Origin: Prochlorococcus sp. AG-355-P18
GTDB taxonomy: Bacteria; Cyanobacteriota; Cyanobacteriia; PCC-6307; Cyanobiaceae
Reading direction: 5' to 3'
Assembly (NCBI GenBank): GCA_003280515.1
Contig: QCER01000007.1
Coordinates: 1-64,000 of the forward strand
DNA: 64,000 bases
Part shown: piece by piece, positions 1 through 64,000 of the stretch
Layout of the letters: each line of letters opens with the position of its first letter
Numbering within the stretch: the first letter of the stretch is position 1
Program-made: the position numbers and the translations under genes
The notes under the pieces: model-generated
Database searches by the model: none
Seen by the model: the letters and a program-made list of their open reading frames with translations, nothing else
What the model was told of the DNA's origin: nothing

Positions 1-2
1 AA

Positions 3-932
3 GTAGTTGGCATAGACAATATAAATGATTATTATTCTAAGGAATTGAAGCTCGCAAGATTAAAAATAATAGAAAAAAATAAATACAAAAATAATGGAGT
101 TTGGCATTTTTATAAGACATCACTTGAAAATATAAAATCAATTAAAGAAATTTGTTCTAGTTATGATTTTGATGTAATAGTGCATTTGGCTGCACAAGCA
201 GGTGTAAGATATTCCTTAATAAATCCTCAATCTTATATTGATTCAAACTTAGTTGGTTTTGGAAATATCTTAGAGATATGTCGAGAAAAAGATATTAAAA
301 ATTTCATTTTTGCTTCTAGTAGTTCAGTTTATGGTGGGAATAAAATTACTCCTTTTAATGAAGATCAAAAAGTTGACTACCCAGTAAGTCTTTACGCTGC
401 CACAAAAAAGGCAAATGAAGTATTAGCGCATTCATATAGTCATTTATATAATATCCCTACTACTGGTCTTAGATTCTTTACCGTTTATGGACCTTGGGGT
501 CGTCCCGATATGGCTCCAATGATTTTTATAAAATCAATATTAAAGAATGAACCTATAAAAGTTTTCAATAATGGGCTTATGAGGAGAGACTTTACTTATA
601 TTGATGATGTAGTTGAAGGAATCTTAAGATGCTGTTTTAAACCTGCTTCAAGTGATGATCATAATGAGTTCAGTTCAGCTCCCTACAGAATTTTTAATAT
701 TGGGAATGGCAAACCAATTGAACTATTACAATTTATAGATATTTTGGAAAAAAAACTTAATTTAAAAGCAATAAAAAATTTCCAGCCAATTCAACAAGGG
801 GATGTCATAGAAACTTTTGCAGATACTAAGGCTCTTGCAAATTGGATAAAATATAGTCCTAAAACTAAGATAGAAGATGGTTTGGATAAATTTGTAGATT
901 GGTATAAGAAATATTATTGCAAACTGACATAA
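3..932 (+). CDS. UDP-glucuronate 4-epimerase, 5'-truncated by the window
   Basis: This is an NAD-dependent short-chain sugar epimerase of the extended SDR type. It probably interconverts UDP-glucuronate and UDP-galacturonate for capsule or LPS synthesis. The frame is open from base 3 with no stop and reads a typical strand-2 segment (VVGIDNINDYY). The TTG at 45 is therefore internal, and the true start with the GxxGxxG NAD motif (about 30 residues) lies upstream of the window. The catalytic SSSSVYG segment and YAATK (about 393-407) are visible, as is TVYGPWGRPDMAP, typical of this epimerase group. galE follows 3 bases downstream, so the two are probably co-transcribed. The family is clear; the exact substrate is inferred from similarity and from the nearby UDP-glucose dehydrogenase. 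Confidence 0.85.
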   Translation, partial: VVGIDNINDYYSKELKLARLKIIEKNKYKNNGVWHFYKTSLENIKSIKEICSSYDFDVIVHLAAQAGVRYSLINPQSYIDSNLVGFGNILEICREKDIKNFIFASSSSVYGGNKITPFNEDQKVDYPVSLYAATKKANEVLAHSYSHLYNIPTTGLRFFTVYGPWGRPDMAPMIFIKSILKNEPIKVFNNGLMRRDFTYIDDVVEGILRCCFKPASSDDHNEFSSAPYRIFNIGNGKPIELLQFIDILEKKLNLKAIKNFQPIQQGDVIETFADTKALANWIKYSPKTKIEDGLDKFVDWYKKYYCKLT

Positions 933-935
933 TTA

Positions 936-1988
936 ATGAAAAATATTTTAATCACAGGTGGTACCGGTTTTATTGGGAGCCACATTTGCTTAGTCTTGCT
1001 GAATAAGGGTTATGAAATAACGATAGTTGATTCATTAATAAATAGCTCTCCTGTTGTAATAGAAAGATTAAAGGAATTTTGTAAATCTGGAGAAAAAAAT
1101 GTAAACAGAATTAATTTTGAAAAAGGTGATTTAAGAAATCAAGATTTTTTAAGTTCATTATTTGAAACTTATTATAAAAAGGGATTAAAATTTGATGCTG
1201 TATTACACCTGGCCGGATTGAAATCAGTTAAAGAATCAACTCAAGAACCACTAAAATACTGGGATTATAATTTAATAGGGACCATAAATCTACTAAAAAT
1301 AATGGGAGAATATAGATGCACAAATTTAGTTTTTAGTAGTAGTGCGACTATTTATGGAAGCAAAAAAGATAATACTTTAATTGATGAGTATTCTTTAATA
1401 AACCCCATAAATGCTTACGGATATACAAAAGCAACTATAGAAAGAATTTTAGAAGATTTATCCAAAACAAAAAATCAGAAATGGAGGATAGCATCATTAC
1501 GTTATTTTAATCCCGTTGGAGCACATTATTCTGGACGAATCGGTGAAAACCCTTTAGATAATCCAAATAATATACTGCCAATAATAACTAAAGTTGCTGC
1601 GGGATTAATTGATGAATTAAAGATTTTTGGAAATGACTGGGATACTCCTGATGGTACTGGGATTCGAGATTATATTCATGTAATGGATCTAGCAGAAGGT
1701 CATTTGATATCATTAGAGAAAATACTTAATAATGAATTTAAGTTTATTAAATTAAATCTCGGTACAGCAAAAGGTACTAGTGTTCTTGAACTTATTAAGA
1801 CCTTTGAAAAAGTTAATAAAGTAAAAGTTCCCTATAGATATTGTTTAAGAAGGGATGGAGATGTCGCTTATTCTGTTGCTGATAATAGTCTTGCAAAAAG
1901 TATTTTGAATTGGATACCCAAAAGAGATTTGGAAGAAATGTGTAGAGATAGTTGGAATTGGTACAAAAATAATCCAAAAGGTTTTTGA
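936..1988 (+). CDS. galE: UDP-glucose 4-epimerase
   Basis: It interconverts UDP-glucose and UDP-galactose, supplying galactose for surface polysaccharide. The 350-residue length is normal for GalE. The NAD-binding GGTGFIGSH is at residues 8-16, the catalytic serine region SSSATIYG at 134-141 and the catalytic YGYTK at 161-165. SLRYFNPVGAH and GTGIRDYIHVMDLA further on are classic GalE signatures. It starts 3 bases after the upstream epimerase stop, which suggests one transcript. The convergent ugd ends about 40 bases downstream. With its neighbours it forms a small sugar-nucleotide module inside the polysaccharide island. Confidence 0.93.
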   Translation: MKNILITGGTGFIGSHICLVLLNKGYEITIVDSLINSSPVVIERLKEFCKSGEKNVNRINFEKGDLRNQDFLSSLFETYYKKGLKFDAVLHLAGLKSVKESTQEPLKYWDYNLIGTINLLKIMGEYRCTNLVFSSSATIYGSKKDNTLIDEYSLINPINAYGYTKATIERILEDLSKTKNQKWRIASLRYFNPVGAHYSGRIGENPLDNPNNILPIITKVAAGLIDELKIFGNDWDTPDGTGIRDYIHVMDLAEGHLISLEKILNNEFKFIKLNLGTAKGTSVLELIKTFEKVNKVKVPYRYCLRRDGDVAYSVADNSLAKSILNWIPKRDLEEMCRDSWNWYKNNPKGF

Positions 1989-2028
1989 AATTGATAAAGA
2001 AAAATTTATAATTATTTTTTAAATAACA

Positions 2029-3429
2029 TTAATTTAACCCATCACCAACTCTCCAGAAATTCATACCATTTTTCAGGACTTTCTTTGGATCAATAATTGA
2101 TCTTGAGTCAAATATCCATGCAGGTCTTCTAACAATTGTTGAAACTTTATCCCATTTAATTTTGGTATATTCTTCCCATTCAGTTAATATTACAACTGCG
2201 TCTGAACCATTAATTGAATCATAGATATCTTCACTCATTGTCCAAGATCCTTCTTTAGAAAAATTTTGATTTTCGTTTTTCAAGTCTCTTGATATTTGGC
2301 TCATTTCTACCTTCGGATCATGAATACTTAATATCGCTCCTTCCTCGAGGAGATCTTTACAAATTCGTATGGCTGCTGATTCACGAGTATCGTTAGTATT
2401 AGCTTTAAATGCAAAACCTAAAATAGAAATTTTTTTTCCGGATACTGTGCCGAAAAGTTTTTTTACTACTAATTGCGAAATTCGATGTTGATGCCAATCA
2501 TTTAACTTCACAACACTTTCCCAAAAATTAGCAACCTGTGGGAGCCCAAAATATTCAGATAAGTAAACAAGATTTAAGATATCTTTTTTAAAACAACTCC
2601 CCCCGAATCCAGGACCAGAGTCAAGAAATTTTGGACCAATCCTTTTATCTGAACCTATTGCTCTCGCGACTTCTCTAACATCAGCACCTGTAGCTTCGCA
2701 TAAAGCACTTATAGAATTTATTGAACTTATCCTTTGAGCTAAGAAAGCATTAGCAGTAAGTTTAGCGAGCTCACTACTCCAAATATTTGTTCGAAGAATT
2801 TTATTTTTTGGTACCCAATTTGAATAAATACTAGAGAGTAAATCTATGGCATTTTCATTTTCTCCTCCAATTAGTACTCTATCAGGATTAATAAGATCTT
2901 CTATGGCAGAGCCTTCAGATAAAAACTCAGGATTAGATAAAACGTCAAATGTTTTTGCTGTCACATTTGATTTTACAGACTCCTTTAAAATTGATTTTAT
3001 AACTTCTGCTGTTCTTACCGGTAAAGTACTTTTTTCAACTACGATAGTATGCCCAACAGAATAACGTGCGACTTGCCTTGCACAAGCCTCAACCCACTTA
3101 AGATCACTTGCTTTTCCAGCCCCTAAACCTTTTTTTTTAGTAGGCGTATTTACAGAGATAAAAACCATATCTGCATTTTTAATTTTTTTATCTACAGAAT
3201 TAGAGAAAAAGAGATTTACTTCTCTACATCTACCTACTATTTCTGCAAGACCTGGCTCATAAATAGGTAGTTTGTTTAAATCTTTATGGTTCCATTTTTT
3301 AATCCTTTCTACATCTAAATCAACTACCTCTACTTTTACATCAGGACATTTATCAGCAATAACGGCCATTGTTGGACCACCTACATATCCAGCTCCAATA
3401 CAGCAAATATTTTTAATTTTAAAGTTCAT
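2029..3429 (-). CDS. ugd: UDP-glucose 6-dehydrogenase
   Basis: It oxidises UDP-glucose to UDP-glucuronate with two NAD+, giving the substrate for the UDP-glucuronate epimerase at the left edge. The N-terminal Rossmann motif GAGYVGGP is at residues 12-19. The catalytic cysteine is in GPGFGGSCFKKD (Cys279), and FAFKANTNDTRES marks the C-terminal UDP-binding domain. At 466 residues, with GAGYVGGPTMAV, it looks more like the longer animal/plant-type UGDH group than the short bacterial Ugd. That is a judgement from motif style, not from a tree. It is convergent with galE. Confidence 0.93.
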   Translation of the reverse strand: MNFKIKNICCIGAGYVGGPTMAVIADKCPDVKVEVVDLDVERIKKWNHKDLNKLPIYEPGLAEIVGRCREVNLFFSNSVDKKIKNADMVFISVNTPTKKKGLGAGKASDLKWVEACARQVARYSVGHTIVVEKSTLPVRTAEVIKSILKESVKSNVTAKTFDVLSNPEFLSEGSAIEDLINPDRVLIGGENENAIDLLSSIYSNWVPKNKILRTNIWSSELAKLTANAFLAQRISSINSISALCEATGADVREVARAIGSDKRIGPKFLDSGPGFGGSCFKKDILNLVYLSEYFGLPQVANFWESVVKLNDWHQHRISQLVVKKLFGTVSGKKISILGFAFKANTNDTRESAAIRICKDLLEEGAILSIHDPKVEMSQISRDLKNENQNFSKEGSWTMSEDIYDSINGSDAVVILTEWEEYTKIKWDKVSTIVRRPAWIFDSRSIIDPKKVLKNGMNFWRVGDGLN

Positions 3430-3602
3430 TTTTTAATATTTTTGCCTATTTTTGCTTATCCTATTATAAACCTTATTTGACAACTAAAATTACTTGATTA
3501 AAAACTAAAATATATTTAGAGAATTTAAATAATATAAAATAAAATTAATTTATAGACTTATAAATTTTAAGAATAAAAATAATTATCTTTAATAAAAATT
3601 TT

Positions 3603-4976
3603 TTATTTAAATTTGTTTTCTCTTGCTCTAAAAACAGTTTTTATTGTTTTAAAAAGAATAAATAAATCTAATAAAAATGAAATATGATTTATGTAATAGA
3701 TATCATAACTAAGTTTATTTATTGTATCTGTAATACTTGCTCCATAGGGATAATTAACCTGAGCCCATCCACTAATACCTGGTTTTAATACATTTCTGTA
3801 GTTATAGTATGGAATTTTTTGAAGTAATTCAATTTCAATCTCTGGTCTTTCAGGTCTTGGTCCAATAAGGCTCATCTTCCCTTCTATAACTGATAGAAGT
3901 TGTGGTAATTCATCAAGTCTTGTTGCCCTTATTATTTTTCCAACTTTTGTGATCCTTTTGTCTTTTTTTGATGCCCATTGGGCACCATATTTTTCGGCAT
4001 TTACCACCATACTTCTAAATTTAAAAATTTCAATTATTTCTCCTTTATATCCAGTTCTTTTTTGAGAATAAAAAATTGGTCCTTTATCTTCTAAGAAGAT
4101 ACAGAAAGAAATTAATATTGATATTGGTAATGTGACAAAAAATAAAATTATACTTAAAAAGAGATCCCCCACCCTTTTAACTCTAAATTTGTATGAGTTA
4201 TCCGAGAGATTAAATTTTTCAATTATTTGATATTTATTTTCAATTAAGTATGGTGGGATTCTATGTAGTTCAAGTTCACACCATTTTAAGACATTTAATA
4301 CATTTACTCCTTTTGACTTAAAATATAATATTTTGTCTAAATCATTAGAAGAAACATCATTACTATTATCTAAAATTATTCCTTCTAATGTTTCTAAATC
4401 CAATATATTAATATCAGAATTGTTATCTATTCTTTTAAAGTTTAAATTTTTACGATTAAGGTTAATTTCTTTTTTTAAGTTTTCAAAACTTTCTATTTTC
4501 CCAAAAAATATCCAATTCTTTTTATTTTTATAAAGACTATTTGTGATAATGCTTAGAAGATATTGTATAAGCCAACTAATCAAGGAAATAATTAAAGTTA
4601 TTCTAAAAAAGTATAATATTTCTTCTTTTTGAAATTCAATGAAATTCACCTCAGTATTTAAAATAAAAACAAAAACTTTGTTAAAAATATTAATAAATAA
4701 ATAAACTAAGTTACAAGCTAAGAATATTGATATGGATTTAATTAATGATTTGAAAATTTCAATTATATTTACATTTTTACAAACCATGTATCTTCCTAAA
4801 ATATAACTTGAGATTATCCAGAACGAACAAATACTAGTAGTTACTATTGGATTAGGTAAGGCCTCAAAAATTAATAAATAACCCTTTGAATATAAATATG
4901 CATTTAATATAAAATCTACTGATATAGCAAAAAGAATCCTTCTTCTAGATATAATCCATGGGATTTTTAATTTCAT
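3603..4976 (-). CDS. polyprenyl-phosphate sugar-1-phosphate transferase (WcaJ/WbaP type)
   Basis: It probably starts a polysaccharide repeat unit by moving a sugar-1-phosphate from UDP-sugar to undecaprenyl phosphate at the inner membrane. The N-terminal half has several hydrophobic segments. The C-terminal third is the catalytic transferase domain, with FKFRSMVVNAEKYG, RLDELPQLLSVIEGKMSLIG and PGISGWAQVNYPYG. The frame stays open upstream to a TTG at 5024, which would add 16 residues. I chose the ATG at 4976 because the added residues are not needed for a plausible first membrane segment. The family assignment is firm; the sugar is unknown. Confidence 0.88.
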   Translation of the reverse strand: MKLKIPWIISRRRILFAISVDFILNAYLYSKGYLLIFEALPNPIVTTSICSFWIISSYILGRYMVCKNVNIIEIFKSLIKSISIFLACNLVYLFINIFNKVFVFILNTEVNFIEFQKEEILYFFRITLIISLISWLIQYLLSIITNSLYKNKKNWIFFGKIESFENLKKEINLNRKNLNFKRIDNNSDINILDLETLEGIILDNSNDVSSNDLDKILYFKSKGVNVLNVLKWCELELHRIPPYLIENKYQIIEKFNLSDNSYKFRVKRVGDLFLSIILFFVTLPISILISFCIFLEDKGPIFYSQKRTGYKGEIIEIFKFRSMVVNAEKYGAQWASKKDKRITKVGKIIRATRLDELPQLLSVIEGKMSLIGPRPERPEIEIELLQKIPYYNYRNVLKPGISGWAQVNYPYGASITDTINKLSYDIYYINHISFLLDLFILFKTIKTVFRARENKFK

Positions 4977-5136
4977 TAATACATTTATATTAACTGCAAT
5001 TATATATCTAAATATAATTAACAAAATTGGTAAAAAAGATTTTAAAGATTATTTTTAATTATTTTTAATTAATTTCATCCTGATGCTGTGAGATAATAAC
5101 AACAACTTATAAAATCTAAAAAGTAGTTTTTAATGT

Positions 5137-5769
5137 ATGAGTAGAAATAAATTATTTAATTTCGATGTTAAAAGAGATTCTGATTTTATTGAAATAGGTG
5201 GAGGTGAAGGAGATTTATGTTCTGATTTAGTTAATCGCGGATATAATTTTATTCTTTATGTTGAACCTAATAATAAGAGGTTTCAAATAGCAAGAAAAAA
5301 ACTTTACCCTACAGATTGTCAGTGTAAAGATATTTCTAAAATTGATTTTTCCCAATTTAAACCAAGATCAGATTCGGCAACTGTAATTATGCAAGATGTA
5401 ATAGAGCATATATCAAAAAAAAAGCTCAAGGATTTTTTTATAAAGTTATCTAATTATTATTCAAAAGTTTATTTTATTGGTAGAACTCCAAATCTTAAAA
5501 GTCCATATGGATTAAGAAACTCATTTGGTGATAATACACATATTCATAGATTTACTGATTCTTCACTTAAGGATTTTTTGAAAAATTTAGGTTTTGACCA
5601 AATAAGTGTTTCGAATGAAAATTTTAGGATTACAGGAATTTTATCCTTTTTAAGATATTTTCCTTATTTAATAATTATTTATACCTTGTCGCTTAAGTTT
5701 GCAATTGTTTATGGCAATTGGGAGGGCTTACTTACCCCAAATATTGTATTTCATTCAGAGAAAATTTAA
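5137..5769 (+). CDS. class I SAM-dependent methyltransferase
   Basis: This 210-residue protein has the SAM-binding motif I FIEIGGGEGD at residues 17-26, followed by motif-II-like YVEPN and a motif-IV-like region MQDVIEHISKKK. That pattern matches Methyltransf_11/23-type enzymes. Its stop lies 13 bases before the start chosen for the ABC membrane protein, so it probably heads a co-transcribed run that continues through two transporter genes and two glycosyltransferase genes. A sugar or lipid-linked glycan is a reasonable substrate guess, but the sequence does not show it. Confidence 0.7.
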   Translation: MSRNKLFNFDVKRDSDFIEIGGGEGDLCSDLVNRGYNFILYVEPNNKRFQIARKKLYPTDCQCKDISKIDFSQFKPRSDSATVIMQDVIEHISKKKLKDFFIKLSNYYSKVYFIGRTPNLKSPYGLRNSFGDNTHIHRFTDSSLKDFLKNLGFDQISVSNENFRITGILSFLRYFPYLIIIYTLSLKFAIVYGNWEGLLTPNIVFHSEKI

Positions 5770-5782
5770 AATTTCATTATTA

Positions 5783-6739
5783 ATGTTTAAACTTTTTGTA
5801 TATCTTAAAAAAAATATTTTTTTAAACAGAATCTTTTCTATAAAAAAATCAATAATAACTTATTCTTTGGCAAGCTTTTTTGATATTTTTATAATTTTAT
5901 TCATCTCAGACATTTTTAATAAACTCACAACTGGTAGTTCATCTACTAATATTTTTTATAACGTTATGGTGTGTATGGCTTTTATAGCTTTCCGTACTAT
6001 TTTGGTATTTTTATTGAGAAAATATGCTTTTAGTAGAATTTTTTATAAAAAAATAAGAGATGAGAAGCTTTTGGTAGATAACTTTATAAAAAAAAGAATT
6101 AATAATATATTAAATATCGAAAATGATCTAAATTTATTCAAGGAGAAACTTGTAAATTCTTCTAATCTTTCAGTAGTCAATTTTGATATACCCATTGTGG
6201 TGGTTTTTTCTGAACTAATATTTGCAATAGGTGGAATTATTATTTTATTAAAAATATTTGGATTGAGATTATTATTGTTTAATCTTCCTATCTTTATTTT
6301 ACTTTTATTCTTTTCAAAATTTGTTTCAAAAAAACTTAATATATTAGGAAAAAACTTTCTTAACTATACAGAAAAAAGAATAAATTCAATTGATAATGTT
6401 TCAGAAATAGCATTGGAGCTATCTGCTTTAAATCGAACTGAGAACTTGTTAGGTTATTTTCAAAAAGTAAATGAACCTTTTAATAAAATTTTAAATGAAC
6501 AAATTATTACCTCAAATATGATGCAGATATTCACAGAATCATCATCTTTCATTATTATTTTAATATCTTTAATTTGTCTCGTTACAAATATTACTGAGAC
6601 CTCATTAGCAAATACAGCAACTTCTTTAGCAGTTTTATCAAGATTGGTTCCAAGCTTTACAAGGTCAGTAAGTTTTATAACTCAACTGCAATTTGGACTA
6701 CCATCAGTAAAAAGATTGTCTCAAATGAATAAAATTTAA
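5783..6739 (+). CDS. ABC exporter membrane subunit
   Basis: This 318-residue protein has about six hydrophobic segments and no nucleotide-binding domain. It resembles the membrane half of a type-I (MsbA/PglK-like) ABC exporter. The longest frame runs back to a TTG at 5699, overlapping the methyltransferase by 71 bases. The ATG at 5783 is the better start because it leaves no overlap. The ATPase subunit is encoded 7 bases downstream. It may move a lipid-linked sugar or polysaccharide across the membrane; this is inferred from the surrounding glycosyltransferases. Confidence 0.6.
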   Translation: MFKLFVYLKKNIFLNRIFSIKKSIITYSLASFFDIFIILFISDIFNKLTTGSSSTNIFYNVMVCMAFIAFRTILVFLLRKYAFSRIFYKKIRDEKLLVDNFIKKRINNILNIENDLNLFKEKLVNSSNLSVVNFDIPIVVVFSELIFAIGGIIILLKIFGLRLLLFNLPIFILLLFFSKFVSKKLNILGKNFLNYTEKRINSIDNVSEIALELSALNRTENLLGYFQKVNEPFNKILNEQIITSNMMQIFTESSSFIIILISLICLVTNITETSLANTATSLAVLSRLVPSFTRSVSFITQLQFGLPSVKRLSQMNKI

Positions 6740-6746
6740 ATTTATA

Positions 6747-7319
6747 ATGATTCTAAATATTTTTGGACCAAGTGGATCTGGTAAAACTACTTTAATTAAG
6801 GATCTTCTAAAATCAAATAACATAAAGTATTTTTTTGAAAAGATTACTAAAAAAGATTTTAATGGGCAATTCAATGAAAATATTTCTATTTCTCTTATGC
6901 CATTACCCTTATTTAGAGGAGATGTAAAAGAATTCTTTTATATATTTAATATAAAAGTTGATATTTTGTTAAATCTAAACTACGAGCTAAGAAATTTATC
7001 AGATTCAATCTTTGAAAAAATCGATACTCAGAAAAAGCTTGAAATTGTTTCTTCTAGAAATATAGAAACTTTCAGTGCGGGTGAAATGAGAAGATTATTT
7101 TTATTGAAGTCTTTATTAGTCAAATCGGATCTAGTTATTATAGATGAACCTTTTTCAAATTCGGATAAAAAAATCTGGAACAAAATATATTCTGCAATTA
7201 AAACTAAATCAAATGCTATTGTTTTGTCACATCAATCATTAGAAAAATTCTCAGACGAAAATGAAAAAAATTTTTACGTTAATGTAAGTCAAATCTCTGA
7301 TGAAATATTTATCAAATGA
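6747..7319 (+). CDS. ABC transporter ATP-binding protein (compact)
   Basis: All ATPase motifs are present. Walker A GPSGSGKTT is at residues 7-15, the signature FSAGEM at 108-113, Walker B LVIIDEP at 128-134 and the H-loop histidine at 161. At 190 residues it is short for a nucleotide-binding domain, with little N- or C-terminal extension. It follows the membrane protein by 7 bases and overlaps the next glycosyltransferase start by 4 bases (ATGA), so it sits in a tightly coupled operon. Substrate unknown; export of a glycan precursor is the contextual guess. Confidence 0.8.
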   Translation: MILNIFGPSGSGKTTLIKDLLKSNNIKYFFEKITKKDFNGQFNENISISLMPLPLFRGDVKEFFYIFNIKVDILLNLNYELRNLSDSIFEKIDTQKKLEIVSSRNIETFSAGEMRRLFLLKSLLVKSDLVIIDEPFSNSDKKIWNKIYSAIKTKSNAIVLSHQSLEKFSDENEKNFYVNVSQISDEIFIK

Positions 7320-8122
7320 TGAAAAATACGATTATACTTACTATTCATAATAAAGAAAAAACAATAGTAAGGATATTAAATGAGTTAATAAAAAATACCA
7401 GCAAAATAACAGAAAGGATTATTATAATTTTAGATGGATGTACTGATAATACATATGAAAAAATTAATGATTTTGTTAAAATTAAAAATTTAAGCATAAA
7501 AATCGATATTATTTTTACTAATGATATATGGGAGACAAAAGCCAATAATGTGGGTTTAAAAGAAGTGCAAACTCAATATGCAACTATTGTTCAAGATGAT
7601 ATGTTAATTAAACAAAAAAATTGGGATAAATTATTAATAGAAAAACTAGCTAATAATAATGTATTTTCTATTAGTGGTAGAGCAGCTTATAATTACAAAT
7701 TAAAAAACAATAAGCTTACTATAGAAAATATTATTGGAAGAGAATACCCTTTTTCAAATAAAAATTTTTTTGGGAAAATAATTGGAAAATTATTTGCTAT
7801 TTTTAAACCTTATTGGTTTTTTAAATATTTTTCATTATTCTCTGTAAGAGAAATTAATAATCGAGGCCCTCTTGTATTAAAAATAAATTTAGTTAGAGAA
7901 TTAGGATTTTTTGATGAGAAGTTTGCACCATTTGAATTAGATGATGTTGATTTATGTTTAAGAGCTTTTAAAAAATACGGTCTTCATTCTAGTTGCTTAC
8001 CCATTTATTATGAAGAAATTAATGGGAGTAAAAAAAATAATCTAAATTCGAGTCGTATGAGTGAAAAAAGTATTGCTAAAAATTCTGCTTTGTTAATTAG
8101 TAAACATAGAGATTTATTATGA
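7316..8122 (+). CDS. glycosyltransferase family 2 (GT-A fold)
   Basis: A 268-residue GT2-like enzyme. The N-terminus (IILTIHNKEKTIVRIL) is the usual first Rossmann strand and helix, LDGCTDNT lies at residues 39-46, and the metal-binding acidic motif QDDM is at 93-96. A later FELDDVDLCLRAF segment is the typical C-terminal acidic region of GT2 enzymes. It overlaps the ABC ATPase gene by 4 bases and the next gene by 4 bases, which indicates translational coupling. Donor and acceptor are not predictable. Confidence 0.82.
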   Translation: MMKNTIILTIHNKEKTIVRILNELIKNTSKITERIIIILDGCTDNTYEKINDFVKIKNLSIKIDIIFTNDIWETKANNVGLKEVQTQYATIVQDDMLIKQKNWDKLLIEKLANNNVFSISGRAAYNYKLKNNKLTIENIIGREYPFSNKNFFGKIIGKLFAIFKPYWFFKYFSLFSVREINNRGPLVLKINLVRELGFFDEKFAPFELDDVDLCLRAFKKYGLHSSCLPIYYEEINGSKKNNLNSSRMSEKSIAKNSALLISKHRDLL

Positions 8123-8814
8123 ATATTCATGTTGGTACATTTGCTTCTAAAAATTTTGAGAAGCAACAAAAACTGCAAGCAAATATACTATTAGATATTG
8201 GCTTTAATTCATCAAATATTCATTTATTTAATCCAACTAAACTTGATAATCATTTCTATAATTCTCATCCTTATGCCTCAGAAAATAATAAATTTGCTTG
8301 GTATAGTTTTAAACCTTATTTTTTGGGAATGTTGCTAAATAATATGAAAAAAGGTGATATTTTATTGTATTTAGATGTTAATGATAAACCAATCCTAGGA
8401 ATAAAAGAATATATAGAAAATCAATTTCTTATTAGGAAAGATTTGGATATATTGTCATGCGGTACCAATTATCCAAATTTTAAATACCTTTCTAGTTTTC
8501 ATAAATCAAATTTGTCATTAACGATTATAATTGAATCTCTTTTTTTATTTCAACCTGAATGTGGAGTAATTGCTATAAGGAACTCATTTAAATCTAAATC
8601 AATTTTAAGAATTTGGTATGAATTGACACTTATGAATTCTTATTCATTAAATACAAAAAGATATAATAGTGGTCTTTCTAGACATGATCAAGAAACAATG
8701 TTTATTATCTCTAGAATTTATAAGACAGTAAAAATAGAATCATGGTTAAGATACAAACTTTTAGGCAAAGGCTTAAGAAGATTTGTTAAGTTTGAAGCTC
8801 TAAGAAAATTTTAA
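8119..8814 (+). CDS. putative glycosyltransferase, capsular-type
   Basis: I recognise this 231-residue protein only by pattern. The segment WYSFKPYFLGMLL followed by KGDILLYLDVND (residues 79-89) resembles small bacterial glycosyltransferase-like proteins that have a W-x-KP-Y motif and a D-x-D/DAG-like metal motif. The late SRHDQETMFI matches their H-x-DQ region. It overlaps the upstream GT2 gene by 4 bases (ATGA). A role in adding a sugar to the island polysaccharide is inferred from operon position. Confidence 0.5.
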   Translation: MNIHVGTFASKNFEKQQKLQANILLDIGFNSSNIHLFNPTKLDNHFYNSHPYASENNKFAWYSFKPYFLGMLLNNMKKGDILLYLDVNDKPILGIKEYIENQFLIRKDLDILSCGTNYPNFKYLSSFHKSNLSLTIIIESLFLFQPECGVIAIRNSFKSKSILRIWYELTLMNSYSLNTKRYNSGLSRHDQETMFIISRIYKTVKIESWLRYKLLGKGLRRFVKFEALRKF

Positions 8815-8864
8815 TATGTCTCTAATTAAGGAATGCAGTACTTAAAAACTCTATAAGTTAAAAT

Positions 8865-9800
8865 TTAAATTCCTAAAAATAATTTGTCTAAAAAAGATAA
8901 CTTTTTTTCATAAAGATTACTATATAGTCTATTTCTTAATTTTGAATAAGCTTTTGTTAAAAAAACCCTCACAAAATTTCTTGTATCATAAATGCCAGAG
9001 TGTTTGTATAAGCAACCATTTAGAGATTCTTTTGAAGCTCCAAGTAAATTTACTGAATAAAATCTTATTAATGCATCACCCCATCTGAATTTATAAATTC
9101 CTTGCGAACGGATAATATGAGCTAGAAATTTTCTATGAATATTTGACCTTGCCCATTCCAGCCTAACAATTTCAAAATTTGTATAATAAATTTTTGGGTT
9201 TAAAGTCGCTTCATTACAATGATTTAGAAAATTAGAAATTAAATTTGTATTTTTTTTGCAAAACTTATAGATACATTTACCAAATCCTATAGTTACTGAT
9301 TTATCTTCATTTTGGACTGTTTTTTCAATATATCCATAATCACTGTTAAAACTTTCTAATTGATTTAAAAAATTTTTATTTGTGTAAATAAAAAATGAAT
9401 CAGTATCCATTCTTACAAAGTATTCTACATTATTCAAAACTTCATCAAAAAATACGTCATTTGCAAAAAATTTACACATATCTCTATATCCAAGACTGAA
9501 TGAATTAATACAACTGCAATTGCTTGGAAAGTCCCTTAAGTATTTGTCTGTTTTTTTTCTTTTTACATAATCCTTTAGTGAGATTTTTCTAATTAAGATT
9601 TTGATCTTTAGTTCTTTGGAGAGGTAGTCAATATATGATCTTACATTTTTACTAGGATTTCCTTCGCAGAAGATTATTATTTTATAACTGCAAATTAATT
9701 TCTTTAAAATGTTTTGATAAAGAAGTTTTAAAGAAATTCCAAAATCATTCCAAGTTTTTTTATCTTGTTTAACTAGGTAGGTAAAAGCAAACTTATACAT
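8865..9800 (-). CDS. GT15-like (KTR/Kre2-type) mannosyltransferase
   Basis: Several blocks match glycosyltransferase family 15, the alpha-1,2-mannosyltransferases best known from fungal Golgi. They are GYRDMCKFF (residues 104-112), FVRMDTDSFF (128-137, in the donor/metal-binding position), TNFEIVRLEWARS (207-219) and FRWGDALIRF (238-247). They occur in the same order as in that family. The protein has 311 residues and no signal anchor. It is transcribed opposite to the preceding operon, with AT-rich spacers on both sides. Mannosyl transfer is inferred from the family. GT15-like proteins are uncommon in bacteria, so acquisition by transfer is likely. Confidence 0.7.
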   Translation of the reverse strand: MYKFAFTYLVKQDKKTWNDFGISLKLLYQNILKKLICSYKIIIFCEGNPSKNVRSYIDYLSKELKIKILIRKISLKDYVKRKKTDKYLRDFPSNCSCINSFSLGYRDMCKFFANDVFFDEVLNNVEYFVRMDTDSFFIYTNKNFLNQLESFNSDYGYIEKTVQNEDKSVTIGFGKCIYKFCKKNTNLISNFLNHCNEATLNPKIYYTNFEIVRLEWARSNIHRKFLAHIIRSQGIYKFRWGDALIRFYSVNLLGASKESLNGCLYKHSGIYDTRNFVRVFLTKAYSKLRNRLYSNLYEKKLSFLDKLFLGI

Positions 9801-9931
9801 CTTAAGTGATTTTTAGGATATGGAATATTTATTTCTTAGTACATTTCATATTTTTAAAATTGAATTTGGTAAATCTTTGTAAGACAAGTCTTTGTTTAAC
9901 AAACTAAATAATTTAATTTTGTAACATCTAA

Positions 9932-10075
9932 TTATTTTCTAAATTTAACATCTCGGTACCAAAATTCCAAATTTATATTAACTTTATGATTTAATTCTAA
10001 AGTAATCATTTCTTTAGCTTTCTTGATATTATTGTAATTTAAATATAAGCATGCTAATAAAAATAATTGAAGCTT
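9932..10075 (-). pseudogene. C-terminal remnant of a lost gene (TPR-like)
   Basis: Inside the 345-base gap between two glycosyltransferase genes, the minus strand stays open for 47 codons and reads like real protein. It contains LLLACLYLNYNNIKKAKEM and ends in NLEFWYRDVKFRK before a TAA at 9932-9934. The helix pattern and the NLEFW-x-RDVKFR ending look like the C-terminus of a tetratricopeptide-type protein. No start codon precedes it, and a stop lies immediately upstream at 10076-10078. I call it a leftover tail of a deleted gene. The rest of the gap is AT-rich and holds nothing I recognise. Confidence 0.45.
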
Positions 10076-10145
10076 TTAAAAAAATAATTTTATTTAGTAT
10101 TTTAGTACTCTTCTGTTAAAATTTCTTTATAAATTTTTAAAGTAA

Positions 10146-10979
10146 ATGAGCATTCATGAAGTAATTATAAGAGGTGGTTTAGGTAATCAAATTTTCGGAT
10201 TATTCCATGCATATAAATTATCATTGAAATATGAAAATAAGGTTTGTTTAAATCTTTCCAATTATTACTTTGGGCAAAGGAAGGATAGAGATTTTATCTT
10301 AGATTTATTATATCCATCTTTACTTGAAGAATTTAAAATCAGCAAAAATTTACTTTCGAAAGTTTTGTATCTTTATGTAAGAATTTTTGAAAAATTTTTT
10401 GTAAATAAAAATCAAAACTTTCTTCCAGGTGATAATCCATTTTTTATAAATTATTTTAGAAATAGATATATACACTCGGGTTATTTTCAGAAAATAGATG
10501 AATCAGAATTAGATAAGAAAACTTTTACTTTAATAAAAAAAAGATTTTATCCATATATTAAAAATAAGAAATATAATTATTTAGCAATTCATATTAGGAG
10601 AGGCGATTACTTAAGTAAAAAACATTCTATGCATGGCATTATTCATGAAAAATATTTTCTTGAGGAAGCAAAAAAATTACTGTCTGAAAATTACTATGAA
10701 GGAATAAAAATTTTTTCAGATTCTCCTTCTTTGATAGAAACAAAAAATTTTAAGAAACTACATAAAAATATTATTTTTGACGAAGGTGGAGAATCATTTG
10801 AGGTTTTTAGAAGAATGGCAAACCATAAAGGTCTGATAGCTTCAAATAGTAGTTTTTCCCTGTGGGCAGGAATATTGGGAGATATTGAGAACTTTTCAAT
10901 TCCCTCTCATTGGATGAAAAATGTAAATTCCTCAATTTTAGGTTTGAAGAATTTCAAAAGATACAATTGTTTCCTTTAA
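10146..10979 (+). CDS. GT11-like alpha-1,2-fucosyltransferase
   Basis: The N-terminal GGLGNQIF (residues 10-17) and the donor-binding HIRRGDY (149-155) are hallmark motifs of glycosyltransferase family 11. They are followed by IFSDSP and ASNSSFSLWAGIL, the usual family motifs II and III. Length (277) is normal. The enzyme probably transfers fucose, or a related sugar from a GDP donor, to a polysaccharide acceptor. No GDP-fucose biosynthesis genes are in this window. It is flanked by convergent or opposite-strand genes and probably has its own promoter in the AT-rich gap upstream. Confidence 0.85.
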   Translation: MSIHEVIIRGGLGNQIFGLFHAYKLSLKYENKVCLNLSNYYFGQRKDRDFILDLLYPSLLEEFKISKNLLSKVLYLYVRIFEKFFVNKNQNFLPGDNPFFINYFRNRYIHSGYFQKIDESELDKKTFTLIKKRFYPYIKNKKYNYLAIHIRRGDYLSKKHSMHGIIHEKYFLEEAKKLLSENYYEGIKIFSDSPSLIETKNFKKLHKNIIFDEGGESFEVFRRMANHKGLIASNSSFSLWAGILGDIENFSIPSHWMKNVNSSILGLKNFKRYNCFL

Positions 10980-10989
10980 TTTAAAAAAT

Positions 10990-11811
10990 TTATGAAATTT
11001 TATCTCTAAATTTTTTGACATAAATAATCTCGGTAAGTTTTGAGGGAAGTAGAAGAAAAAAAGTTCTTAGAAATAAATGAATAAGAACTATTATTAAAGG
11101 TTTAATTTTGCATTGTAATAAAAGTAATTGCAGCCTTAATTCGGCTAGAGAATTTTTTAATCCACCTCTTCTTTTATACAAATCCTTTCCTCCGTTTGTA
11201 TGAACTAAAATCTCATCGATATTATGAAAAATAGCTCCTTTCTCTGCAAGCTTAGCCCATAAACCATAATCCTCTCTAAGATATATATTTGGATATCCCC
11301 CCACACTTTTGATTAATTTTGTCTTATAGAAAGCTGTCATATGATTTATTGGATTTCTAAACTTTAGATATTCTTTAATCTCTTTATTTGTTAAGGGCAT
11401 TTTTTTTACCAATTTTGGGAGAATTGCATATTTATCTACCTCTAAAATATTACTACCGATAACATCATAATTTTTATTTGTGAGTTGCAATTGCTTTTTA
11501 AATCTTTTTTTAAGATTAATATCATCGCTATCTGCACGTGCTATCCATTCTGTTTTAACTAATTTTAAAGCACTATTTAATGCAAGAGCTAATCCTACAT
11601 TTTTATCTAATCTATTTAATTGAATTGGGTATTTATTTGACATTGTTTGAATAACTTTCTCATTTAATTTTGGAATTGGACCATCTATAGTTAATATAAA
11701 AAAGTTTGGCTTTACTGAATTATTAAAAATACTTTCTATTGCTTTTTTTAGTAGTTTTGGATTGTCCTTGTGATAAGTACACATCAGAAGAGTAAAACTC
11801 ATTTTTTTCAT
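10990..11811 (-). CDS. glycosyltransferase family 2
   Basis: A 273-residue GT-A enzyme. The N-terminal LLMCTYHKDNPKLLKKAIES is the first nucleotide-binding segment, with ILTIDGP after it, and the metal-binding ARADSDD motif lies near residue 95. The LREDYGLWAKLAEKG block is typical of GT2 enzymes that make rhamnosyl or galactosyl links in O-antigen. A C-terminal hydrophobic stretch may attach it to the membrane. Its start overlaps the stop of the upstream GT2 gene by 4 bases, so the pair is co-transcribed. Specificity unknown. Confidence 0.85.
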   Translation of the reverse strand: MKKMSFTLLMCTYHKDNPKLLKKAIESIFNNSVKPNFFILTIDGPIPKLNEKVIQTMSNKYPIQLNRLDKNVGLALALNSALKLVKTEWIARADSDDINLKKRFKKQLQLTNKNYDVIGSNILEVDKYAILPKLVKKMPLTNKEIKEYLKFRNPINHMTAFYKTKLIKSVGGYPNIYLREDYGLWAKLAEKGAIFHNIDEILVHTNGGKDLYKRRGGLKNSLAELRLQLLLLQCKIKPLIIVLIHLFLRTFFLLLPSKLTEIIYVKKFRDKIS

Positions 11812-12605
11812 GATTTAAGAAATTTTTTAAGAATTATTTTTAATAAATTACTGCAAAATATTGCTAAAGATTTGATTAAAAAAATCAAGATTGATTTTGA
11901 GCTTCCCAGAATAAATGCAAAAAAAAGTAATATTGATTTTTTTATAATTTTATTAAATATTTTTTGGTTATATATAAAAATATTAAATAGATTAGAAGTC
12001 ATATTATTATGGTGTACCCTATAACTTACAAGTGAGATTGGTATATATTTAATTTTTATTTCTGCTAAAATTACTTTTATCCACCAGTCATAATCTTCAG
12101 AATATAAATCATTATTAAAAGGTATCGATAAAAGAATCTCTTTTCTTGCTGCAATTCCAGATCCTCCTCCCCAAATATTATTTCCATGGATTAGAGAAAG
12201 AATAGATACTGTTTTTGCTTTTTTACCTAATTTATATCTTGGTTTCTTTTTTAAAAGACCAAATTTTGAAAATTCGTGACACACAACTTGATAATTTTTT
12301 AATGATTTTAATGTCAATTCTGCTTTATTAAAAGACCATATATCATCATCATCAGAGAATAATATTATATCTGTTTTTGAATTCTTAACTCCAAGGTTTC
12401 TTTTCTCTGGTGTTGTTAAATTAGAGCAAAATATTATCTCACAATTATCCTTTTTATTTATAAGTTTTAAACCCTCTCTGCATGTATTATTTTTATCAAG
12501 AAGTATAATAATTTCTTTTGGAAGAATAGTTTGATTGTATATGCTTGAAAGTAAATCATTCAAAAAATTTATTCTTCCTACCGAGGGAATAATTACTGAG
12601 TACAT
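11808..12605 (-). CDS. glycosyltransferase family 2
   Basis: A 265-residue GT2 protein, starting YSVIIPSVGRINFLNDLLSS. LLDKNNT is in the donor-binding region and LFSDDDD is the metal-binding acidic run. YSEDYDWWIKVILAE is the acceptor-side acidic motif and a hydrophobic C-terminus follows. It overlaps the following GT2 gene by 4 bases, and the two are probably consecutive enzymes of one repeat-unit pathway. The ligase/polymerase gene on the same strand lies about 130 bases upstream. Confidence 0.85.
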   Translation of the reverse strand: MYSVIIPSVGRINFLNDLLSSIYNQTILPKEIIILLDKNNTCREGLKLINKKDNCEIIFCSNLTTPEKRNLGVKNSKTDIILFSDDDDIWSFNKAELTLKSLKNYQVVCHEFSKFGLLKKKPRYKLGKKAKTVSILSLIHGNNIWGGGSGIAARKEILLSIPFNNDLYSEDYDWWIKVILAEIKIKYIPISLVSYRVHHNNMTSNLFNIFIYNQKIFNKIIKKSILLFFAFILGSSKSILIFLIKSLAIFCSNLLKIILKKFLKS

Positions 12606-12732
12606 TTTTCAATGAAATTTACTTTTATGATATTTAAATTTTTTTGATCAATTAATTTTTGTTATATAGATTATCTAAAAAAAATTTATTATGTAGCTAT
12701 GCTAGTAAATTATTTTTGAGATAATCTTATAT

Positions 12733-14043
12733 TTATTTTGAAAAATTTATTTTCTGATTTTTAGGATCATTATTTATCAATATTATATTTCTGGTACCAG
12801 CTAATAATATCCAACCAGTTATACTTACTCGTCCATCAAAATATGGAATATCAATTAAATGTATTAAGACTAATAAATAAAAGGATATTATCCAAGCCCT
12901 ATCTATAATTGTCTCTTTAGTAATATTTTGAACTGATAAAAATATAATTTTATATGATTTGTAAATTAAGTACGATACTGGGATTAATATTAATAATGTT
13001 GTTGGGATCCCATAATTTATAAATAATTCAATGGGAAGATTATGAGAGTGACCTTTCCAAAAACCTGTCTCAGCCTGAAACAAATTAGGAAATGAATTTG
13101 ACCCATGCCCAAAAAATGGTTTATCTATAATAAAATTTAAGGATGTTTTCCATATACCAATTCTAGATATGTCTAGTGTTGCAAATTCGGCACTAGTGAA
13201 ATTTATCCATATCCCTTTAGGAATTATAGTCCTGAGAATATTTTGAAATTCAATCCCAAATATTGGAAAAGAAAGATTTAAAATTAATAAAGACAATCCA
13301 GTTAATGAAGGAAACAACCACTTCTTAATTTGAGATCCAAATAAAAAAGGTATAGTGATTAATAAACATATCCACGCGCCTCGTGAAGCAGTTAAAACTA
13401 TCAAAGATGAGATAGAAATTGCCAAAAATATTTTTGGAATAACTTTAATAATTTTCTTATTATCAAAATACAAGAAAGCCAAAGAAAAAGGCCAGATAAT
13501 GTTTAACCATGTTCCTAAATAATTCGGATTGCTAAATAAACCAGTTATACCAGTTATTCCATCAATAGGCCTTTGGTACCAAACTATTAAACCAAAAAAA
13601 GTTTTAAAAGGACCCTCCCAATTTAATAAAGCTTGACTAAAACATGAAAAAATAACTGGTATAGAACCAAGAATTAAAGCAATAATGCAGTTTCTCCTAT
13701 CTGTATTTGAATAGAGATACTTTTGAGAACCTTGAAATAAAAGTATAAGAGGAATCCAATTTAATAAATCTATGAAAATAAAAAAAGATTGTTCTGTTAA
13801 GCCAGATGTTTGAATATTTTCAAGAAAATTGATTGTGCTGCTTAAGGAAAGGAATATACATGCTATATAAAAAATGTTATTAATCTTTTCATTTTTTTTA
13901 TCAAAATTATTATTACGAAAACTAAAAAAGATTGAAACTAGTAATGCAAAAATAGCTATTGAAAAAGCTGAAGGTAATAAAAATAAACCAAAAATAAAAA
14001 AAAAGTTTCCTATTCTTAATGAACCTTTTAATTTTTTTTCCAA
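12733..14043 (-). CDS. O-antigen ligase / Wzy-like polymerase
   Basis: A 436-residue protein with roughly ten to twelve hydrophobic segments and the Wzy_C/O-antigen-ligase signature. GLFSNPNYLGTW is followed by LTASRGAW, then the large periplasmic loop ending in FGHGSNSFPNL and SHNLPIELFINYG. Such proteins either polymerise repeat units or ligate the glycan to lipid A or another acceptor in the periplasm. The two roles cannot be told apart by sequence. It is the last island gene before tRNA-Arg and is transcribed toward the glycosyltransferases. Confidence 0.8.
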   Translation of the reverse strand: MEKKLKGSLRIGNFFFIFGLFLLPSAFSIAIFALLVSIFFSFRNNNFDKKNEKINNIFYIACIFLSLSSTINFLENIQTSGLTEQSFFIFIDLLNWIPLILLFQGSQKYLYSNTDRRNCIIALILGSIPVIFSCFSQALLNWEGPFKTFFGLIVWYQRPIDGITGITGLFSNPNYLGTWLNIIWPFSLAFLYFDNKKIIKVIPKIFLAISISSLIVLTASRGAWICLLITIPFLFGSQIKKWLFPSLTGLSLLILNLSFPIFGIEFQNILRTIIPKGIWINFTSAEFATLDISRIGIWKTSLNFIIDKPFFGHGSNSFPNLFQAETGFWKGHSHNLPIELFINYGIPTTLLILIPVSYLIYKSYKIIFLSVQNITKETIIDRAWIISFYLLVLIHLIDIPYFDGRVSITGWILLAGTRNIILINNDPKNQKINFSK

Positions 14044-14082
14044 AAAGATATAAAGAGTTATGAAATTGGAATTTTATTCCAA

Positions 14083-14156
<74 letters not shown>

Positions 14157-14296
14157 ATTTCTTTATTATATCTGACGGCTAAGTCCTAAACCAAAAATAA
14201 CTTCATAAAAACTATTTATTTGCTTTTTATTTATATTTATTTAGTTTCATTTTCTGTAATAATGGATTATGAAATTAATTTTGTGGTTTTAAAAAT

Positions 14297-14977
14297 TTGG
14301 CTAAGAGACTTACAGAAAAACAAAAAGAAGAAATAATAAAAAGTTTTCAAGGTGGTAAAACTGTAGATTTTTTATCTAATAAACTTAATTTTAATAAATT
14401 AACAATAGTGAGACATTTAAAGAAAATTCTTGGCGATTCAAAATATAAGGAATTGATTTCAAAAAATAATAAGTCTATTAATAAAGTTATAAATAGAAAA
14501 AAAATCAACCTTAAAAAAAATAGTGAAGAAGATTCAGAGAAATTTAATAAAGATCAAAAAAATTTTGATAGTGTCAAAGATAAAAAAATTGAAACTGAAT
14601 TTTTTCAAGATTCATCATTTTTTGAAATTGTACCTTTAGATTGCGAGATAGATATTGCCACTCAAAAAGATCTTTCCTCTATACCTATTGCGGAGATGAA
14701 TTTCCCCAAAACTGTTTATATGATAGTTGATAGAAAAATTGAGTTAGAAACAAAATATTTAAAAGATTATCCTCAATGGCAATTTTTATCTGAAGATGAA
14801 TTAAATAGAAAAACAATAGAGATTCATAATGACATTAAAGTTGCTAAAAGCCTTTGTAATAAAGAACAAAAAGTAATTAAGGTTCCAAATACAAATATAT
14901 TTAGACTTGTTACACCTTTTTTACTATCAAAAGGTATATCTAGAATTGTTAGCACTGATAACTTAATCGCTTTGTAG
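14297..14977 (+). CDS. conserved helix-turn-helix protein of unknown role
   Basis: A 226-residue protein read from a TTG start, since no ATG is available near the N-terminus. The first 45 residues (AKRLTEKQKEEIIKSFQGG, then a second helix pair with TIVRHLKK) look like a small helix-turn-helix. A lysine-rich linker follows, and then an acidic C-terminal domain with CEIDIATQKDLSSIPIAEMN. It may bind DNA, but its targets are unknown. It is the first gene right of the tRNA-Arg and is convergent with the small membrane gene that follows. Confidence 0.55.
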   Translation: MAKRLTEKQKEEIIKSFQGGKTVDFLSNKLNFNKLTIVRHLKKILGDSKYKELISKNNKSINKVINRKKINLKKNSEEDSEKFNKDQKNFDSVKDKKIETEFFQDSSFFEIVPLDCEIDIATQKDLSSIPIAEMNFPKTVYMIVDRKIELETKYLKDYPQWQFLSEDELNRKTIEIHNDIKVAKSLCNKEQKVIKVPNTNIFRLVTPFLLSKGISRIVSTDNLIAL

Positions 14978-14982
14978 ATTAT

Positions 14983-15213
14983 TTAATCCATTCTTTCTTT
15001 ATTGCTAAGATCTGAGTTTAACAAGCTACCTGTTAATGAGCCGCTAATAAAACTTAAGCCTATTATGAAACTTATTGGCAAACTTATAGTTTCATTAATT
15101 AATAAATTAACCTTTTTTTTGATTGAACTATTTTGTATACCGATTATTAAGATTAAAAATAAAGAGAAATTAAATGTGAATACAAAAAGTAATTTTTTTA
15201 GAGTGATTAACAT
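14983..15213 (-). CDS. small LapA-like membrane protein
   Basis: This 76-residue protein has two hydrophobic segments separated by a short basic/polar stretch. The order is FSLFLILIIGIQNSS, then KKKVNLLINETISLPISF, then IIGLSFISGSLTGSLL. That layout matches LapA-domain (DUF1049) proteins, which sit in the inner membrane and are linked to lipopolysaccharide assembly in enteric bacteria. The opposite strand also carries an open frame, but it lacks this organisation. It follows rsmI on the same strand with a gap of about 24 bases. Confidence 0.5.
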   Translation of the reverse strand: MLITLKKLLFVFTFNFSLFLILIIGIQNSSIKKKVNLLINETISLPISFIIGLSFISGSLTGSLLNSDLSNKERMD

Positions 15214-15236
15214 TTGTTATTAACATTACCTAAATC

Positions 15237-16103
15237 TTAATACATATCGTAAATTATGCTCTTTTTTATATTATTCTTTCTAGCTAAATATTTTGAGGCC
15301 TTAGAAAGGGTTATACCTGAATTAATTAAATCACGAAGTTCTTTTTTTAAGGCAAACTCATCAAAGTCTAATTTTTGATTGTTTTTATTTTTACCTTTAA
15401 TTACGATTGTAATTTCCCCTAAAACTTCTTTATCCTTGAAAAAATTTATAACGTCTTTAATGTTATTACCAATATGCTCCTCAAATTTCTTTGTAAGTTC
15501 TCGTGATATTTCAATTTCTCTTTCTTCTCCAAGATATTCTTTAAGTTCATTTAATAATTTTTTAAGTCGATGGGGGGACTCAAATAAAATGGTAGTCTTT
15601 TCATTTTTATTTATTTCGAAAAGAATTTTTTCTCTTTCAGATTTCCTTTTAGGAAGAAATCCTTCAAATATGAATTTACAGGATGGCATGCCACTTGATA
15701 CTAAAGCAGTTATTACTGCTGAAGGTCCCGGGATACAAATAATTTTAATCCCATTATATTTAGCATTTTTGACAAGATCCTCACCAGGATCACAAATACT
15801 AGGCATGCCAGCATCACTTACTAATGCTACTGATTTCCCACAAATAAGATCATTTATGATTTTTGGAATTTTACTTGAAGAATTATGCTGATTAAAGCTT
15901 ATTAAGTTATTATTGAAATCAAATTTACTCATTATTTTTTTTGTTTGTCTAGTATCCTCACAAGCAATAACAGAAACTTTTTTTAGAATAATTAAAGCTC
16001 TTAAAGAAATATCACTTAAATTTCCTATAGGAGTCCCAACAATATATAAAACACCATTTTCAGGTTCTATGTTTTCATGAGATGATAGTTCTTTTATAGT
16101 CAT
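15237..16103 (-). CDS. rsmI: 16S rRNA (cytidine1402-2'-O)-methyltransferase
   Basis: The protein has 288 residues. The N-terminal GTPIGNLSDISLRAL (from residue 23) is the diagnostic RsmI/TP_methylase start. ACEDTRQTKK, SDAGMPSICDPG and ESPHRLKKLL are further family blocks. It methylates the ribose of C1402 in the 30S decoding centre using SAM. It is divergent from the cysQ-like gene with only 3 bases between start codons, so the promoters of the pair must lie within each other's coding regions or be internal to operons. Confidence 0.95.
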   Translation of the reverse strand: MTIKELSSHENIEPENGVLYIVGTPIGNLSDISLRALIILKKVSVIACEDTRQTKKIMSKFDFNNNLISFNQHNSSSKIPKIINDLICGKSVALVSDAGMPSICDPGEDLVKNAKYNGIKIICIPGPSAVITALVSSGMPSCKFIFEGFLPKRKSEREKILFEINKNEKTTILFESPHRLKKLLNELKEYLGEEREIEISRELTKKFEEHIGNNIKDVINFFKDKEVLGEITIVIKGKNKNNQKLDFDEFALKKELRDLINSGITLSKASKYLARKNNIKKSIIYDMY

Positions 16104-16106
16104 TAA

Positions 16107-17018
16107 GTGGTTAATTTACCTTCTGGCATAGATATTCAAGAACTTATTGATGATTTAAGGATTGTTAGTTGGGAAGCTTCCAATGTCTTCCATTATTATT
16201 CTAGGATTTTAAAAGATTCAAACTCCAAATGCAATATTTTAAAAAACGATAATATTGAAGATCCTGTTACAGAAGCTGATTTAGAGGTTAATGATCTAAT
16301 TATTGATAGAATTTCTAGAAAATATAAGAATATTAATTGGGAAATATTAAGTGAAGAAAATGTAAAAATATCCAGCAAAAACCATAAAACTAATTCTGAT
16401 TGGGGTTGGGTTCTTGATCCCCTAGATGGCACAAGGGATTTTATGCAAGGGACAAGTAATTATGCTATGCATTTAGCATTGAATTATAGATTTAAACCTC
16501 TTTTGGGGATAGTTCTTATACCTGAGAAGGAGGAGTTATGGATTGGTTTTGGAGATAATGTTTGGTGTGAAAAAAAAGATGGATCGAAGATTTATCCTAA
16601 TTTGTCAAACAATGAAAGCTTAAAAAATATGGTTTTAGTAACAAGCAAAAATCATAGAAATCAAACTTTAAATAATTTAATCGAAAAAATTAATTTTAAT
16701 AAAACCATCAAAATGGGTAGTATAGGCTGCAAAATTGCATCGATCTTAAGAGGTGAAAGTGATATTTACATATCACTAAGCATGCCGGGTAGAAGTTCTC
16801 CAAAAGATTGGGATTTCGCAGCACCACATGCGATTTTAAAAGCTGGTGGTGGAGTAATAACAAATTTATATAATCAAGAATTAACTTATGGAAAATTGAA
16901 TTTTGAACAGAGTGGAATAATAATCGCCTCTAACAACGTAAAAAATCACCAAAGAATTTGCCTATCAATAAGGGAGGTGATTGAAAAACATCAAATTTAT
17001 CCCTTTAACTCTAGTTAA
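16107..17018 (+). CDS. cysQ: CysQ-like 3'(2'),5'-bisphosphate nucleotidase / inositol monophosphatase family
   Basis: A 303-residue metal-dependent phosphatase of the IMPase fold. The metal-binding Glu pair SEEN is at residues 82-85, DPLDGTRDF at 104-112 and the C-terminal [10 protein letters not shown] motif follows. The best fit is hydrolysis of PAP, the by-product of sulfate assimilation, though inositol- or fructose-phosphate specificity cannot be excluded. A GTG start is used. The 3' end overlaps the convergent pnp by 8 bases. Confidence 0.8.
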
Positions 17019-19176
17019 GAGGTGCTACCGGGGTTGGAGTTGGCTGAGGGTAGGATATTCCGTTATTTTGAGAAACTCCTCTCAATGTAAGATTAATCCT
17101 TCCTCTACTATCAATTTCTCTAACTCTTACTGTAACTTCATCTCCCTGTCTAACAACATCTTCCACTCTTTCTACTCTAGCTTCAGATAATTGAGAAATG
17201 TGAACCATTCCTTCTTTACCGGGTAAGATTTCCACGAAAGCACCTATAGGTATTATACGTGTTACAACCCCAGAGAAGATCTCACCTTCATGAACTTTGC
17301 GTGTTAATCCTTCAATTATCTTTTGAGCTTCTTCTGCAGCAGCTCCATCGTGAGAAGCAATAGTGACAATACCACCATCTTCGATATCTATTTTTGTATT
17401 TGTTCTTTCAGTGATCCCTTTGATAGTTCTTCCTCCGGGTCCAATAACTGTTCCTATAAGCTCAGGGTCAATTCTAAAGCTTAATAGTCGGGGAGCATGA
17501 GGAGAAAGAGATTCTTGAGGCTTATCTATTGCGTCTTGCATCTTTTCTAAAATATGTAATCTTGCAGGACGCGCTTTTTTAATTGCATCAGAAATAATAG
17601 AGACTGGTAACCCTGTGATTTTCATATCCATTTGTAAAGCAGTTATACCCTTATCAGTACCTGCAACTTTAAAGTCCATGTCCCCAAGAAAGTCTTCAAT
17701 TCCTTGAATATCTGTAAGGATTCGGACTTCTTTACCTTCCTTGATTAAGCCCATAGCAGTTCCACCTACAGGCGCTTTCAAAGGAACTCCTGCATCTAGC
17801 AACGAAAGCGTGCTGCCACATACGGAACCCATTGAAGTTGATCCATTTGAACTTAAAACTTCACTAACTACCCTTAGAACGTAAGGAAATGTCTCTTTCC
17901 CCGGCAATACAGGGATTATTGCTCTCTCGGCTAATGCTCCATGACCAATTTCCCTTCTCCCAGGAGTTCTCATTGGTCTTGTTTCTCCAACCGAATAAGG
18001 AGGGAAATTGTAGTGATGTAGATAAGTTTTTTCAGTGCTTGGATTTAGGTCATCCATTTCTTGAGCATCACTAGGGGTACCTAAAGTGGTTGTAGATAAA
18101 ACTTGGGTTAACCCCCTTTGGAATAATGCAGAACCATGAACTCTCTTTGGAAGAATTCCAGCAGAAGCTGATATTTTTCTAACTTCATCGAGATCTCTTC
18201 CATCAACTCTTTTACCATCATTTATGATTTGTGATCTCATTAATTTTTTTGTTAATTTTTTAAAGTCAGAACTTAATAACTTATCGTTCTCAGAGAGAAG
18301 AACTTTCAATTGGTTGTCCCCTTTTAAAGATTCAATTTTTTCTTGCGTCTCAACTTTTATTTTTTCGAGTTCAAGATCTCTTTCTTCCTTAGAAAGATCA
18401 AATTTCTTCAAAACTAACTCAATCGGTTTTGTGCAATTTTTTTCTAGATAAGAGGGCAATGTTTTATCTTCTTCTGGATCAATTGGCTTAATCTGTTTTA
18501 TTCCTAAGTCTTTTAGTAAATCTTCTTGCGATTTAATAAGTTCAGTAACTGCTTCATAACCAAAATCTATAGCTTCGATAGTATCTTGCTCAGATAACTG
18601 GTTAGCTCCCGCCTCAATCATGACAATGCCTTCAGGTGAACCTGCAACGACAATGTCTAAATCTCCCTTCTCTATTTCTCTATAACTTGGATTTAAGATG
18701 AAATCATCTCCTATGAGACCAACTCTGACTGCCGCCATTGGCCCATAAAATGGGATCTCTCCAAGTAAAGTTGCTATTGAAGCTCCAGTAACAGCTAAAA
18801 CATCTGCTGGAACTCTTTCATCTAGAGAAAGACAAGAGGCAACAATTTGTATCTCATCTCTCATCCATGTGGGGAACAGTGGCCTCATTGGCCGATCAAT
18901 CAATCTTGCGATTAAAGTCGCTCTTTCAGGAGGACGACCTTCCCTACGCATAAACCCGCCAGGAATTCTTCCGGCAGCATATAGTTTTTCTTCATAATCG
19001 CATATTAGAGGTAGAAAATCTGAAACATCTTTTTTTGTTGTTTTTGTTGCTGTAACTAATAGAGAGGTGTCACCGCACTCAATCATTACTGATCCACTTG
19101 CTTGAGGAGCATATAGTCCTGTAGTTAGTCGTATCTCTCGTCCGTCAAACGTGATCGACTTATTTTGTCCTTCCAC
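17011..19176 (-). CDS. pnp: polyribonucleotide nucleotidyltransferase (PNPase)
   Basis: This is a 3'-to-5' phosphorolytic exoribonuclease with a trimeric core. Its 721 residues cover two RNase PH domains (the second with [20 protein letters not shown], residues in the 400s), then a KH domain ([15 protein letters not shown]) and a C-terminal S1 domain ([19 protein letters not shown]). The length is normal. It is convergent with the cysQ-like gene. About 170 AT-rich bases separate its start from rpsN, which lies upstream on the same strand. Confidence 0.97.
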
Positions 19177-19345
19177 TTTTTAAATTATAAATCTATACAT
19201 AATTTATTCTTACATTTTATAGGGACATATTGAGTAAATTATTTAGATAAGCTATAAAAATTTTTAAAATAATTCAAAAAATTAATATTAATTTGTTTGA
19301 TTGTTCACATTATGTTGAAAAAAAGTACAAAAAAACTTACTTGTA

Positions 19346-19648
19346 CTACCAACTTGATTTAACTAGTCCAGGAAGCTCACCATTATGAGCTCTCTGTCTC
19401 AACTGATTCCTGCAAAGACCAAAGTCCCTGTAAACTCCTCTTGGTTTACCAGTTGCCCAACATCTATTTCTAACTCTATTTGGGGCAGAGTTTCTAGGGA
19501 GACCCTGTATCTTTCTATGAATTTCTAATCTTTCCATTGGGTCTTTTGCAGCATTGAATTCATCTAATAATGCTTTTCTTTTTGCAGCATATTTCTGTAC
19601 AAGTTTTTTGCGTTTAACTTCTCTCGCAATCATGGACTTTTTAGCCAT
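19346..19648 (-). CDS. rpsN: 30S ribosomal protein S14
   Basis: A 100-residue basic protein starting [19 protein letters not shown] and containing [32 protein letters not shown] and the terminal LPGLVKSSW. This is the long, zinc-free S14 type, lacking the CxxC pairs. It binds the 3' major domain of 16S rRNA. It stands alone here instead of in the main ribosomal-protein cluster, as is usual in cyanobacteria. Confidence 0.97.
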
Positions 19649-19709
19649 TAAATAGAATTTTTAACTACTGTCTATATTAACAGCTTGAATAACAGTTTTT
19701 AAAATTTAT

Positions 19710-20789
19710 TTATTGGTTAAACAATCTTTGTACTATTAAAAGTTGACTAGTATCCCTTATTATAAGCAGAACACTAAGTCCAACTAAAAGAAAGAAACTT
19801 GATTGAGTAACAACCATTTGTACCTTAACTGGTACTGGTTTTCCCCTAAAACCTTCAATCAAAGTGAAAACAAGTTGTCCTCCATCTAATAATGGTAAGG
19901 GTAAAGAATTTAGAACTGCTAAATTTATAGAAATTAGTGCTGCAAATAATAATATTCCTGTTCGTCCTTGTTGTGATAACTGAGCACCAATTTCAACGAT
20001 TTTGACAGGCCCACTTAATTGTTGAGCTGTTGAAGAGAAATTTGTAATTAATCCTTTATAACCTTGTATTGTTTTTACCAAAAGTGATGAAAATTCATTA
20101 TTGGTGTATTTAAAAAGTTCGAAAAAGTCTTTTGTCTTTTTAGTTTCGTTTTTAATATTAGGTTGTAATTGAGCACCTATAGTACCTTTTCCATCTATAT
20201 TTTTTGGTATTAAAGTTAAATCTTTCAGAACTCCATCCCTATCAATAGTAATCGAAATTGGATTATCTGATGAATTTTGAATCTTTTTTACTAAAGCAGA
20301 AACAGCTTGATCACCAACTCCTAAAAAACTGCTTTCAATTTTTAAGATTTTATCGCCTGCTTCTAATCCGGCAAGAGAAGCAGCTTTTTCAGGCTGAGTA
20401 GCCAAAACTAAGATGCCAGGCTCAGGATCAAATGGGATACCTACTGTCGTTACATTTACAATTAAAATAGTATAGGCAAGAATTAAGTTAGCTAATACTC
20501 CAGCGGATATAACAATAACTCTTTGAAAAACTGGTCTATTTTTTAGAAGATTTGGATCTTTAGGGTTAATATTATTTATCTCTTCATCAGGAAAGGAAAC
20601 GAATCCACCTAGAGGAAAGGCTCTAAATGAATAAGTGATATTTTTATATTTTCTTTGAATTATTGATGGCCCAAAACCAATAGAAAATCCATCAACATAT
20701 ATACCTTGCAAAATTGCTGCAAGAAAATGACCCATCTCATGAAAAAAAATGAGAAATCCTAGAACTGTTATCGAAGTTAAAACATTCAT
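19710..20789 (-). CDS. rseP: site-2 intramembrane metalloprotease
   Basis: An M50-family protease of 359 residues. The zinc-binding HEMGH is at residues 17-21, a PDZ domain lies in the middle (EKAASLAGLEAGDKIL), and LPLPLLDGGQ near the C-terminus supplies the third zinc ligand. Members cleave anti-sigma factors or signal peptides within the membrane. It lies about 10 bases downstream of serS on the same strand, so the two may share a transcript. Confidence 0.92.
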   Translation of the reverse strand: MNVLTSITVLGFLIFFHEMGHFLAAILQGIYVDGFSIGFGPSIIQRKYKNITYSFRAFPLGGFVSFPDEEINNINPKDPNLLKNRPVFQRVIVISAGVLANLILAYTILIVNVTTVGIPFDPEPGILVLATQPEKAASLAGLEAGDKILKIESSFLGVGDQAVSALVKKIQNSSDNPISITIDRDGVLKDLTLIPKNIDGKGTIGAQLQPNIKNETKKTKDFFELFKYTNNEFSSLLVKTIQGYKGLITNFSSTAQQLSGPVKIVEIGAQLSQQGRTGILLFAALISINLAVLNSLPLPLLDGGQLVFTLIEGFRGKPVPVKVQMVVTQSSFFLLVGLSVLLIIRDTSQLLIVQRLFNQ

Positions 20790-20798
20790 TTATTTATA

Positions 20799-22076
20799 TT
20801 AAGCAGTTTTTAAAAAATTTGATCCAAAATATGGAACTAGAGCATCTGGAATTTTAACGCTCCCATCTGTTTGTTGGCCATTCTCAAGAATCGCAGCCAT
20901 AGTTCTTCCAATAGCGAGACCACTTCCATTTAAGGTATGGAGGTAGGTATTCTTTTTCTCAATTTTTGTTCTTATTGATGATCTTCGGGCTTGAAAGTCT
21001 AAACAATTGCTGCAACTTGAAATTTCTCTATAGCATTTACTACTTGGAAGCCATACTTCAAGATCAAAAGTTCTACTAGAAGAAAAACCTAAGTCCCCCG
21101 TACAAATGTCAACTATTCTATAAGGTAAATTGAGCTGTCTTAAAATATTTTCTGCATCTGAAGTAATCTTTTTATGAGCCTCTATAGATTCGCTTGGATC
21201 ACAAAACCAATATAACTCAACTTTGTTAAATTGATGAAGTCTTATTAAACCTCTAGTATCCCTTCCATAACTTCCAGCTTCTCGCCTAAAACATGGACTG
21301 TATGCAACATACTTAATAGGTAACCTCTTAGGATCAATAATCTCATTTTTATGAAAAGCAGTTAGTGGAACTTCAGCTGTTGGAGAAAGCCATAGGTCGT
21401 CATTAGAACACTTAAAACTTTCATTTGAAAATTTAGGCAATTGACCAGATCCGGTAAGACTTTCTGAATTCACCAAAGCTGGAGGTATTAACTCTAAGTA
21501 ACCATTTTTAGTATGCATGTCGAGCATGAAATTTATTAATGCCCTCTCTAATTTGGCACCGTTACCAATAAGCGTAATAAAACGACTTTTTGATATTTTA
21601 GTTGATTTTATAGAGTCAAAAAGATTAAGACTTTCCCCTATTTCCCAGTGAGATTTAAGATCCTCTTTTTTTAAAGGATCTCCCCAAGTTTTTACTTCTA
21701 TATTATGACTTTCATCTTTCCCAATAGGAGCATCTTTGCTAGGGAAATTAGGTAAATTTAAAATCTGACTATTTATTTCTTGCTCTAATATTCTTTGTCT
21801 CTCCTCCAATTTAGAAATTTTGTTTCTGTATTCGTTCCCCTTCTTTTTTAAATTAATAAGTTCTTCAGAATTGTTACTTTGGGATTTGCTAATTTCCTGA
21901 CCGATTAATTTACTCAATTTTTTACTCTCAGATTGAAGATCTGATATTTCTACATCAATTTCTTTTTTATTAATTGTTAATTTGTGTATTTGAGGTATGT
22001 CATATAACTTTCCTCTTAAGGATAAATTCTCTTCAACAGATTTTGGATTTTCTCTTATTAATTTTTGATCTAGCAC
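20799..22076 (-). CDS. serS: seryl-tRNA synthetase
   Basis: A class II synthetase. The N-terminal coiled-coil arm covers roughly residues 30-105. Class motif 2 appears as [18 protein letters not shown] and motif 3 as [18 protein letters not shown] start it at the GTG at 22074-22076, giving [10 protein letters not shown] at the N-terminus and the usual 425 residues. An in-frame ATG at 22094 would add six residues (YKKKRV) not expected in the family. The rseP gene follows after about 10 bases. Confidence 0.95.
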
Positions 22077-22198
22077 TCTTTTTTTTTTATACATTAATAA
22101 AGATAGTTAAAAACAAATCATTATTAGGGATTTTTGATGAAAAATTAACTAAATTAATGAATTCTAACTATTGTAATATTTTCAAAATTAGATTTTAC

Positions 22199-23668
22199 TT
22201 ACGATGCAAAACGAGCACGTCCTGTAGATGACCATTCTTTTAGAAAATTAATTTGCTCTTTAGCTGTTCTGGATAAGGGGACTAACTCAGAAACTGCCTT
22301 TATTAAATCTTTCTCCATGAGCTCCCTATTTTCAGAGAATGAAATGTGCATACCCTCTATTACTGCTTGTTCAAGTTCTGCACCTGAGAATCCATCTGTT
22401 CTATCGATTATTGTAGAGAGAGGGAAATTGTAACTTGGCCTTCTTTTTTTTAAGTGTAAATCCAGAATGCTTAGTCTTTCTTCAGAATTTGGTAAATCAA
22501 GAAAAAATATTTCATCAAACCTACCTTTCCTTAATAATTCTGCAGGAAGCTTATCTATAGCATTAGCAGTTGCGATAACAAATACAGCCGATTCTTTCTC
22601 AGCCATCCAAGTTAGCAAACTTGCTAATACCCTTTGACTTGTTCCACCATCACTTCTCGCATCTCCACCAAATCCCTTATCAATTTCATCGATCCAAAGG
22701 ATACAAGGTGCCATGGCCTCAGCTCTCAATATAGCTTCTCTTGTTCTTGCTTCGCTTGAACCAACGAGGCTAGAAAATAGTCTACCAACATCTAACCTTA
22801 GTAGCGGCATCGCCCAACTTTTAGAAATTGATTTTGCTGTTAGCGATTTCCCAGTCCCTTGCGCTCCAACAAGTAAGACTCCCTTTGGAATAGGTAATCC
22901 ATAATCTCTAGCTTCTTTAGAAAAGGCCCTGTATCTTTGATTAAGCCAAACTTTTAAAACATTTAAACCACCAATATCATCTTGACTTGATTTGGTTTCA
23001 AAAAATTCTAAAATTTCACTTCTAGCGATTACTTGTTTTTTCTCTTCAAGAATATCTTTAATATCTTCTTTACTTATTTTTCCTCTTTGAGCAAGAGCCT
23101 TTGCAGTGACTTGCTTTACTTTTATTTCAGTAAGTCCACTTGAAGCTATAGAAAGTTCGTCTAAGTCTTGTTCATCAAGATTTGAATTAGTATTAATAGC
23201 AATTTTTTTTATTAGATTTTTTAATTCTTTTTGATCAGGCAGAGGTAAGTTTAAAATTGTCATTAATTCATCTAGCTCTTCTGATGATGGAAATAGATGA
23301 GAACTAATAATTAAATTATTACTGGTTTCTTTAAGCACTGAAGATAGTTCTTTAATAGTTCTATTGATAGTTGGATCATCATAAAATTTATGAAAATCTT
23401 TTACTAATAAAACTATTGAAGCTTCAGAACTTTGTTCCTTTAGCCAGTTAAGTATTCCTAAAGGATTATTAGAAAATTTACCCTTTTCATTTATTAATCC
23501 TTTTATACCACTAACACAATCCCAGGAAATGAACCTTTTTATATTTAATCTTTTACAAGAAAAGTTAAGTAATTTTTCTAATCTTTCCTCTTCTTTATTC
23601 CTTATCCATATTAATGAGGTTCTTGATTTTATGAGTAATTCAAAATTTCTACACCAAGAATCCATCAT
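22199..23668 (-). CDS. Ycf46-like AAA+ ATPase
   Basis: The protein has 489 residues. The N-terminal domain is of the kind found only in cyanobacterial/plastid Ycf46 proteins. The AAA module has Walker A VGAQGTGKS (268-275), Walker B CILWIDEID (322-330) and the arginine-finger region LRKGRFDEIFF. In cyanobacteria Ycf46 has been linked to photosynthesis and inorganic-carbon responses; that role is known from the family and not shown here. It follows yidC by about 13 bases, so it probably belongs to the same run of genes. Confidence 0.85.
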   Translation of the reverse strand: MMDSWCRNFELLIKSRTSLIWIRNKEEERLEKLLNFSCKRLNIKRFISWDCVSGIKGLINEKGKFSNNPLGILNWLKEQSSEASIVLLVKDFHKFYDDPTINRTIKELSSVLKETSNNLIISSHLFPSSEELDELMTILNLPLPDQKELKNLIKKIAINTNSNLDEQDLDELSIASSGLTEIKVKQVTAKALAQRGKISKEDIKDILEEKKQVIARSEILEFFETKSSQDDIGGLNVLKVWLNQRYRAFSKEARDYGLPIPKGVLLVGAQGTGKSLTAKSISKSWAMPLLRLDVGRLFSSLVGSSEARTREAILRAEAMAPCILWIDEIDKGFGGDARSDGGTSQRVLASLLTWMAEKESAVFVIATANAIDKLPAELLRKGRFDEIFFLDLPNSEERLSILDLHLKKRRPSYNFPLSTIIDRTDGFSGAELEQAVIEGMHISFSENRELMEKDLIKAVSELVPLSRTAKEQINFLKEWSSTGRARFAS

Positions 23669-23681
23669 TTAAGATTTAAAA

Positions 23682-24824
23682 CTATTTTTTGCTGTTAGGC
23701 TCAAAAGGTAATCTTTTTTCTGAAATAGTTGATGCAGAAGTGGATATTACTTCATCTTTAGCTAATAATTGTTGGTCCAAAATTTTCTGTAGATTCTCAG
23801 GAAGAGTTTCTTTATTAAGAAGAAAAGTCTGAAATGCCTGGAATATATTAGCAACAACCATATAAAGCAAAACTCCTGCGGGTAATGGGAAAAACAAAAA
23901 CATTCCAGTAATCATAATTGGTGTAATTTTGTTTGCTGTTGATTGCTGTGGATTTGCAGGCATCCCCTGACTAGATAAAACTTGAGAGAGAAGTAGAGTT
24001 AATCCAAAGGCACCAACTAGTGCTGCGATATCCCAATTAATAGAACCATCTACATAAAAACCCACTTGCCCAAGGGCTTTAATAAAAAGAAAACCACTTT
24101 TAGCAGCTAAACCGGGGATCTTTGCTTCAATAGTTGCATCACCTGGTTTAATTGCAGTTACTGTCCCATCTTGGGAAACTTTTAAATTCTCAGATCCTTT
24201 TGAAACCTTCCAGGTAGGGAGAAATTTTGTTCCATTATCGTATTTAGATAAAACCTCGGAGAAGCTATTACCATTTGTTGTTTGTAAATTTATTTTAATG
24301 GATTCTTCCGTTCCTAATTTTGTTCCATTTGGAATAGTGGCTATTACAGGAAAATGTGATTTTTCGGTAATAAATATGGAGTGTCTTGGAGATTTATATG
24401 GTTTTGGATCAATAGCTGCAATTTGATCCTGTGGAACGACTTTTAGGTTTATGTTGTAAGGGACATCAGCAAATGGTGATCCTCTTAAGGTCGCGAATAA
24501 TGCAAATAGTACAGGCATTTGTACAATTAATGGCAGGCAACCAGCAAGAGGACTGCCAAATTCATTCATAAGTTTTCCAAGTTCTTCTTGTTGTTTCTTT
24601 GGATCACCTGAAAACTTAGATTTTATTTCTGCTTGCCTTTTTTGCATTACTGGTTGGGCAATCTTCATCCTTCTTGCACTTCTTATGGAACCAGCGCTTA
24701 GAGGGAAAAGTGCAATTCTTATTACTACTGTCAATGCAACAATGGCTAAGCCATAACTAGGGACTAAACCGTAGAAAAAATCTAGAATAGGGATAAGTAG
24801 TTTTTCAGAAATGAACCCTATCAC
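23682..24824 (-). CDS. yidC: membrane protein insertase YidC/Oxa1 with an inserted Ig-like segment
   Basis: This inserts proteins, including photosynthetic ones, into the inner or thylakoid membrane. The N-terminal part ([20 protein letters not shown], then [15 protein letters not shown]) and the [20 protein letters not shown] block are typical. Unusually, roughly 120 residues separate this hairpin from the last membrane helices. They contain [20 protein letters not shown], the look of a bacterial Ig-like (BIG2) fold. Total length is 380. It lies downstream of rpmH, rnpA and a PH-domain gene, the widespread bacterial gene order. Confidence 0.92.
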
Positions 24825-24896
24825 GATATTAAAGAGAGTGTAATTTTATTAGACATTTTATTTTACAGGAAAAAAAGGTTTTTGTAATTAATTTAT

Positions 24897-25310
24897 TTAG
24901 GATTTCGTAGCAAATCCCTCTACCTCGTTAAGATTAGAGATTTGTGCTCTTTTATTCATATTTTGTTCTATAAATTTTTGCTTTTCCCTAAATAGAGGTA
25001 ATGATTTCATTTCAACCTTTGATCCGTCATTAAGGATAAGAACCATATCACCATATGAACCAAATCCTCTTGGAATAGATCTAATTTCTTCAATGTTACT
25101 TAATGATACTTGTGTTTTGTTTTTACCAAACCATCCACCATCTATCGTAATTCTTTTGTTTGTAATTTTATATCTCAACCACAGTGCTCTAACGATTGCG
25201 GCAAAGGTAAATGGCAAACCAAGTAAAGTAATTCCTGCTAGAAGATTTATTATTAGATCACCTTTTGCAGGACCACCTTCAAAAAAGGGTTCTTCATTCA
25301 TGTTAATCAT
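24897..25310 (-). CDS. PH-domain (bPH2-like) membrane protein
   Basis: A 137-residue protein with hydrophobic segments (GDLIINLLAGITLLGLPFTF) followed by a bacterial PH-like domain. The domain contains YKITNKRITIDGGWFGKNK and VSLSNIEEIRSIPRGFGSYG. It sits between rnpA and yidC, overlapping the rnpA stop by 4 bases. That suggests a link to membrane protein insertion, though no function is established from sequence. Confidence 0.7.
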   Translation of the reverse strand: MINMNEEPFFEGGPAKGDLIINLLAGITLLGLPFTFAAIVRALWLRYKITNKRITIDGGWFGKNKTQVSLSNIEEIRSIPRGFGSYGDMVLILNDGSKVEMKSLPLFREKQKFIEQNMNKRAQISNLNEVEGFATKS

Positions 25311-25693
25311 TTGATTAGACGGGATTTGAACATTAATTTTTGAAATTCCTCCAAAAGTTTATTTTTATCATTGTAGAAATCTCCAATTTTAAGGTTAACA
25401 AGTAACCAATAAGGTTTGTGGTTATTAATTTTTTGAATATTTGTTAATAACCACTCTTGCAGAATTCTTCTTAACTTATTTCTTTCCACAGCTTTTTTTG
25501 AAACTTTTTTGCTGATGGCAATTGCAACCCTCAATTTGTTTGATTTATTTGTGAATTTATGGGTTAATAGTATTTCTGGATTTGATTTAGCAACTTTAAA
25601 TGTCATTAATTTCCCATGATATGTTGCGGAATTTTTATGAATATAATTAAAAGTCCTATGACCTTTTAAACGCATATCCTTAGGTAAGGCCAT
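25307..25693 (-). CDS. rnpA: ribonuclease P protein component
   Basis: A 128-residue basic protein. The RNR-type motif VSKKAVERNKLRRILQEWL is the RNase P RNA-binding signature, preceded by LRVAIAISKKV. With the RNA subunit it matures tRNA 5' ends. It follows rpmH by about 12 bases and overlaps the PH-domain gene by 4 bases, the conserved rpmH-rnpA-(PH)-yidC order. Confidence 0.95.
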   Translation of the reverse strand: MALPKDMRLKGHRTFNYIHKNSATYHGKLMTFKVAKSNPEILLTHKFTNKSNKLRVAIAISKKVSKKAVERNKLRRILQEWLLTNIQKINNHKPYWLLVNLKIGDFYNDKNKLLEEFQKLMFKSRLIK

Positions 25694-25705
25694 TTAAATT
25701 TGAAG

Positions 25706-25843
25706 TTATACAGCTATTCTTTCTCTACCTTTTTGTCTTCTGCTCTTAATAACTCTTCTACCTGTATGAGAACGCATTCTTACTCTAAAACCAGATACAC
25801 GTTTTCTTTTTCTTGAAGTTCCGCCAAATGTTCTTTTAGTCAT
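25706..25843 (-). CDS. rpmH: 50S ribosomal protein L34
   Basis: Read directly from the minus strand, this 45-codon gene encodes a protein beginning [19 protein letters not shown]. It continues with [18 protein letters not shown] and ends RIAV. These are the hallmark L34 blocks, and the length is right. It lies immediately upstream of rnpA, as in most bacteria. The two are usually co-transcribed from a promoter before rpmH. Confidence 0.97.
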
Positions 25844-25873
25844 TAGTTTAATTATCCTTATTTAATTTATCAT

Positions 25874-26452
25874 TTAATCGATCACTATAGTCGAGCTTCC
25901 TAAATAAGTTGAAAATGATTGTCCTTTAGGTTGCCCAAATGAATGAAATTGAAATAAACCTGATTTTTTGGGATTAAAGATTTTTAAGACAATTGCATAA
26001 CTCTCTTTATTTATGGGAATAGGGCTGTACGGGTAAATATCTACTGACCTTAAGCCAGATTCATCAGTATTAATTTCAATATCAGCTGGAATGTCTTCTA
26101 AACATTTTGTTCTATTCTCAAAACCGCCTATTCTTACTTTACAAAAACTTATTTTTTCATTCTTTAAAGTGGATTTAAAGGTTTTGGGAATTGCTAGATT
26201 GATTTTTAAGAGATCAGATTTTCTGTCAGATGGCCTAAAGAAAAAATAAATTGTATTTCTAAATTTTCTTCTATTTTCTTTTTGAAACCAATTTAATCTT
26301 CTATAACTAGAGTCTTGATTCCACTGGAATTCCAATCCTGCATTAGCTTCTTGGATATTTTTAAAGAAAGGAGTTGAAACAAAAAATGTTGGGATAATTA
26401 AAAATCTCAAAATTTTGAAATTTAAGTTATGTTTCCTCGTGTTTTTTAACAT
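25874..26452 (-). CDS. DUF2808 secreted protein
   Basis: A 192-residue protein with a hydrophobic N-terminus (ILRFLIIPTFFVSTPFF) that looks like a signal peptide or anchor. LNLAIPKTFKSTL, ADIEINTDESGLRSVDIYPY and the late FQFHSFGQPKG are the pattern of the cyanobacterial DUF2808 family. Function is unknown; it is probably exported to the periplasm. It precedes the rpmH cluster on the same strand with about 30 bases between. Confidence 0.7.
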   Translation of the reverse strand: MLKNTRKHNLNFKILRFLIIPTFFVSTPFFKNIQEANAGLEFQWNQDSSYRRLNWFQKENRRKFRNTIYFFFRPSDRKSDLLKINLAIPKTFKSTLKNEKISFCKVRIGGFENRTKCLEDIPADIEINTDESGLRSVDIYPYSPIPINKESYAIVLKIFNPKKSGLFQFHSFGQPKGQSFSTYLGSSTIVID

Positions 26453-26526
26453 TGAATAAATAAAATTAAGGTGATTTAGTTCTTGGGATTCAAAGTTTTA
26501 AGGGGGGAAAAAAGTTTTTACTAAGG

Positions 26527-26910
26527 TTAACATCTATCTGTCCTCAATTTTGCAGCTTCTCTTAAATAAGGATGCTTTATAGGATTATTGGGTGGCAATA
26601 AAACTTGAGCCATTATTCTTATACAAAAATCAACATCATTAGATACGTACATTTGTTGGCAATCTATAAAGGCTACTGAATCAAGTCCATTAAATTTCCT
26701 TGCGATTGAAGCCGGAAAACATGCGTCTAAATCTTTTGTTGCAGTAAAAGTAATGGATAAAATGTTCTTCTTAATCAAATTGTTGCGCGAAATTAATTCA
26801 TCAATCAATTCCACCACAGCAACTTCTATCTCCCCGACAGAATTCCCAGATGCTGTTGTGGCTCCACGAATAAAGGTAATTTTATAATCATCTTTCATTT
26901 TTTTAGACAT
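26527..26910 (-). CDS. aroH: chorismate mutase, AroH type
   Basis: A 127-residue monofunctional AroH-class mutase that converts chorismate to prephenate for Phe/Tyr synthesis. Family blocks seen are IRGATTASGNS near the N-terminus, SITFTATKDLDACFPAS in the middle and PYLREAAKLRTDR at the C-terminus. The last supplies active-site arginines in this family. It starts 6 bases after sppA ends, so the two probably share a transcript. Confidence 0.93.
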   Translation of the reverse strand: MSKKMKDDYKITFIRGATTASGNSVGEIEVAVVELIDELISRNNLIKKNILSITFTATKDLDACFPASIARKFNGLDSVAFIDCQQMYVSNDVDFCIRIMAQVLLPPNNPIKHPYLREAAKLRTDRC

Positions 26911-26916
26911 ATAGAT

Positions 26917-27726
26917 TCAAGGCTTATATAACCAAAGTACTTTATTAGATGAGTCAAATTCAAAAAAGATATTATTGATAATTTTTGCAATCATTCTATT
27001 TCCAGGAATTAGTCCAAGTATTTTCTTCTTTTTCTTTCCAAATGTTAAAGGCTGAATTTTAGGATCAATATTAACCATTTCTGCAGCTAGTTCCCTAGCG
27101 ACAAATTCATCTCCAACTTCATCAACAAGACCAAGCTCGAGTGCTTGAGTTCCTGTGAAAATTCTTCCATCAGCAAATTTTCTTACTTCTTCAACAGGTA
27201 GATTCCTTCCTTCAGCAACAGCTTCAGTAAATTGTTTGTAACTTTCATCTATAAGCCCTTGAAGTAGACCTCTGCCTTCCTTACTTAGAGGTTTATCTGG
27301 AGAAAGTATGTCTTTAAATACACCGCTTTTAACAGTTTCAAATTTAATGCCGATTTTATCTAATAACTCAGATAAATTATTTCCTCTTATAATCACACCT
27401 ATGGATCCCGTAATTGTGCCTGGGTTCGCAACTATTTTGTTAGATGCAACACCAATGTAAACACCACCGGATGCTGAGATGTTCCCAAAACTAGCAATGA
27501 CTTTGCATCCTTTATCTTTTAGTCTTTTGATAGCAGAGTATATTTCTTGGCTATCCCCAACAGTACCCCCTGGAGAATCAATTCTCACGATTAAAGCAGG
27601 AAATTCTCTATCCTCAATCTGTTTAAGAGCCTTGAGGACTGAAACTCTTGTTGAACTTGTAATAGGCTCATCAATTACAATACGAGCCATTCTTTTTTTT
27701 GACTTACGTCTAAAAGGCCAAATCAT
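26917..27726 (-). CDS. sppA: signal peptide peptidase SppA (S49 protease)
   Basis: A 269-residue S49-family serine protease. The core has VRIDSPGGTVGDSQEI, the nucleophile Ser86 in NISASGG and the general-base Lys138 in GVFKDILSPDKP. It probably degrades cleaved signal peptides in the membrane. It is the short single-domain form, not the 600-residue enteric form. Its start is divergent from the DMT transporter, with about 50 bases shared between the promoters. Confidence 0.9.
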   Translation of the reverse strand: MIWPFRRKSKKRMARIVIDEPITSSTRVSVLKALKQIEDREFPALIVRIDSPGGTVGDSQEIYSAIKRLKDKGCKVIASFGNISASGGVYIGVASNKIVANPGTITGSIGVIIRGNNLSELLDKIGIKFETVKSGVFKDILSPDKPLSKEGRGLLQGLIDESYKQFTEAVAEGRNLPVEEVRKFADGRIFTGTQALELGLVDEVGDEFVARELAAEMVNIDPKIQPLTFGKKKKKILGLIPGNRMIAKIINNIFFEFDSSNKVLWLYKP

Positions 27727-27778
27727 TCTTTTAAGGTAAATTCATAAAACTACTTTAAAAAGACTATCAGCAGACCTA

Positions 27779-28720
27779 ATGAATTCAATCCTAAATTGGT
27801 TTTTAATGATACTCCCTTTTGCACTTTGGGGTACTTCAATGGCGGCCATGACTCCTTTAGTATCTAGTGCTGGGCCAGAGTTTGTGGCTTCTTTAAGATT
27901 ACTTCCAGCAGGGATTCTTGTTCTAATAACAACATATTTGTTTAAAAGAGATTTAAAAATTTATAGGTGCGATTTGAAGTGGTTTTTTGTTTTTACGATT
28001 GTAGACGCCACTTTTTTTCAGTTGTTTTTAACTTATGGTATTGAAAAAACTGGAGCAGGTTTAGGTTCTGTTTTAATTGATTCTCAACCGCTTTTGGTAG
28101 CTATTTTAGCGAGGGCAATTTTTGGGAATTTAATTAATCCAATAGGATGGTTAGGACTGCTTTTTGGTTTGGGAGGAATAGTATTTTTAGGAGTTCCACA
28201 AGAATTTTTAGGAAATTGGTGGTTGATGTCTGATAAGTCTATAAGTGATGTTGCGTTTAACTTTGGAGAACTTTGGATGCTTGCAGCTTCTCTTGCAATG
28301 GCATTAGGAACAATTTTAATTAGATTCACTTGTACCAAAAGTGATCCAGTTGCAGTTACAGGTTGGCATATGGTTTTAGGGAGTTTGCCTTTAATTATTA
28401 AACACTGCTTAAAATCAAATTTCACAATTATTCCAGATTGGTCAATATTTGATTGGGGACTTATGTCATTTGCAAGTATTTTTGGAGGAGCAATAGCCTA
28501 TGGATTGTTTTTCTACTTTGCTAATAATAAAGAAATAACTGGATTTAGCACTCTTGCATTTTTAACACCGGTATTTGCTCTTCTGAGTGGAGGTGTTTGG
28601 TTGGAGGAAAGACTCACTATTGTGCAGTGGATAGGAGTGGTGTTTGTTCTTATCTCGGTATTTTTTGTTAGCCAGAGAAAGAGTTTATGGGAAAATAAAT
28701 TTTCTGATACTACTATTTAA
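27779..28720 (+). CDS. EamA/DMT-family transporter
   Basis: A 313-residue protein with about ten membrane segments arranged as two EamA repeats. Each begins with a small-residue-rich helix (PFALWGTSMAAMTPLV; MLAASLAMALGTILIR). The late LTPVFALLSGGVWLEERL is the typical second-repeat ending. The substrate could be an amino acid, nucleotide or other metabolite and cannot be told. The glycosyltransferase gene follows after about 28 bases, so the two may be co-transcribed. Confidence 0.8.
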   Translation: MNSILNWFLMILPFALWGTSMAAMTPLVSSAGPEFVASLRLLPAGILVLITTYLFKRDLKIYRCDLKWFFVFTIVDATFFQLFLTYGIEKTGAGLGSVLIDSQPLLVAILARAIFGNLINPIGWLGLLFGLGGIVFLGVPQEFLGNWWLMSDKSISDVAFNFGELWMLAASLAMALGTILIRFTCTKSDPVAVTGWHMVLGSLPLIIKHCLKSNFTIIPDWSIFDWGLMSFASIFGGAIAYGLFFYFANNKEITGFSTLAFLTPVFALLSGGVWLEERLTIVQWIGVVFVLISVFFVSQRKSLWENKFSDTTI

Positions 28721-28748
28721 ATAGTTTCTTTTTGTAATAAGTCCAATA

Positions 28749-29825
28749 ATGCGAATAGTTGTGATTAGTACTCCAATAGGGTTCTTAGGGAGTGGCAAAG
28801 GTGGTGGAGTTGAATTAACTTTAAATTCTTTAGTTTCAGGCTTAATTTCTTTAGGTCATTCTGTTGAGGTTGTAGCTCCAAAAAATTCTGTGTTATGTGA
28901 GAGTAATGTAAAAGCAAAATTACATTTTGTGGAAGGTGAGGGTCAAATTAGTTGGCAGCATCAAAATTACAATTCTCCCGTGAGTATCCCAGACAATTCT
29001 CTTTTGGTAGGAATGGTTGAAAAGGGATTAGATATCGCTAAACATTCAGATGTATTGTTGAACATGTCTTATGATTGGTTGCCTATTTGGATGACTCTAA
29101 ATTTAGAGATACCTATTGCTCATATTATTAGTATGGGTTCTGAAAGCTTAGTAATTAGTAATTTAATATCTAAGGTATATGCTAAATATCCAAATAATTT
29201 TGCTTTTCATTCGAAAATACAAGCGAATGATTATCCATTCATAAAAAAACCAATAATTATTGGAAATGGGTTTAATTTAGATAATTATATTTTTCAAGAT
29301 TCTGTGAAGGGACCGTTGGCATGGGTTGGAAGAGTGGCTCCGGAAAAAGGTTTGGAGGATGCTGTTTATGTGGCAAATGAACTTGGTGAAAAATTAAAAG
29401 TTTGGGGACTGATAGAAGATGAGATATATGCGTCAAATATAGAAAATTCATTTCCTCAAGGCGCTATAGATTGGATGGGGTTTTTACCAACCGATGAATT
29501 ACAAAAAGAACTTGGTAAATGTAGAGGGTTGCTAAACACTCCGAAATGGAATGAGGCATATGGGAACGTAATTGTTGAAGCTTTAGCCTGTGGGGTTCCA
29601 GTTATTGCTTATAAAAGGGGAGGACCTAGTGAAATTATTAAGCATGGCAAAACAGGTTTTCTTGTTGATCCTGATGATAAAAAAAATATGCTTTCATATG
29701 TACAGATTATTGAACAAATAAAGCGTTATAAATGTAGAGAATGGGCAGAAAAAAATGCCTCCGCAGAAATATTTGCTAACAAGGTTGTGAACTGGCTTAA
29801 TAAGGTAATGCACGAATATAAATAA
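28749..29825 (+). CDS. GT4-type glycosyltransferase, possibly a pteridine glucosyltransferase
   Basis: The 358-residue protein has a GT-B fold. The N-terminal STPIGFLGSGKGGGVELTL is the acceptor-side glycine loop. WVGRVAPEKGLEDAV begins the donor domain and EAYGNVIVEALACGVPVIA is the E-x7-E motif of family GT4. The N-terminal block and AHIISMGS resemble, from memory, cyanobacterial UDP-glucose:tetrahydrobiopterin glucosyltransferases, so a pteridine acceptor is possible. Followed after 6 bases by an ArnT-like gene. Confidence 0.7.
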   Translation: MRIVVISTPIGFLGSGKGGGVELTLNSLVSGLISLGHSVEVVAPKNSVLCESNVKAKLHFVEGEGQISWQHQNYNSPVSIPDNSLLVGMVEKGLDIAKHSDVLLNMSYDWLPIWMTLNLEIPIAHIISMGSESLVISNLISKVYAKYPNNFAFHSKIQANDYPFIKKPIIIGNGFNLDNYIFQDSVKGPLAWVGRVAPEKGLEDAVYVANELGEKLKVWGLIEDEIYASNIENSFPQGAIDWMGFLPTDELQKELGKCRGLLNTPKWNEAYGNVIVEALACGVPVIAYKRGGPSEIIKHGKTGFLVDPDDKKNMLSYVQIIEQIKRYKCREWAEKNASAEIFANKVVNWLNKVMHEYK

Positions 29826-29831
29826 TATTAG

Positions 29832-31637
29832 ATGATTCTTCTTAACTCAAAAAAAAGGCTAATAACTTTGTTGATAGTTTTAGTTTGTGGGATCATTATT
29901 TTTATATTAGGGTTAGGTAATACAGGATTGGTGGATGAAACTCCCCCTTTATTTGCTGCTGCAGCACGGGCAATGAGTGAATCTGGTGATTGGTTAACTC
30001 CTAAAGTTAATGGAATATTTCGTTTTGATAAGCCTCCACTAATATATTGGCTAATGGGCTTTTTTTACTCATTACCAAAAAACGAGATTTGGGATAGTTT
30101 CGGGACTCTCTCAGCAAGACTCCCATCAGCTTTGGCATCATTATTCTTAATGTTGATGATTGCAGATACGTTGTTTTGTTGGCCACAGAAGAGTGATAGA
30201 CAATTCCTCACTCCAATAGTTGCATCATTAGGCTTTGCTTTGTCTCCATTAATAATTATTTGGAGTAGAACTGCCGTAAGTGATGCCCTTTTAACTGGAA
30301 CCTTAGGGATTAGCCTTCTTTTGTTTTGGAGAAGAATGGCAAGTGGAAATAATGTTCAATGTATTTCAGCGTGGGTATTTTTAGGTTTTGCAATTTTAAC
30401 TAAAGGACCTGTTGCATTTGTTCTGGCTTTTTTGACTATTGCATCTTTCTTGTTTAGTCAGAAGAATTGGAAAACGTTGCTCTGTAAAATAAACCCTAAG
30501 AAAGGTCTTTTAATAACAATACTTATAAGTGTTCCATGGTACATATTAGAACTCATAAAAGAGGGAAAGCCTTTTTGGGATAATTTTTTTGGGTACCATA
30601 ATTTTCAAAGATATACCTCAGTTGTAAATAATCATGCCGAACCATTTTGGTTTTTTCTTTACATAATGATATTGGGTTCATTACCGTTCACGCCTTTTTT
30701 GTATCACGGAATATTCAATGCCTTTAAGGATTCCTTGAAAAGTTCAAAAGAAAGTTGCGATTTCACTGATTCCCTTTATACCTACTCTCTATGTTGGTTA
30801 ATATCAGTTTTAATTTTCTTTAGCCTTTCTGCAACGAAACTTCCAAGCTATTGGTTACCCGCAATACCAGCAGCGGCAATCTTAATGAGCAATAGCCTTA
30901 TAAACTTAAAAAATTCAAGTAAAAGTTATCTATATTTATGGATTTTTAATACTTTAATTTTGTTTGGTATTTCAATAGCATTCTTTTTCTCGAATACTTG
31001 GTTAAGTTCAATAAATGATCCTGAAATGCCTAATCTTGCATCTGAATTAATAAGTTCTGGGATAATTTTTAAAGCTAAATTATTCTTCTCTTCATTTACA
31101 CTTCTTGCAATAATTTTATTTTCTTTAAAGTCCAAAAATATCCTACTTTATCTTCAAATTTTACTTTTAATTGGACAATCTTTTTTGATGTCCCCAATAA
31201 GAAGATTAGCAGATACTTCTAGGCAATTGCCTTTAAGGAATATATCAAAATTAATTTTAGATATTCGCGAGGGGAGGGAAACTTTAGCAATGATCGGGAT
31301 AAGAAAACCTTCATTACACTACTATTCGAGGCAAATAGTTTTTTATGAACCAAACACTGAAGAGGGATTAATTAATCTTTCAGAAAGGCTAAATACTGAT
31401 AGAAGAGAAAATTATGAAGATCAACCTGATTATGAATACCAATCATTATTGGTTGTGATAGATGAATTATCCTCTGGGCGAAAGGAATGGTCAAAAATTA
31501 ATCATCAAAAATTGGGTAAATTTGGGATTTATAATTTATGGCGAATTCAAAAAAGTGATTTAAATAAGTATTCGAAAGATCTAGTGAATAGTGGTTATAA
31601 ATCTGACTGGGAACATAGAAAAGTTGAAAAATTTTAA
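29832..31637 (+). CDS. ArnT/PMT-like integral membrane glycosyltransferase
   Basis: A 601-residue polytopic GT-C enzyme. The first periplasmic loop has GLVDETPPLFAAAARAMSES, with the catalytic acidic residue. GIFRFDKPPLIYWLM matches the family's DKPP motif, followed by many membrane helices and a soluble C-terminus. Such enzymes move a sugar from a polyprenyl phosphate to lipid A or protein on the periplasmic side. The donor is unknown. It overlaps the 3' end of the small opposite-strand gene by 4 bases. Confidence 0.8.
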   Translation: MILLNSKKRLITLLIVLVCGIIIFILGLGNTGLVDETPPLFAAAARAMSESGDWLTPKVNGIFRFDKPPLIYWLMGFFYSLPKNEIWDSFGTLSARLPSALASLFLMLMIADTLFCWPQKSDRQFLTPIVASLGFALSPLIIIWSRTAVSDALLTGTLGISLLLFWRRMASGNNVQCISAWVFLGFAILTKGPVAFVLAFLTIASFLFSQKNWKTLLCKINPKKGLLITILISVPWYILELIKEGKPFWDNFFGYHNFQRYTSVVNNHAEPFWFFLYIMILGSLPFTPFLYHGIFNAFKDSLKSSKESCDFTDSLYTYSLCWLISVLIFFSLSATKLPSYWLPAIPAAAILMSNSLINLKNSSKSYLYLWIFNTLILFGISIAFFFSNTWLSSINDPEMPNLASELISSGIIFKAKLFFSSFTLLAIILFSLKSKNILLYLQILLLIGQSFLMSPIRRLADTSRQLPLRNISKLILDIREGRETLAMIGIRKPSLHYYSRQIVFYEPNTEEGLINLSERLNTDRRENYEDQPDYEYQSLLVVIDELSSGRKEWSKINHQKLGKFGIYNLWRIQKSDLNKYSKDLVNSGYKSDWEHRKVEKF

Positions 31638-31885
31638 CAAAGTCTTTTTTTAAGAAGAGCGTTTTTTAGATCATCAATGCTGCATTTGCTGGGGATATCG
31701 ATATTGTCCAAATCTTCCATCAATTCAAGATCGATGACAGAATCTTCGGCTAAAAAACTAAAAACTTCATTTATGCTTATTCCCATGTCTTGAGCCATTT
31801 CTGAGATAAGTCGAAGAGTATCCCTCCTAACAGAAATCCTAAGATCTAAAGGGATATATTCATTTTCAGGATTTGCTGACTTCAT
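31634..31885 (-). CDS. small conserved protein, possible ribbon-helix-helix
   Basis: An 83-residue protein. LDLRISVRRDTLRLISEMA followed by GISINEVFSFLAED has the strand-helix-helix arrangement of ribbon-helix-helix DNA-binding domains, with a cysteine-containing C-terminus (KKRLC). The overlap with the ArnT-like gene is tail to tail. I do not recognise it beyond this. The RHH reading is tentative because the pattern is short. Confidence 0.5.
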   Translation of the reverse strand: MKSANPENEYIPLDLRISVRRDTLRLISEMAQDMGISINEVFSFLAEDSVIDLELMEDLDNIDIPSKCSIDDLKNALLKKRLC

Positions 31886-31979
31886 AAACTAAATCTTAAG
31901 ACATTATTTAGTTATCAGGATATAATCTTTACAATATTCATTAATCATGCTTTTGGGTGTTTCCTTTCTTTCAAGTTGT

Positions 31980-32948
31980 TTAAATAAATAAACTCATAAA
32001 TATTTTTAATAGAGGAATTGTAATTAATGAAATTAAAGTTGTAGTAAAAAGAATTTTTGAAGCGATTTGTTGTTTTACACCATAAGCTTCTGCCATTAAT
32101 ATCGTTGATATTGCTGTTGGGGTTCCTGCCTGAAGAATTAATGCTGATGATTGAAAGAAATTAAAATTTAAAGATTTGCACACTAAAAAAATGATAAAAG
32201 GAAGAATAAATAATTTTAATAAAATTGAAAATTTAATTTCTTCATTTAAATCAAAAATCTTTGCCTTTTGATTTGTAATTATTCCAAGTCTTGTTCCCAC
32301 AATTATTATTGCCAAAGCAATAACTATTCTTGCAGGAATCCAAAGATAATTTCCTAAAATTTCATCTATTTGGAAAAGATAAGCAAGAAGGACACCAATA
32401 ATTCCTCTAGATGCAGGACTATTTATCAATGCATTAAGTAGTCCTTTTATGTGTGGAATGTTATCACTATTGGATTTTTCTTGAAGAAAAAAAGGTCCAA
32501 ATATCCAAGCAAAGAGTGTTGTTCCTAAATCAAATCCAATAGTGAAATTTATAGTTGTTGAAGGTAGAAGAGCTATCGCAATTGGTATTCCAAGAAATGA
32601 GGTGTTTCCTATTAGACCTGCTAGCTGCAATGTGTAATTTGGAAGCCTTTTGTTAAATATTGGGATTATATTTATTAAAGTTATTAAAATTCCAATTACA
32701 GAGAATGCTAAAAATGCACTTATAATTAAGTTTATATCTATGCCTTCCTTTAATAATAGACCCATTACACTTAATGGAATGCCAAATCTTATTAGAGGTC
32801 TTGCAATATATTTTGAAATCTTTGGATTCTTTTTCCCGAAAAGAAAACCAAGGATTAAGAAAGGGATAATATTTATGAAAAGAGAGTAGATGGTATTAAT
32901 TAAATAAATATTTATTAAAGCAATATTAACTTGCCGTAGTGCAGCCAA
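31980..32948 (-). CDS. AEC-family (auxin efflux carrier-like) transporter
   Basis: A 322-residue protein of about ten membrane helices. FLFGKKNPKISKYIARPLIR near the start, LAGLIGNTSFLGIPIAIAL in the middle and LILQAGTPTAISTILMAEAYG late are the usual landmarks of the AEC family. Members move organic acids or act as bile-acid/auxin-like permeases. The substrate is unknown. The gene is isolated by AT-rich spacers of 25 to 95 bases. Confidence 0.8.
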   Translation of the reverse strand: MAALRQVNIALINIYLINTIYSLFINIIPFLILGFLFGKKNPKISKYIARPLIRFGIPLSVMGLLLKEGIDINLIISAFLAFSVIGILITLINIIPIFNKRLPNYTLQLAGLIGNTSFLGIPIAIALLPSTTINFTIGFDLGTTLFAWIFGPFFLQEKSNSDNIPHIKGLLNALINSPASRGIIGVLLAYLFQIDEILGNYLWIPARIVIALAIIIVGTRLGIITNQKAKIFDLNEEIKFSILLKLFILPFIIFLVCKSLNFNFFQSSALILQAGTPTAISTILMAEAYGVKQQIASKILFTTTLISLITIPLLKIFMSLFI

Positions 32949-32972
32949 AAAATTTTTATAGTTAATTTAAAA

Positions 32973-33197
32973 TTAAATTATTTTCCAAATTGCTTTGTCA
33001 GGAATTAAAGGAGCTTTATATAAATTTTCTGGTTCTTTAGTTGAAACTCTCCATTTAGGGACCCGACATGTTACGTAAGCAGGACTTTCTATTAAAACTC
33101 CTGGTTTCTCATCAATAGTACAAGTAAATCCTTCTTTCCAATATCCACCATTATTAAGACTACCTTTAAACCAAACCCAGCATTTTGAAGTTTTCAA
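32973..33197 (-). CDS. small conserved hypothetical protein
   Basis: A 74-residue protein with several aromatic residues and three cysteines, in KCWVWF, GFTCTID and YVTCRVP. It has no signal peptide or membrane segment. I do not recognise the family. It lies 24 bases upstream of the AEC transporter on the same strand. Codon use and conserved-looking aromatic spacing suggest a real gene. Confidence 0.5.
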   Translation of the reverse strand: MKTSKCWVWFKGSLNNGGYWKEGFTCTIDEKPGVLIESPAYVTCRVPKWRVSTKEPENLYKAPLIPDKAIWKII

Positions 33198-33274
33198 GAT
33201 CAGAAAAATTTTGTTTTATTTTAATCCAGATTAAATTAAATAAGTCTAAAATTGATTACTTTAGAAAAAGAATC

Positions 33275-33541
33275 TTACTCATTTAAGTTTTTTGAAAAAT
33301 GTACTTTAGAGATTAAAATCAATAGATTTAAGATTAGGGTAATTAAATTTGCTATCAATATTGGCGTAGAAGAAATTTTATAGCCGTAAATAATCCAAGA
33401 TAAAACACCGATAATAAACATTATTAATGTCGTCAAAGAAACATCATCCGCCTTTTTTGTTTTTAAAGTTTTTAATAATTGAGGAAGAAATGCGGCTGTT
33501 GTTAAAATCGCAGCAAAATATCCAAATATATCTACATTCAT
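33275..33541 (-). CDS. SemiSWEET/PQ-loop transporter
   Basis: An 88-residue protein with three membrane helices. TAAFLPQLLKTLKTKKADDVS is the PQ motif of helix 1 and its following loop; LSWIIYGYKISSTPILIAN follows in helices 2-3. Bacterial SemiSWEETs work as dimers and move sugars across the membrane. It probably shares a transcript with the peroxiredoxin-like gene, which ends about 17 bases upstream on the same strand. Confidence 0.8.
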   Translation of the reverse strand: MNVDIFGYFAAILTTAAFLPQLLKTLKTKKADDVSLTTLIMFIIGVLSWIIYGYKISSTPILIANLITLILNLLILISKVHFSKNLNE

Positions 33542-33557
33542 AAAAATATTCTAAAAA

Positions 33558-34292
33558 CTATTCTTTAATTAAATCAGTCAAAAATCCTAAAGGATCCCTC
33601 ATGTTTGATGAATATCCAAGTACATCATTTGAAAAAAATTTATAAATAATTTGATTTTTATTGTTCATTAGAAAAGAAGCCCCCCTTTGAGGAAGGTATT
33701 CTTCTTTAAGAATATAATCACTCCAGTTTTGAATTATTTCATTCATGTTATTTAATCTAAATGTTGCTAATTCTAATGGTCTCAAATAGCCATCACCAAA
33801 AACCTGTTTAAATGAATTACCTGAAAATTTTAGAAATTTTAAAACTTCAATTTCGTCAAATTCTGAATAGATTTGCTTTGCTTTACGGTCTCCTAGATAA
33901 CCTCTAATAACTTCTTTGATTGTTTTAAAAGAATTTATTCCGGATAACATCAAAAGCATATTGATCCAACCTCCTAAACCAATATCTAAACCCCTTGAGA
34001 TTTTAAGATTACTATGAATTTGGTTATTAGAAACAACTGTCAAATTTTCTTTACGAAAGCCAGTGAAGTTACAGAATTTTTCTTTACCATTTTTGTTCCC
34101 AATAGCAATTGCAAATATATCTAAATTGTTATCTTGATTATTATTGATAAAATTTTTTAAATTTATTGCATATTCAAAGCTATCAAAATCTCCCAATAAA
34201 CCAAATAAAACAATTAATTTAAATTTTTTATGACCATTAAAGTTAAATTCTTCAACAAGATTTTTGATATTATTTTGAAATTTGTCAGTCAC
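33558..34292 (-). CDS. AhpC/TSA-like (peroxiredoxin-like 2) protein
   Basis: A 244-residue protein resembling cyanobacterial AhpC/TSA-family proteins. IVLFGLLGDFDSFEYAINL is in the first thioredoxin-fold strand and helix, DIFAIAIGNKNGKEKFC comes next, and QRGASFLMNNKNQIIYKFFS is near the C-terminus. No CxxC is seen; the visible cysteine is in KEKFCNFTGF. So peroxidase activity is uncertain and it may only share the fold. The SemiSWEET gene lies just downstream on the same strand. Confidence 0.6.
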   Translation of the reverse strand: MTDKFQNNIKNLVEEFNFNGHKKFKLIVLFGLLGDFDSFEYAINLKNFINNNQDNNLDIFAIAIGNKNGKEKFCNFTGFRKENLTVVSNNQIHSNLKISRGLDIGLGGWINMLLMLSGINSFKTIKEVIRGYLGDRKAKQIYSEFDEIEVLKFLKFSGNSFKQVFGDGYLRPLELATFRLNNMNEIIQNWSDYILKEEYLPQRGASFLMNNKNQIIYKFFSNDVLGYSSNMRDPLGFLTDLIKE

Positions 34293-34433
34293 AATAACTT
34301 AGTTGTTTTATAAATTATTTTCAAAAAAATTTTTCTTACCTTGATTAGTATAAAATTTTACACGAAAAAGTTTTTAAAGAAATTAATTTAATGATTCTAG
34401 ATTTTATTATTTTAGTGTAAACATTTTGAAGTT

Positions 34434-34958
34434 ATGACTGTAGGAATTTATTACGCAACTACAACTGGAAAAACTGAAGACGTAGCTGATCGTCTTCACA
34501 ATTTTATCTCTTCAGCAGAAGCACCTAAAGATGTATCTGATGTGGATGATCTTTCAGAATTTGAAGGCCTTGATGGAATTATCTGTGGAATTCCCACTTG
34601 GAATACTGGAGCTGATGAAGAAAGATCGGGAACTGCATGGGATTCAATCTTAGAGGATATTGGTGAACTAAGTTTATCAGGAAAAAAGGTTGCAATTTTT
34701 GGTTTAGGAGACTCTTCTACATATACAGAAAACTATTGTGATGCAATGGAAGAACTTCATAGCTACTTCACAAAAGCAGGCGCCGAAATGGTCGGTTATG
34801 TAGATAAATCTTCTTATACATTTGATGAGTCTAAAAGTGTTATTGGAGAAAGCTTTTGTGGATTACCTCTGGATGAGGATAGTGAATCTGATTTGACTGA
34901 CTCGCGTCTTGAAACATGGGCTTCTCAGCTTAAAAATGAAATTCCTTCATTGGCGTAA
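34434..34958 (+). CDS. isiB: flavodoxin
   Basis: A 174-residue long-chain flavodoxin. The FMN phosphate-binding loop YYATTTGKTEDVAD is at residues 6-19. GIPTWNTGADEE and GLGDSSTYTENYCDAM hold the isoalloxazine-binding aromatic residues. It replaces ferredoxin in photosynthetic electron transfer when iron is scarce. About 140 AT-rich bases precede it and probably hold its promoter; I could not find a convincing Fur box. It lies directly upstream of a Pcb antenna gene. Confidence 0.95.
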   Translation: MTVGIYYATTTGKTEDVADRLHNFISSAEAPKDVSDVDDLSEFEGLDGIICGIPTWNTGADEERSGTAWDSILEDIGELSLSGKKVAIFGLGDSSTYTENYCDAMEELHSYFTKAGAEMVGYVDKSSYTFDESKSVIGESFCGLPLDEDSESDLTDSRLETWASQLKNEIPSLA

Positions 34959-35101
34959 GCCTTCTCATATATTACTTACCTAGTTTGTAACATTTGTTCT
35001 TTCACAATATGTTTTTTTTACATAAGTAATTAAATCTGTAAAGATCATCTAAAAATAATGCTGATAAGCAATATGCTCAATTTGCTGTTTACTTAAATCA
35101 A

Positions 35102-36160
35102 GTGTTACAAACTTACGGAAAATCTGATGTCACCTATGACTGGTACGCAGGGAATTCTGGTGTTGTTGGCCGTTCAGGTAAATTCATAGCTGCTCATGCT
35201 GCCCATGCAGGCCTAATGATGTTTTGGGCAGGAGCTTTTGGATTATTTGAACTGGCTCGTTACGACGCCAGTATTCCAATGGGTGCACAGAAAGCAATTG
35301 TTTTGCCTCACCTTGCAGGTATTGGAATTGGTGGCGTTGAAAATGGTGTTATTACAGAACCATATGGAATTGTTGTAATTTGCACATTACATCTAATTTT
35401 CTCAGCAGTATTAGGTGCTGGGGGATTATTACATTCCAACAAATTTGCAGGTGATCTTGGAGACTACCCAGAAGGTAGTAAGCCACAAAAATTTGATTTC
35501 GAATGGGATGACCCAGATAAATTAACTTTTATTCTTGGTCATCATCTAATCTTTCTTGGGATTGGAGCTATTATGTTCGTTGAATGGGCTCGTATTCATG
35601 GAATTTACGACCCATCAATAGGATCTACAAGACAAGTTATTTACAATTTAGATATTGCCGCTATCTGGAATCATCAATTTGATTTTTTGAAAATAGATAG
35701 TCTGGAAGATGTTATGGGAGGACATGCTTTCTTAGCTTTCCTAGAAATAATTGGAGGTGTTTTCCATATTTGTACTAAACAATTTGGAGAATATACAGAA
35801 TTCAAAGGAAAAGGATTACTTGGAGCTGAGGCAATTTTGTCATACTCAGTTGTTGGTGTTTCTTATATGGCTTTTGTTGCTGCTTTTTGGTGTGCTTCAA
35901 ATACAACCATATATCCAGTTGATCTATATGGAGAACCCTTAAAGCTTCAATTTGAATTTGCTCCTTATTTTACTGATACAGTAGATTTAGGTTCAGGAGT
36001 CTATAGCTCAAGAGCTTGGCTTGCCAACACTCATTTTTATTTGGGCTTCTTTTTCTTACAAGGTCATCTTTGGCACGCACTAAGAGCAATGGGATTTGAC
36101 TTTAAGAAAATTGGTCAAGCTTTTGATAATATTGAAAATACAAAAATTACTCAAAACTAA
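35102..36160 (+). CDS. pcb: divinyl-chlorophyll a/b-binding antenna protein (Pcb/IsiA family)
   Basis: A 352-residue six-helix antenna protein homologous to CP43 and IsiA. The N-terminal TYDWYAGNSGVVGRSGKF and HAAHAGLMMFWAGAF (helix 1, with chlorophyll-ligating histidines) are typical. GHHLIFLGIGAIMFVEWAR and the late THFYLGFFFLQGHLWHALRA supply further ligands. The start is GTG at 35102. It follows flavodoxin by 143 bases, recalling the isiAB iron-stress pairing of other cyanobacteria. Which of the several Pcb forms (A to H) it is cannot be settled by eye. Confidence 0.93.
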   Translation: MLQTYGKSDVTYDWYAGNSGVVGRSGKFIAAHAAHAGLMMFWAGAFGLFELARYDASIPMGAQKAIVLPHLAGIGIGGVENGVITEPYGIVVICTLHLIFSAVLGAGGLLHSNKFAGDLGDYPEGSKPQKFDFEWDDPDKLTFILGHHLIFLGIGAIMFVEWARIHGIYDPSIGSTRQVIYNLDIAAIWNHQFDFLKIDSLEDVMGGHAFLAFLEIIGGVFHICTKQFGEYTEFKGKGLLGAEAILSYSVVGVSYMAFVAAFWCASNTTIYPVDLYGEPLKLQFEFAPYFTDTVDLGSGVYSSRAWLANTHFYLGFFFLQGHLWHALRAMGFDFKKIGQAFDNIENTKITQN

Positions 36161-36170
36161 TTTATCTCAT

Positions 36171-36202
36171 AAAAACCTCTCTTATAACAGAGAGGTTTTT
36201 TT
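36171..36202 (+). terminator. Rho-independent terminator after pcb
   Basis: Stem CCTCTCT/AGAGAGG (36176-36182 with 36189-36195) has a six-base loop and is followed by seven T (36196-36202). Five A before the stem can pair with the T run, extending it. It begins 10 bases after the pcb stop and would end that transcript. Confidence 0.9.
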
Positions 36203-36232
36203 GTAGAATTATTTCACTTATTCAGAAAATTA

Positions 36233-36886
36233 ATGGTTAATCTAGATGAACTTAATTGTAAGGAAATTTTTAAAAAGGCTTATGAAAATCGTTATACGTG
36301 GAAGAATAATTTTCATGGTTACCATGGTAAATGTATTTTTTTGAATAATAAAAATAGTTATAAAGGTGAATTTGTATTAGGCAAAGACTTTAAACCAAAT
36401 ATTCAAAAAATAGAAGATGAAAAAGTTGTTAAAAGTATTGCCTCTCAGTTATTTGAAGTGTGTATACATAGGGTAAAGAGAGATTTTGAATCAATACACT
36501 CAGAAAATAATTTTAATTTACTTAAAAATTCTGAAAGTGGGATTGAAATGAGTGTTTCAGGTAAGAATCAAGGTGATAAATATAGAGTTAAAAATAACTG
36601 TATTAATATGGTTTATAGAAAAATTCATGGAACTATAATTCAAATTTTTGTTGAAGAATTTTTAGATACAGGAACAGGTTCCCTTAGTAAAAAATACAGT
36701 AGTCAACAAATTGATCCGGGTACACTTGAAAAAAATTCTCAAAAATTGGAATACGAGGATGAATTCCTAAATATGGGTAGAGACGATTATTGGATATTAA
36801 ATTCAAGGACAATAAAATACTTAAACCAAAATCAAGAAGAAGAGACACAAAAGTTTGTCTTCGAGGATATATCCCTATTAAATTAG
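36233..36886 (+). CDS. DUF3386-family protein
   Basis: A 217-residue soluble protein that I assign to the cyanobacterial DUF3386 family. The reason is its start (CKEIFKKAYENRYTWKNNFHGY) and its series of alternating beta-strand segments (VYRKIHGTIIQIFVEEFLDT; DDYWILNSRTIKYL). Function unknown; no signal peptide. It is convergent with a small gene ending 4 bases downstream and is separated from pcb by a terminator, so it is probably transcribed on its own. Confidence 0.65.
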   Translation: MVNLDELNCKEIFKKAYENRYTWKNNFHGYHGKCIFLNNKNSYKGEFVLGKDFKPNIQKIEDEKVVKSIASQLFEVCIHRVKRDFESIHSENNFNLLKNSESGIEMSVSGKNQGDKYRVKNNCINMVYRKIHGTIIQIFVEEFLDTGTGSLSKKYSSQQIDPGTLEKNSQKLEYEDEFLNMGRDDYWILNSRTIKYLNQNQEEETQKFVFEDISLLN

Positions 36887-36890
36887 TTTT

Positions 36891-37136
36891 TTATTCAACC
36901 AATCTAAACCCTTTATCAAGTAGTTTTTGATATAGGAGTCTCGCTCTAAAAGCTAGAATTTGCTCTTCATTTTCATTACTAATTACATGAAAATAATTAT
37001 TATCTAATTTATTTTTGCTGAAGCAAACATTTGCTTCTCCTAATCTTAAGGTCCAGTTCTCTTCTTTTGCTAAATGTTGATTAGGGCCAAGATCCCAAGG
37101 ACATTTTTCAGGATATTTTTCTCTTTTAGAACCCAT
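36891..37136 (-). CDS. small conserved hypothetical protein
   Basis: An 81-residue soluble protein with CPWDLGPNQHLAKEENWTLR and a C-terminal helix LAFRARLLYQKLLDKGFRLVE. I recognise it only as a small protein of the type conserved among marine picocyanobacteria. The 3' end almost meets the DUF3386 gene. About 110 AT-rich bases lie before its start. No function can be proposed. Confidence 0.55.
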   Translation of the reverse strand: MGSKREKYPEKCPWDLGPNQHLAKEENWTLRLGEANVCFSKNKLDNNYFHVISNENEEQILAFRARLLYQKLLDKGFRLVE

Positions 37137-37245
37137 ATGATTAATTTTAACTACCCAATATTAGTAAAAATTTAAAAGTATGGCTATGAAAAATAGTTGA
37201 TAACTTTTTCATAGAATGGTTGTTTAGTGCAATGCAATTAAAAAT

Positions 37246-37884
37246 TTACTCTCTGGTTGCGATTAAACAATAGAATGGGTCTTTTTTTAAAAAATTAAAT
37301 ATATTAAATTCTGGTTGAGTAAACTTTTTGATAATTTTTGGTTCATTAAATCCGTTTGAGATTAATACTTTTCTTACATAATTAACCCTCTCTTCTTCAG
37401 TGGATGAAGTCCATATGTTAGGAGCTTTATGCCAAAATGCTCTGTTTGAAAAAGCAACAATAATCTTGCCCTCTTTGCTTAATATTCTTGCAATTTCTTT
37501 AGTTAAATTCTCTGGATATTGTAAATATTGCCATGCGGCCACCATCAAGCAATAATTAACGCTTTCTTTATCTAGAGGAATTTGTTGACTTAAATTAAAA
37601 TTTTGTATCCAATAAGAATCAAAAATTTTGTTTTTTTCAAGTTCTTTTTTATTTAAACCATGTCCAATAACTTTTTTATATGATTTTCCTTTGGGTAAGT
37701 AACTATCCCAACTAGACATTAAATCAAGAACAGTTGAATTATTATCAATTTCTCTTTGATATAAATCGGATAGAGTTTGCCTGAAATTTGCATCTAGATG
37801 ATAAACAAATTTTGGATCAAAATAAAATTCTTCATCATTGCTCTCATCAAGTTTTTTCCTTTGATAATTATTTAAAACTTCCAA
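37246..37884 (-). CDS. SAM-dependent methyltransferase (type 11)
   Basis: A 212-residue protein with a SAM-binding motif NSTVLDLMSSWDSYLP, a GHGLNKKELEKN motif-II-like segment, and EGKIIVAFSNRAFW matching motif VI. The DLxSxWxSxxP variant of motif I is found in a cyanobacterial/plastid group of methyltransferases of unknown substrate. It is monocistronic by layout, with about 150 AT-rich bases before its start. Confidence 0.75.
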   Translation of the reverse strand: MEVLNNYQRKKLDESNDEEFYFDPKFVYHLDANFRQTLSDLYQREIDNNSTVLDLMSSWDSYLPKGKSYKKVIGHGLNKKELEKNKIFDSYWIQNFNLSQQIPLDKESVNYCLMVAAWQYLQYPENLTKEIARILSKEGKIIVAFSNRAFWHKAPNIWTSSTEEERVNYVRKVLISNGFNEPKIIKKFTQPEFNIFNFLKKDPFYCLIATRE

Positions 37885-38035
37885 AACAATTAATTTATAA
37901 TCTAGGTTTCAAATCTAGTAAAAAGAAATTCTAATTGTGTATTTGGAAATTTTTTTTAATTTATTAAATTAAAAACTCTCAAAAAACCTAGACAACTATT
38001 TAAAAAAAGTTAAATTATTAATTAATGATTTAATA

Positions 38036-38209
38036 ATGATGATTAAGTTCAAAAGAAGCAAAAAAAACAGGTCTAAAAATGCTCTTTTCAATCCTTATAA
38101 AAACGGAATAAGTTCATACGATATGGCATATCTTTCATCAAAAAGAAATTTAAAAAATAAAACTGTTTATATAGAAAATGATTCTAAGAAAGATTATCTT
38201 GCTGCTTAG
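38036..38209 (+). CDS. small basic protein upstream of the MIF-like gene
   Basis: A 57-codon gene read by hand, with tandem ATG codons at 38036 and 38039. The start is very basic (IKFKRSKKNRSKNALFNPYK), the middle reads ISSYDMAYLSSKRN, and it ends DYLAA. Its stop lies 2 bases before the MIF-like start, which argues for coupled translation. Lysine/arginine richness suggests nucleic-acid binding, but I do not recognise the family. It is too short for standard length cut-offs and may be missed by gene callers. Confidence 0.55.
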   Translation: MMIKFKRSKKNRSKNALFNPYKNGISSYDMAYLSSKRNLKNKTVYIENDSKKDYLAA

Positions 38210-38211
38210 AG

Positions 38212-38544
38212 ATGCCTTATATTAATTTTTCGACTTCAGCAAAAGTAAATGATAAAGGTAAATTACTCGAAGAAATTTCAATTCTTATTTCATCTTTAAC
38301 TAACAAATCAAGAAGTTTTGTTATGGCAAAAATAGATGATAATTGCCAAATGTTTTTTGATGATGATACACCTTCTTGCTTTTTAGAAATCAAATCAATA
38401 GGTTCTCTAAACCCTTCAGAAATGGCAAGGCCAATATCAGATTTTATATATGAGAAAATGGGGATACCAATAGATCGGATTTATATTTCCTTTGAGGATG
38501 TGCCAGCTTCATTGTGGGCTTGGAATGGAAGAACATTTGGTTAA
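38212..38544 (+). CDS. MIF/tautomerase-superfamily protein
   Basis: A 110-residue protein with the catalytic Pro immediately after Met (PYINFSTSA). The family blocks SFVMAKIDDNCQMFFD, CFLEIKSIGSLNP and RIYISFEDVPASLWAWNGRTFG follow. It resembles macrophage migration inhibitory factor; cyanobacterial homologues have such folds, but their substrates are unknown. A small basic gene ends 2 bases upstream and the DUF1824 gene starts 23 bases downstream, so the three may form one operon. Confidence 0.88.
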   Translation: MPYINFSTSAKVNDKGKLLEEISILISSLTNKSRSFVMAKIDDNCQMFFDDDTPSCFLEIKSIGSLNPSEMARPISDFIYEKMGIPIDRIYISFEDVPASLWAWNGRTFG

Positions 38545-38567
38545 GAATTTTTTTATATATAAAGCTA

Positions 38568-38954
38568 ATGGAAATAAATAATTTACTCGATTTAAATAAT
38601 TTTAGAACTGCACCTAAATTAACTAATAGGCAAGAAAAAAAACTTTTAGAGGAACTTGAGGCAAATATTTTTAATGCAGATTGGATAACAATAGGCATAA
38701 TGGCACCGAGCGATAATAAAGCGATTGAAGCATTACAATCAATTTCTAAGAAATATTCCTCAATTAAATTTGGGAATCTAGGTTCCCTTCATGCTGATGG
38801 AGGTGTTTTTTTAAAAGCTAATCAAAAAACTAGTAATGTTTTTGTTAGATCTGAAAATGGCCTTGGAGAAGGAATTTTAATAACATGTCAGTATGACGAA
38901 GATGCTAAAGAATCTAATACTTTTGGGCCAATGCCATTAGATTTTTTTACATAA
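38568..38954 (+). CDS. DUF1824-family protein
   Basis: A 128-residue soluble protein. I start it at the ATG at 38568. The longer frame from 38514 would overlap the MIF-like gene and add residues with no family character. WITIGIMAPSDNKAIEALQS, NLGSLHADGGVFLKANQ and EGILITCQYDED are its recognisable blocks, consistent with the cyanobacterial DUF1824 family. Function unknown. Confidence 0.65.
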   Translation: MEINNLLDLNNFRTAPKLTNRQEKKLLEELEANIFNADWITIGIMAPSDNKAIEALQSISKKYSSIKFGNLGSLHADGGVFLKANQKTSNVFVRSENGLGEGILITCQYDEDAKESNTFGPMPLDFFT

Positions 38955-39110
38955 TTAAACTCGAGTTTATTTTTATCAAGGATCTAATTAAATGACAGCT
39001 TGTTATCGGATGCCATTTTGGAGAACTTGGATTTAAAAATATTCTTTACTTTTAAGCTTTGTTATTATGGCAACTGGCATTGATCTAAATTTTTTCACTA
39101 TTTTAATTAA

Positions 39111-39980
39111 ATGTTTTTTCAGGATATAATTCAAAATTTAAATAATTTTTGGTCAGAAGAAGGTTGTTTGATTATGCAGCCATATGACACCGAAAAAGGT
39201 GCTGGAACAATGAATCCGCATACTTTTTTAAGGGCCATTGGACCAGAACCTTGGAGTGTGGCATATGCAGAGCCATGTAGAAGACCTACAGATGGGCGTT
39301 TTGGTGATAATCCAAATAGGGCACAACATTACTTTCAATATCAGGTAATAATTAAACCTTCACCGGCAGGAATCCAAGAAAAATATTTGACATCTCTAGA
39401 ATCTCTTGGAATTAACCCTAGAAATCATGACATAAGATTTGTGGAAGATAATTGGGAGTCTCCAACACTTGGAGCCTGGGGTGTAGGTTGGGAAGTTTGG
39501 TTGGACGGCATGGAAGTTACTCAATTTACTTATTTCCAACAATGTGGCGGGATAGATTGTAATCCAATCCCAATTGAAATTACTTATGGGCTAGAGAGGA
39601 TTGCAATGTTTTTGCAGGATAAGGAAAGTATCTGGGACTTAAATTGGAACAAAGATTTAAAATATAGCGATATTTGGCTTCAGTTTGAAAAAAGTCAATG
39701 CTCTTATAATTTTACTGAATCCAGTGCTGACAATCTCAGAAAATTATTTGAAATTTACCAAGCGGAGGCAAATAATTTAATTGAAAAGAAATTAACTTAT
39801 CCGGCCCTTGATTTTGTTCTGAAATGTAGTCATACATTTAATCTTCTTGATGCTAGAGGTGTAATTTCGGTTACAGATCGTGCGCAATACATAGAAAAAA
39901 TTAGAAGATTAGCAAGAGAAGTGGCTTCATCATGGGTAGATGAAAGAGAATCTCTTAATTTCCCATTGATAAAAAATTAG
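39111..39980 (+). CDS. glyQ: glycyl-tRNA synthetase alpha subunit
   Basis: A 289-residue class II catalytic subunit of the tetrameric (alpha2 beta2) glycyl-tRNA synthetase. Highly conserved blocks include [36 protein letters not shown] and [21 protein letters not shown]-type sequence near residues 140-160. The beta subunit is elsewhere in the genome, as is usual in cyanobacteria. About 155 AT-rich bases separate it from the gene before. Confidence 0.97.
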
Positions 39981-40124
39981 TAAATTCAACATATTTATTA
40001 GACAAGAAAAAACTAATAGTATCAAAAGATACATCGAGTTGAAACTTATATTTCTTTCTTTTTTTGTTACGCTCGATACAGTATAGTTACCCAAATTATT
40101 TGGGTTACTTTAGTGTGAGGTAAA

Positions 40125-41423
40125 ATGAAACTCTTCCAACAAATGTTGGTAGCAGGAGCATCTCTGAGCTTATTAGCTCCAGTTGCTTCGCAAGCTTCCG
40201 ACGTTGTCAATATAGAAGAAATGAACAGCTACGCACGTAGCCAAGCAAAATCTTCTAGGATTGATAGCAACATATTCATTAACGAAGTTAGTGAGGATAT
40301 CGTAAACCTTAAAAGTCGTGTAGATGGCCTTGAGGTTAAGCAAAATGAATTTGAGGCCGGTAGTTTCTCAGATACAACTACATTAGACGGTAAAGTTAAT
40401 TTCACAATTGGTGCCCTTTCTTACGATGGGTCAGGCACTGATACAGTTTCCAATGAGGCTGCTCTTTTTCAATACACCTGGACAGGTAACTTAAACACAA
40501 GTTTCACAGGGGATGACAATCTTTATGTGAGACTTAAAACCGGTAACGCATCTTCTTGGACTAAAGATAAAGATCATGGTACTTATTTAAGTTCTGCAAA
40601 AGGTAATTCAAACGAATTAAAGGTAGATAAAATTTGGTATTCATTCCCTGTAGGTGAGAAGAATACCGTATTTGTTGGCCCATTAATTGAGAACTATTAT
40701 ATGCATGGAACTAGTCCATCAATTTATAAGCCTGTATTAAAAGCGTTTACTCTTGGTGGTAATGCCGCTGCTTATGGTGCAAGTACAGATACTGGTGCAG
40801 GTTGGGTTTACAAGGCAGATAACGGATTTGCAATTAGTTCAAACATTGGTACTAAATCAGGATCAACTCAAAAAGATGCAGATGGTAAATACATCCCATC
40901 TGGTCTCCTCACAAATGAATCAAAAACAAGCTGGGCTACTCAAGTAGGTCTTACTAAAGATCAGTGGGCTGTTTCTGCGATGGTTAACCTTAAGTACAAT
41001 GACTGGGGCGATAGCTACTTCAGTACAGCTACTGGAGATGATCGTAATGAAAATAGTACTAACTATGGACTAAGAGCTTGGTGGAGACCACAAGAAACTG
41101 GAACTGCTACTCCTGAGGTATCTTTTGGTTATGATTATTCAGTATTGGATGGTTATTCATCTAATGACACTACAGATATGTATTTTGTAGGCTTATCTTG
41201 GTTGGATATGTTTAATCCTGATGATCGTATTGGCGTTGCATTCGGTCAACCACAAATGAGAGAAAACACTGGTGCAGAGCCCTTCATGTGGGAAGCATAT
41301 TATGGTTTCAAAGTTAATGACTCAGTAACTGTAACTCCAACAATTTTCGGGGCATCAAATGCTAACGGAACTGAAGGAGAGGACTACACTGGTGCTGTAA
41401 TCGAAACACAATTTAAGTTCTAA
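40125..41423 (+). CDS. som: Som-type outer-membrane porin
   Basis: A 432-residue secreted protein with a signal peptide (LFQQMLVAGASLSLLAPVASQ, cleaved near ASQA-SD). A short N-terminal segment follows, with the predicted coiled-coil ISRDIVNLKSRVDGLEV-like region, and then a long glycine/aromatic-rich beta-barrel ending in an aromatic residue (TQFKF). This is the layout of cyanobacterial Som/iron-uptake porins, though the N-terminal SLH part is short. A strong promoter is likely in the 145 bases upstream, and two tandem terminators follow. Confidence 0.88.
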   Translation: MKLFQQMLVAGASLSLLAPVASQASDVVNIEEMNSYARSQAKSSRIDSNIFINEVSEDIVNLKSRVDGLEVKQNEFEAGSFSDTTTLDGKVNFTIGALSYDGSGTDTVSNEAALFQYTWTGNLNTSFTGDDNLYVRLKTGNASSWTKDKDHGTYLSSAKGNSNELKVDKIWYSFPVGEKNTVFVGPLIENYYMHGTSPSIYKPVLKAFTLGGNAAAYGASTDTGAGWVYKADNGFAISSNIGTKSGSTQKDADGKYIPSGLLTNESKTSWATQVGLTKDQWAVSAMVNLKYNDWGDSYFSTATGDDRNENSTNYGLRAWWRPQETGTATPEVSFGYDYSVLDGYSSNDTTDMYFVGLSWLDMFNPDDRIGVAFGQPQMRENTGAEPFMWEAYYGFKVNDSVTVTPTIFGASNANGTEGEDYTGAVIETQFKF

Positions 41424-41438
41424 ATTATTCTTAAATTG

Positions 41439-41469
41439 AAAAAACACCCTAATTGGGTGTTTTTTTTTC
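41439..41469 (+). terminator. Rho-independent terminator of the porin gene
   Basis: Inverted repeat AAAACACCC/GGGTGTTTT (41441-41449 with 41455-41463), loop of 5 bases, followed by a T run to 41468. It begins 16 bases after the porin stop. A run of A on the left arm makes it usable on the opposite strand too. Confidence 0.92.
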
Positions 41470-41480
41470 TTAAATTGCAT

Positions 41481-41510
41481 AAAAAACACCCATTGAGGGT
41501 GTTTTTACTT
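41481..41510 (-). terminator. second, near-identical terminator (convergent side)
   Basis: Inverted repeat AAAAACACCC/GGGTGTTTTT (41482-41491 with 41497-41506) with loop ATTGA. On the minus strand the stem is followed by T, so it would end the transcript of the small gene at 41520-41759. It also backs up the porin terminator. Confidence 0.85.
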
Positions 41511-41519
41511 TTTTCTGTT

Positions 41520-41759
41520 TTACCAGCAGTTTTCTCCCTCGCCAATAGGTACGCATGCGGATGATTTGGCGGCTTCATCAGCTATTCTTTGTGCTTCTGA
41601 ATCTAACTTGAAATCTGCATCTAAAGGCATATCAGTATTCCATTCTTTTAATCCACCTAAATCATTTTCACCTGATTTAACTGAATTACTATCTGCGGTT
41701 GAAATAGCTAATGCGCTTGTGGCTGCTATAAAAATTGCAATTGAACTTTTTTTGGCCAT
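41520..41759 (-). CDS. small secreted protein
   Basis: A 79-residue protein with a signal peptide (KKSSIAIFIAATSALAIS). I start it at the ATG at 41759; the frame extends 7 more codons to another ATG at 41780. The mature part is acidic (LGGLKEWNTDMPLDADFKLD) and ends with two cysteines in ACVPIGEGENCW, which could form a disulfide. Function unknown. It lies between the porin and a PiuC-like gene, which raises the possibility of an envelope or iron-related role. Confidence 0.55.
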   Translation of the reverse strand: MAKKSSIAIFIAATSALAISTADSNSVKSGENDLGGLKEWNTDMPLDADFKLDSEAQRIADEAAKSSACVPIGEGENCW

Positions 41760-41833
41760 TCGATAAATATAATCTTTCACATAATAATCAATTTAAAACT
41801 AATATTCTTTTTGTTGTATAAAATGATCCTTAT

Positions 41834-42499
41834 TTAATCCCCCATTACTCTTAGGAGATTTGAATAAGATTTAAAAATAAGATCAAGTTCATCAGATCTG
41901 CCATGCTTTCTAAGCAAACTTCTTGCACCTGCGTCCAAATCAAATAAATATTCCCTCTCTTCAATTGATCTAACATAACTTTCTATCCAACCCACGCATA
42001 CTAATCTGTTACCACTATTTACTTCGCTCACTTCATGTAAGTAAGAACTTGGGTATATGATGATCTGTCCAGCATCTAATTTAAATTTCTCTTCTGAATT
42101 TAATGTTTCAATAATTAATTCTCCACCTTCATAAGAATCTTTATTTGATAAGGAGATAGTAAAGGATAAATCTGATCTACCTGAAGACATGTATGGATTA
42201 TCAATATGCTTCCCATAATGCATATTTTTTGATGATTTCGTAAACATTATTCCATGAATTATTTTTGGTAAAGTAAAACTTTTTATTAATTGGTTCGAAA
42301 GGATCTTTTTATTAACTATTTGTGAGTACTTTTTTGACAATTCAGAATTTCTATTTAATTGCAAATTATTTTTAACAAATGCGGCATGACTACCTGCAGT
42401 ATTTTTCCCATCTTCCCAATTTTGATTTTCATCCTCCAAATCTTTTTTTATAAGGTGGATTTCTTCAGCATTTAATAACTGTTGAGTTAAATAATTCAT
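41834..42499 (-). CDS. piuC: PiuC-like Fe(II)/2-oxoglutarate dioxygenase
   Basis: A 221-residue protein of the PiuC/PKHD family. The facial triad is visible as H-x-D in YGKHIDNPY (His98, Asp100) and the distal histidine in SSYLHEV (His155). Arg165 in NRLVCVGW is the likely 2-oxoglutarate anchor. The frame allows a start two codons earlier at 42505. PiuC homologues are often found beside iron-uptake genes, as here: the FutA gene is divergent with about 100 bases between. Substrate unknown. Confidence 0.85.
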   Translation of the reverse strand: MNYLTQQLLNAEEIHLIKKDLEDENQNWEDGKNTAGSHAAFVKNNLQLNRNSELSKKYSQIVNKKILSNQLIKSFTLPKIIHGIMFTKSSKNMHYGKHIDNPYMSSGRSDLSFTISLSNKDSYEGGELIIETLNSEEKFKLDAGQIIIYPSSYLHEVSEVNSGNRLVCVGWIESYVRSIEEREYLFDLDAGARSLLRKHGRSDELDLIFKSYSNLLRVMGD

Positions 42500-42601
42500 A
42501 TGCACTATAAAAAATGATACATCTTTATGTATAGAAGATCGCTTTTAAAGTTTTAACAGTTTTGATAGGTATAAAGTAACCATAGATACTATTTTGAAAA
42601 A

Positions 42602-43624
42602 GTGCAAAAACTCAAAAAACTATTTTACGCAGCACTAACATGTACGTTTTTAATGAATGTAAATATACCAGTCAATTCAACAGAAAAAGAAGTTAAAGTT
42701 TACTCCGGGAGACACTACAACACTGATAGAAGCGTCTATAAAAAATTTGCAGAAGAAACAGGGATTAAAGTAAGGCTTATTGAAGCTGCTGGTATATCTT
42801 TAATTGAGAGATTGAAGAGAGAGGATAAGAATTCTCAGGCGGATTTAATTCTATTAGTTGATGCTGCAAGAATTACTAATGCAGCCAAAGCTGGATTACT
42901 TCAACCAATACAATCTTCTAATTTAGAAAATGATGTACCAGTTGGATTGAAAGATCCAAATAAGGAATGGTATGCCTTAACAAGAAGAGTAAGAGTTATG
43001 ATAGCCAATCCAAAAGTTGTAGATGTTAGCAAGATTAATGATTACACTGATTTGGCTGATCCTTCTTTAAAAGGGAAAGTATGTTTAAGAAATAGAAAAA
43101 GTCCATATAATCAATCTTTAGTTGCAAATCAAATAATTAATAAAGGTGAATCAGAAACTAAAGCTTGGTTAAGCGGAATGATTTCAAACGTTTCAAAACC
43201 GTTTTTCCCAGGGGATATTGCATTAATTAGAGCGGTTTCTAAGAAAAAATGTGGAGTAGGAATTGTTAATCATTATTATGTCGCGAGAATGTTAGCAGGT
43301 GTTAATGGAAGGAGAGATGCCTTATATGCTAAAAAAACAAAGGTCCTTACACCTAATCCTGCTCACGTAAATATTAGTGCTGGTGGTGTTGCAAAATATG
43401 CAACAAATAAAAATGAAGCTATTCAGTTGCTTGAATTCTTAGCATCTCCTGAAGGAAGTAAAGGTTTGGCTGCACCAACTTTTGAACATCCATTGAAAGA
43501 AGTTAATCAGAATGAAATAGTAAAGAATTTTGGAGAGTTTATTCCTGATAGTGTCACTGTAGAAGACCTTGGAGAAAAAAATTCTCTAGCTATTAAATTA
43601 ATGAAAGACGTGGGTTGGAATTAA
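42602..43624 (+). CDS. futA: ferric iron ABC transporter substrate-binding protein (FutA/IdiA)
   Basis: A 340-residue periplasmic binding protein. The signal peptide is about the first 26 residues (LKKLFYAALTCTFLMNVNIP). EVKVYSGRHYNTDRSVYKKF holds the first iron-ligand tyrosine, and GVGIVNHYYVARML holds the paired tyrosines of the Fe(III) site. It matches FutA1/IdiA. The start is GTG at 42602. The ABC permease and ATPase genes are not adjacent. It shares a promoter region with the divergent piuC-like gene and was probably iron-regulated with it. Confidence 0.92.
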   Translation: MQKLKKLFYAALTCTFLMNVNIPVNSTEKEVKVYSGRHYNTDRSVYKKFAEETGIKVRLIEAAGISLIERLKREDKNSQADLILLVDAARITNAAKAGLLQPIQSSNLENDVPVGLKDPNKEWYALTRRVRVMIANPKVVDVSKINDYTDLADPSLKGKVCLRNRKSPYNQSLVANQIINKGESETKAWLSGMISNVSKPFFPGDIALIRAVSKKKCGVGIVNHYYVARMLAGVNGRRDALYAKKTKVLTPNPAHVNISAGGVAKYATNKNEAIQLLEFLASPEGSKGLAAPTFEHPLKEVNQNEIVKNFGEFIPDSVTVEDLGEKNSLAIKLMKDVGWN

Positions 43625-43686
43625 AAATTAAGATAATTATATAGTTCATAATTTTCTTTTTATTAGGTGCATACTTATAAACAAGG

Positions 43687-43771
43687 GGAGAGGTGGCTGA
43701 GTGGTCGAAAGCGAACGACTCGAAATCGTTTAATAGGAAACTATTCGTGGGTTCGAATCCCACCCTCTCCG
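43687..43771 (+). tRNA. tRNA-Ser (CGA)
   Basis: An 85-base type II tRNA. The acceptor stem is GGAGAGG/CCTCTCC and the D arm TGGCTGAGTGG. The anticodon stem AACGA/TCGTT closes loop CTCGAAA with anticodon CGA, a long variable arm follows, and GGGTTCGAATCCC forms the T arm. The 3' CCA is not encoded. Its 3' end is repeated in degenerate form about 1.77 kb downstream, which marks it as a probable integration target. Confidence 0.96.
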
Positions 43772-43772
43772 T
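43749..43772 (+). repeat. tRNA-Ser 3' end: candidate attachment site copy 1 (attL)
   Basis: This 24-base segment covers the T arm and acceptor end of tRNA-Ser plus one base. It matches 45520-45543 at 19 of 24 positions by direct comparison, including an exact 12-base run CACCCTCTCCGT. It is the natural recombination half of a tRNA-targeted element. Confidence 0.6.
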
Positions 43773-43920
43773 AAAAAATTTATTTTGATACTACATTTAT
43801 GCTGTAATCAATCCTCTAAATAGACTGCAATTACAGGATAGTTGAGAAAAATACTTATGCTCAGATAACTTTTTGATTTTGAAATATAAGGTATTTCTAG
43901 GGAAAATATGGGTAACAAAT

Positions 43921-44081
43921 AAGTGGTACATGTTTTATTTCCATGGGGTATGAAAAGCACCCATGGGGTACATAAAAATACCAGTGCGATTTCAGCAATT
44001 TAGGAGATAGTTCAAGTGACACCTTCTTATGATGGGGGACAAGAAATTTTGATGTGGTACAGAATATTTTGATGGGGTTTA
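43921..44081 (+). repeat. about 20-bp-spaced repeats, consensus ATGGGGTACA
   Basis: Related ten-base motifs begin at 43921 (AAGTGGTACA), 43943 (ATGGGGTATG), 43963 (ATGGGGTACA), 44032 (ATGGGGGACA), 44052 (ATGTGGTACA) and 44072 (ATGGGGTTTA). Within each trio the spacing is 20-22 bases, about two helical turns, as for iterons or integrase arm sites. They lie between the tRNA and the lyase gene, with the tRNA-like repeat at 44009 between the two trios. Confidence 0.55.
44009..44027 (+). repeat. second tRNA-Ser-end-like direct repeat
   Basis: The 19 bases AGTTCAAGTGACACCTTCT match 45521-45539 at 16 of 19 positions and resemble the tRNA-Ser T-arm/acceptor end at about 13 of 18. With the downstream copy it brackets the lyase gene closely. 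It suggests either stacked insertions at one site or a chance resemblance. Confidence 0.45.
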
Positions 44082-44208
44082 TTGGTTGACAGTTGATCTA
44101 AAATTTAGAATATACATCTATTTTATATGGTTTATTTAGGTGATATTTAGAGAACGCGAGAATGATATCGACTTTCAGTTACATCAAATTTCAAGATTTT
44201 TTTCGGAC

Positions 44209-45120
44209 ATGAAAAAACTTGTATACCTTTTTCTCATCTTGATATGTTTTACCACTGGTAATTCATACTCAAAGGGTCGATCTCCTTGGAATTTCTTTGA
44301 GGACTTTGAAAATGAAAAAGTAGGAAGATTGAGAACCAACAAATTTACGACCAACAATAAGGGTACAGGTCGAAAACCATTTGAAATTAAGGTAGATCCT
44401 GATGGTAATCAGTATCTCTCAGTAACTGTGAAAGATGGATGGAATGTTGATCAAAAAGGAAGAACAAAAGAATTCACTGAAAGAGCAGAATTTCAACCGT
44501 TTCCTAAAAAGGCATTAGGTAAAGAAATATGGATCAGTTTCAAAAAAAGACTTCCAGAGGATTTTACTCATATCGACGATAGAGTTCTATTTTTTCAATT
44601 CAAAAACACAATGCATTATGATGGACCGAATGGTCCTTTGATAGGATTACGTTATTACGAAAATGGAGAAAGATTGAAAATAGGAGGAGATACTGGAGGA
44701 AATGACAGGAAAATGAGTCGGCAGAAAGAAGACAAGTATCGTATTGAATCAAAGTATAAGAACTATGCAGACAAATATTGGTTTCAGAAGTGGGAAAAGT
44801 TCAGAAGTCAATATAAAGACAGAGATGTTGATGGTACAGCAAAAGTGACTCCATTAGGGGAATGGAGTACATATAAGATTGGAATCTATAATACAAGAGA
44901 TAACGATGGTTTTGTAAGAGTCTATAAGGATGGGGAATTGATGTTTGATTATAATGGTGTCACTTATGATTGGCGTGGACAGTATTATCGAAGTCATATC
45001 AGAATCGGTATCTATCGAGATCGAGTATTTGGAGTGAGTTACCCCGACCAAACAATTCACTTTGATGATTTCATTGTTGTTTCAGATGAAAAGACTTTAG
45101 ATCAGATACTCGCCAGATAG
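44209..45120 (+). CDS. secreted polysaccharide-lyase-like protein (heparin-lyase-I fold)
   Basis: A 303-residue protein from the ATG at 44209; the frame extends upstream to a GTG at 44140 but the signal peptide begins here (KKLVYLFLILICFTTGNSYS). The mature part resembles the Polysacc_lyase (heparin lyase I-like) jelly-roll family. It has FEDFENEKVGRL at the start, TERAEFQPFP, a central IGLRYYENGERLKIGGDTGG, then GEWSTYKIGIYNTRDNDG and YRSHIRIGIYRDR. Such proteins cut or bind acidic glycans outside the cell. It is the only substantial gene in the tRNA-Ser element, and its richer GC points to transfer. Catalytic activity is not proven. Confidence 0.65.
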   Translation: MKKLVYLFLILICFTTGNSYSKGRSPWNFFEDFENEKVGRLRTNKFTTNNKGTGRKPFEIKVDPDGNQYLSVTVKDGWNVDQKGRTKEFTERAEFQPFPKKALGKEIWISFKKRLPEDFTHIDDRVLFFQFKNTMHYDGPNGPLIGLRYYENGERLKIGGDTGGNDRKMSRQKEDKYRIESKYKNYADKYWFQKWEKFRSQYKDRDVDGTAKVTPLGEWSTYKIGIYNTRDNDGFVRVYKDGELMFDYNGVTYDWRGQYYRSHIRIGIYRDRVFGVSYPDQTIHFDDFIVVSDEKTLDQILAR

Positions 45121-45206
45121 TCTGCGATCTTTTGATGAGCAGGTTCAAGTGGGTGTTTCTCTGTCGTGTTGATAAAGTGTTTTATTGCAGTTCTAATCTG
45201 GTTTTC
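45102..45206 (-). pseudogene. possible C-terminal tail of a hydrolase
   Basis: On the minus strand an open run of 34 codons ends at 45102-45104 and reads EKHPLEPAHQKIADYLASI at its end. This resembles the HP-x-x-x-AH-x-x-IA tail of SGNH/GDSL hydrolases. There is no start codon, a stop precedes it, and it overlaps the lyase 3' end tail to tail. Neither upstream frame continues it clearly. Bases 45207-45519 contain no gene I can support. Confidence 0.25.
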
Positions 45207-45385
45207 TCAGATAGAAATGTTTATATTTTTTGATTGATTTCTTATCTTTACTGTCGGAAAGTAATAGATTATTCTTTTTATAAAGAACTTGAAAATAGTC
45301 CGACTTAGATACCAATATTGTAGCATACAAACTCAGTTATATCAAACGAACTGACGGAATTTAGAGTATTATTTTAGCGTTCCCC

Positions 45386-45416
45386 AAAACCTAAAAAAGT
45401 GTTATTTTAGGGGGCA
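45386..45416. other. hairpin with direct TATTTTAG repeat
   Basis: CCTAAAA (45390-45396) can pair with TTTTAGG (45405-45411), loop of 8 bases, flanked by CCCC on the left and GGGG on the right. The word TTATTTTAG also occurs just before it. It could be a terminator-like or recombination-associated structure inside the element; no nearby gene explains it. Confidence 0.35.
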
Positions 45417-45519
45417 GACAAAATAATATTTTCCGATTTGGTGTAGTATAAAATGGAGTCTTTTTCAGCAGTTTGATCTTTTATTTCTAAGATTACTGAT
45501 GAATACTATGGGCAATTCT

Positions 45520-45543
45520 GAGTTCAGATGACACCCTCTCCGT
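45520..45543 (+). repeat. degenerate tRNA-Ser 3' end: candidate attachment site copy 2 (attR)
   Basis: This segment ends in the exact 12 bases CACCCTCTCCGT found at the tRNA-Ser 3' end. It keeps G-GTTC--AT from the T arm, giving 19 of 24 matches with 43749-43772. It has no surrounding tRNA structure, so it is a fragment copy as left by site-specific integration. Confidence 0.55.
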
Positions 45544-45650
45544 TTAATAATCTTCCTGTAAAGTGCTATGTGGGCAATAATGTAGTCAAAATCGGTTTTT
45601 AAAGAAGTTGCTTGTCCTATATAGTCCAATATTTACCAGTGTCTGCCTTA

Positions 45651-45714
45651 ATGAGTTGGTGGATATTTTTTATGTGTTGGTGGATATTTGATGCACGAAG
45701 TATGTGTTGGCGGA
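45651..45714 (+). repeat. three GTTGGTGGATATTT-type repeats
   Basis: GTTGGTGGA begins at 45655 and 45676, and GTTGGCGGA at 45706; the first two continue identically as TATTT. The spacing is 21 then 30 bases. They lie just outside the candidate attR copy. No gene lies in the 45544-45814 stretch. Confidence 0.5.
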
Positions 45715-45814
45715 TTTCTAAAGATCGTTTTTAATTAATGAGGTAATTCTGATTCTTCTAAAAAGGAAGTATGTATCATCTTCATTTGATTTTTTTCTTA
45801 CACTCTTTGAATGA

Positions 45815-46000
45815 TTATTCCATTTGAAAGGTATTTTCTACTGGATCATCTTTATCTAAACCTCTTATTTCTCTCCATCTGGAATAAATGTATCCAAGAA
45901 ATTTTCCTTGCATAAAGTTTTTTGCTCCATGTTCTATAAGATTTTTAGAAAATTTATCATTAAATTTTTTACTTTCTAAAAATTCTTTCTGCCAGTTTGT
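45815..46000 (-). pseudogene. startless continuation of the small ORF at 46013-46192
   Basis: This frame is in phase with the small gene upstream on the minus strand but separated from it by two TAA codons (46013-46015 and 46001-46003). It reads NWQKEFLESKKFNDKFSKN and ends DPVENTFQME before a stop at 45815-45817. It has no ATG at its beginning. The WQK-x-FL start echoes the start of the upstream ORF (SWQKDFLNMKS), so it may be a second, degraded copy of the same family or the lost C-terminal half of a split gene. Confidence 0.45.
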
Positions 46001-46012
46001 TTATTTTGTTTG

Positions 46013-46192
46013 TTATTGATGTTCCTCCTGTATTTTCTTCAGTCTTTCGTATTCAACATGTAAGACGCCTAGACGCCATGCATCTTTTAATCCTTTTACA
46101 CCTCCCATTAAGAGTTTTGCATCTGAAGGAGAATGTGACTTCATGTTTAAGAAATCTTTCTGCCAAGATTTGTCATTCCATTTAGTGCTCAT
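46013..46192 (-). CDS. small hypothetical protein in accessory patch
   Basis: A 59-codon gene read by hand from the ATG at 46190-46192. It starts STKWNDKSWQKDFLNMKSH, has LLMGGVKGLKDAWRLGVLH in the middle and ends ERLKKIQEEHQ. Helical, soluble and charged; family not recognised. Its downstream continuation is open after two stops, so it may be the intact first half of a broken gene. The opposite strand has a shadow frame that lacks protein character. Confidence 0.45.
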   Translation of the reverse strand: MSTKWNDKSWQKDFLNMKSHSPSDAKLLMGGVKGLKDAWRLGVLHVEYERLKKIQEEHQ

Positions 46193-46212
46193 ATTTTAAC
46201 TATATAATTTTT

Positions 46213-46380
46213 GAACTTACCCAAAGAGATTTTAATCATTATCCTTTAAATAATAAAGAGTATGTTCCACCTTATAAGGTTAATTCTTTAACAAAAACTT
46301 TTAATAAAGTTAAAAAAATAAGGGGGCATTTGTTTCCCCTCTTAAAGTCTTATGCACCTCGTTATTCACAAAGTCGCTGA
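46213..46380 (+). pseudogene. startless open frame, possible gene fragment
   Basis: From 46213 the plus strand is open for 55 codons to a TGA at 46378-46380. It reads ELTQRDFNHYPLNNKEYVPP and later HLFPLLKSYAPRYSQSR. There is no ATG, GTG or TTG in phase at the beginning. It could be a fragment left by deletion or chance in AT-rich DNA. I give it low weight. Confidence 0.2.
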
Positions 46381-46529
46381 AGTGATTTTGACTCCTGAAT
46401 TGTTTCTACTCCTACTGAAAAGGAAAAGATAGTCGCAACGACCACAAAGCACTAATACTCGGGTATTATTACTCTATTAATTCCCATTAAATAAGAGGAT
46501 AATTAAGGATTATAGATATAGGAGGTTTT

Positions 46530-46688
46530 ATGAAACTCACTACTCCATTAACTGCCCTCAGGAATGCAACTTCAGATATTTGGAGAATGCATGATTTTAA
46601 TTATCAACTTCCTAAAGATAATAGACAAAATTATTGGGAAAAAGAATGCATAGACCACCCAACAAGTTCTCATTGCAAAGTTTACTAA
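46530..46688 (+). CDS. small conserved peptide gene with strong ribosome-binding site
   Basis: A 52-codon gene starting KLTTPLTALRNATSDIWRMH and ending SSHCKVY, with two cysteines. AGGAGG at 46520-46525, four bases before the ATG, is an unusually strong Shine-Dalgarno for this genome and supports expression. A terminator follows 26 bases after the stop. I recall similar tiny proteins in Prochlorococcus but know no function. The leader 46381-46520 can form a small hairpin (AATAC-TCGG-GTATT), so an untranslated regulatory leader is possible. Confidence 0.65.
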   Translation: MKLTTPLTALRNATSDIWRMHDFNYQLPKDNRQNYWEKECIDHPTSSHCKVY

Positions 46689-46713
46689 AGGCAATATAAA
46701 TTAAGATATTAAT

Positions 46714-46740
46714 AAAGACCCTTGTAATGGTCTTTTCTTC
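46714..46740 (+). terminator. Rho-independent terminator of the small peptide gene
   Basis: Stem AAAGACC/GGTCTTT (46714-46720 with 46729-46735), loop of 8 bases, followed by a short T-rich tail TCTTC. It is placed to end the 46530-46688 transcript before the rhomboid gene. Confidence 0.7.
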
Positions 46741-46776
46741 AATTTAAGAAGATATTTTTTGATTTAAAACTAAAAA

Positions 46777-47379
46777 ATGCCTTTTAATAATTCAATATCA
46801 AAATATGATTGGCAATATCTTGTGACTGGATTTTTTTTAATCTCAGTTTTTATTTTTATAAATTTAATTGGAGTTATTGATAAAGAATATTTTTACTTTG
46901 TACCAAGATTAATTAGTGAGCAACCCTATAGGATTATTACATCAATACTAACTCATGCAGATTTAAATCATTTATTAAGTAATCTCGGTGGAATAATCAT
47001 CACTAGATATTTTTTGAAGAAACTTGGAATTAAAAGCAGATTTTTTTATTTGAAATTTATTTTAATTTGTTCTTTTTTAAATTTTTTTATTATCTGGGTT
47101 TACGAAAAGATCTTATCTTATTTTAATTTTTATCCGCATTATGCCGCTTTAGGATTTAGTGGAATAATTTATGCTTTATTTGGATTCATACTTTTAACTT
47201 CTTTTTATGGAAAGAAATATTTTTTAGGAAAAGAAATTGGTTTAAAGTCCAATTATGAAGTTCAAAAAATGTCAAAGACGATTTGCCTCATAGGCTTGAC
47301 TTTCTCTTTTTTGCCAGGAGTAAGTTTATTAGGTCATTTAAGTGGATTTATTGCAGGGTGTTTTTTATTTTTTATCTAA
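46777..47379 (+). CDS. rhomboid-family intramembrane serine protease
   Basis: A 200-residue protein with six membrane helices. HADLNHLLSNL (residues 60-70) is the HxxxN region. The catalytic serine is Ser128 in GFSG and the catalytic histidine is His187 in GHLSG near the C-terminus. All active-site elements are present in the standard spacing, so it is probably active. It is the first core-like gene after the accessory patch. Confidence 0.85.
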   Translation: MPFNNSISKYDWQYLVTGFFLISVFIFINLIGVIDKEYFYFVPRLISEQPYRIITSILTHADLNHLLSNLGGIIITRYFLKKLGIKSRFFYLKFILICSFLNFFIIWVYEKILSYFNFYPHYAALGFSGIIYALFGFILLTSFYGKKYFLGKEIGLKSNYEVQKMSKTICLIGLTFSFLPGVSLLGHLSGFIAGCFLFFI

Positions 47380-47519
47380 TTAGGACACTCTTAGTTTTGA
47401 TTATCATTTATAAAAATATTATTAAAACACTTTGAGATAATTATCTAGCAAAATATTTAAATTGATCTGAGAGTTTTATTTAGAGTATATTAGAAAAAGG
47501 TAAGTATGAATATTTTGGT

Positions 47520-49334
47520 ATGAGATTGATTTTTTATATATTTTTAATTAGTCAATTGTTAAATTTTCTAGGGGTGTTTGCAGAAAAAGTAAAAGATGAC
47601 TCGTCTGGATTTAATTCGATTAAATGGGAAAAGGTAGAGGAAAATAAACCTAGACCATTAAAAAATATTATCTGGAAATCCTACAAAAATGATAAAATTT
47701 ATTTTGAAAATGAAAATAAGCAAGGTTCAATAAAAAATCGAACTAACTTATCAAATGAAGAAAGAATATATGAATCCTCAAAAAAAACAGTTACTGAAAT
47801 TGAACCTTTCTTACCACTTAATAATTTCCTTGATTATGGTAATTTCCAAACCTCTGTAAGGTGGAAATCATCTTTTGATGGAGGTGTCGCAGGTGGGGCT
47901 GGTCAGCAAAATCCCTCCTTTGTTCTTGATTACGGAATTTCAGATTCTTCACTTTTTTCTATTTATATAACAGGAGCTGATGATGACCTATATAACTTAG
48001 TAAGTGGTCAGAAAATTAACTATTATTGGCAAAGCTATGGATTTTCATTTAAGCAAAAATTATTAGATGAGGAAGATTTTGATTTTGGATTTTCATTAGT
48101 TTCCTCTCTTGAATATTGGAGGCATGCTAGTGGATCTCAATTCTCAAAAAGTATTTTTAATCAAAAAGATAATTCATTTGGTAAAGACAAATTTGAAGAT
48201 TTAGTTGCGGCTTTATCTTTTCCTATATCAAAAAAATTTAATGAAAAATTCACTACTTTAATTGTTCCTGGTATTACATTTTTACCTGAGACATTAGGAT
48301 CAAAAGGAATTGGTAAAAATGCGTATGGTAATAATTTCTATATTGGCAGTGGCATTGTATATGATCTCGCCAAAGATCTAAATCTTCTTCTCTCATATAC
48401 TACCCCTTTAGGTCCCGGTAATAATTATTTTGATAGCGATTTAAACTATTCCAGAAAACCTATATATAGCTTTGGTTTGGGTTGGGATATTAATCCTAAG
48501 ATTAGTATTGAAGGCAAAATAACGAATTCATATGGTGCTTCTCCCGCTACTGGATTACTAACCATACCGTCAGATAATCTCCCACTTTATTCAGCTAACA
48601 TAACTTATAAGCCCTACGGAGAAGATACATACCTTAATCCTCTAAATGATGTAGAAAAATTGATCAGTCATGGAGGAATTACTGTAAATAATGCTTTAAT
48701 ACCAATAGCTGGAACTTCACAATTTAAATTTAATTATGATAATAGTGGAAATATATTTGGTTCTTATGGTTACTCTTTATCAAATATATTCCAACTAGAG
48801 CTTCTAAACATTGGTAGTTTTAATGATCTGAACTTAAGCGGAAGTGAAAATTCAAATCTTTATTCAACTTATCTAGCAGAAAATAATCTTAATTATAGGT
48901 TAGGTGGAAAGCTTTTAATATTTAGTCCCCAAAAAGATGATCTTTATTGGGTTACATTAAGATCATCAGTTGGGAGAAATGATGATACAAATCAAGGTTA
49001 TTTATTCGCAGAAGTTTTGAATACTTTTAGATTAAATAATTCGTTAACCTTTAACATTAGTTCGAAATATTTTTTTAGTGGAGTAGAAAGTTTTGGTGGG
49101 ATAGGTTTCTCAAGTTATTTAAATTTATCAGATAATTTGATGCTAATCCCAGAAATAAATGCCTCAATTAAAAACGATTCGGATTTTAATTCTACTCTTG
49201 CATTGAGATATTCTATTTCACCTGAAAAGTCATTAGATTTATATTATTCTAATGCTGCAGGAGTTCAGGATATTGGACAAATCCTTAAAGATAAAGAATA
49301 TAAATTCGGAATTAATTTGAATTTCTTATATTAA
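47520..49334 (+). CDS. outer-membrane beta-barrel protein
   Basis: A 604-residue protein with a hydrophobic N-terminus (FYIFLISQLLNFLGVFA) that looks like a signal peptide. About 100 charged, linker-like residues follow. The rest is a large domain of alternating aromatic/glycine beta-strands ending in an aromatic residue (NLNFLY), typical of barrels. FQTSVRWKSSFDGGVAGG opens the barrel and DLNLLLSYTTPLGPGNN is a repeated style of strand-turn-strand. Function unknown; a transport or exopolysaccharide-secretion role is only a guess. Confidence 0.65.
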   Translation: MRLIFYIFLISQLLNFLGVFAEKVKDDSSGFNSIKWEKVEENKPRPLKNIIWKSYKNDKIYFENENKQGSIKNRTNLSNEERIYESSKKTVTEIEPFLPLNNFLDYGNFQTSVRWKSSFDGGVAGGAGQQNPSFVLDYGISDSSLFSIYITGADDDLYNLVSGQKINYYWQSYGFSFKQKLLDEEDFDFGFSLVSSLEYWRHASGSQFSKSIFNQKDNSFGKDKFEDLVAALSFPISKKFNEKFTTLIVPGITFLPETLGSKGIGKNAYGNNFYIGSGIVYDLAKDLNLLLSYTTPLGPGNNYFDSDLNYSRKPIYSFGLGWDINPKISIEGKITNSYGASPATGLLTIPSDNLPLYSANITYKPYGEDTYLNPLNDVEKLISHGGITVNNALIPIAGTSQFKFNYDNSGNIFGSYGYSLSNIFQLELLNIGSFNDLNLSGSENSNLYSTYLAENNLNYRLGGKLLIFSPQKDDLYWVTLRSSVGRNDDTNQGYLFAEVLNTFRLNNSLTFNISSKYFFSGVESFGGIGFSSYLNLSDNLMLIPEINASIKNDSDFNSTLALRYSISPEKSLDLYYSNAAGVQDIGQILKDKEYKFGINLNFLY

Positions 49335-49350
49335 TTTAGAAACATATAAT

Positions 49351-49602
49351 TTAGTTTTCCCAAAAGGGGTCTGTAGTTAAAGAAACCTTTAATAGACTTC
49401 TTTTTCTACTTTTAATATAGCTTACACAAGCTCTTACAGTTTCACCATTAACATCTATTTCACAGGCTCCGCAACTTCCTGTAAGACAGCCAGTCGGGAT
49501 TTCGAAACCAGCTTTTTCTGCTGATGAGAACCAATCATCACCTTCTGAAGCATAAGTTTCCTTATTATTTGGCCATTGTATTTTAATTTTTGATTTTTTC
49601 AA
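49351..49602 (-). CDS. 2Fe-2S ferredoxin-like protein
   Basis: An 83-residue protein. Iron-sulfur ligands are Cys39, Cys44, Cys47 and Cys59 in GCLTGSCGACEIDVNGE and VRACVSYI, giving C-x4-C-x2-C-x11-C. The last gap is much shorter than the roughly 29 residues of plant-type photosynthetic ferredoxin and resembles the spacing in succinate dehydrogenase or xanthine dehydrogenase clusters. Its start overlaps the cobQ stop by 4 bases, suggesting coupled translation. Confidence 0.8.
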   Translation of the reverse strand: MKKSKIKIQWPNNKETYASEGDDWFSSAEKAGFEIPTGCLTGSCGACEIDVNGETVRACVSYIKSRKRSLLKVSLTTDPFWEN

Positions 49603-51128
49603 TTTAATAATGATGAGAGACTTAAATGCTTATCAAATTCATTTGCAAGATTTTCAATTATTGTATCTCTCTTGACTTTATAAGATCTTGTTTTTTTCTT
49701 TAATAAAGGCAATTTTTTTCTTTTTCTTATCAAATTTATATATTGATCTCTCCAATTATCATTTTCAAAGATTCCATGAATATATGTACCTGCAATGGTT
49801 CCACCTTCTTTATTTTCCTTGTACCATCCTAGATTTAAGTCTTTGAAAAAAGGGTTAATCTTTAATAAGTTTTGAGTATTATCCAATTCAGTTTGGCCAT
49901 TATGAATTTCAAATCCATTTACTTTTGATTGACATGGCCATAATGATTCAGAGCTGATTTGCCTTGTTAATTTTTTCTCCAAGAAAGTGGTTTTTATTGG
50001 TAGTAATCCAATGCCTTTAATTTTTTGTTCTGAATAACTTTTAGATCCCTCTTTTAAAAAAGGATCTTCAAGTGTTGTTCCTAGCATTTGTAAACCTCCA
50101 CAAATGCCAATAATATTTCCCTTATTACTTGAGTAGTCTTTTATATCCTGAGATAAACCACATTCTTCAAGAAAAATTTGATCTTTAATAGTTTGTTTAC
50201 TTCCAGGAAGGATAATAAAATCAAATTTATTTAAGTTCTGAGATTTTCTTACCCATTCAATTAATATGGATTTTTCATTTTCTAATGGGTCAAAATCTGA
50301 AAAATTGCTTATAGATGGTAATTTTATAATTCCTACTTTTATCTCTGGATTTGTGAAACTAGATTTTTTTTCTATTAAATCTAAAGAATCCTCTGGAGGA
50401 AATGAATCATTTAACCATGGAATAATTCCAATAACAGGGATTTGAGTTTTATTTTCTATCCATTTTTTCCCATTTTCAAATAATGAAAGATCTCCTCTGA
50501 ATCTATTTATAATAATTCCCTTAATAAGCTTCTTTTCTTCAGGCTTCATTAATTCAAGAGTCCCAATTATTTGTGCAAATACGCCTCCCCTTTCAATATC
50601 AGTAACCAAAATGCAATTTGCATTCAAATATTTAGCAACTCTTAAATTAGTCAGATCTCTATGAATCAAATTCATTTCTACTGGACTTCCAGCCCCTTCG
50701 ATAATCAAACGGCAATTCGGATTCCGTTCGTAAATAGACTTTAAACTTTTTTTAATTACTTCCCAGCCTGGAATAAACCAGTCTTTATAGTAATTTTGTG
50801 CAGTTGTGGTGCCTATGCTTTTGCCAAGGTGAATCACTTCGCTTACTGAGTTTCCTTGTGGTTTTAATAAAATGGGATTCATCTCTGCAGAGGGAATAAT
50901 ACCACAAGCAAAAGCTTGAAGTGCTTGTGAATATGCCATCTCTCCACCTTCCCAATCAACCCAAGCGTTGTTACTCATATTTTGTCCTTTAAAAGGTATT
51001 GGTTCTTCTCCTAAATTTTTAAGAATCCTGCAAATAGCAGTAACTGTTATCGATTTTCCTGCTCCACTGGAAGTGCCTAGGACCATTATTGGTTTCCTTA
51101 TTTCATGTATTTTTGCTTCTAAATCCAT
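49599..51128 (-). CDS. cobQ: cobyric acid synthase
   Basis: A 509-residue CobQ that amidates four carboxylates of adenosyl-cobyrinic acid a,c-diamide. The N-terminal ATPase-type domain starts LGTSSGAGKSITVTAI. FKGQNMSNNAWVDWEGGEM is the substrate region. The glutaminase domain has FIILPGSKQTIKDQ and the nucleophile Cys in GNIIGICGGLQMLG. It belongs to the B12 (pseudocobalamin) pathway. It overlaps the ferredoxin-like gene by 4 bases, and the maf gene is divergent. Confidence 0.96.
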   Translation of the reverse strand: MDLEAKIHEIRKPIMVLGTSSGAGKSITVTAICRILKNLGEEPIPFKGQNMSNNAWVDWEGGEMAYSQALQAFACGIIPSAEMNPILLKPQGNSVSEVIHLGKSIGTTTAQNYYKDWFIPGWEVIKKSLKSIYERNPNCRLIIEGAGSPVEMNLIHRDLTNLRVAKYLNANCILVTDIERGGVFAQIIGTLELMKPEEKKLIKGIIINRFRGDLSLFENGKKWIENKTQIPVIGIIPWLNDSFPPEDSLDLIEKKSSFTNPEIKVGIIKLPSISNFSDFDPLENEKSILIEWVRKSQNLNKFDFIILPGSKQTIKDQIFLEECGLSQDIKDYSSNKGNIIGICGGLQMLGTTLEDPFLKEGSKSYSEQKIKGIGLLPIKTTFLEKKLTRQISSESLWPCQSKVNGFEIHNGQTELDNTQNLLKINPFFKDLNLGWYKENKEGGTIAGTYIHGIFENDNWRDQYINLIRKRKKLPLLKKKTRSYKVKRDTIIENLANEFDKHLSLSSLLN

Positions 51129-51194
51129 TAGTAATTTATATTAATTTTAAAATTTATTAATTATTAAATTGAATTATAATTTGGTTAAAAATTT

Positions 51195-51806
51195 GTGTTA
51201 ATTCTAGCCTCTGCTTCTCAATCTAGAAAGAAATTACTAGAAAATTGTCAAATCGAATTTATCCAAATATCAAGTAACTTTGATGAAACTACTATTCAAG
51301 AAAAGAATATATTTAACCTAGCTTTGGAATTATCTTTTCAAAAGGCTAATAGTTTATCTGAAAATATTCAAAACATATCATTACCCGAAGAATTTAATTA
51401 TGTTCCATTGGAAATACTTGGGTGTGATTCAATTTTTGAATTTAAAGGAGAAGCTTATGGAAAACCATTTAATAAAGAGGAAGCCTTTATTAGATGGAAA
51501 AAAATGTCTGGAGAATTTGGATTTTTACACACTGGTCATACTCTAATAATTGGGAATTTTGATTCAACTTCCAGAATTTTTAAAATGACTGAAATAATAA
51601 AAAAAACAGTAAGTTCAAAAGTTTATTTTTCTAATTTGGAAGATTGGGAAATCAAGAGTTATGTAGATACAAATGAACCTTTATACTGCGCAGGAGGATT
51701 TGCCTTGGAAGGTATAGGCGGTAAATATATAGAAAAAATAGAGGGTTGCTTCAGTAATGTAATGGGATTAAGTTTGCCATGGCTTAGAGAAAATTTATAT
51801 AGATAA
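51195..51806 (+). CDS. maf: Maf-like nucleoside-triphosphate pyrophosphatase
   Basis: A 203-residue protein from a GTG start. [17 protein letters not shown] is the diagnostic N-terminal P-loop-like motif, [18 protein letters not shown] is the catalytic acidic region and [13 protein letters not shown] the C-terminal loop. Family members hydrolyse non-canonical or pyrimidine NTPs to the monophosphates. It is convergent with psbC, with a shared terminator 20 bases after its stop. Confidence 0.92.
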
Positions 51807-51820
51807 TAAAATTGAGCAAA

Positions 51821-51852
51821 AAAAAACCCTATCCGAAGATAGGGCTTTTTTA
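51821..51852. terminator. bidirectional terminator between maf and psbC
   Basis: Stem CCCTATC/GATAGGG (51827-51833 with 51838-51844), loop CGAA. It has six A before it and a T run after it, so it works in both directions. It lies between the two convergent genes maf and psbC. Confidence 0.9.
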
Positions 51853-51866
51853 GTTGAGATAGAAAA

Positions 51867-53249
51867 TTAATCTAAATCAGGCATTTCTAGAGCTGGTTCA
51901 CTCTTTCTGTCGATTCCTTTTTCGAAACCTGCAGCGGCCGCTCTAGCACGTCCAGCATGCCAAAGGTGACCGATGAATGTAAACCATCCTAGGAAGAATT
52001 GAGCTGCAGCTAACCATTGTCTTAAGTTAACGAAGTTAACAGCATTAGGCTCTGTAATGATTCCACCAACAGAGTTGATAGAAGCGTTAGGAGCATGAGT
52101 CATATATTCAGCTGCTCTTCTTACCTGCCAAGGCTGAATATCATTTTGGATTTTCTCAAGGCTCAATCCGTTAGGTCCTCTTAAAGGCTCTAACCATGGC
52201 CCTCTGAAATCCCAAAATCTCATTGTTTCACCACCAAATATAATTTCACCAGTAGGAGATCTCATGAGATACTTACCTAGGCCTGTTGGTCCCATTGTTG
52301 AACCTACGTTAGCTCCAATTCTTTGATCTCTCACTAGGAAAGTAAAGCTTTGGGCTTGTGAAGCTTCAGCATTTGTTGGACCATAAAACTCTGAAGGGTA
52401 AGCAGTGTTGTTAAACCAGATGAATGTTGAAGCAATAAAACTTGCTACACATATTCCACCAAGTGCATAACTTAATAGTCCTTCACCGTTCCAAATGAAT
52501 GCTCTTCTTGCCCATCCAAAAGGCTTAGTAAAGATATGGAATATTCCTCCAATAATTGCAGTAATACCCACATAAACATGTCCACCAACAATATCTTCAA
52601 TGGAGTTAACACCGATTATTGAACCAGCTCCTCCCCATGGAGATCTAAATAGATAACCAAGAATAACTCTTGGATCTAAAGTTGGATTAACAAGTCTGAC
52701 TTCACCACCACCAGGTGCCCATGTGTCATATGCACCGCCAATAAAACACCAGTTTACTGACCATGCTAATGCACCAACACCTAGAACAATCAAATGATAT
52801 CCAAGGATATTTGTCATTTGATTTTTATCTCTCCAGTCAGTTGAGAAAAATGGAAAATCTTCTTCAAGTTTTTCTGGACCTGCTAATGAATGGTAAATAC
52901 CACCAAAACCAAGTACAGCAGAAGCTATCAAATGAACCACGCCTGCTTGAAAGAAAGGCATGATATCAGTAACTTCACCACCTGGGCCTATTCCATAGCC
53001 AAACATTGCAACGTGTGGCATACAGATTAAACCTTGCTCCCACATTGGTTTATCAAAAGTAAAATGATTAACCTCAAAGAGCATCATTGCTCCCGCCCAA
53101 AAGACTATTAGTCCAGAGTGAGCAATGTGAGCTCCTAATAAACGTCCAGATAAATTGATTAATCTAGCATTACCTACATACCAGGCATAACCAGTTTCCT
53201 CAATACTTTGGTTTGGAGCTCTTAATAGATTATTAAAGGGCGTTTCCAC
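51867..53249 (-). CDS. psbC: photosystem II CP43 antenna protein
   Basis: A core antenna of photosystem II, binding chlorophyll and bicarbonate-side cluster ligands. I start it at the GTG at 53247-53249, which overlaps psbD by 17 bases and gives [13 protein letters not shown], 460 residues. The ATG at 53276 would add nine residues not found in the family. Landmarks are [20 protein letters not shown], the large lumenal loop with [20 protein letters not shown] (Glu/Arg ligands of the Mn cluster) and [27 protein letters not shown] site precedes the GTG by 9 bases. Confidence 0.98.
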
Positions 53250-54309
53250 GTGGAAGAACCTCCTCAGGGAATACAAAGTTTTCGTGTGGTTGATCCACAG
53301 AAGACATCCATGCTCGCATACCTTCGTTCAAAAGTATATTTTTTGTATAGAAAGTTTCAAATTCTGGATCTTCTGCTGCACGGATTTCTTGGCTTACGAA
53401 ATCATAAGCTCTTAAGTTTAGTGCTAAGCCGACAATACCAATTGAAGATGTCCACATACCCATAACAGGTACAAATAGCATCAAGAAGTGTAAGAAACGC
53501 TTGTTTGAGAAAGCAATACCGAAGATTTGACTCCAGAATCTATTCGCTGTAATCATTGAATAGGTTTCTTCTTCTTGAGTAGGATCAAAAGCTCTAAATG
53601 TTGAACTTTGAACCTTACCATCTGTATAAATACTTGTATCTTCATACAAAGTATTTTGTACTGTAGCTCCATGGATAGCACAAAGTAGAGCACCACCAAG
53701 AATTCCAGCAACACCCATCATGTGGAATGGATTTAAAGTAATATTGTGAAAACCTTGAATAAACAGAATATAACGGAAGATTGCTGCAACACCGAATGAA
53801 GGTGCGAAGAACCAACTATGCTGTCCTAAAGGATAAATAAGGAAAATACTTGTGAAAACTGCAATTACTGCTGAGAATGCTAAAGCGTTGTATGGTCTAA
53901 TTCCAACAAGACCAGCAATTTCAAACTGACGAAGCATAAAACCAATTAGGCCAAATACTCCATGTAATGCAACGAAGTTCCAAAGTCCACCAAGTTGTAG
54001 CCATCTTACGAAACTACCTTGGGCTTCAGGACCCCATAAAAATAGAAGACTGTGTCCCATGGCATCACCAGGGGTGCTTACAGCTGCTGTTAAAAAGTTA
54101 CAACCTTCGAGGTATGAGCTTGCAACTCCATGTGTGTACCAAGAGGTAACAAATGTTGTTCCGACGAACCAACCACCTATAGCAAGATATGCACAAGGTA
54201 GTAGAAGTAGTCCGGACCAACCAATAAATACAAAGCGGTCGCGCTTCAACCAATCATCGAGGACATCAAACCATCCTCTTTGTGGGGCGCTACCAACTGC
54301 GATCGTCAT
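53233..54309 (-). CDS. psbD: photosystem II reaction-centre D2 protein
   Basis: The D2 half of the photosystem II reaction centre, 358 residues including the initiator methionine. Landmarks are [20 protein letters not shown] near the start, the chlorophyll/pheophytin region [38 protein letters not shown] (helix D, with P680 and iron histidines) and [11 protein letters not shown]. It is co-transcribed with psbC through a 17-base overlap. About 180 bases separate it from the divergent ycf4 and probably hold its light-responsive promoter. Confidence 0.99.
53259..53265 (-). promoter_or_regulatory. Shine-Dalgarno of psbC, inside psbD
   Basis: GAGGAGG on the minus strand, 9 bases before the GTG start of psbC and within the psbD 3' end. 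It decides the psbC start and would let ribosomes terminating on psbD re-initiate at once. Confidence 0.85.
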
Positions 54310-54491
54310 GAGAAATCGTTTTTAGCTTCGGGATACGCAGTGACTGTAACAAAGATTGAGAGTAATGTGGGGAAATATTTGTATATCTGAAATGCCTTGT
54401 AAAGCTTTCCTGACTTTTTTATTAAAAATTAGGTAAGAATACTCCCTTAGTTTGTTAAATTATCTGAATTAGGCTCTAAAAAAAGATAAAA

Positions 54492-55049
54492 ATGAATTCA
54501 GACCTTTCGTCTTTCGATAAAATCGAACAAAAAATTGGTGGATCAAGAAAAATTTCAAATTATATTATTGGAGGGATGCTAACTATAGGAGGAATTGGTT
54601 TCCTTTTGGCCTCTATATCTAGCTACACAGGCAGGGATTTATTACCTTTGGGGAATCCTTCAACTTTATTGTTTATCCCTCAAGGAATAATAATGGGAGC
54701 ATATGGAGTAATAGCTAACTTATTGAATTTTTACTTGTGGTATTTAGTTTACATAAACTTTGGTTCAGGAAGTAATTATTTTGATAAATCCTCAAAATCT
54801 GTAGAAATAAAAAGAAAAGGATTATTTAAAGATGTTGAAGTTAAATTAAATTTCGATGAAATTAAATCTGTTAAGTTGGATATAAGTGAGGGGTTTAATC
54901 CTAGAAGAAGAATTGCCCTAGTTTTAAAAGGTAGAAAAAAACCTCTCCCTTTAAGCGGAGCAGGTGAACTTAAACCACTTCTTCAAGTTGAAGAAGAAGG
55001 AGCTCGTCTAGCTAAATTTTTAGATGTTAATTTGGAGGGCCTAAAATAA
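54492..55049 (+). CDS. ycf4: photosystem I assembly protein Ycf4
   Basis: A 185-residue thylakoid protein that helps assemble photosystem I. Two membrane helices near the N-terminus (YIIGGMLTIGGIGFLLAS; PQGIIMGAYGVIANLLNFY) precede a conserved soluble domain. That domain contains VEIKRKGLFKDVEVKL and EGFNPRRRIALVLKGRK. Its stop overlaps the start proposed for the following lipoprotein gene, so the two are probably translationally coupled. It is divergent from psbD. Confidence 0.95.
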   Translation: MNSDLSSFDKIEQKIGGSRKISNYIIGGMLTIGGIGFLLASISSYTGRDLLPLGNPSTLLFIPQGIIMGAYGVIANLLNFYLWYLVYINFGSGSNYFDKSSKSVEIKRKGLFKDVEVKLNFDEIKSVKLDISEGFNPRRRIALVLKGRKKPLPLSGAGELKPLLQVEEEGARLAKFLDVNLEGLK

Positions 55050-55702
55050 AAAAAAAATATTTTCTAAAAACATTATCTTTTATACAGGTTTTATTTTTGC
55101 TTCAAGCTTGTAGTTATAAAAATAAGATTGATTCGAATTATTACTGCCAAAAACTTAAACTTAGTTGTACCCAGATTAATACACTAGTAAATTTTAAAAC
55201 TACAAAAGGTGATTTTGAGGTAAAATTATTTGGTAAAGATAACCCAGTAACAGTATCAAACTTTCTGGAAAACATAGACAAAAATATTTACGAAAATAAA
55301 AAGTTTTATAAAATAATTAATTATCCCCAAATAAGGTTTATACATGGCGGAGTTAATCTAGAAAATAAATCTTATATAGAACGAAAAGAAAAACTGAATA
55401 AGACAAGCCCCACCATACCTTTAGAAATAAAATTCAAAGAAGAAATAAAACCAAGATATAATTATCAGATAAAAAATCCTAGTGAAACAGTAAATTTAGT
55501 TAATACTTTTGAGAGTGGATCAATCGCTATGGTTAAAAGCGGTAAGAATAAGTCTTCATCTACTGAATTTTTTTTTGTAACGACTAAGATCCCAGAACTA
55601 GATGGAAGATATTCGATTTTTGGAAAGATTATTAAAGGATTAGACGTACTCGAAAAAATCAATAAAGAAGACTACATCAAGGCAGTCCAGATATCTAATT
55701 AA
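55046..55702 (+). CDS. cyclophilin-type peptidyl-prolyl isomerase, lipoprotein, possible ATA start
   Basis: The 3' two thirds are a cyclophilin domain: [20 protein letters not shown], then [20 protein letters not shown] and [18 protein letters not shown]. The frame extends upstream of the TTG at 55097 back to ATA at 55046, which sits inside an ATAA overlap with the ycf4 stop. Seven bases before it is GGAGG (55034-55038). Read from ATA, the N-terminus is [21 protein letters not shown], a classic lipoprotein signal with the Cys at the end. Starting at TTG would remove that signal. The ATA start is inference; the domain is clear. Confidence 0.75.
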
Positions 55703-56223
55703 ATTTCTAGAGAATATTTATTTATTTTCAACATTTCTGTATTAACTCCTGAAGAGCGTTTAAGAGCTACCTTACCAGTCCTCGCTATTTCAAGGATGCC
55801 GTATGGCTCGAGTAATTTCTCTAGAGCGACTAACTTCCCAGGATCTCCAACTACCTCGAGAGTTAAGGCCATGTCTGATACATCAACAACTTTTGCACGG
55901 AAAATCTGTACTATATCAAGGATATTACTCCTAGTATCTTCTTTCGATGAAACTTTTAGTAACATCAATTCCCTTTCAACAGCTGCGAGATTAGTAAAAT
56001 CTACAACTCCCAGAACATTAAATAGCTTATTAAGTTGCTTAGTCATTTGTTGAAGAGTTTCATCATCACCCTCTACTACCATTGTTAACCTTGAAATCCC
56101 TTTGGATTCTGCAGGTCCTACTGCAAGGCTATCTATGTTGAATCCCCTTCTGGCGAAGAGACCTGAGATTCTACTCAAGGCTCCAGATTCATCTTCTACA
56201 AGAACTGATAATGTATGTTTCAT
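55699..56223 (-). CDS. ilvN: acetolactate synthase regulatory (small) subunit
   Basis: A 174-residue regulatory subunit of acetohydroxyacid synthase, the first step of branched-chain amino-acid synthesis. An N-terminal ACT domain ([20 protein letters not shown], then [20 protein letters not shown]) binds valine as feedback inhibitor. A second ferredoxin-like domain follows. It is convergent with the cyclophilin gene, overlapping its end by 4 bases. The hydrolase gene is just upstream on the same strand, 3 bases before its start. Confidence 0.95.
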
Positions 56224-56226
56224 ATT

Positions 56227-57186
56227 TTAAAAGGTTTTTAAATCTCTAATCCATTCATAAGAAATTCTATTGAATACTGAAGGGTCTTCATCATGGATAC
56301 AATGCCCTGAATTGGATACTATTTTTAATTTTACCCATCTATGGAAATTTGCAATCTTTTTACCAACAAACAAAGGTATGAAATTATCTTTTTCGCCCCA
56401 AATCAATAAAAAAGGAACTTTTTTTGAGGAGCTAAGTTTTCCCAAAAGGTGAGAAGATTTAAATTTTTCATCTCTAGAAGACATTCCAATACACATTGCT
56501 CTTAATGATCTAGCTGAAGTTCTCCTTAAAACTGGTTTTGTTACCAAATCTATTAGTTCGCGATCAATATTATCTTTTTTGAAATAGGCAGAATTTAGTC
56601 CCAGTTCAATAACCCCTACTTTAGTTATTAAAAATAAAATAATCTCCAAAGGGAAAAACAAAAAAAATATTGTTATGAATCTTTCTTGAAATTTTTTAAA
56701 TGATGATTTTTTTGTTTTGGACTTTTTATTTTCTTGAATTTGATCTGGCAAAGGCGATGCAATAACTGTTGCAATCTGATCCTCTAATGAAACTGCACAT
56801 GTTAAAGCAACTAGTGATCCAAGGGAATTGCCAATAAGAATTACTTTCCCAGAATTCTTTGGTCTTATTACTTGTGCAATAAAGTCTTTCACTTGATCAC
56901 ACCAAATCTCATTATTTAATTTTCCAATTTGTCTAATCCCAGGTTGATCTGAATCCCCAAATCCTATTAAATCCAAAGAATAAGAGGCAAAATTCTTTTT
57001 AGCAAAATACTCTAAATTGTTTCTCCAATGTTTTCGACTCGCTCCAAATCCATGGAGAAAGATAATTGGGGTCTCATTTTCTTCGCCTGTAACACTCCAA
57101 CAAATTTTAAAACCATTCCAATTCCAGTAATTAGGAATGTTTATATTTTTTTTAAAATTATTATTCATATATTCAAAAATTTTCAA
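56227..57186 (-). CDS. alpha/beta hydrolase
   Basis: A 319-residue alpha/beta-hydrolase. PIIFLHGFGASRKHWRNNL is the oxyanion-hole loop, VILIGNSLGSLVALT carries the GNSLGS nucleophile elbow, and FLLIWGEKDNFIPL with NSGHCIHDEDP hold the acid and histidine. The family pattern is like that of cyanobacterial/plastid esterases near photosynthetic genes, but the substrate is unknown. It ends 3 bases before ilvN. Confidence 0.85.
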   Translation of the reverse strand: MKIFEYMNNNFKKNINIPNYWNWNGFKICWSVTGEENETPIIFLHGFGASRKHWRNNLEYFAKKNFASYSLDLIGFGDSDQPGIRQIGKLNNEIWCDQVKDFIAQVIRPKNSGKVILIGNSLGSLVALTCAVSLEDQIATVIASPLPDQIQENKKSKTKKSSFKKFQERFITIFFLFFPLEIILFLITKVGVIELGLNSAYFKKDNIDRELIDLVTKPVLRRTSARSLRAMCIGMSSRDEKFKSSHLLGKLSSSKKVPFLLIWGEKDNFIPLFVGKKIANFHRWVKLKIVSNSGHCIHDEDPSVFNRISYEWIRDLKTF

Positions 57187-57261
57187 GATATTTGAATTAT
57201 CTACATTTTTAACAAATAAATCTATTTTGAATGTAAATTATAGTAATCATTTAATTTTACT

Positions 57262-57360
57262 ATGGCTAAAGAAATTTTTAGTATTGCAGCAGTTTTTTGG
57301 ATACTGATACCAATAGGATTAGTTGGAGGGGCTTTGTTATTAAAGTTTCAGGGAGACTGA
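57262..57360 (+). CDS. petM: cytochrome b6-f complex subunit 7 (PetM)
   Basis: A 32-codon gene read by hand: [20 protein letters not shown], then a short second part ending KFQGD. It is a single membrane helix, the length and motif of PetM, the small subunit of cytochrome b6-f. It is transcribed toward ycf39, about 57 bases upstream of it. Confidence 0.9.
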
Positions 57361-57417
57361 TTCTCACGGATACATCACAATTTGAGTTATGGTCTTAAAG
57401 TTAAGTAAATCTTAAGT

Positions 57418-58380
57418 ATGAAGATTCTTTTAGTAGGAGCAACAGGGACACTTGGTAGACAAATAGCAAAGCAAGCTATAGAAGAAGAACATGAAGTAAG
57501 ATGCTTTGTAAGAAATCCAAGAAAAGCTTCCTTTCTACAAGAATGGGGTTGTGAGCTAACTAAAGGTAATTTATTAAATTCTTCTGATATTGAATATGCA
57601 TTGCAAGATATTGAAGTGGTTATTGATGCAGCGACTAGTAGGCCAGATGATCCTAAAAGTATTTATGAAATTGATTGGGATGGAAAACTTAACTTATTCA
57701 ATGCTTGCGAATCTTTAAACGTAAAAAGGGTAATATTCCTTTCTATCCTTCTAACAGAAAAATTTAGAAATGTTCCTTTAATGGACATTAAATTTTGCAC
57801 TGAAAAACTTCTTGAAAAATCTGATCTAGACTATACAATCTTCAAATGTGCAGCTTTTATGCAAGGAGTTATTGGTCAATTCGCAATCCCAATCTTGGAT
57901 AGTCAAGCAGTGTGGATGAGTGGGACTCCAACTAAAATTGCTTATATGAATACTCAAGATATGGCGAAAGTTGTTGTAGCAGCAGTAAATAATCCAAAAA
58001 CTCACAGAACATCATTACCATTAGTAGGTCCCAAAGCATGGGATTCAAATGAAGTTATATCTTTATGTGAAAAATTTAGTGAAAAAAAGGCGAAAATTTT
58101 TAGAGTTTCCCCCTTCCTTATTAGTGTCACTCAAAAAGTAGTTTCCTTTTTCCAAGATTCTCTTAATGTTGCTGAGCGATTGGCTTTTGCTGAAGTAACT
58201 AGTAGTGGTGAATCATTAGATGCTGATATGAGCAAAACTTACGAAATATTGGAACTTAAAAGAGAGGATATGACCTCACTAGAGAGTTATATAAAGGAGT
58301 ACTATCAACAAATACTTAAAAGATTAAGGGAAATGGAAGCAGATCTTAATATTGAAGAAAAAAAGAGATTACCTTTTTAA
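57418..58380 (+). CDS. ycf39: Ycf39, photosystem II assembly factor
   Basis: A 320-residue atypical short-chain dehydrogenase. The NAD(P)-binding GATGTLGRQIAKQA is at residues 7-20. GNLLNSSDIEYALQDIEVVI marks the second binding segment and the later AYMNTQDMAKVV the C-terminal lobe. Ycf39 with Hlips delivers chlorophyll to newly made D1 in the related cyanobacterium Synechocystis. That role is family knowledge. It follows petM and precedes a small conserved gene. Confidence 0.9.
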   Translation: MKILLVGATGTLGRQIAKQAIEEEHEVRCFVRNPRKASFLQEWGCELTKGNLLNSSDIEYALQDIEVVIDAATSRPDDPKSIYEIDWDGKLNLFNACESLNVKRVIFLSILLTEKFRNVPLMDIKFCTEKLLEKSDLDYTIFKCAAFMQGVIGQFAIPILDSQAVWMSGTPTKIAYMNTQDMAKVVVAAVNNPKTHRTSLPLVGPKAWDSNEVISLCEKFSEKKAKIFRVSPFLISVTQKVVSFFQDSLNVAERLAFAEVTSSGESLDADMSKTYEILELKREDMTSLESYIKEYYQQILKRLREMEADLNIEEKKRLPF

Positions 58381-58435
58381 TATTGCAATTTTTGAATCAG
58401 ATAGTATATTTGTACTATATAAATATCATTTACCT

Positions 58436-58648
58436 ATGTCTGTTTCTAAGTCTAAAAACCTTGAAAGAAAACTAGATAATTTTGCAAAAGAAGCAAAAAA
58501 TGAATTGAATAATGTCTGCGGATCTTCATTATGGGAAAGCCTTGGGTTTGTTTTTTTTGATCAATTAGAAGATTCTGAAAAAATTGCGAAAGCAAATTTT
58601 TACTATGGACAACTTCAAATAATTAATGAAATTAAATTTTCAATTTGA
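58436..58648 (+). CDS. small conserved hypothetical protein
   Basis: A 70-codon gene whose ATG is at 58436; a longer frame from 58352 would run into ycf39. It begins SVSKSKNLERKLDNFAKEAK and ends with YYGQLQIINEIKF. It is soluble, mostly helical and acidic/lysine-rich. It lies 56 bases after the ycf39 stop and 92 before infA. I do not recognise the family. Confidence 0.55.
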   Translation: MSVSKSKNLERKLDNFAKEAKNELNNVCGSSLWESLGFVFFDQLEDSEKIAKANFYYGQLQIINEIKFSI

Positions 58649-58740
58649 ATCGAATTGCATATTTTTACGTATGTAATTTTTTTTAAATCAATTTTGGCCA
58701 ATCTTTTTCTGATAATATGTACTTAGTAAAAGATTAATTA

Positions 58741-59007
58741 ATGATTGAAACTTCAGGTGTAATAGAAAAAGAGCAGGGGAATGGTTTTTATTTGGTTACC
58801 TTAGAACAACCTGAAGGACATCAATGTTTATGTAGAGCTGCAGGCAAATTGACTAAATTTAGAATTAAATTATTAGCTGGAGACAAAGTGTTAGTTGAGA
58901 TAAGTCCTTATGATCTTTCTAGAGGGAGAATAACTTATAGAGAGAGAAATGCAGGCGGTGCTAAACCTACTACTAATAAAAATAATCCCAAGAGAAATAA
59001 TAAATAA
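58741..59007 (+). CDS. infA: translation initiation factor IF-1-like protein
   Basis: An 88-residue OB-fold protein. TSGVIEKEQGNGFYLVTLEQ, CRAAGKLTKFRIKLLAGDKV and ISPYDLSRGRITYR are the IF-1 landmarks. A basic, asparagine-rich C-terminal tail (KPTTNKNNPKRNNK) extends beyond the usual 72 residues. Cyanobacteria typically have more than one such protein, so this may be a second copy. It is convergent with the thioredoxin-reductase gene. Confidence 0.9.
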   Translation: MIETSGVIEKEQGNGFYLVTLEQPEGHQCLCRAAGKLTKFRIKLLAGDKVLVEISPYDLSRGRITYRERNAGGAKPTTNKNNPKRNNK

Positions 59008-59016
59008 AAAGTTACT

Positions 59017-60393
59017 TTAGATAATATTTTTTATCGCTTCTTTAAACTCGCTTCTTTGTTTAACACCTTGCCATTGTTTTTTTAATAATTTTTCTTTAAA
59101 AAGTTGAACTGTTGGTGTGCCATTAATACCAGCTTGTTTTGCAATATCTTGATCTTTATCAATATCTATTTCAACGCCAAGAACTGCACCATCAAGTTCT
59201 TTAATTACCCTTTTTAACTGAGGTTTCAAAACATGACATGGACCGCAGCTAGGGGAACTAAAAATTACTAAGATAGGTTTTTTACTCTCGTGATAAAGTT
59301 TCCTTAATGCATAACTGCCTTTTTGCCATTCAGAATTTGAATCGAAAGTATCTTCATTAACTTCTTCTTCATTAAAATCTGATGAATTAAGCTTTTTTTC
59401 TGGTTCTGGTGTTTCTCTGACTATAGTTTTTGCTAAGTTTTTCTCGGCTAGCCATCTTTCAGTAGCTAATGCTGCCATGCATCCAGTTCCTGCAGCGGTA
59501 ACTCCTTGTCTCCACTCTGAATCAACAACATCACCTGCAGCGAAGATGCCTTCAATAGATGTTTCTGGCCGTCCTGATTTGCAAGCAATATAGCCTTTAT
59601 TATCTAAATCAATTTTGTTGCCCAAGAATTTCGTATTAGGTGTGTGCCCTATCGCGTAAAAAAGACCTTTTATATTTATTTCCCCTTTACCTTCTTGAGA
59701 GTGAATAGTTTCTATTCTCTCAAGCCATTCAGTCCCATCCGCTTTATCAACTTTTGTGTTCCAATGAATTTCTATCTTTGGATTAGCTTTTACTCTATCA
59801 ACCATTGCTGCGCTAGCTCTTAATTTTTCTGATCGAACAATCAAATGCACTTTGCTTCCGTACTTTGTGAGATATGCTGCTTCTTCACATGCAGAGTCGC
59901 CCCCTCCAATAACAGCTAATTCTTCATCTCTAAATTGTGGGGTGGCTCCATCACATATTGCACAAGCACTTATTCCTTTACTCCAGAATTTATCTTCATT
60001 AATTACTCCTAATCTATTAGCACTTGCTCCAGTTGCAATAATAATTGAGTTAGATTTTATAGTTCCTTCTAAAGTTTTTAATTCAAAGGGATGTGAATCG
60101 GTATTAATTGAGACTACATCGCTTTCATATAAATTAGTGCCCCATCTTTCTGCTTGAGCCTTCATTAGATCCATCAATTCAGGACCCAGTACTCCATCTG
60201 GGAAACCTGGATAATTTTCAACAAATGTTGTAGTCATTAATTGCCCACCAGGAATTCCACCAGAATTAAATCCTGTTACAAGTAATGGTTGAAGATTTGC
60301 TCGTGCGGCATATATTGCGGCGGTGTAACCTGCAGGTCCCGAACCTATAATTACAACATTTTCTACGTTTGAAATCTTCTCTTTATTTTCCAT
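59017..60393 (-). CDS. trxB: NADPH thioredoxin reductase fused to thioredoxin (NTRC)
   Basis: A 458-residue fusion. Residues about 1-325 are the reductase, with FAD motif GSGPAG (17-22), the redox centre CAICD (Cys144, Cys147) and FAAGDVVDSE late. After a linker rich in acidic residues, about 360-458 form a thioredoxin domain with the active site PSCGPC (Cys383, Cys386). NTRC uses NADPH to reduce peroxiredoxins and photosynthetic enzymes, especially in the dark. This is family knowledge. Confidence 0.95.
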   Translation of the reverse strand: MENKEKISNVENVVIIGSGPAGYTAAIYAARANLQPLLVTGFNSGGIPGGQLMTTTFVENYPGFPDGVLGPELMDLMKAQAERWGTNLYESDVVSINTDSHPFELKTLEGTIKSNSIIIATGASANRLGVINEDKFWSKGISACAICDGATPQFRDEELAVIGGGDSACEEAAYLTKYGSKVHLIVRSEKLRASAAMVDRVKANPKIEIHWNTKVDKADGTEWLERIETIHSQEGKGEINIKGLFYAIGHTPNTKFLGNKIDLDNKGYIACKSGRPETSIEGIFAAGDVVDSEWRQGVTAAGTGCMAALATERWLAEKNLAKTIVRETPEPEKKLNSSDFNEEEVNEDTFDSNSEWQKGSYALRKLYHESKKPILVIFSSPSCGPCHVLKPQLKRVIKELDGAVLGVEIDIDKDQDIAKQAGINGTPTVQLFKEKLLKKQWQGVKQRSEFKEAIKNII

Positions 60394-60472
60394 TTATTTG
60401 CTAATTTCACTATTAATGATAATAAACTAACCCAAATAATGTAGGGCGGATTTCACTCGATAAATTTATTAC

Positions 60473-60697
60473 TCAATCGTTGACTTTCTGGTCTAATAAC
60501 TTTTTTAATTCCTTTGGGAAGTTTAAAACAGAATCTTTTAAATTTTCGTTCTTTTCTCCAATATGTAATATCCACTCTCTAAATTCTTCTGCGATTGCAT
60601 AACTGTCTTCATACCTTTCTAAAGTGTCCATTGCAGAAATTCTATTGGTTGCCCAACAGGTCGCTATATCGATCCTTTTTCTAATGAAATTGTCCAT
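60473..60697 (-). CDS. small conserved hypothetical protein
   Basis: A 74-residue protein from the ATG at 60697; the frame extends 11 codons further to 60730. It begins DNFIRKRIDIATCWATNRIS, has a central LERYEDSYAIAEEFREWILH and ends KKLLDQKVND. It is soluble, helical and acidic, with one cysteine. About 150 bases upstream lies the small overlapping gene pair on the same strand. I do not recognise it. Confidence 0.5.
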   Translation of the reverse strand: MDNFIRKRIDIATCWATNRISAMDTLERYEDSYAIAEEFREWILHIGEKNENLKDSVLNFPKELKKLLDQKVND

Positions 60698-60851
60698 TCG
60701 AAGATTTAAGTTGTATATAGATAAACACATCAGAGAACCTATGTATTGTCTAATAAGTTACAACTTTGTACTTCAAAACAATAATTTAATTTTTAATTTA
60801 TATTTGAGCCAATTTTTGGGTGAATTATAAAGAAAATATAAAGAAATAGAG

Positions 60852-61052
60852 TTAGACGGCCTCGCTGTGATTCGCAAGAAGCCTTTCGACTTCCTCAAAA
60901 CCCTCTTTAGCCGAATTTATTGCAAGTTCCTCGCTAACTTTTTCTTCTGATATTAATTTTGCGGATATTTTCTTTAAAAGAGTTTCTTTCTTTTCTCTTA
61001 GTGAGCTAACAATTTCTTCTTCAATAATAGATTTTATTGCTTTAGAAATTAT
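60852..61052 (-). CDS. small hypothetical protein, apparent ATA start overlapping upstream stop
   Basis: A 66-codon frame read by hand. It begins ISKAIKSIIEEEIVSSLREK, continues LISEEKVSEELAINSAKEG and ends LLANHSEAV. No ATG, GTG or TTG is available at its beginning. The only plausible start is ATA at 61050-61052, which overlaps the stop TAA (61049-61051) of the upstream gene as ATAA, or the ATT one codon later. Strong helical protein character and an exact junction with the upstream gene argue it is real and translationally coupled. Function unknown. Confidence 0.5.
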   Translation of the reverse strand: MISKAIKSIIEEEIVSSLREKKETLLKKISAKLISEEKVSEELAINSAKEGFEEVERLLANHSEAV

Positions 61053-61429
61053 TTTTTATCATTTGCTTCCTCGAATGTGCCCTGAACTAATTCTTGAATA
61101 AATAATCGATGAACCTCACTACTCCTTAGAAAGCTTTCTGTGGCATTAATAATTCCTTCAACAAGAGCTTCATCTGGTTCGGAATCATTTTCTGCCAGCT
61201 TAAATTCCCAATCTAAATGTCTTCTTTGCCAACCTGCTGAGTGGAGACTAGGCATGACTGTCTGTGAATAAGTATCAACTGACATTTCATAAATTCTCTC
61301 TGCTAATTTTTCGCACCAGTCTTTACCATGCTTTTCTAGATTTTTCTGCATAGCTTGCCTTGGAACAGCATGACCACCATGATGACTGTGGCACACTCCA
61401 TCAGGACATTCGATTGCTTTTATACTCAT
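61049..61429 (-). CDS. conserved cyanobacterial protein with Cys/His-rich start
   Basis: A 126-residue protein. ECPDGVCHSHHGGHAVPRQA near the N-terminus is a cysteine/histidine-rich stretch that might bind metal. MPSLHSAGWQRRHLDWEFKL and SSEVHRLFIQELVQGTFEEA follow. I know no function. It is divergent from pntA-1 with about 127 bases between starts and is followed by the overlapping small gene at 60852. Confidence 0.55.
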   Translation of the reverse strand: MSIKAIECPDGVCHSHHGGHAVPRQAMQKNLEKHGKDWCEKLAERIYEMSVDTYSQTVMPSLHSAGWQRRHLDWEFKLAENDSEPDEALVEGIINATESFLRSSEVHRLFIQELVQGTFEEANDKK

Positions 61430-61556
61430 TGGATTATTTAGTACTTATATATTCTAGATAGCTATTTTTTATAGAAAAGAAAATATATTTTTAACAAAAA
61501 TCCAAGACTTTTGACTTTCTTCAATTTATATTTAGTATGTTAAAAAAATAAATAAA

Positions 61557-62687
61557 TTGACAAAGATACTTATTCCTTCCGAAACAAGCTCTGGTGAAAG
61601 GAGAGTTTCAGCTACGCCAGAAGCGGTAAAGAAATTAAAAAGCCTTGGATGTGATGTTTATATTGAAAGTTCAGCAGGAAAATTATCAGGATTTAGTGAC
61701 TTACTATATGAAGAATCGGGCGGAACAATAATAAACAACGTAGATCAAAAAATTTGGGGTGAAGCTGACTTAATATTTTGTGTTCAAACTCCATCAGAGG
61801 ATAATTTAACTAAGTTAAAGAAAGGCGCTGTTCTTCTTGGTCTTCTTAACCCATATGGTAATAAGGAGCTTCTTAGGATTATAAATAGTAATAAGATTTC
61901 AGCTTTATCACTAGAGTTGCTTCCGAGGATTAGTAGAGCTCAATCTTCTGATGTTCTTTCTTCACAGGCCAATATTGCTGGATATAAAGCAGTTCTTTTG
62001 GCGGCAAGTGAGTTAGATAGATATTTCCCAATGCTTATGACTGCAGCAGGGACAGTCCAACCTTCAAAAGTAGTGGTTCTTGGTGGAGGTGTTGCAGGAT
62101 TACAGGCAGTTGCGACGGCGAAAAGACTTGGAGCAATAGTATTTGTATCTGATATTAGACCTGCTGTTAAAGAACAAGTAGAGTCCCTCGGAGCAAGATT
62201 TATAGAACTTCCTGAAGTTGAGGAAAAGCCAGGAGAGGAGGGAGGTTATGCAAAAGCTGTAACACCTGAATTTCTCTCAAAACAGAAGGCAATTTTAACT
62301 AAATATTTATCTGAAGCTGATGTTGCGATATGTACTGCGCAAGTTCTAGGTAAAAAGGCCCCTGTTTTAATAGACTCACCCATGATTGAAAAAATGAGGC
62401 CTGGAGCAGTAGTTATTGATTTAGCAGTTTCTCAGGGAGGGAACTGCGAGGGAACAAAATCAAATGAAACTATTATCAAAGATGGGGTAAAACTTATAGG
62501 AGCGGGCGAATTACCCTCTTCAGTTCCTTATGATGCAAGTTCACTTTATGCTAAGAACTTAACATCTTTGATTACACCATTTATAAAAGATGGTGTAATT
62601 AAATTAGATAAAGAGGATGAACTCATTTCTGGATGTTTATTAAGCGATGAAGGAGTTGTTCTTCAAAATAAAGTTTTTGAAAATTGA
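61557..62687 (+). CDS. pntA: NAD(P) transhydrogenase alpha subunit part 1 (NAD-binding)
   Basis: A 376-residue soluble domain dI of the proton-pumping transhydrogenase, which moves hydride between NADH and NADP+. It starts at TTG (61557). Landmarks are IPSETSSGERRVSATPEAV, the NAD-binding VVLGGGVAGLQAVATAKRLG, and EEKPGEEGGYAKAVTPEFLS. The usual alpha subunit is split in two here, with the membrane part in the next gene 12 bases downstream. Confidence 0.95.
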   Translation: MTKILIPSETSSGERRVSATPEAVKKLKSLGCDVYIESSAGKLSGFSDLLYEESGGTIINNVDQKIWGEADLIFCVQTPSEDNLTKLKKGAVLLGLLNPYGNKELLRIINSNKISALSLELLPRISRAQSSDVLSSQANIAGYKAVLLAASELDRYFPMLMTAAGTVQPSKVVVLGGGVAGLQAVATAKRLGAIVFVSDIRPAVKEQVESLGARFIELPEVEEKPGEEGGYAKAVTPEFLSKQKAILTKYLSEADVAICTAQVLGKKAPVLIDSPMIEKMRPGAVVIDLAVSQGGNCEGTKSNETIIKDGVKLIGAGELPSSVPYDASSLYAKNLTSLITPFIKDGVIKLDKEDELISGCLLSDEGVVLQNKVFEN

Positions 62688-62699
62688 GGTTTTAAAATT

Positions 62700-62993
62700 A
62701 TGTCTTTTGTAAGTCTTCTTTGGGTTCTTTTACTAGGTAGTTTATTAGGTCTAGAGTTAATTGGAAAAGTTCCTCCTACTCTTCACACACCTCTAATGAG
62801 CGGAGCAAATGCAATTTCAGGAATAACAATGCTTGCAGCATTGACTTTAATTGTAAAAGCAGAAGGTAACGTACCACTTTTAATTATTGGTTCAGTTTCT
62901 CTTGGATTTGCTCTTTTCAACGTTGTAGGTGGTTTCTTTGTAACTGATCGAATGCTCGCGATGTTTAGTCGTAAACCATCAAATAAGAAGTAA
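62700..62993 (+). CDS. NAD(P) transhydrogenase alpha subunit part 2 (membrane)
   Basis: A 97-residue protein with three to four membrane helices. LGLELIGKVPPTLHTPLMSG and ANAISGITMLAALTLI are conserved dII blocks, and VVGGFFVTDRMLAMF ends it. It forms the proton channel with PntB. It lies between pntA-1 and pntB with short gaps on each side (12 and 8 bases), so the three are one operon. Confidence 0.95.
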   Translation: MSFVSLLWVLLLGSLLGLELIGKVPPTLHTPLMSGANAISGITMLAALTLIVKAEGNVPLLIIGSVSLGFALFNVVGGFFVTDRMLAMFSRKPSNKK

Positions 62994-63001
62994 TTTTTAA
63001 C

Positions 63002-64000
63002 ATGAATCTACCTGTAATCATTAAATTCGTTATTGACCTTCTAGCAGTACTTTTACTAGCTTTGGGAATCAAAGGATTGTCAAAAGTAAAATCAGCAAGG
63101 GATGCCAATAGATTAGCCGCATTCGCAATGTCGCTATCAGTAGTAGGATTACTTTCTTATTATTTAGGCACTTCTGGAATTGCTATTCAGTCTTGGATTT
63201 GGATAATAATTGGATCAATCTTAGGTAGTTTATTCGGAGCGATTCTTGCAAAAAAAGTACCTATGACCTCCATGCCTGAAACAGTGGCATTGTTCAATGG
63301 TTGTGGAGGAATGTCATCACTTTTAGTGGCCTTAGGAGTAGCTATTTTTCCTATATCTGGTGGCCAAGAAAATTTTGATTTTTTTAAGTCACTGATTAAC
63401 GAAGTTTCAATATCTGTTTCTATATTTGTTGGTGCAATAACTTTCACAGGTTCAATTGTGGCGATGGCAAAGTTACAGGGTTGGTTGTCAACTCCAGGAT
63501 GGACTCAGAGCAAAGTTAGGCATTTTGTAAATATTGTTTTTGCAGTTGCTTCCTTGATAGCCTTTTTTGATTTGATAAATGGTAATACAAGTTCTATTTG
63601 GCTTTTAGTTATAGTTTCTTCTTTATTAGGTATTGGAGTTACTTTACCAATTGGTGGAGCTGATATGCCAGTCGTTATATCTTTATTAAATAGCTACTCA
63701 GGGATTGCAGCAGCAGCAGCAGGTTTCGTTGTAGATAGTCAGCTTTTGATAGTAGCAGGCGCAATGGTTGGAGCAGCAGGCCTAATACTTACTCAGGTAA
63801 TGTGCAAGGGTATGAATAGATCATTGGTCTCAGTTCTTTTTGGAGGATCTTTATCTGCACAAAGTACAGCCTCTTCTGGTTCAGGAGAATATACAAATAT
63901 AACCTCTTGCAGTGTTGAAGAATGTGCATTGACTTTAGAGGCGGCAAATAAGGTAATTATAGTTCCTGGATATGGTCTAGCGGTAGCTCAAGCTCAACAT
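63002..64000 (+). CDS. pntB: NAD(P) transhydrogenase beta subunit, 3'-truncated by the window
   Basis: The frame is open from the ATG at 63002 to the window end (333 codons). The visible part is the membrane domain, with about eight helices. Landmarks are LAKKVPMTSMPETVALFNGC, TFTGSIVAMAKLQG, TLPIGGADMPVVISLLNSYS and the beginning of the NADP-binding domain (KVIIVPGYGLAVAQAQH). The missing part, about 130 residues, would complete dIII. It closes the pntA-1/pntA-2/pntB operon. Confidence 0.96.
   Translation, partial: MNLPVIIKFVIDLLAVLLLALGIKGLSKVKSARDANRLAAFAMSLSVVGLLSYYLGTSGIAIQSWIWIIIGSILGSLFGAILAKKVPMTSMPETVALFNGCGGMSSLLVALGVAIFPISGGQENFDFFKSLINEVSISVSIFVGAITFTGSIVAMAKLQGWLSTPGWTQSKVRHFVNIVFAVASLIAFFDLINGNTSSIWLLVIVSSLLGIGVTLPIGGADMPVVISLLNSYSGIAAAAAGFVVDSQLLIVAGAMVGAAGLILTQVMCKGMNRSLVSVLFGGSLSAQSTASSGSGEYTNITSCSVEECALTLEAANKVIIVPGYGLAVAQAQH

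Follow-up and report, generated by a model that had tools for sequence, protein, structure and literature searches.

Cassettes lying between a tRNA gene and a short direct repeat of it are known in marine bacteria. Such cassettes are described for the streamlined marine Actinomarinales (PMC7771536), and the additive islands of Methylopumilus are likewise associated with direct repeats of tRNAs (PMC10872708); transfer between genera is noted for additive flexible islands. The tycheposons are described as elements of 4-200 kb with a tyrosine recombinase (XerD) of their own (PMC10872708), and the ssrA-specific islands of Dehalococcoides as insertions with arrays of tmRNA-gene repeats between them (PMC2764846). 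With regard to the cargo discussed here, a lysine has been proposed as both catalytic base and acid in the PL36 enzyme Aly36B (PMC8286568). The protein Cip1 is structurally related to glucuronan lyase, and no convincing lyase activity is reported for it (PMC3764139).

The gene analysed in this study lies in a stretch of 64,000 nucleotides of Prochlorococcus DNA, which is called the window throughout. It is the mobile cargo of a cassette adjoining a tRNA-Ser gene (Table 1); neither this tRNA nor its repeat had been seen in the initial annotation of the gene. We consider it probable that the cassette is a small element, integrated site-specifically and with this gene as its only cargo, and that the gene encodes an exported jelly-roll protein resembling polysaccharide lyases.

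Table 1 Features of the cassette and its gene in window coordinates
Feature	Position	Strand	Basis
tRNA-Ser (anticodon cga), integration target	43687..43771	+	ARAGORN
Left repeat CACCCTCTCCG, last 11 bases of tRNA-Ser	43761-43771	+	repeat search
Single-gene cassette after tRNA-Ser, 1,771 bp	43772..45542	+	flanking repeats, ORF list
ORF, secreted polysaccharide-lyase-like protein (PF14099)	44209..45120	+	ATG 44209, stop 45118-45120, 303 aa
Probable Sec signal peptide, residues 1-21	44209..44271	+	inferred from hydropathy and by eye
Arg92 codon (R-x-E strand)	44482..44484	+	invariant in 22/22
Gln130-Phe131-Lys132, in place of the QxH motif of other lyases	44596..44604	+	Gln corresponds to Gln91 of 2zzj; Glu in group B
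Arg265-Ile-Gly-Ile-Tyr269	45001..45015	+	aligns with Arg196..Tyr200 of 2zzj
Right repeat CACCCTCTCCG, copy of the tRNA-Ser 3' end	45532..45542	+	exact 11-bp core; 0/100 randomised sequences as good

The cassette and its attachment sites

Outside the gene the cassette contains no other ORF of at least 60 aa, one antisense ORF of 68 aa lies within the gene, and the ORF list shows no recombinase inside the cassette. From position 45543 onwards, the sequence matches what stands immediately behind tRNA-Ser in genome G010, the alignment starting at the first base (locus L076; 80% over about 700 bp). In G001, the nearest relative of the window at this flank (98%), both the cassette and the ~770 bp that follow it are missing, and this ~770-bp stretch has therefore had a separate history. 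The left arm of the cassette (43772-44208) contains repeated CCATGGGGTA and GTGGTACA words, which are possibly arm sites of a recombinase.

Searching GTDB contigs for six peptide words yielded 20 loci of the family, 14 from Prochlorococcus and six from Pelagibacteraceae (SAR11). The gene is preceded by tRNA-Ser in ten of the 14 Prochlorococcus loci, namely by tRNA-Ser(cga) in L001, L006, L009 and, with another element in between, L005, and by tRNA-Ser(gct) in L002, L004, L008, L011, L012 and L013. No upstream tRNA-Ser was detected in the stretch examined at L003, L007, L010 and L020. At a further locus, L111 from genome G015, the adjoining tRNA is tRNA-Asn. In all eleven tRNA-adjacent loci tested (the window, L001, L002, L004, L006, L008, L009, L011, L012, L013 and L111), representing three different tRNAs, a copy of the 3' end of the adjacent tRNA follows the gene at a distance of no more than 1.5 kb and differs at 2-3 of the final 14 bases; per locus, only 0-1 of 100 first-order Markov randomisations were as good. 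The core repeat is present on both sides of the gene in L005 and L007, and the repeat search found no core at L010, which has no tRNA either. The Prochlorococcus cassettes measured are 1.4-1.8 kb long.

Right flanks of the cassettes match empty sites in nine of 13 loci tested. At tRNA-Ser(cga), seven right flanks were set against the sequence behind the tRNA in 28 relatives, and five of them match from the first base: L001, L003 and L006 with L082 and L057, L005 with L072, and the window with L076. The relatives holding these four empty sites possess no family member. For L007 and L009 no empty site was found among the 28 relatives. Four of six flanks at tRNA-Ser(gct) (L002, L008, L011 and L013) match up to 12 loci, including one in the window's own genome, with alignments starting at base 1-6 in the nearest loci and at up to about base 30 in more distant ones; the flanks of L004 and L012 gave no such match. 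At the tRNA-Asn site, the near-identical relative G008 was rejected as an empty site, as it contains a different insert of about 1 kb, followed by the same flank. When IMG/VR was scanned for the 3' end of tRNA-Ser, the matches listed (at least 120 loci) included no family relative at E 1e-4.

With the 3' end of a tRNA or tmRNA gene on one side and a short copy of that end on the other, the cassette is, by comparison of loci, placed as attachment-site integration would leave it. Because the cassette has no recombinase, a tyrosine recombinase supplied by the host or by a larger element would act on it in trans. Upstream of the L007 cassette, a 415-aa ORF resembles phage integrases, with a PHROG 1 match at E 2.5e-36 and a Pfam match at 1.6e-5 that is below the cut-off. 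The window's genome encodes three tyrosine recombinases, none of them on the window's contig.

At L005 the element between tRNA-Ser and the lyase cassette (4358-7404) encodes two proteins, one of GIY-YIG and one of MrcB_N/NOV_C type. It gives PADLOC matches to PDC-S36, PD-T4-1 and TmtA and is possibly a defence element in the same attachment-site array.

Distribution and exchange of the gene

According to the initial annotation, a streamlined Prochlorococcus would rarely carry such a gene, which our counts do not confirm: a homologue is present in 35 of 200 Prochlorococcus genomes and in 11 of the 66 high-quality ones. The homologues fall into group A, the kind found in the window (18 of the 200 genomes), and its paralogue at about 54%, group B (27 genomes). 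Both occur together in 11 genomes, among them the window's own, where group B is located at C17:20659-21684. Only fragments are present in G113, and in G118 (C20:16120-17146) a group-B copy is broken by in-frame stops; such broken copies indicate that the gene is also lost. Of 297 SAR11 genomes, 24 match the family profile, four closely and 20 weakly, and the seven weak matches that were scanned all exceed the PF14099 cut-off. A PF14099 match was obtained in nine of 292 cyanobacterial genomes (above the cut-off in five), two of the nine being Prochlorococcus (G000 and G015).

A phage origin was set aside, since neither 50,697 phage records nor IMG/VR, searched with the single protein as well as with an alignment, contained a relative; 72,556 plasmid records gave no match either. 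The 303-aa protein is also without a match in PHROGs and in the defence library PADLOC. Among the titles listed in searches of PubMed Central, none was on this gene family in Prochlorococcus or SAR11, a weak negative with the main tycheposon paper outside the reach of the search.

The coding part of the cassette is exchangeable. L009, located at tRNA-Ser(cga), and L012, located at tRNA-Ser(gct), have 944 bp in common at 99.4%, a stretch that begins 17 bp ahead of the ATG and ends immediately ahead of the stop codon, and the rest of the two cassettes cannot be aligned. A similar stretch, 912 bp at 95%, is common to the window and L002 and is likewise confined to the ORF. As judged from these alignments, the ORF is swapped between cassette backbones with different attachment sites.

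In three of eight SAR11 loci (L014, L018 and L019), the gene lies between direct repeats of 13-16 bp that are also found in the 3' part of a predicted tmRNA gene, and the cassettes measure 1.21-1.28 kb. Two ORFs lie between the repeats in L017, and only the right-hand repeat was found in L015, L016, L133 and L134. In L019 the repeat occurs nine times with 0-2 mismatches, spread over the 15.5 kb that lead up to the tmRNA gene. Between one and several ORFs lie in the units that separate these repeats (383-15931), some of them starting with a similar signal peptide (MKKLL..), and the array resembles a permanent stock of small, partly exported cassettes.

Near-copies of the Prochlorococcus gene occur in the unrelated SAR11, and the two groups therefore appear, on sequence grounds, to trade it. 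In group B, L018 (SAR11) and L112 (Prochlorococcus) are 90.8% identical in DNA over 950 bp (dS 0.28); in group A, dS between L014 (SAR11) and the Prochlorococcus form L035 is 0.44. Well-supported branches in a tree of 27 rows force at least two changes of phylum label. Contamination as the source of the cross-phylum match was judged unlikely by eye, because the SAR11 contigs hold alphaproteobacterial-looking genes and the Prochlorococcus contigs photosystem and other cyanobacterial-looking genes. Cytochrome oxidase genes surround the copy on the 536-kb contig of L015, and the tmRNA gene lies beside it in L014 and L018.

The encoded protein and its active-site region

The initial annotation had placed the ORF correctly, and its reading of a signal peptide and of a jelly-roll lyase pattern was borne out as well. 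The N-terminus is probably a Sec signal: about 21 residues with a KK pair and a hydrophobic stretch (mean Kyte-Doolittle 2.9 for residues 4-15) ending in ..NSYS|KG, and by eye no lipobox. The protein belongs to the Pfam family PF14099 (Polysacc_lyase; 54.3 bits, E 2.2e-14, gathering cut-off 29.9), as do all 22 family members scanned, and NCBIfam has no family for it. Identities of 48-94% to 21 aligned relatives and a dN/dS of 0.17-0.50 in the 20 pairs computed, indicating purifying selection, show that the ORF is a gene under selection and not a chance ORF. The base composition, described as unusual in the initial annotation, turned out to be ordinary for the window: the GC content of 0.351 (window 0.308) lies within the span of the 1-kb bins (0.218-0.408), and the high GC skew of 0.294 is matched by values of 0.284 and 0.306 at 28-30 kb.

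The best AlphaFold model, built with 16 family sequences, is a jelly roll with a mean pLDDT of 59 and a pTM of 0.64 (other four models: 36-46), and a SAR11 relative reached a pLDDT of 39 and a pTM of 0.35. With models this weak, the geometry of the groove is not established. Foldseek placed the PL20 glucuronan lyase 2zzj first (E 1.8e-9), followed by the PL36 enzyme Aly36B and PL7 enzymes, and its list also includes calreticulin, legume lectins and GH131 glucanases. VIA-align likewise ranked 2zzj first (Z 18.2, 220 residues, rmsd 3.5 A), ahead of GH131 (15.9), heparin lyase I (14.7-15.6) and Aly36B (15.3-15.4). Cip1 is likewise among the fold matches. Independently of the models, a profile of 12 sequences that included the distant SAR11 proteins recovered 2zzj as the sole significant solved structure (E 1.4e-9; next 0.12); the single sequence and a closer profile gave no meaningful match to solved structures and did not retrieve 2zzj. 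Profile and predicted fold thus both point to PL20 glucuronan lyase as the closest solved relative, rather than to heparin lyase I.

The initial annotation had proposed a secreted enzyme resembling heparin lyase I, and had suggested a structural comparison with PL13 and PL20 lyases, a check of the active-site residues and a search for the nearest relatives. The search led to PF14099 and 2zzj. What holds of the proposal is a secreted, polysaccharide-lyase-like protein with a jelly-roll model of modest confidence and PL20 in first place; the resemblance to heparin lyase I does not extend beyond the broad fold. That the protein is a true PL13 heparin lyase I is highly improbable, since that enzyme matches in fold with a lower Z score only, gives no sequence match and is a poorer fit than PL20.

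The active-site region agrees with PL20 in part. In the profile alignment Gln130, Arg265 and Tyr269 correspond to Gln91, Arg196 and Tyr200 of 2zzj (numbers counted from the printed alignment); Gln91 and Tyr200 have roles in the active site of 2zzj. The printed alignment starts at residue 54 of 2zzj; one column earlier, opposite residue 53, which is presumably the catalytic histidine, the window protein has Arg92. Invariant in all 22 aligned members are R92, K132, N133, R265, G267 and Y269. His121 and His284 are likewise invariant (22/22). None of the 22 members has a histidine at the QxH position, where group A reads QFK and group B EFK (Gln130 replaced by Glu), and catalysis is for this reason not assured. 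2zzj itself has no histidine on this strand, an isoleucine being found there. Lyase activity of the 303-aa protein is, on this sequence evidence, plausible. The motifs RxExR, QxH and YxKAGxYxQ described for PL7 alginate lyases (PMC8618178) do not occur in the window protein, which has R92-A-E-F-Q, Q130-F-K and I264-R-I-G-I-Y-R-D at the respective places.

Among six distant SAR11 relatives that were aligned, four have QxH (QMH, QFH twice and QCH) and two have QIY or QLY. Distant SAR11 PF14099 proteins with QxH, QIY or QLY and signal-like starts (L085-L100) are unexpected in organisms not known as polymer feeders.

Possible functions and relation to known systems

The protein would be exported by the Sec system, and the groove of its concave sheet could bind a polysaccharide that is anionic and contains uronate. 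If it is a lyase, cleavage would proceed by beta-elimination, with Tyr269 as a candidate acid/base and with Gln130, Lys132, Arg92 and Arg265 neutralising the carboxylate, in an active site of the PL20/PL13/PL36 type that may use lysine and arginine where other lyases have histidine. It is possible, though on balance unlikely, that the protein is instead a secreted glycan-binding protein that has lost catalysis and holds acidic polysaccharide in its groove for adhesion, shielding or as a decoy. The replacement of QxH by QFK or EFK, the lectins and calreticulin in the fold list and the example of Cip1, with its similar fold and no convincing lyase activity reported (PMC3764139), are in line with this assumption. 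It is weakened by the agreement of Q130, R265 and Y269 with PL20, where the QxH strand carries isoleucine and not histidine, by the invariance of K132, R92, R265 and Y269 in 22 sequences, and by the lysine proposed as base and acid in PL36 (PMC8286568).

A second alternative concerns the purpose of the activity. The protein might depolymerise polysaccharides with phosphate or phosphonate esters, the pieces of which would then become usable by phosphatases or phosphonate transporters. We regard such phosphorus scavenging as unlikely, but copies away from tRNAs hint at it, as they cluster by phosphonate and phosphatase genes. Polysaccharides of high-molecular-weight dissolved organic matter (HMW-DOM) are described as bearing phosphate and alkylphosphonate esters (PMC5649143). 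The neighbourhood of group B was examined at 17 Prochlorococcus loci, out of 27 genomes, and 13 of them contain an ortholog (at least 97% identical) of either of two transporter proteins, with the marker source L110 counted: the PF12974 phosphonate-binding protein (phnD of L010) in four, and the L110 solute-binding protein, which adjoins HD, FAD-oxidoreductase and HAD genes and is by Pfam only a general solute-binding protein, in ten. L119 and L132 have distant homologues of the markers only, L120 and L121 none. In group A, PhoX lies 1.7-6.5 kb from the copies L113 (itself the marker source), L127 and L129, and phnD 1.7-1.8 kb from L130 and L010 (again the marker source); L128 has neither as a neighbour. 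An Amidohydro_2 protein with a signal-like start (13872-14831 in L110) is found near group B in 12 of the 17 loci and is a possible partner.

Strict orthologs (E below 1e-100) were used to count co-occurrence in the 200 genomes, in numbers that, like their Fisher p-values, ignore relatedness, sampling site and completeness: phnD is present in 21 of 27 genomes with group B vs 11 of 173 without, either transporter in 22 of 27 vs 14 of 173, and, for group A, either transporter in 11 of 18 vs 25 of 182. However, such neighbours are absent around the window copy, around the remaining tRNA cassettes and at those SAR11 loci that were examined, a 28%-identical ABC ATPase at L111 being the only marker-like one; the Prochlorococcus markers could miss diverged genes in SAR11. 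Moreover, the islands are shared hot spots, and common ancestry or a common sampling site could produce the association.

A wider proposal joins both sides of the analysis. Prochlorococcus and SAR11 would share a pool of recombinase-less one-gene cassettes, whose coding part is interchangeable between backbones fitting different tRNA or tmRNA genes, and the present cassette would spread a polysaccharide lyase with lysine and arginine for histidine that opens phosphate- or phosphonate-bearing dissolved polysaccharide, so that a photoautotroph taps polymer-bound phosphorus. Taken as a whole, this is quite unlikely.

That the enzyme trims the envelope glycan of its own cell, for remodelling of the surface or for a change of phage receptors, is improbable. 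The gene is accessory and patchy, similar tRNA-targeted islands are described as serving envelope decoration in marine Actinomarinales (PMC7771536), and the L005 element between tRNA and cassette encodes a protein with PADLOC matches. Yet the protein itself matches no defence library, the cassette has no second gene, and the gene is common to SAR11 and Prochlorococcus, whose envelope glycans need not be alike. The roles on the own surface, against competitors or against phage suggested by the initial annotation thus found no positive evidence in PADLOC, PHROGs, the phage records or IMG/VR.

If the preferred reading of an exported, lyase-like protein on a one-gene cassette is right, genes pass by a clear route that can be dated, on pieces of DNA little larger than one gene, between two bacterial groups that rank among the most abundant in sunlit ocean water, and cells regarded as living on light and small molecules possess a secreted protein of a polymer-attacking type. 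Three questions become testable: who mobilises cassettes without a recombinase, how the attachment site switches among tRNA-Ser, tRNA-Asn and tmRNA, and whether polymer-bound phosphorus is accessible to picocyanobacteria.

With the PL20 enzyme 2zzj from Trichoderma reesei, the window protein has the jelly-roll fold, the Gln strand and the Arg-x-Gly-x-Tyr strand in common, but the two share only 14-16% identity and differ in Lys132 vs Ile and in Arg92 at what would be the place of the catalytic His53 of 2zzj. Similarity to the PL13 heparin lyase I of Bacteroides (3imn/3ina) is limited to the fold; sequence similarity is not detectable, the Z score is lower and the window protein is shorter. Aly36B (6kcw) also agrees in fold; its proposed catalytic lysine is Lys143, and the window protein has an invariant Lys132.

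In regard to mobility, the cassettes resemble tycheposons as tRNA-adjacent cargo of Prochlorococcus integrated at tRNAs with repeats, and an integrase-like ORF lies beside the L007 copy. They differ from them, because they are smaller (1.2-1.8 kb) and have no recombinase inside. The L019 array of SAR11 is reminiscent of the ssrA islands of Dehalococcoides, which are larger and have integrase genes and other cargo. Unlike in the additive islands, there is one gene per cassette, one family extends over four RNA targets and two phyla, and the ORF is swapped between backbones. What is new here is therefore not the tRNA-repeat cassette as such, but a one-gene, retargeted, cross-phylum cassette with a lyase-like cargo and an altered active-site motif.
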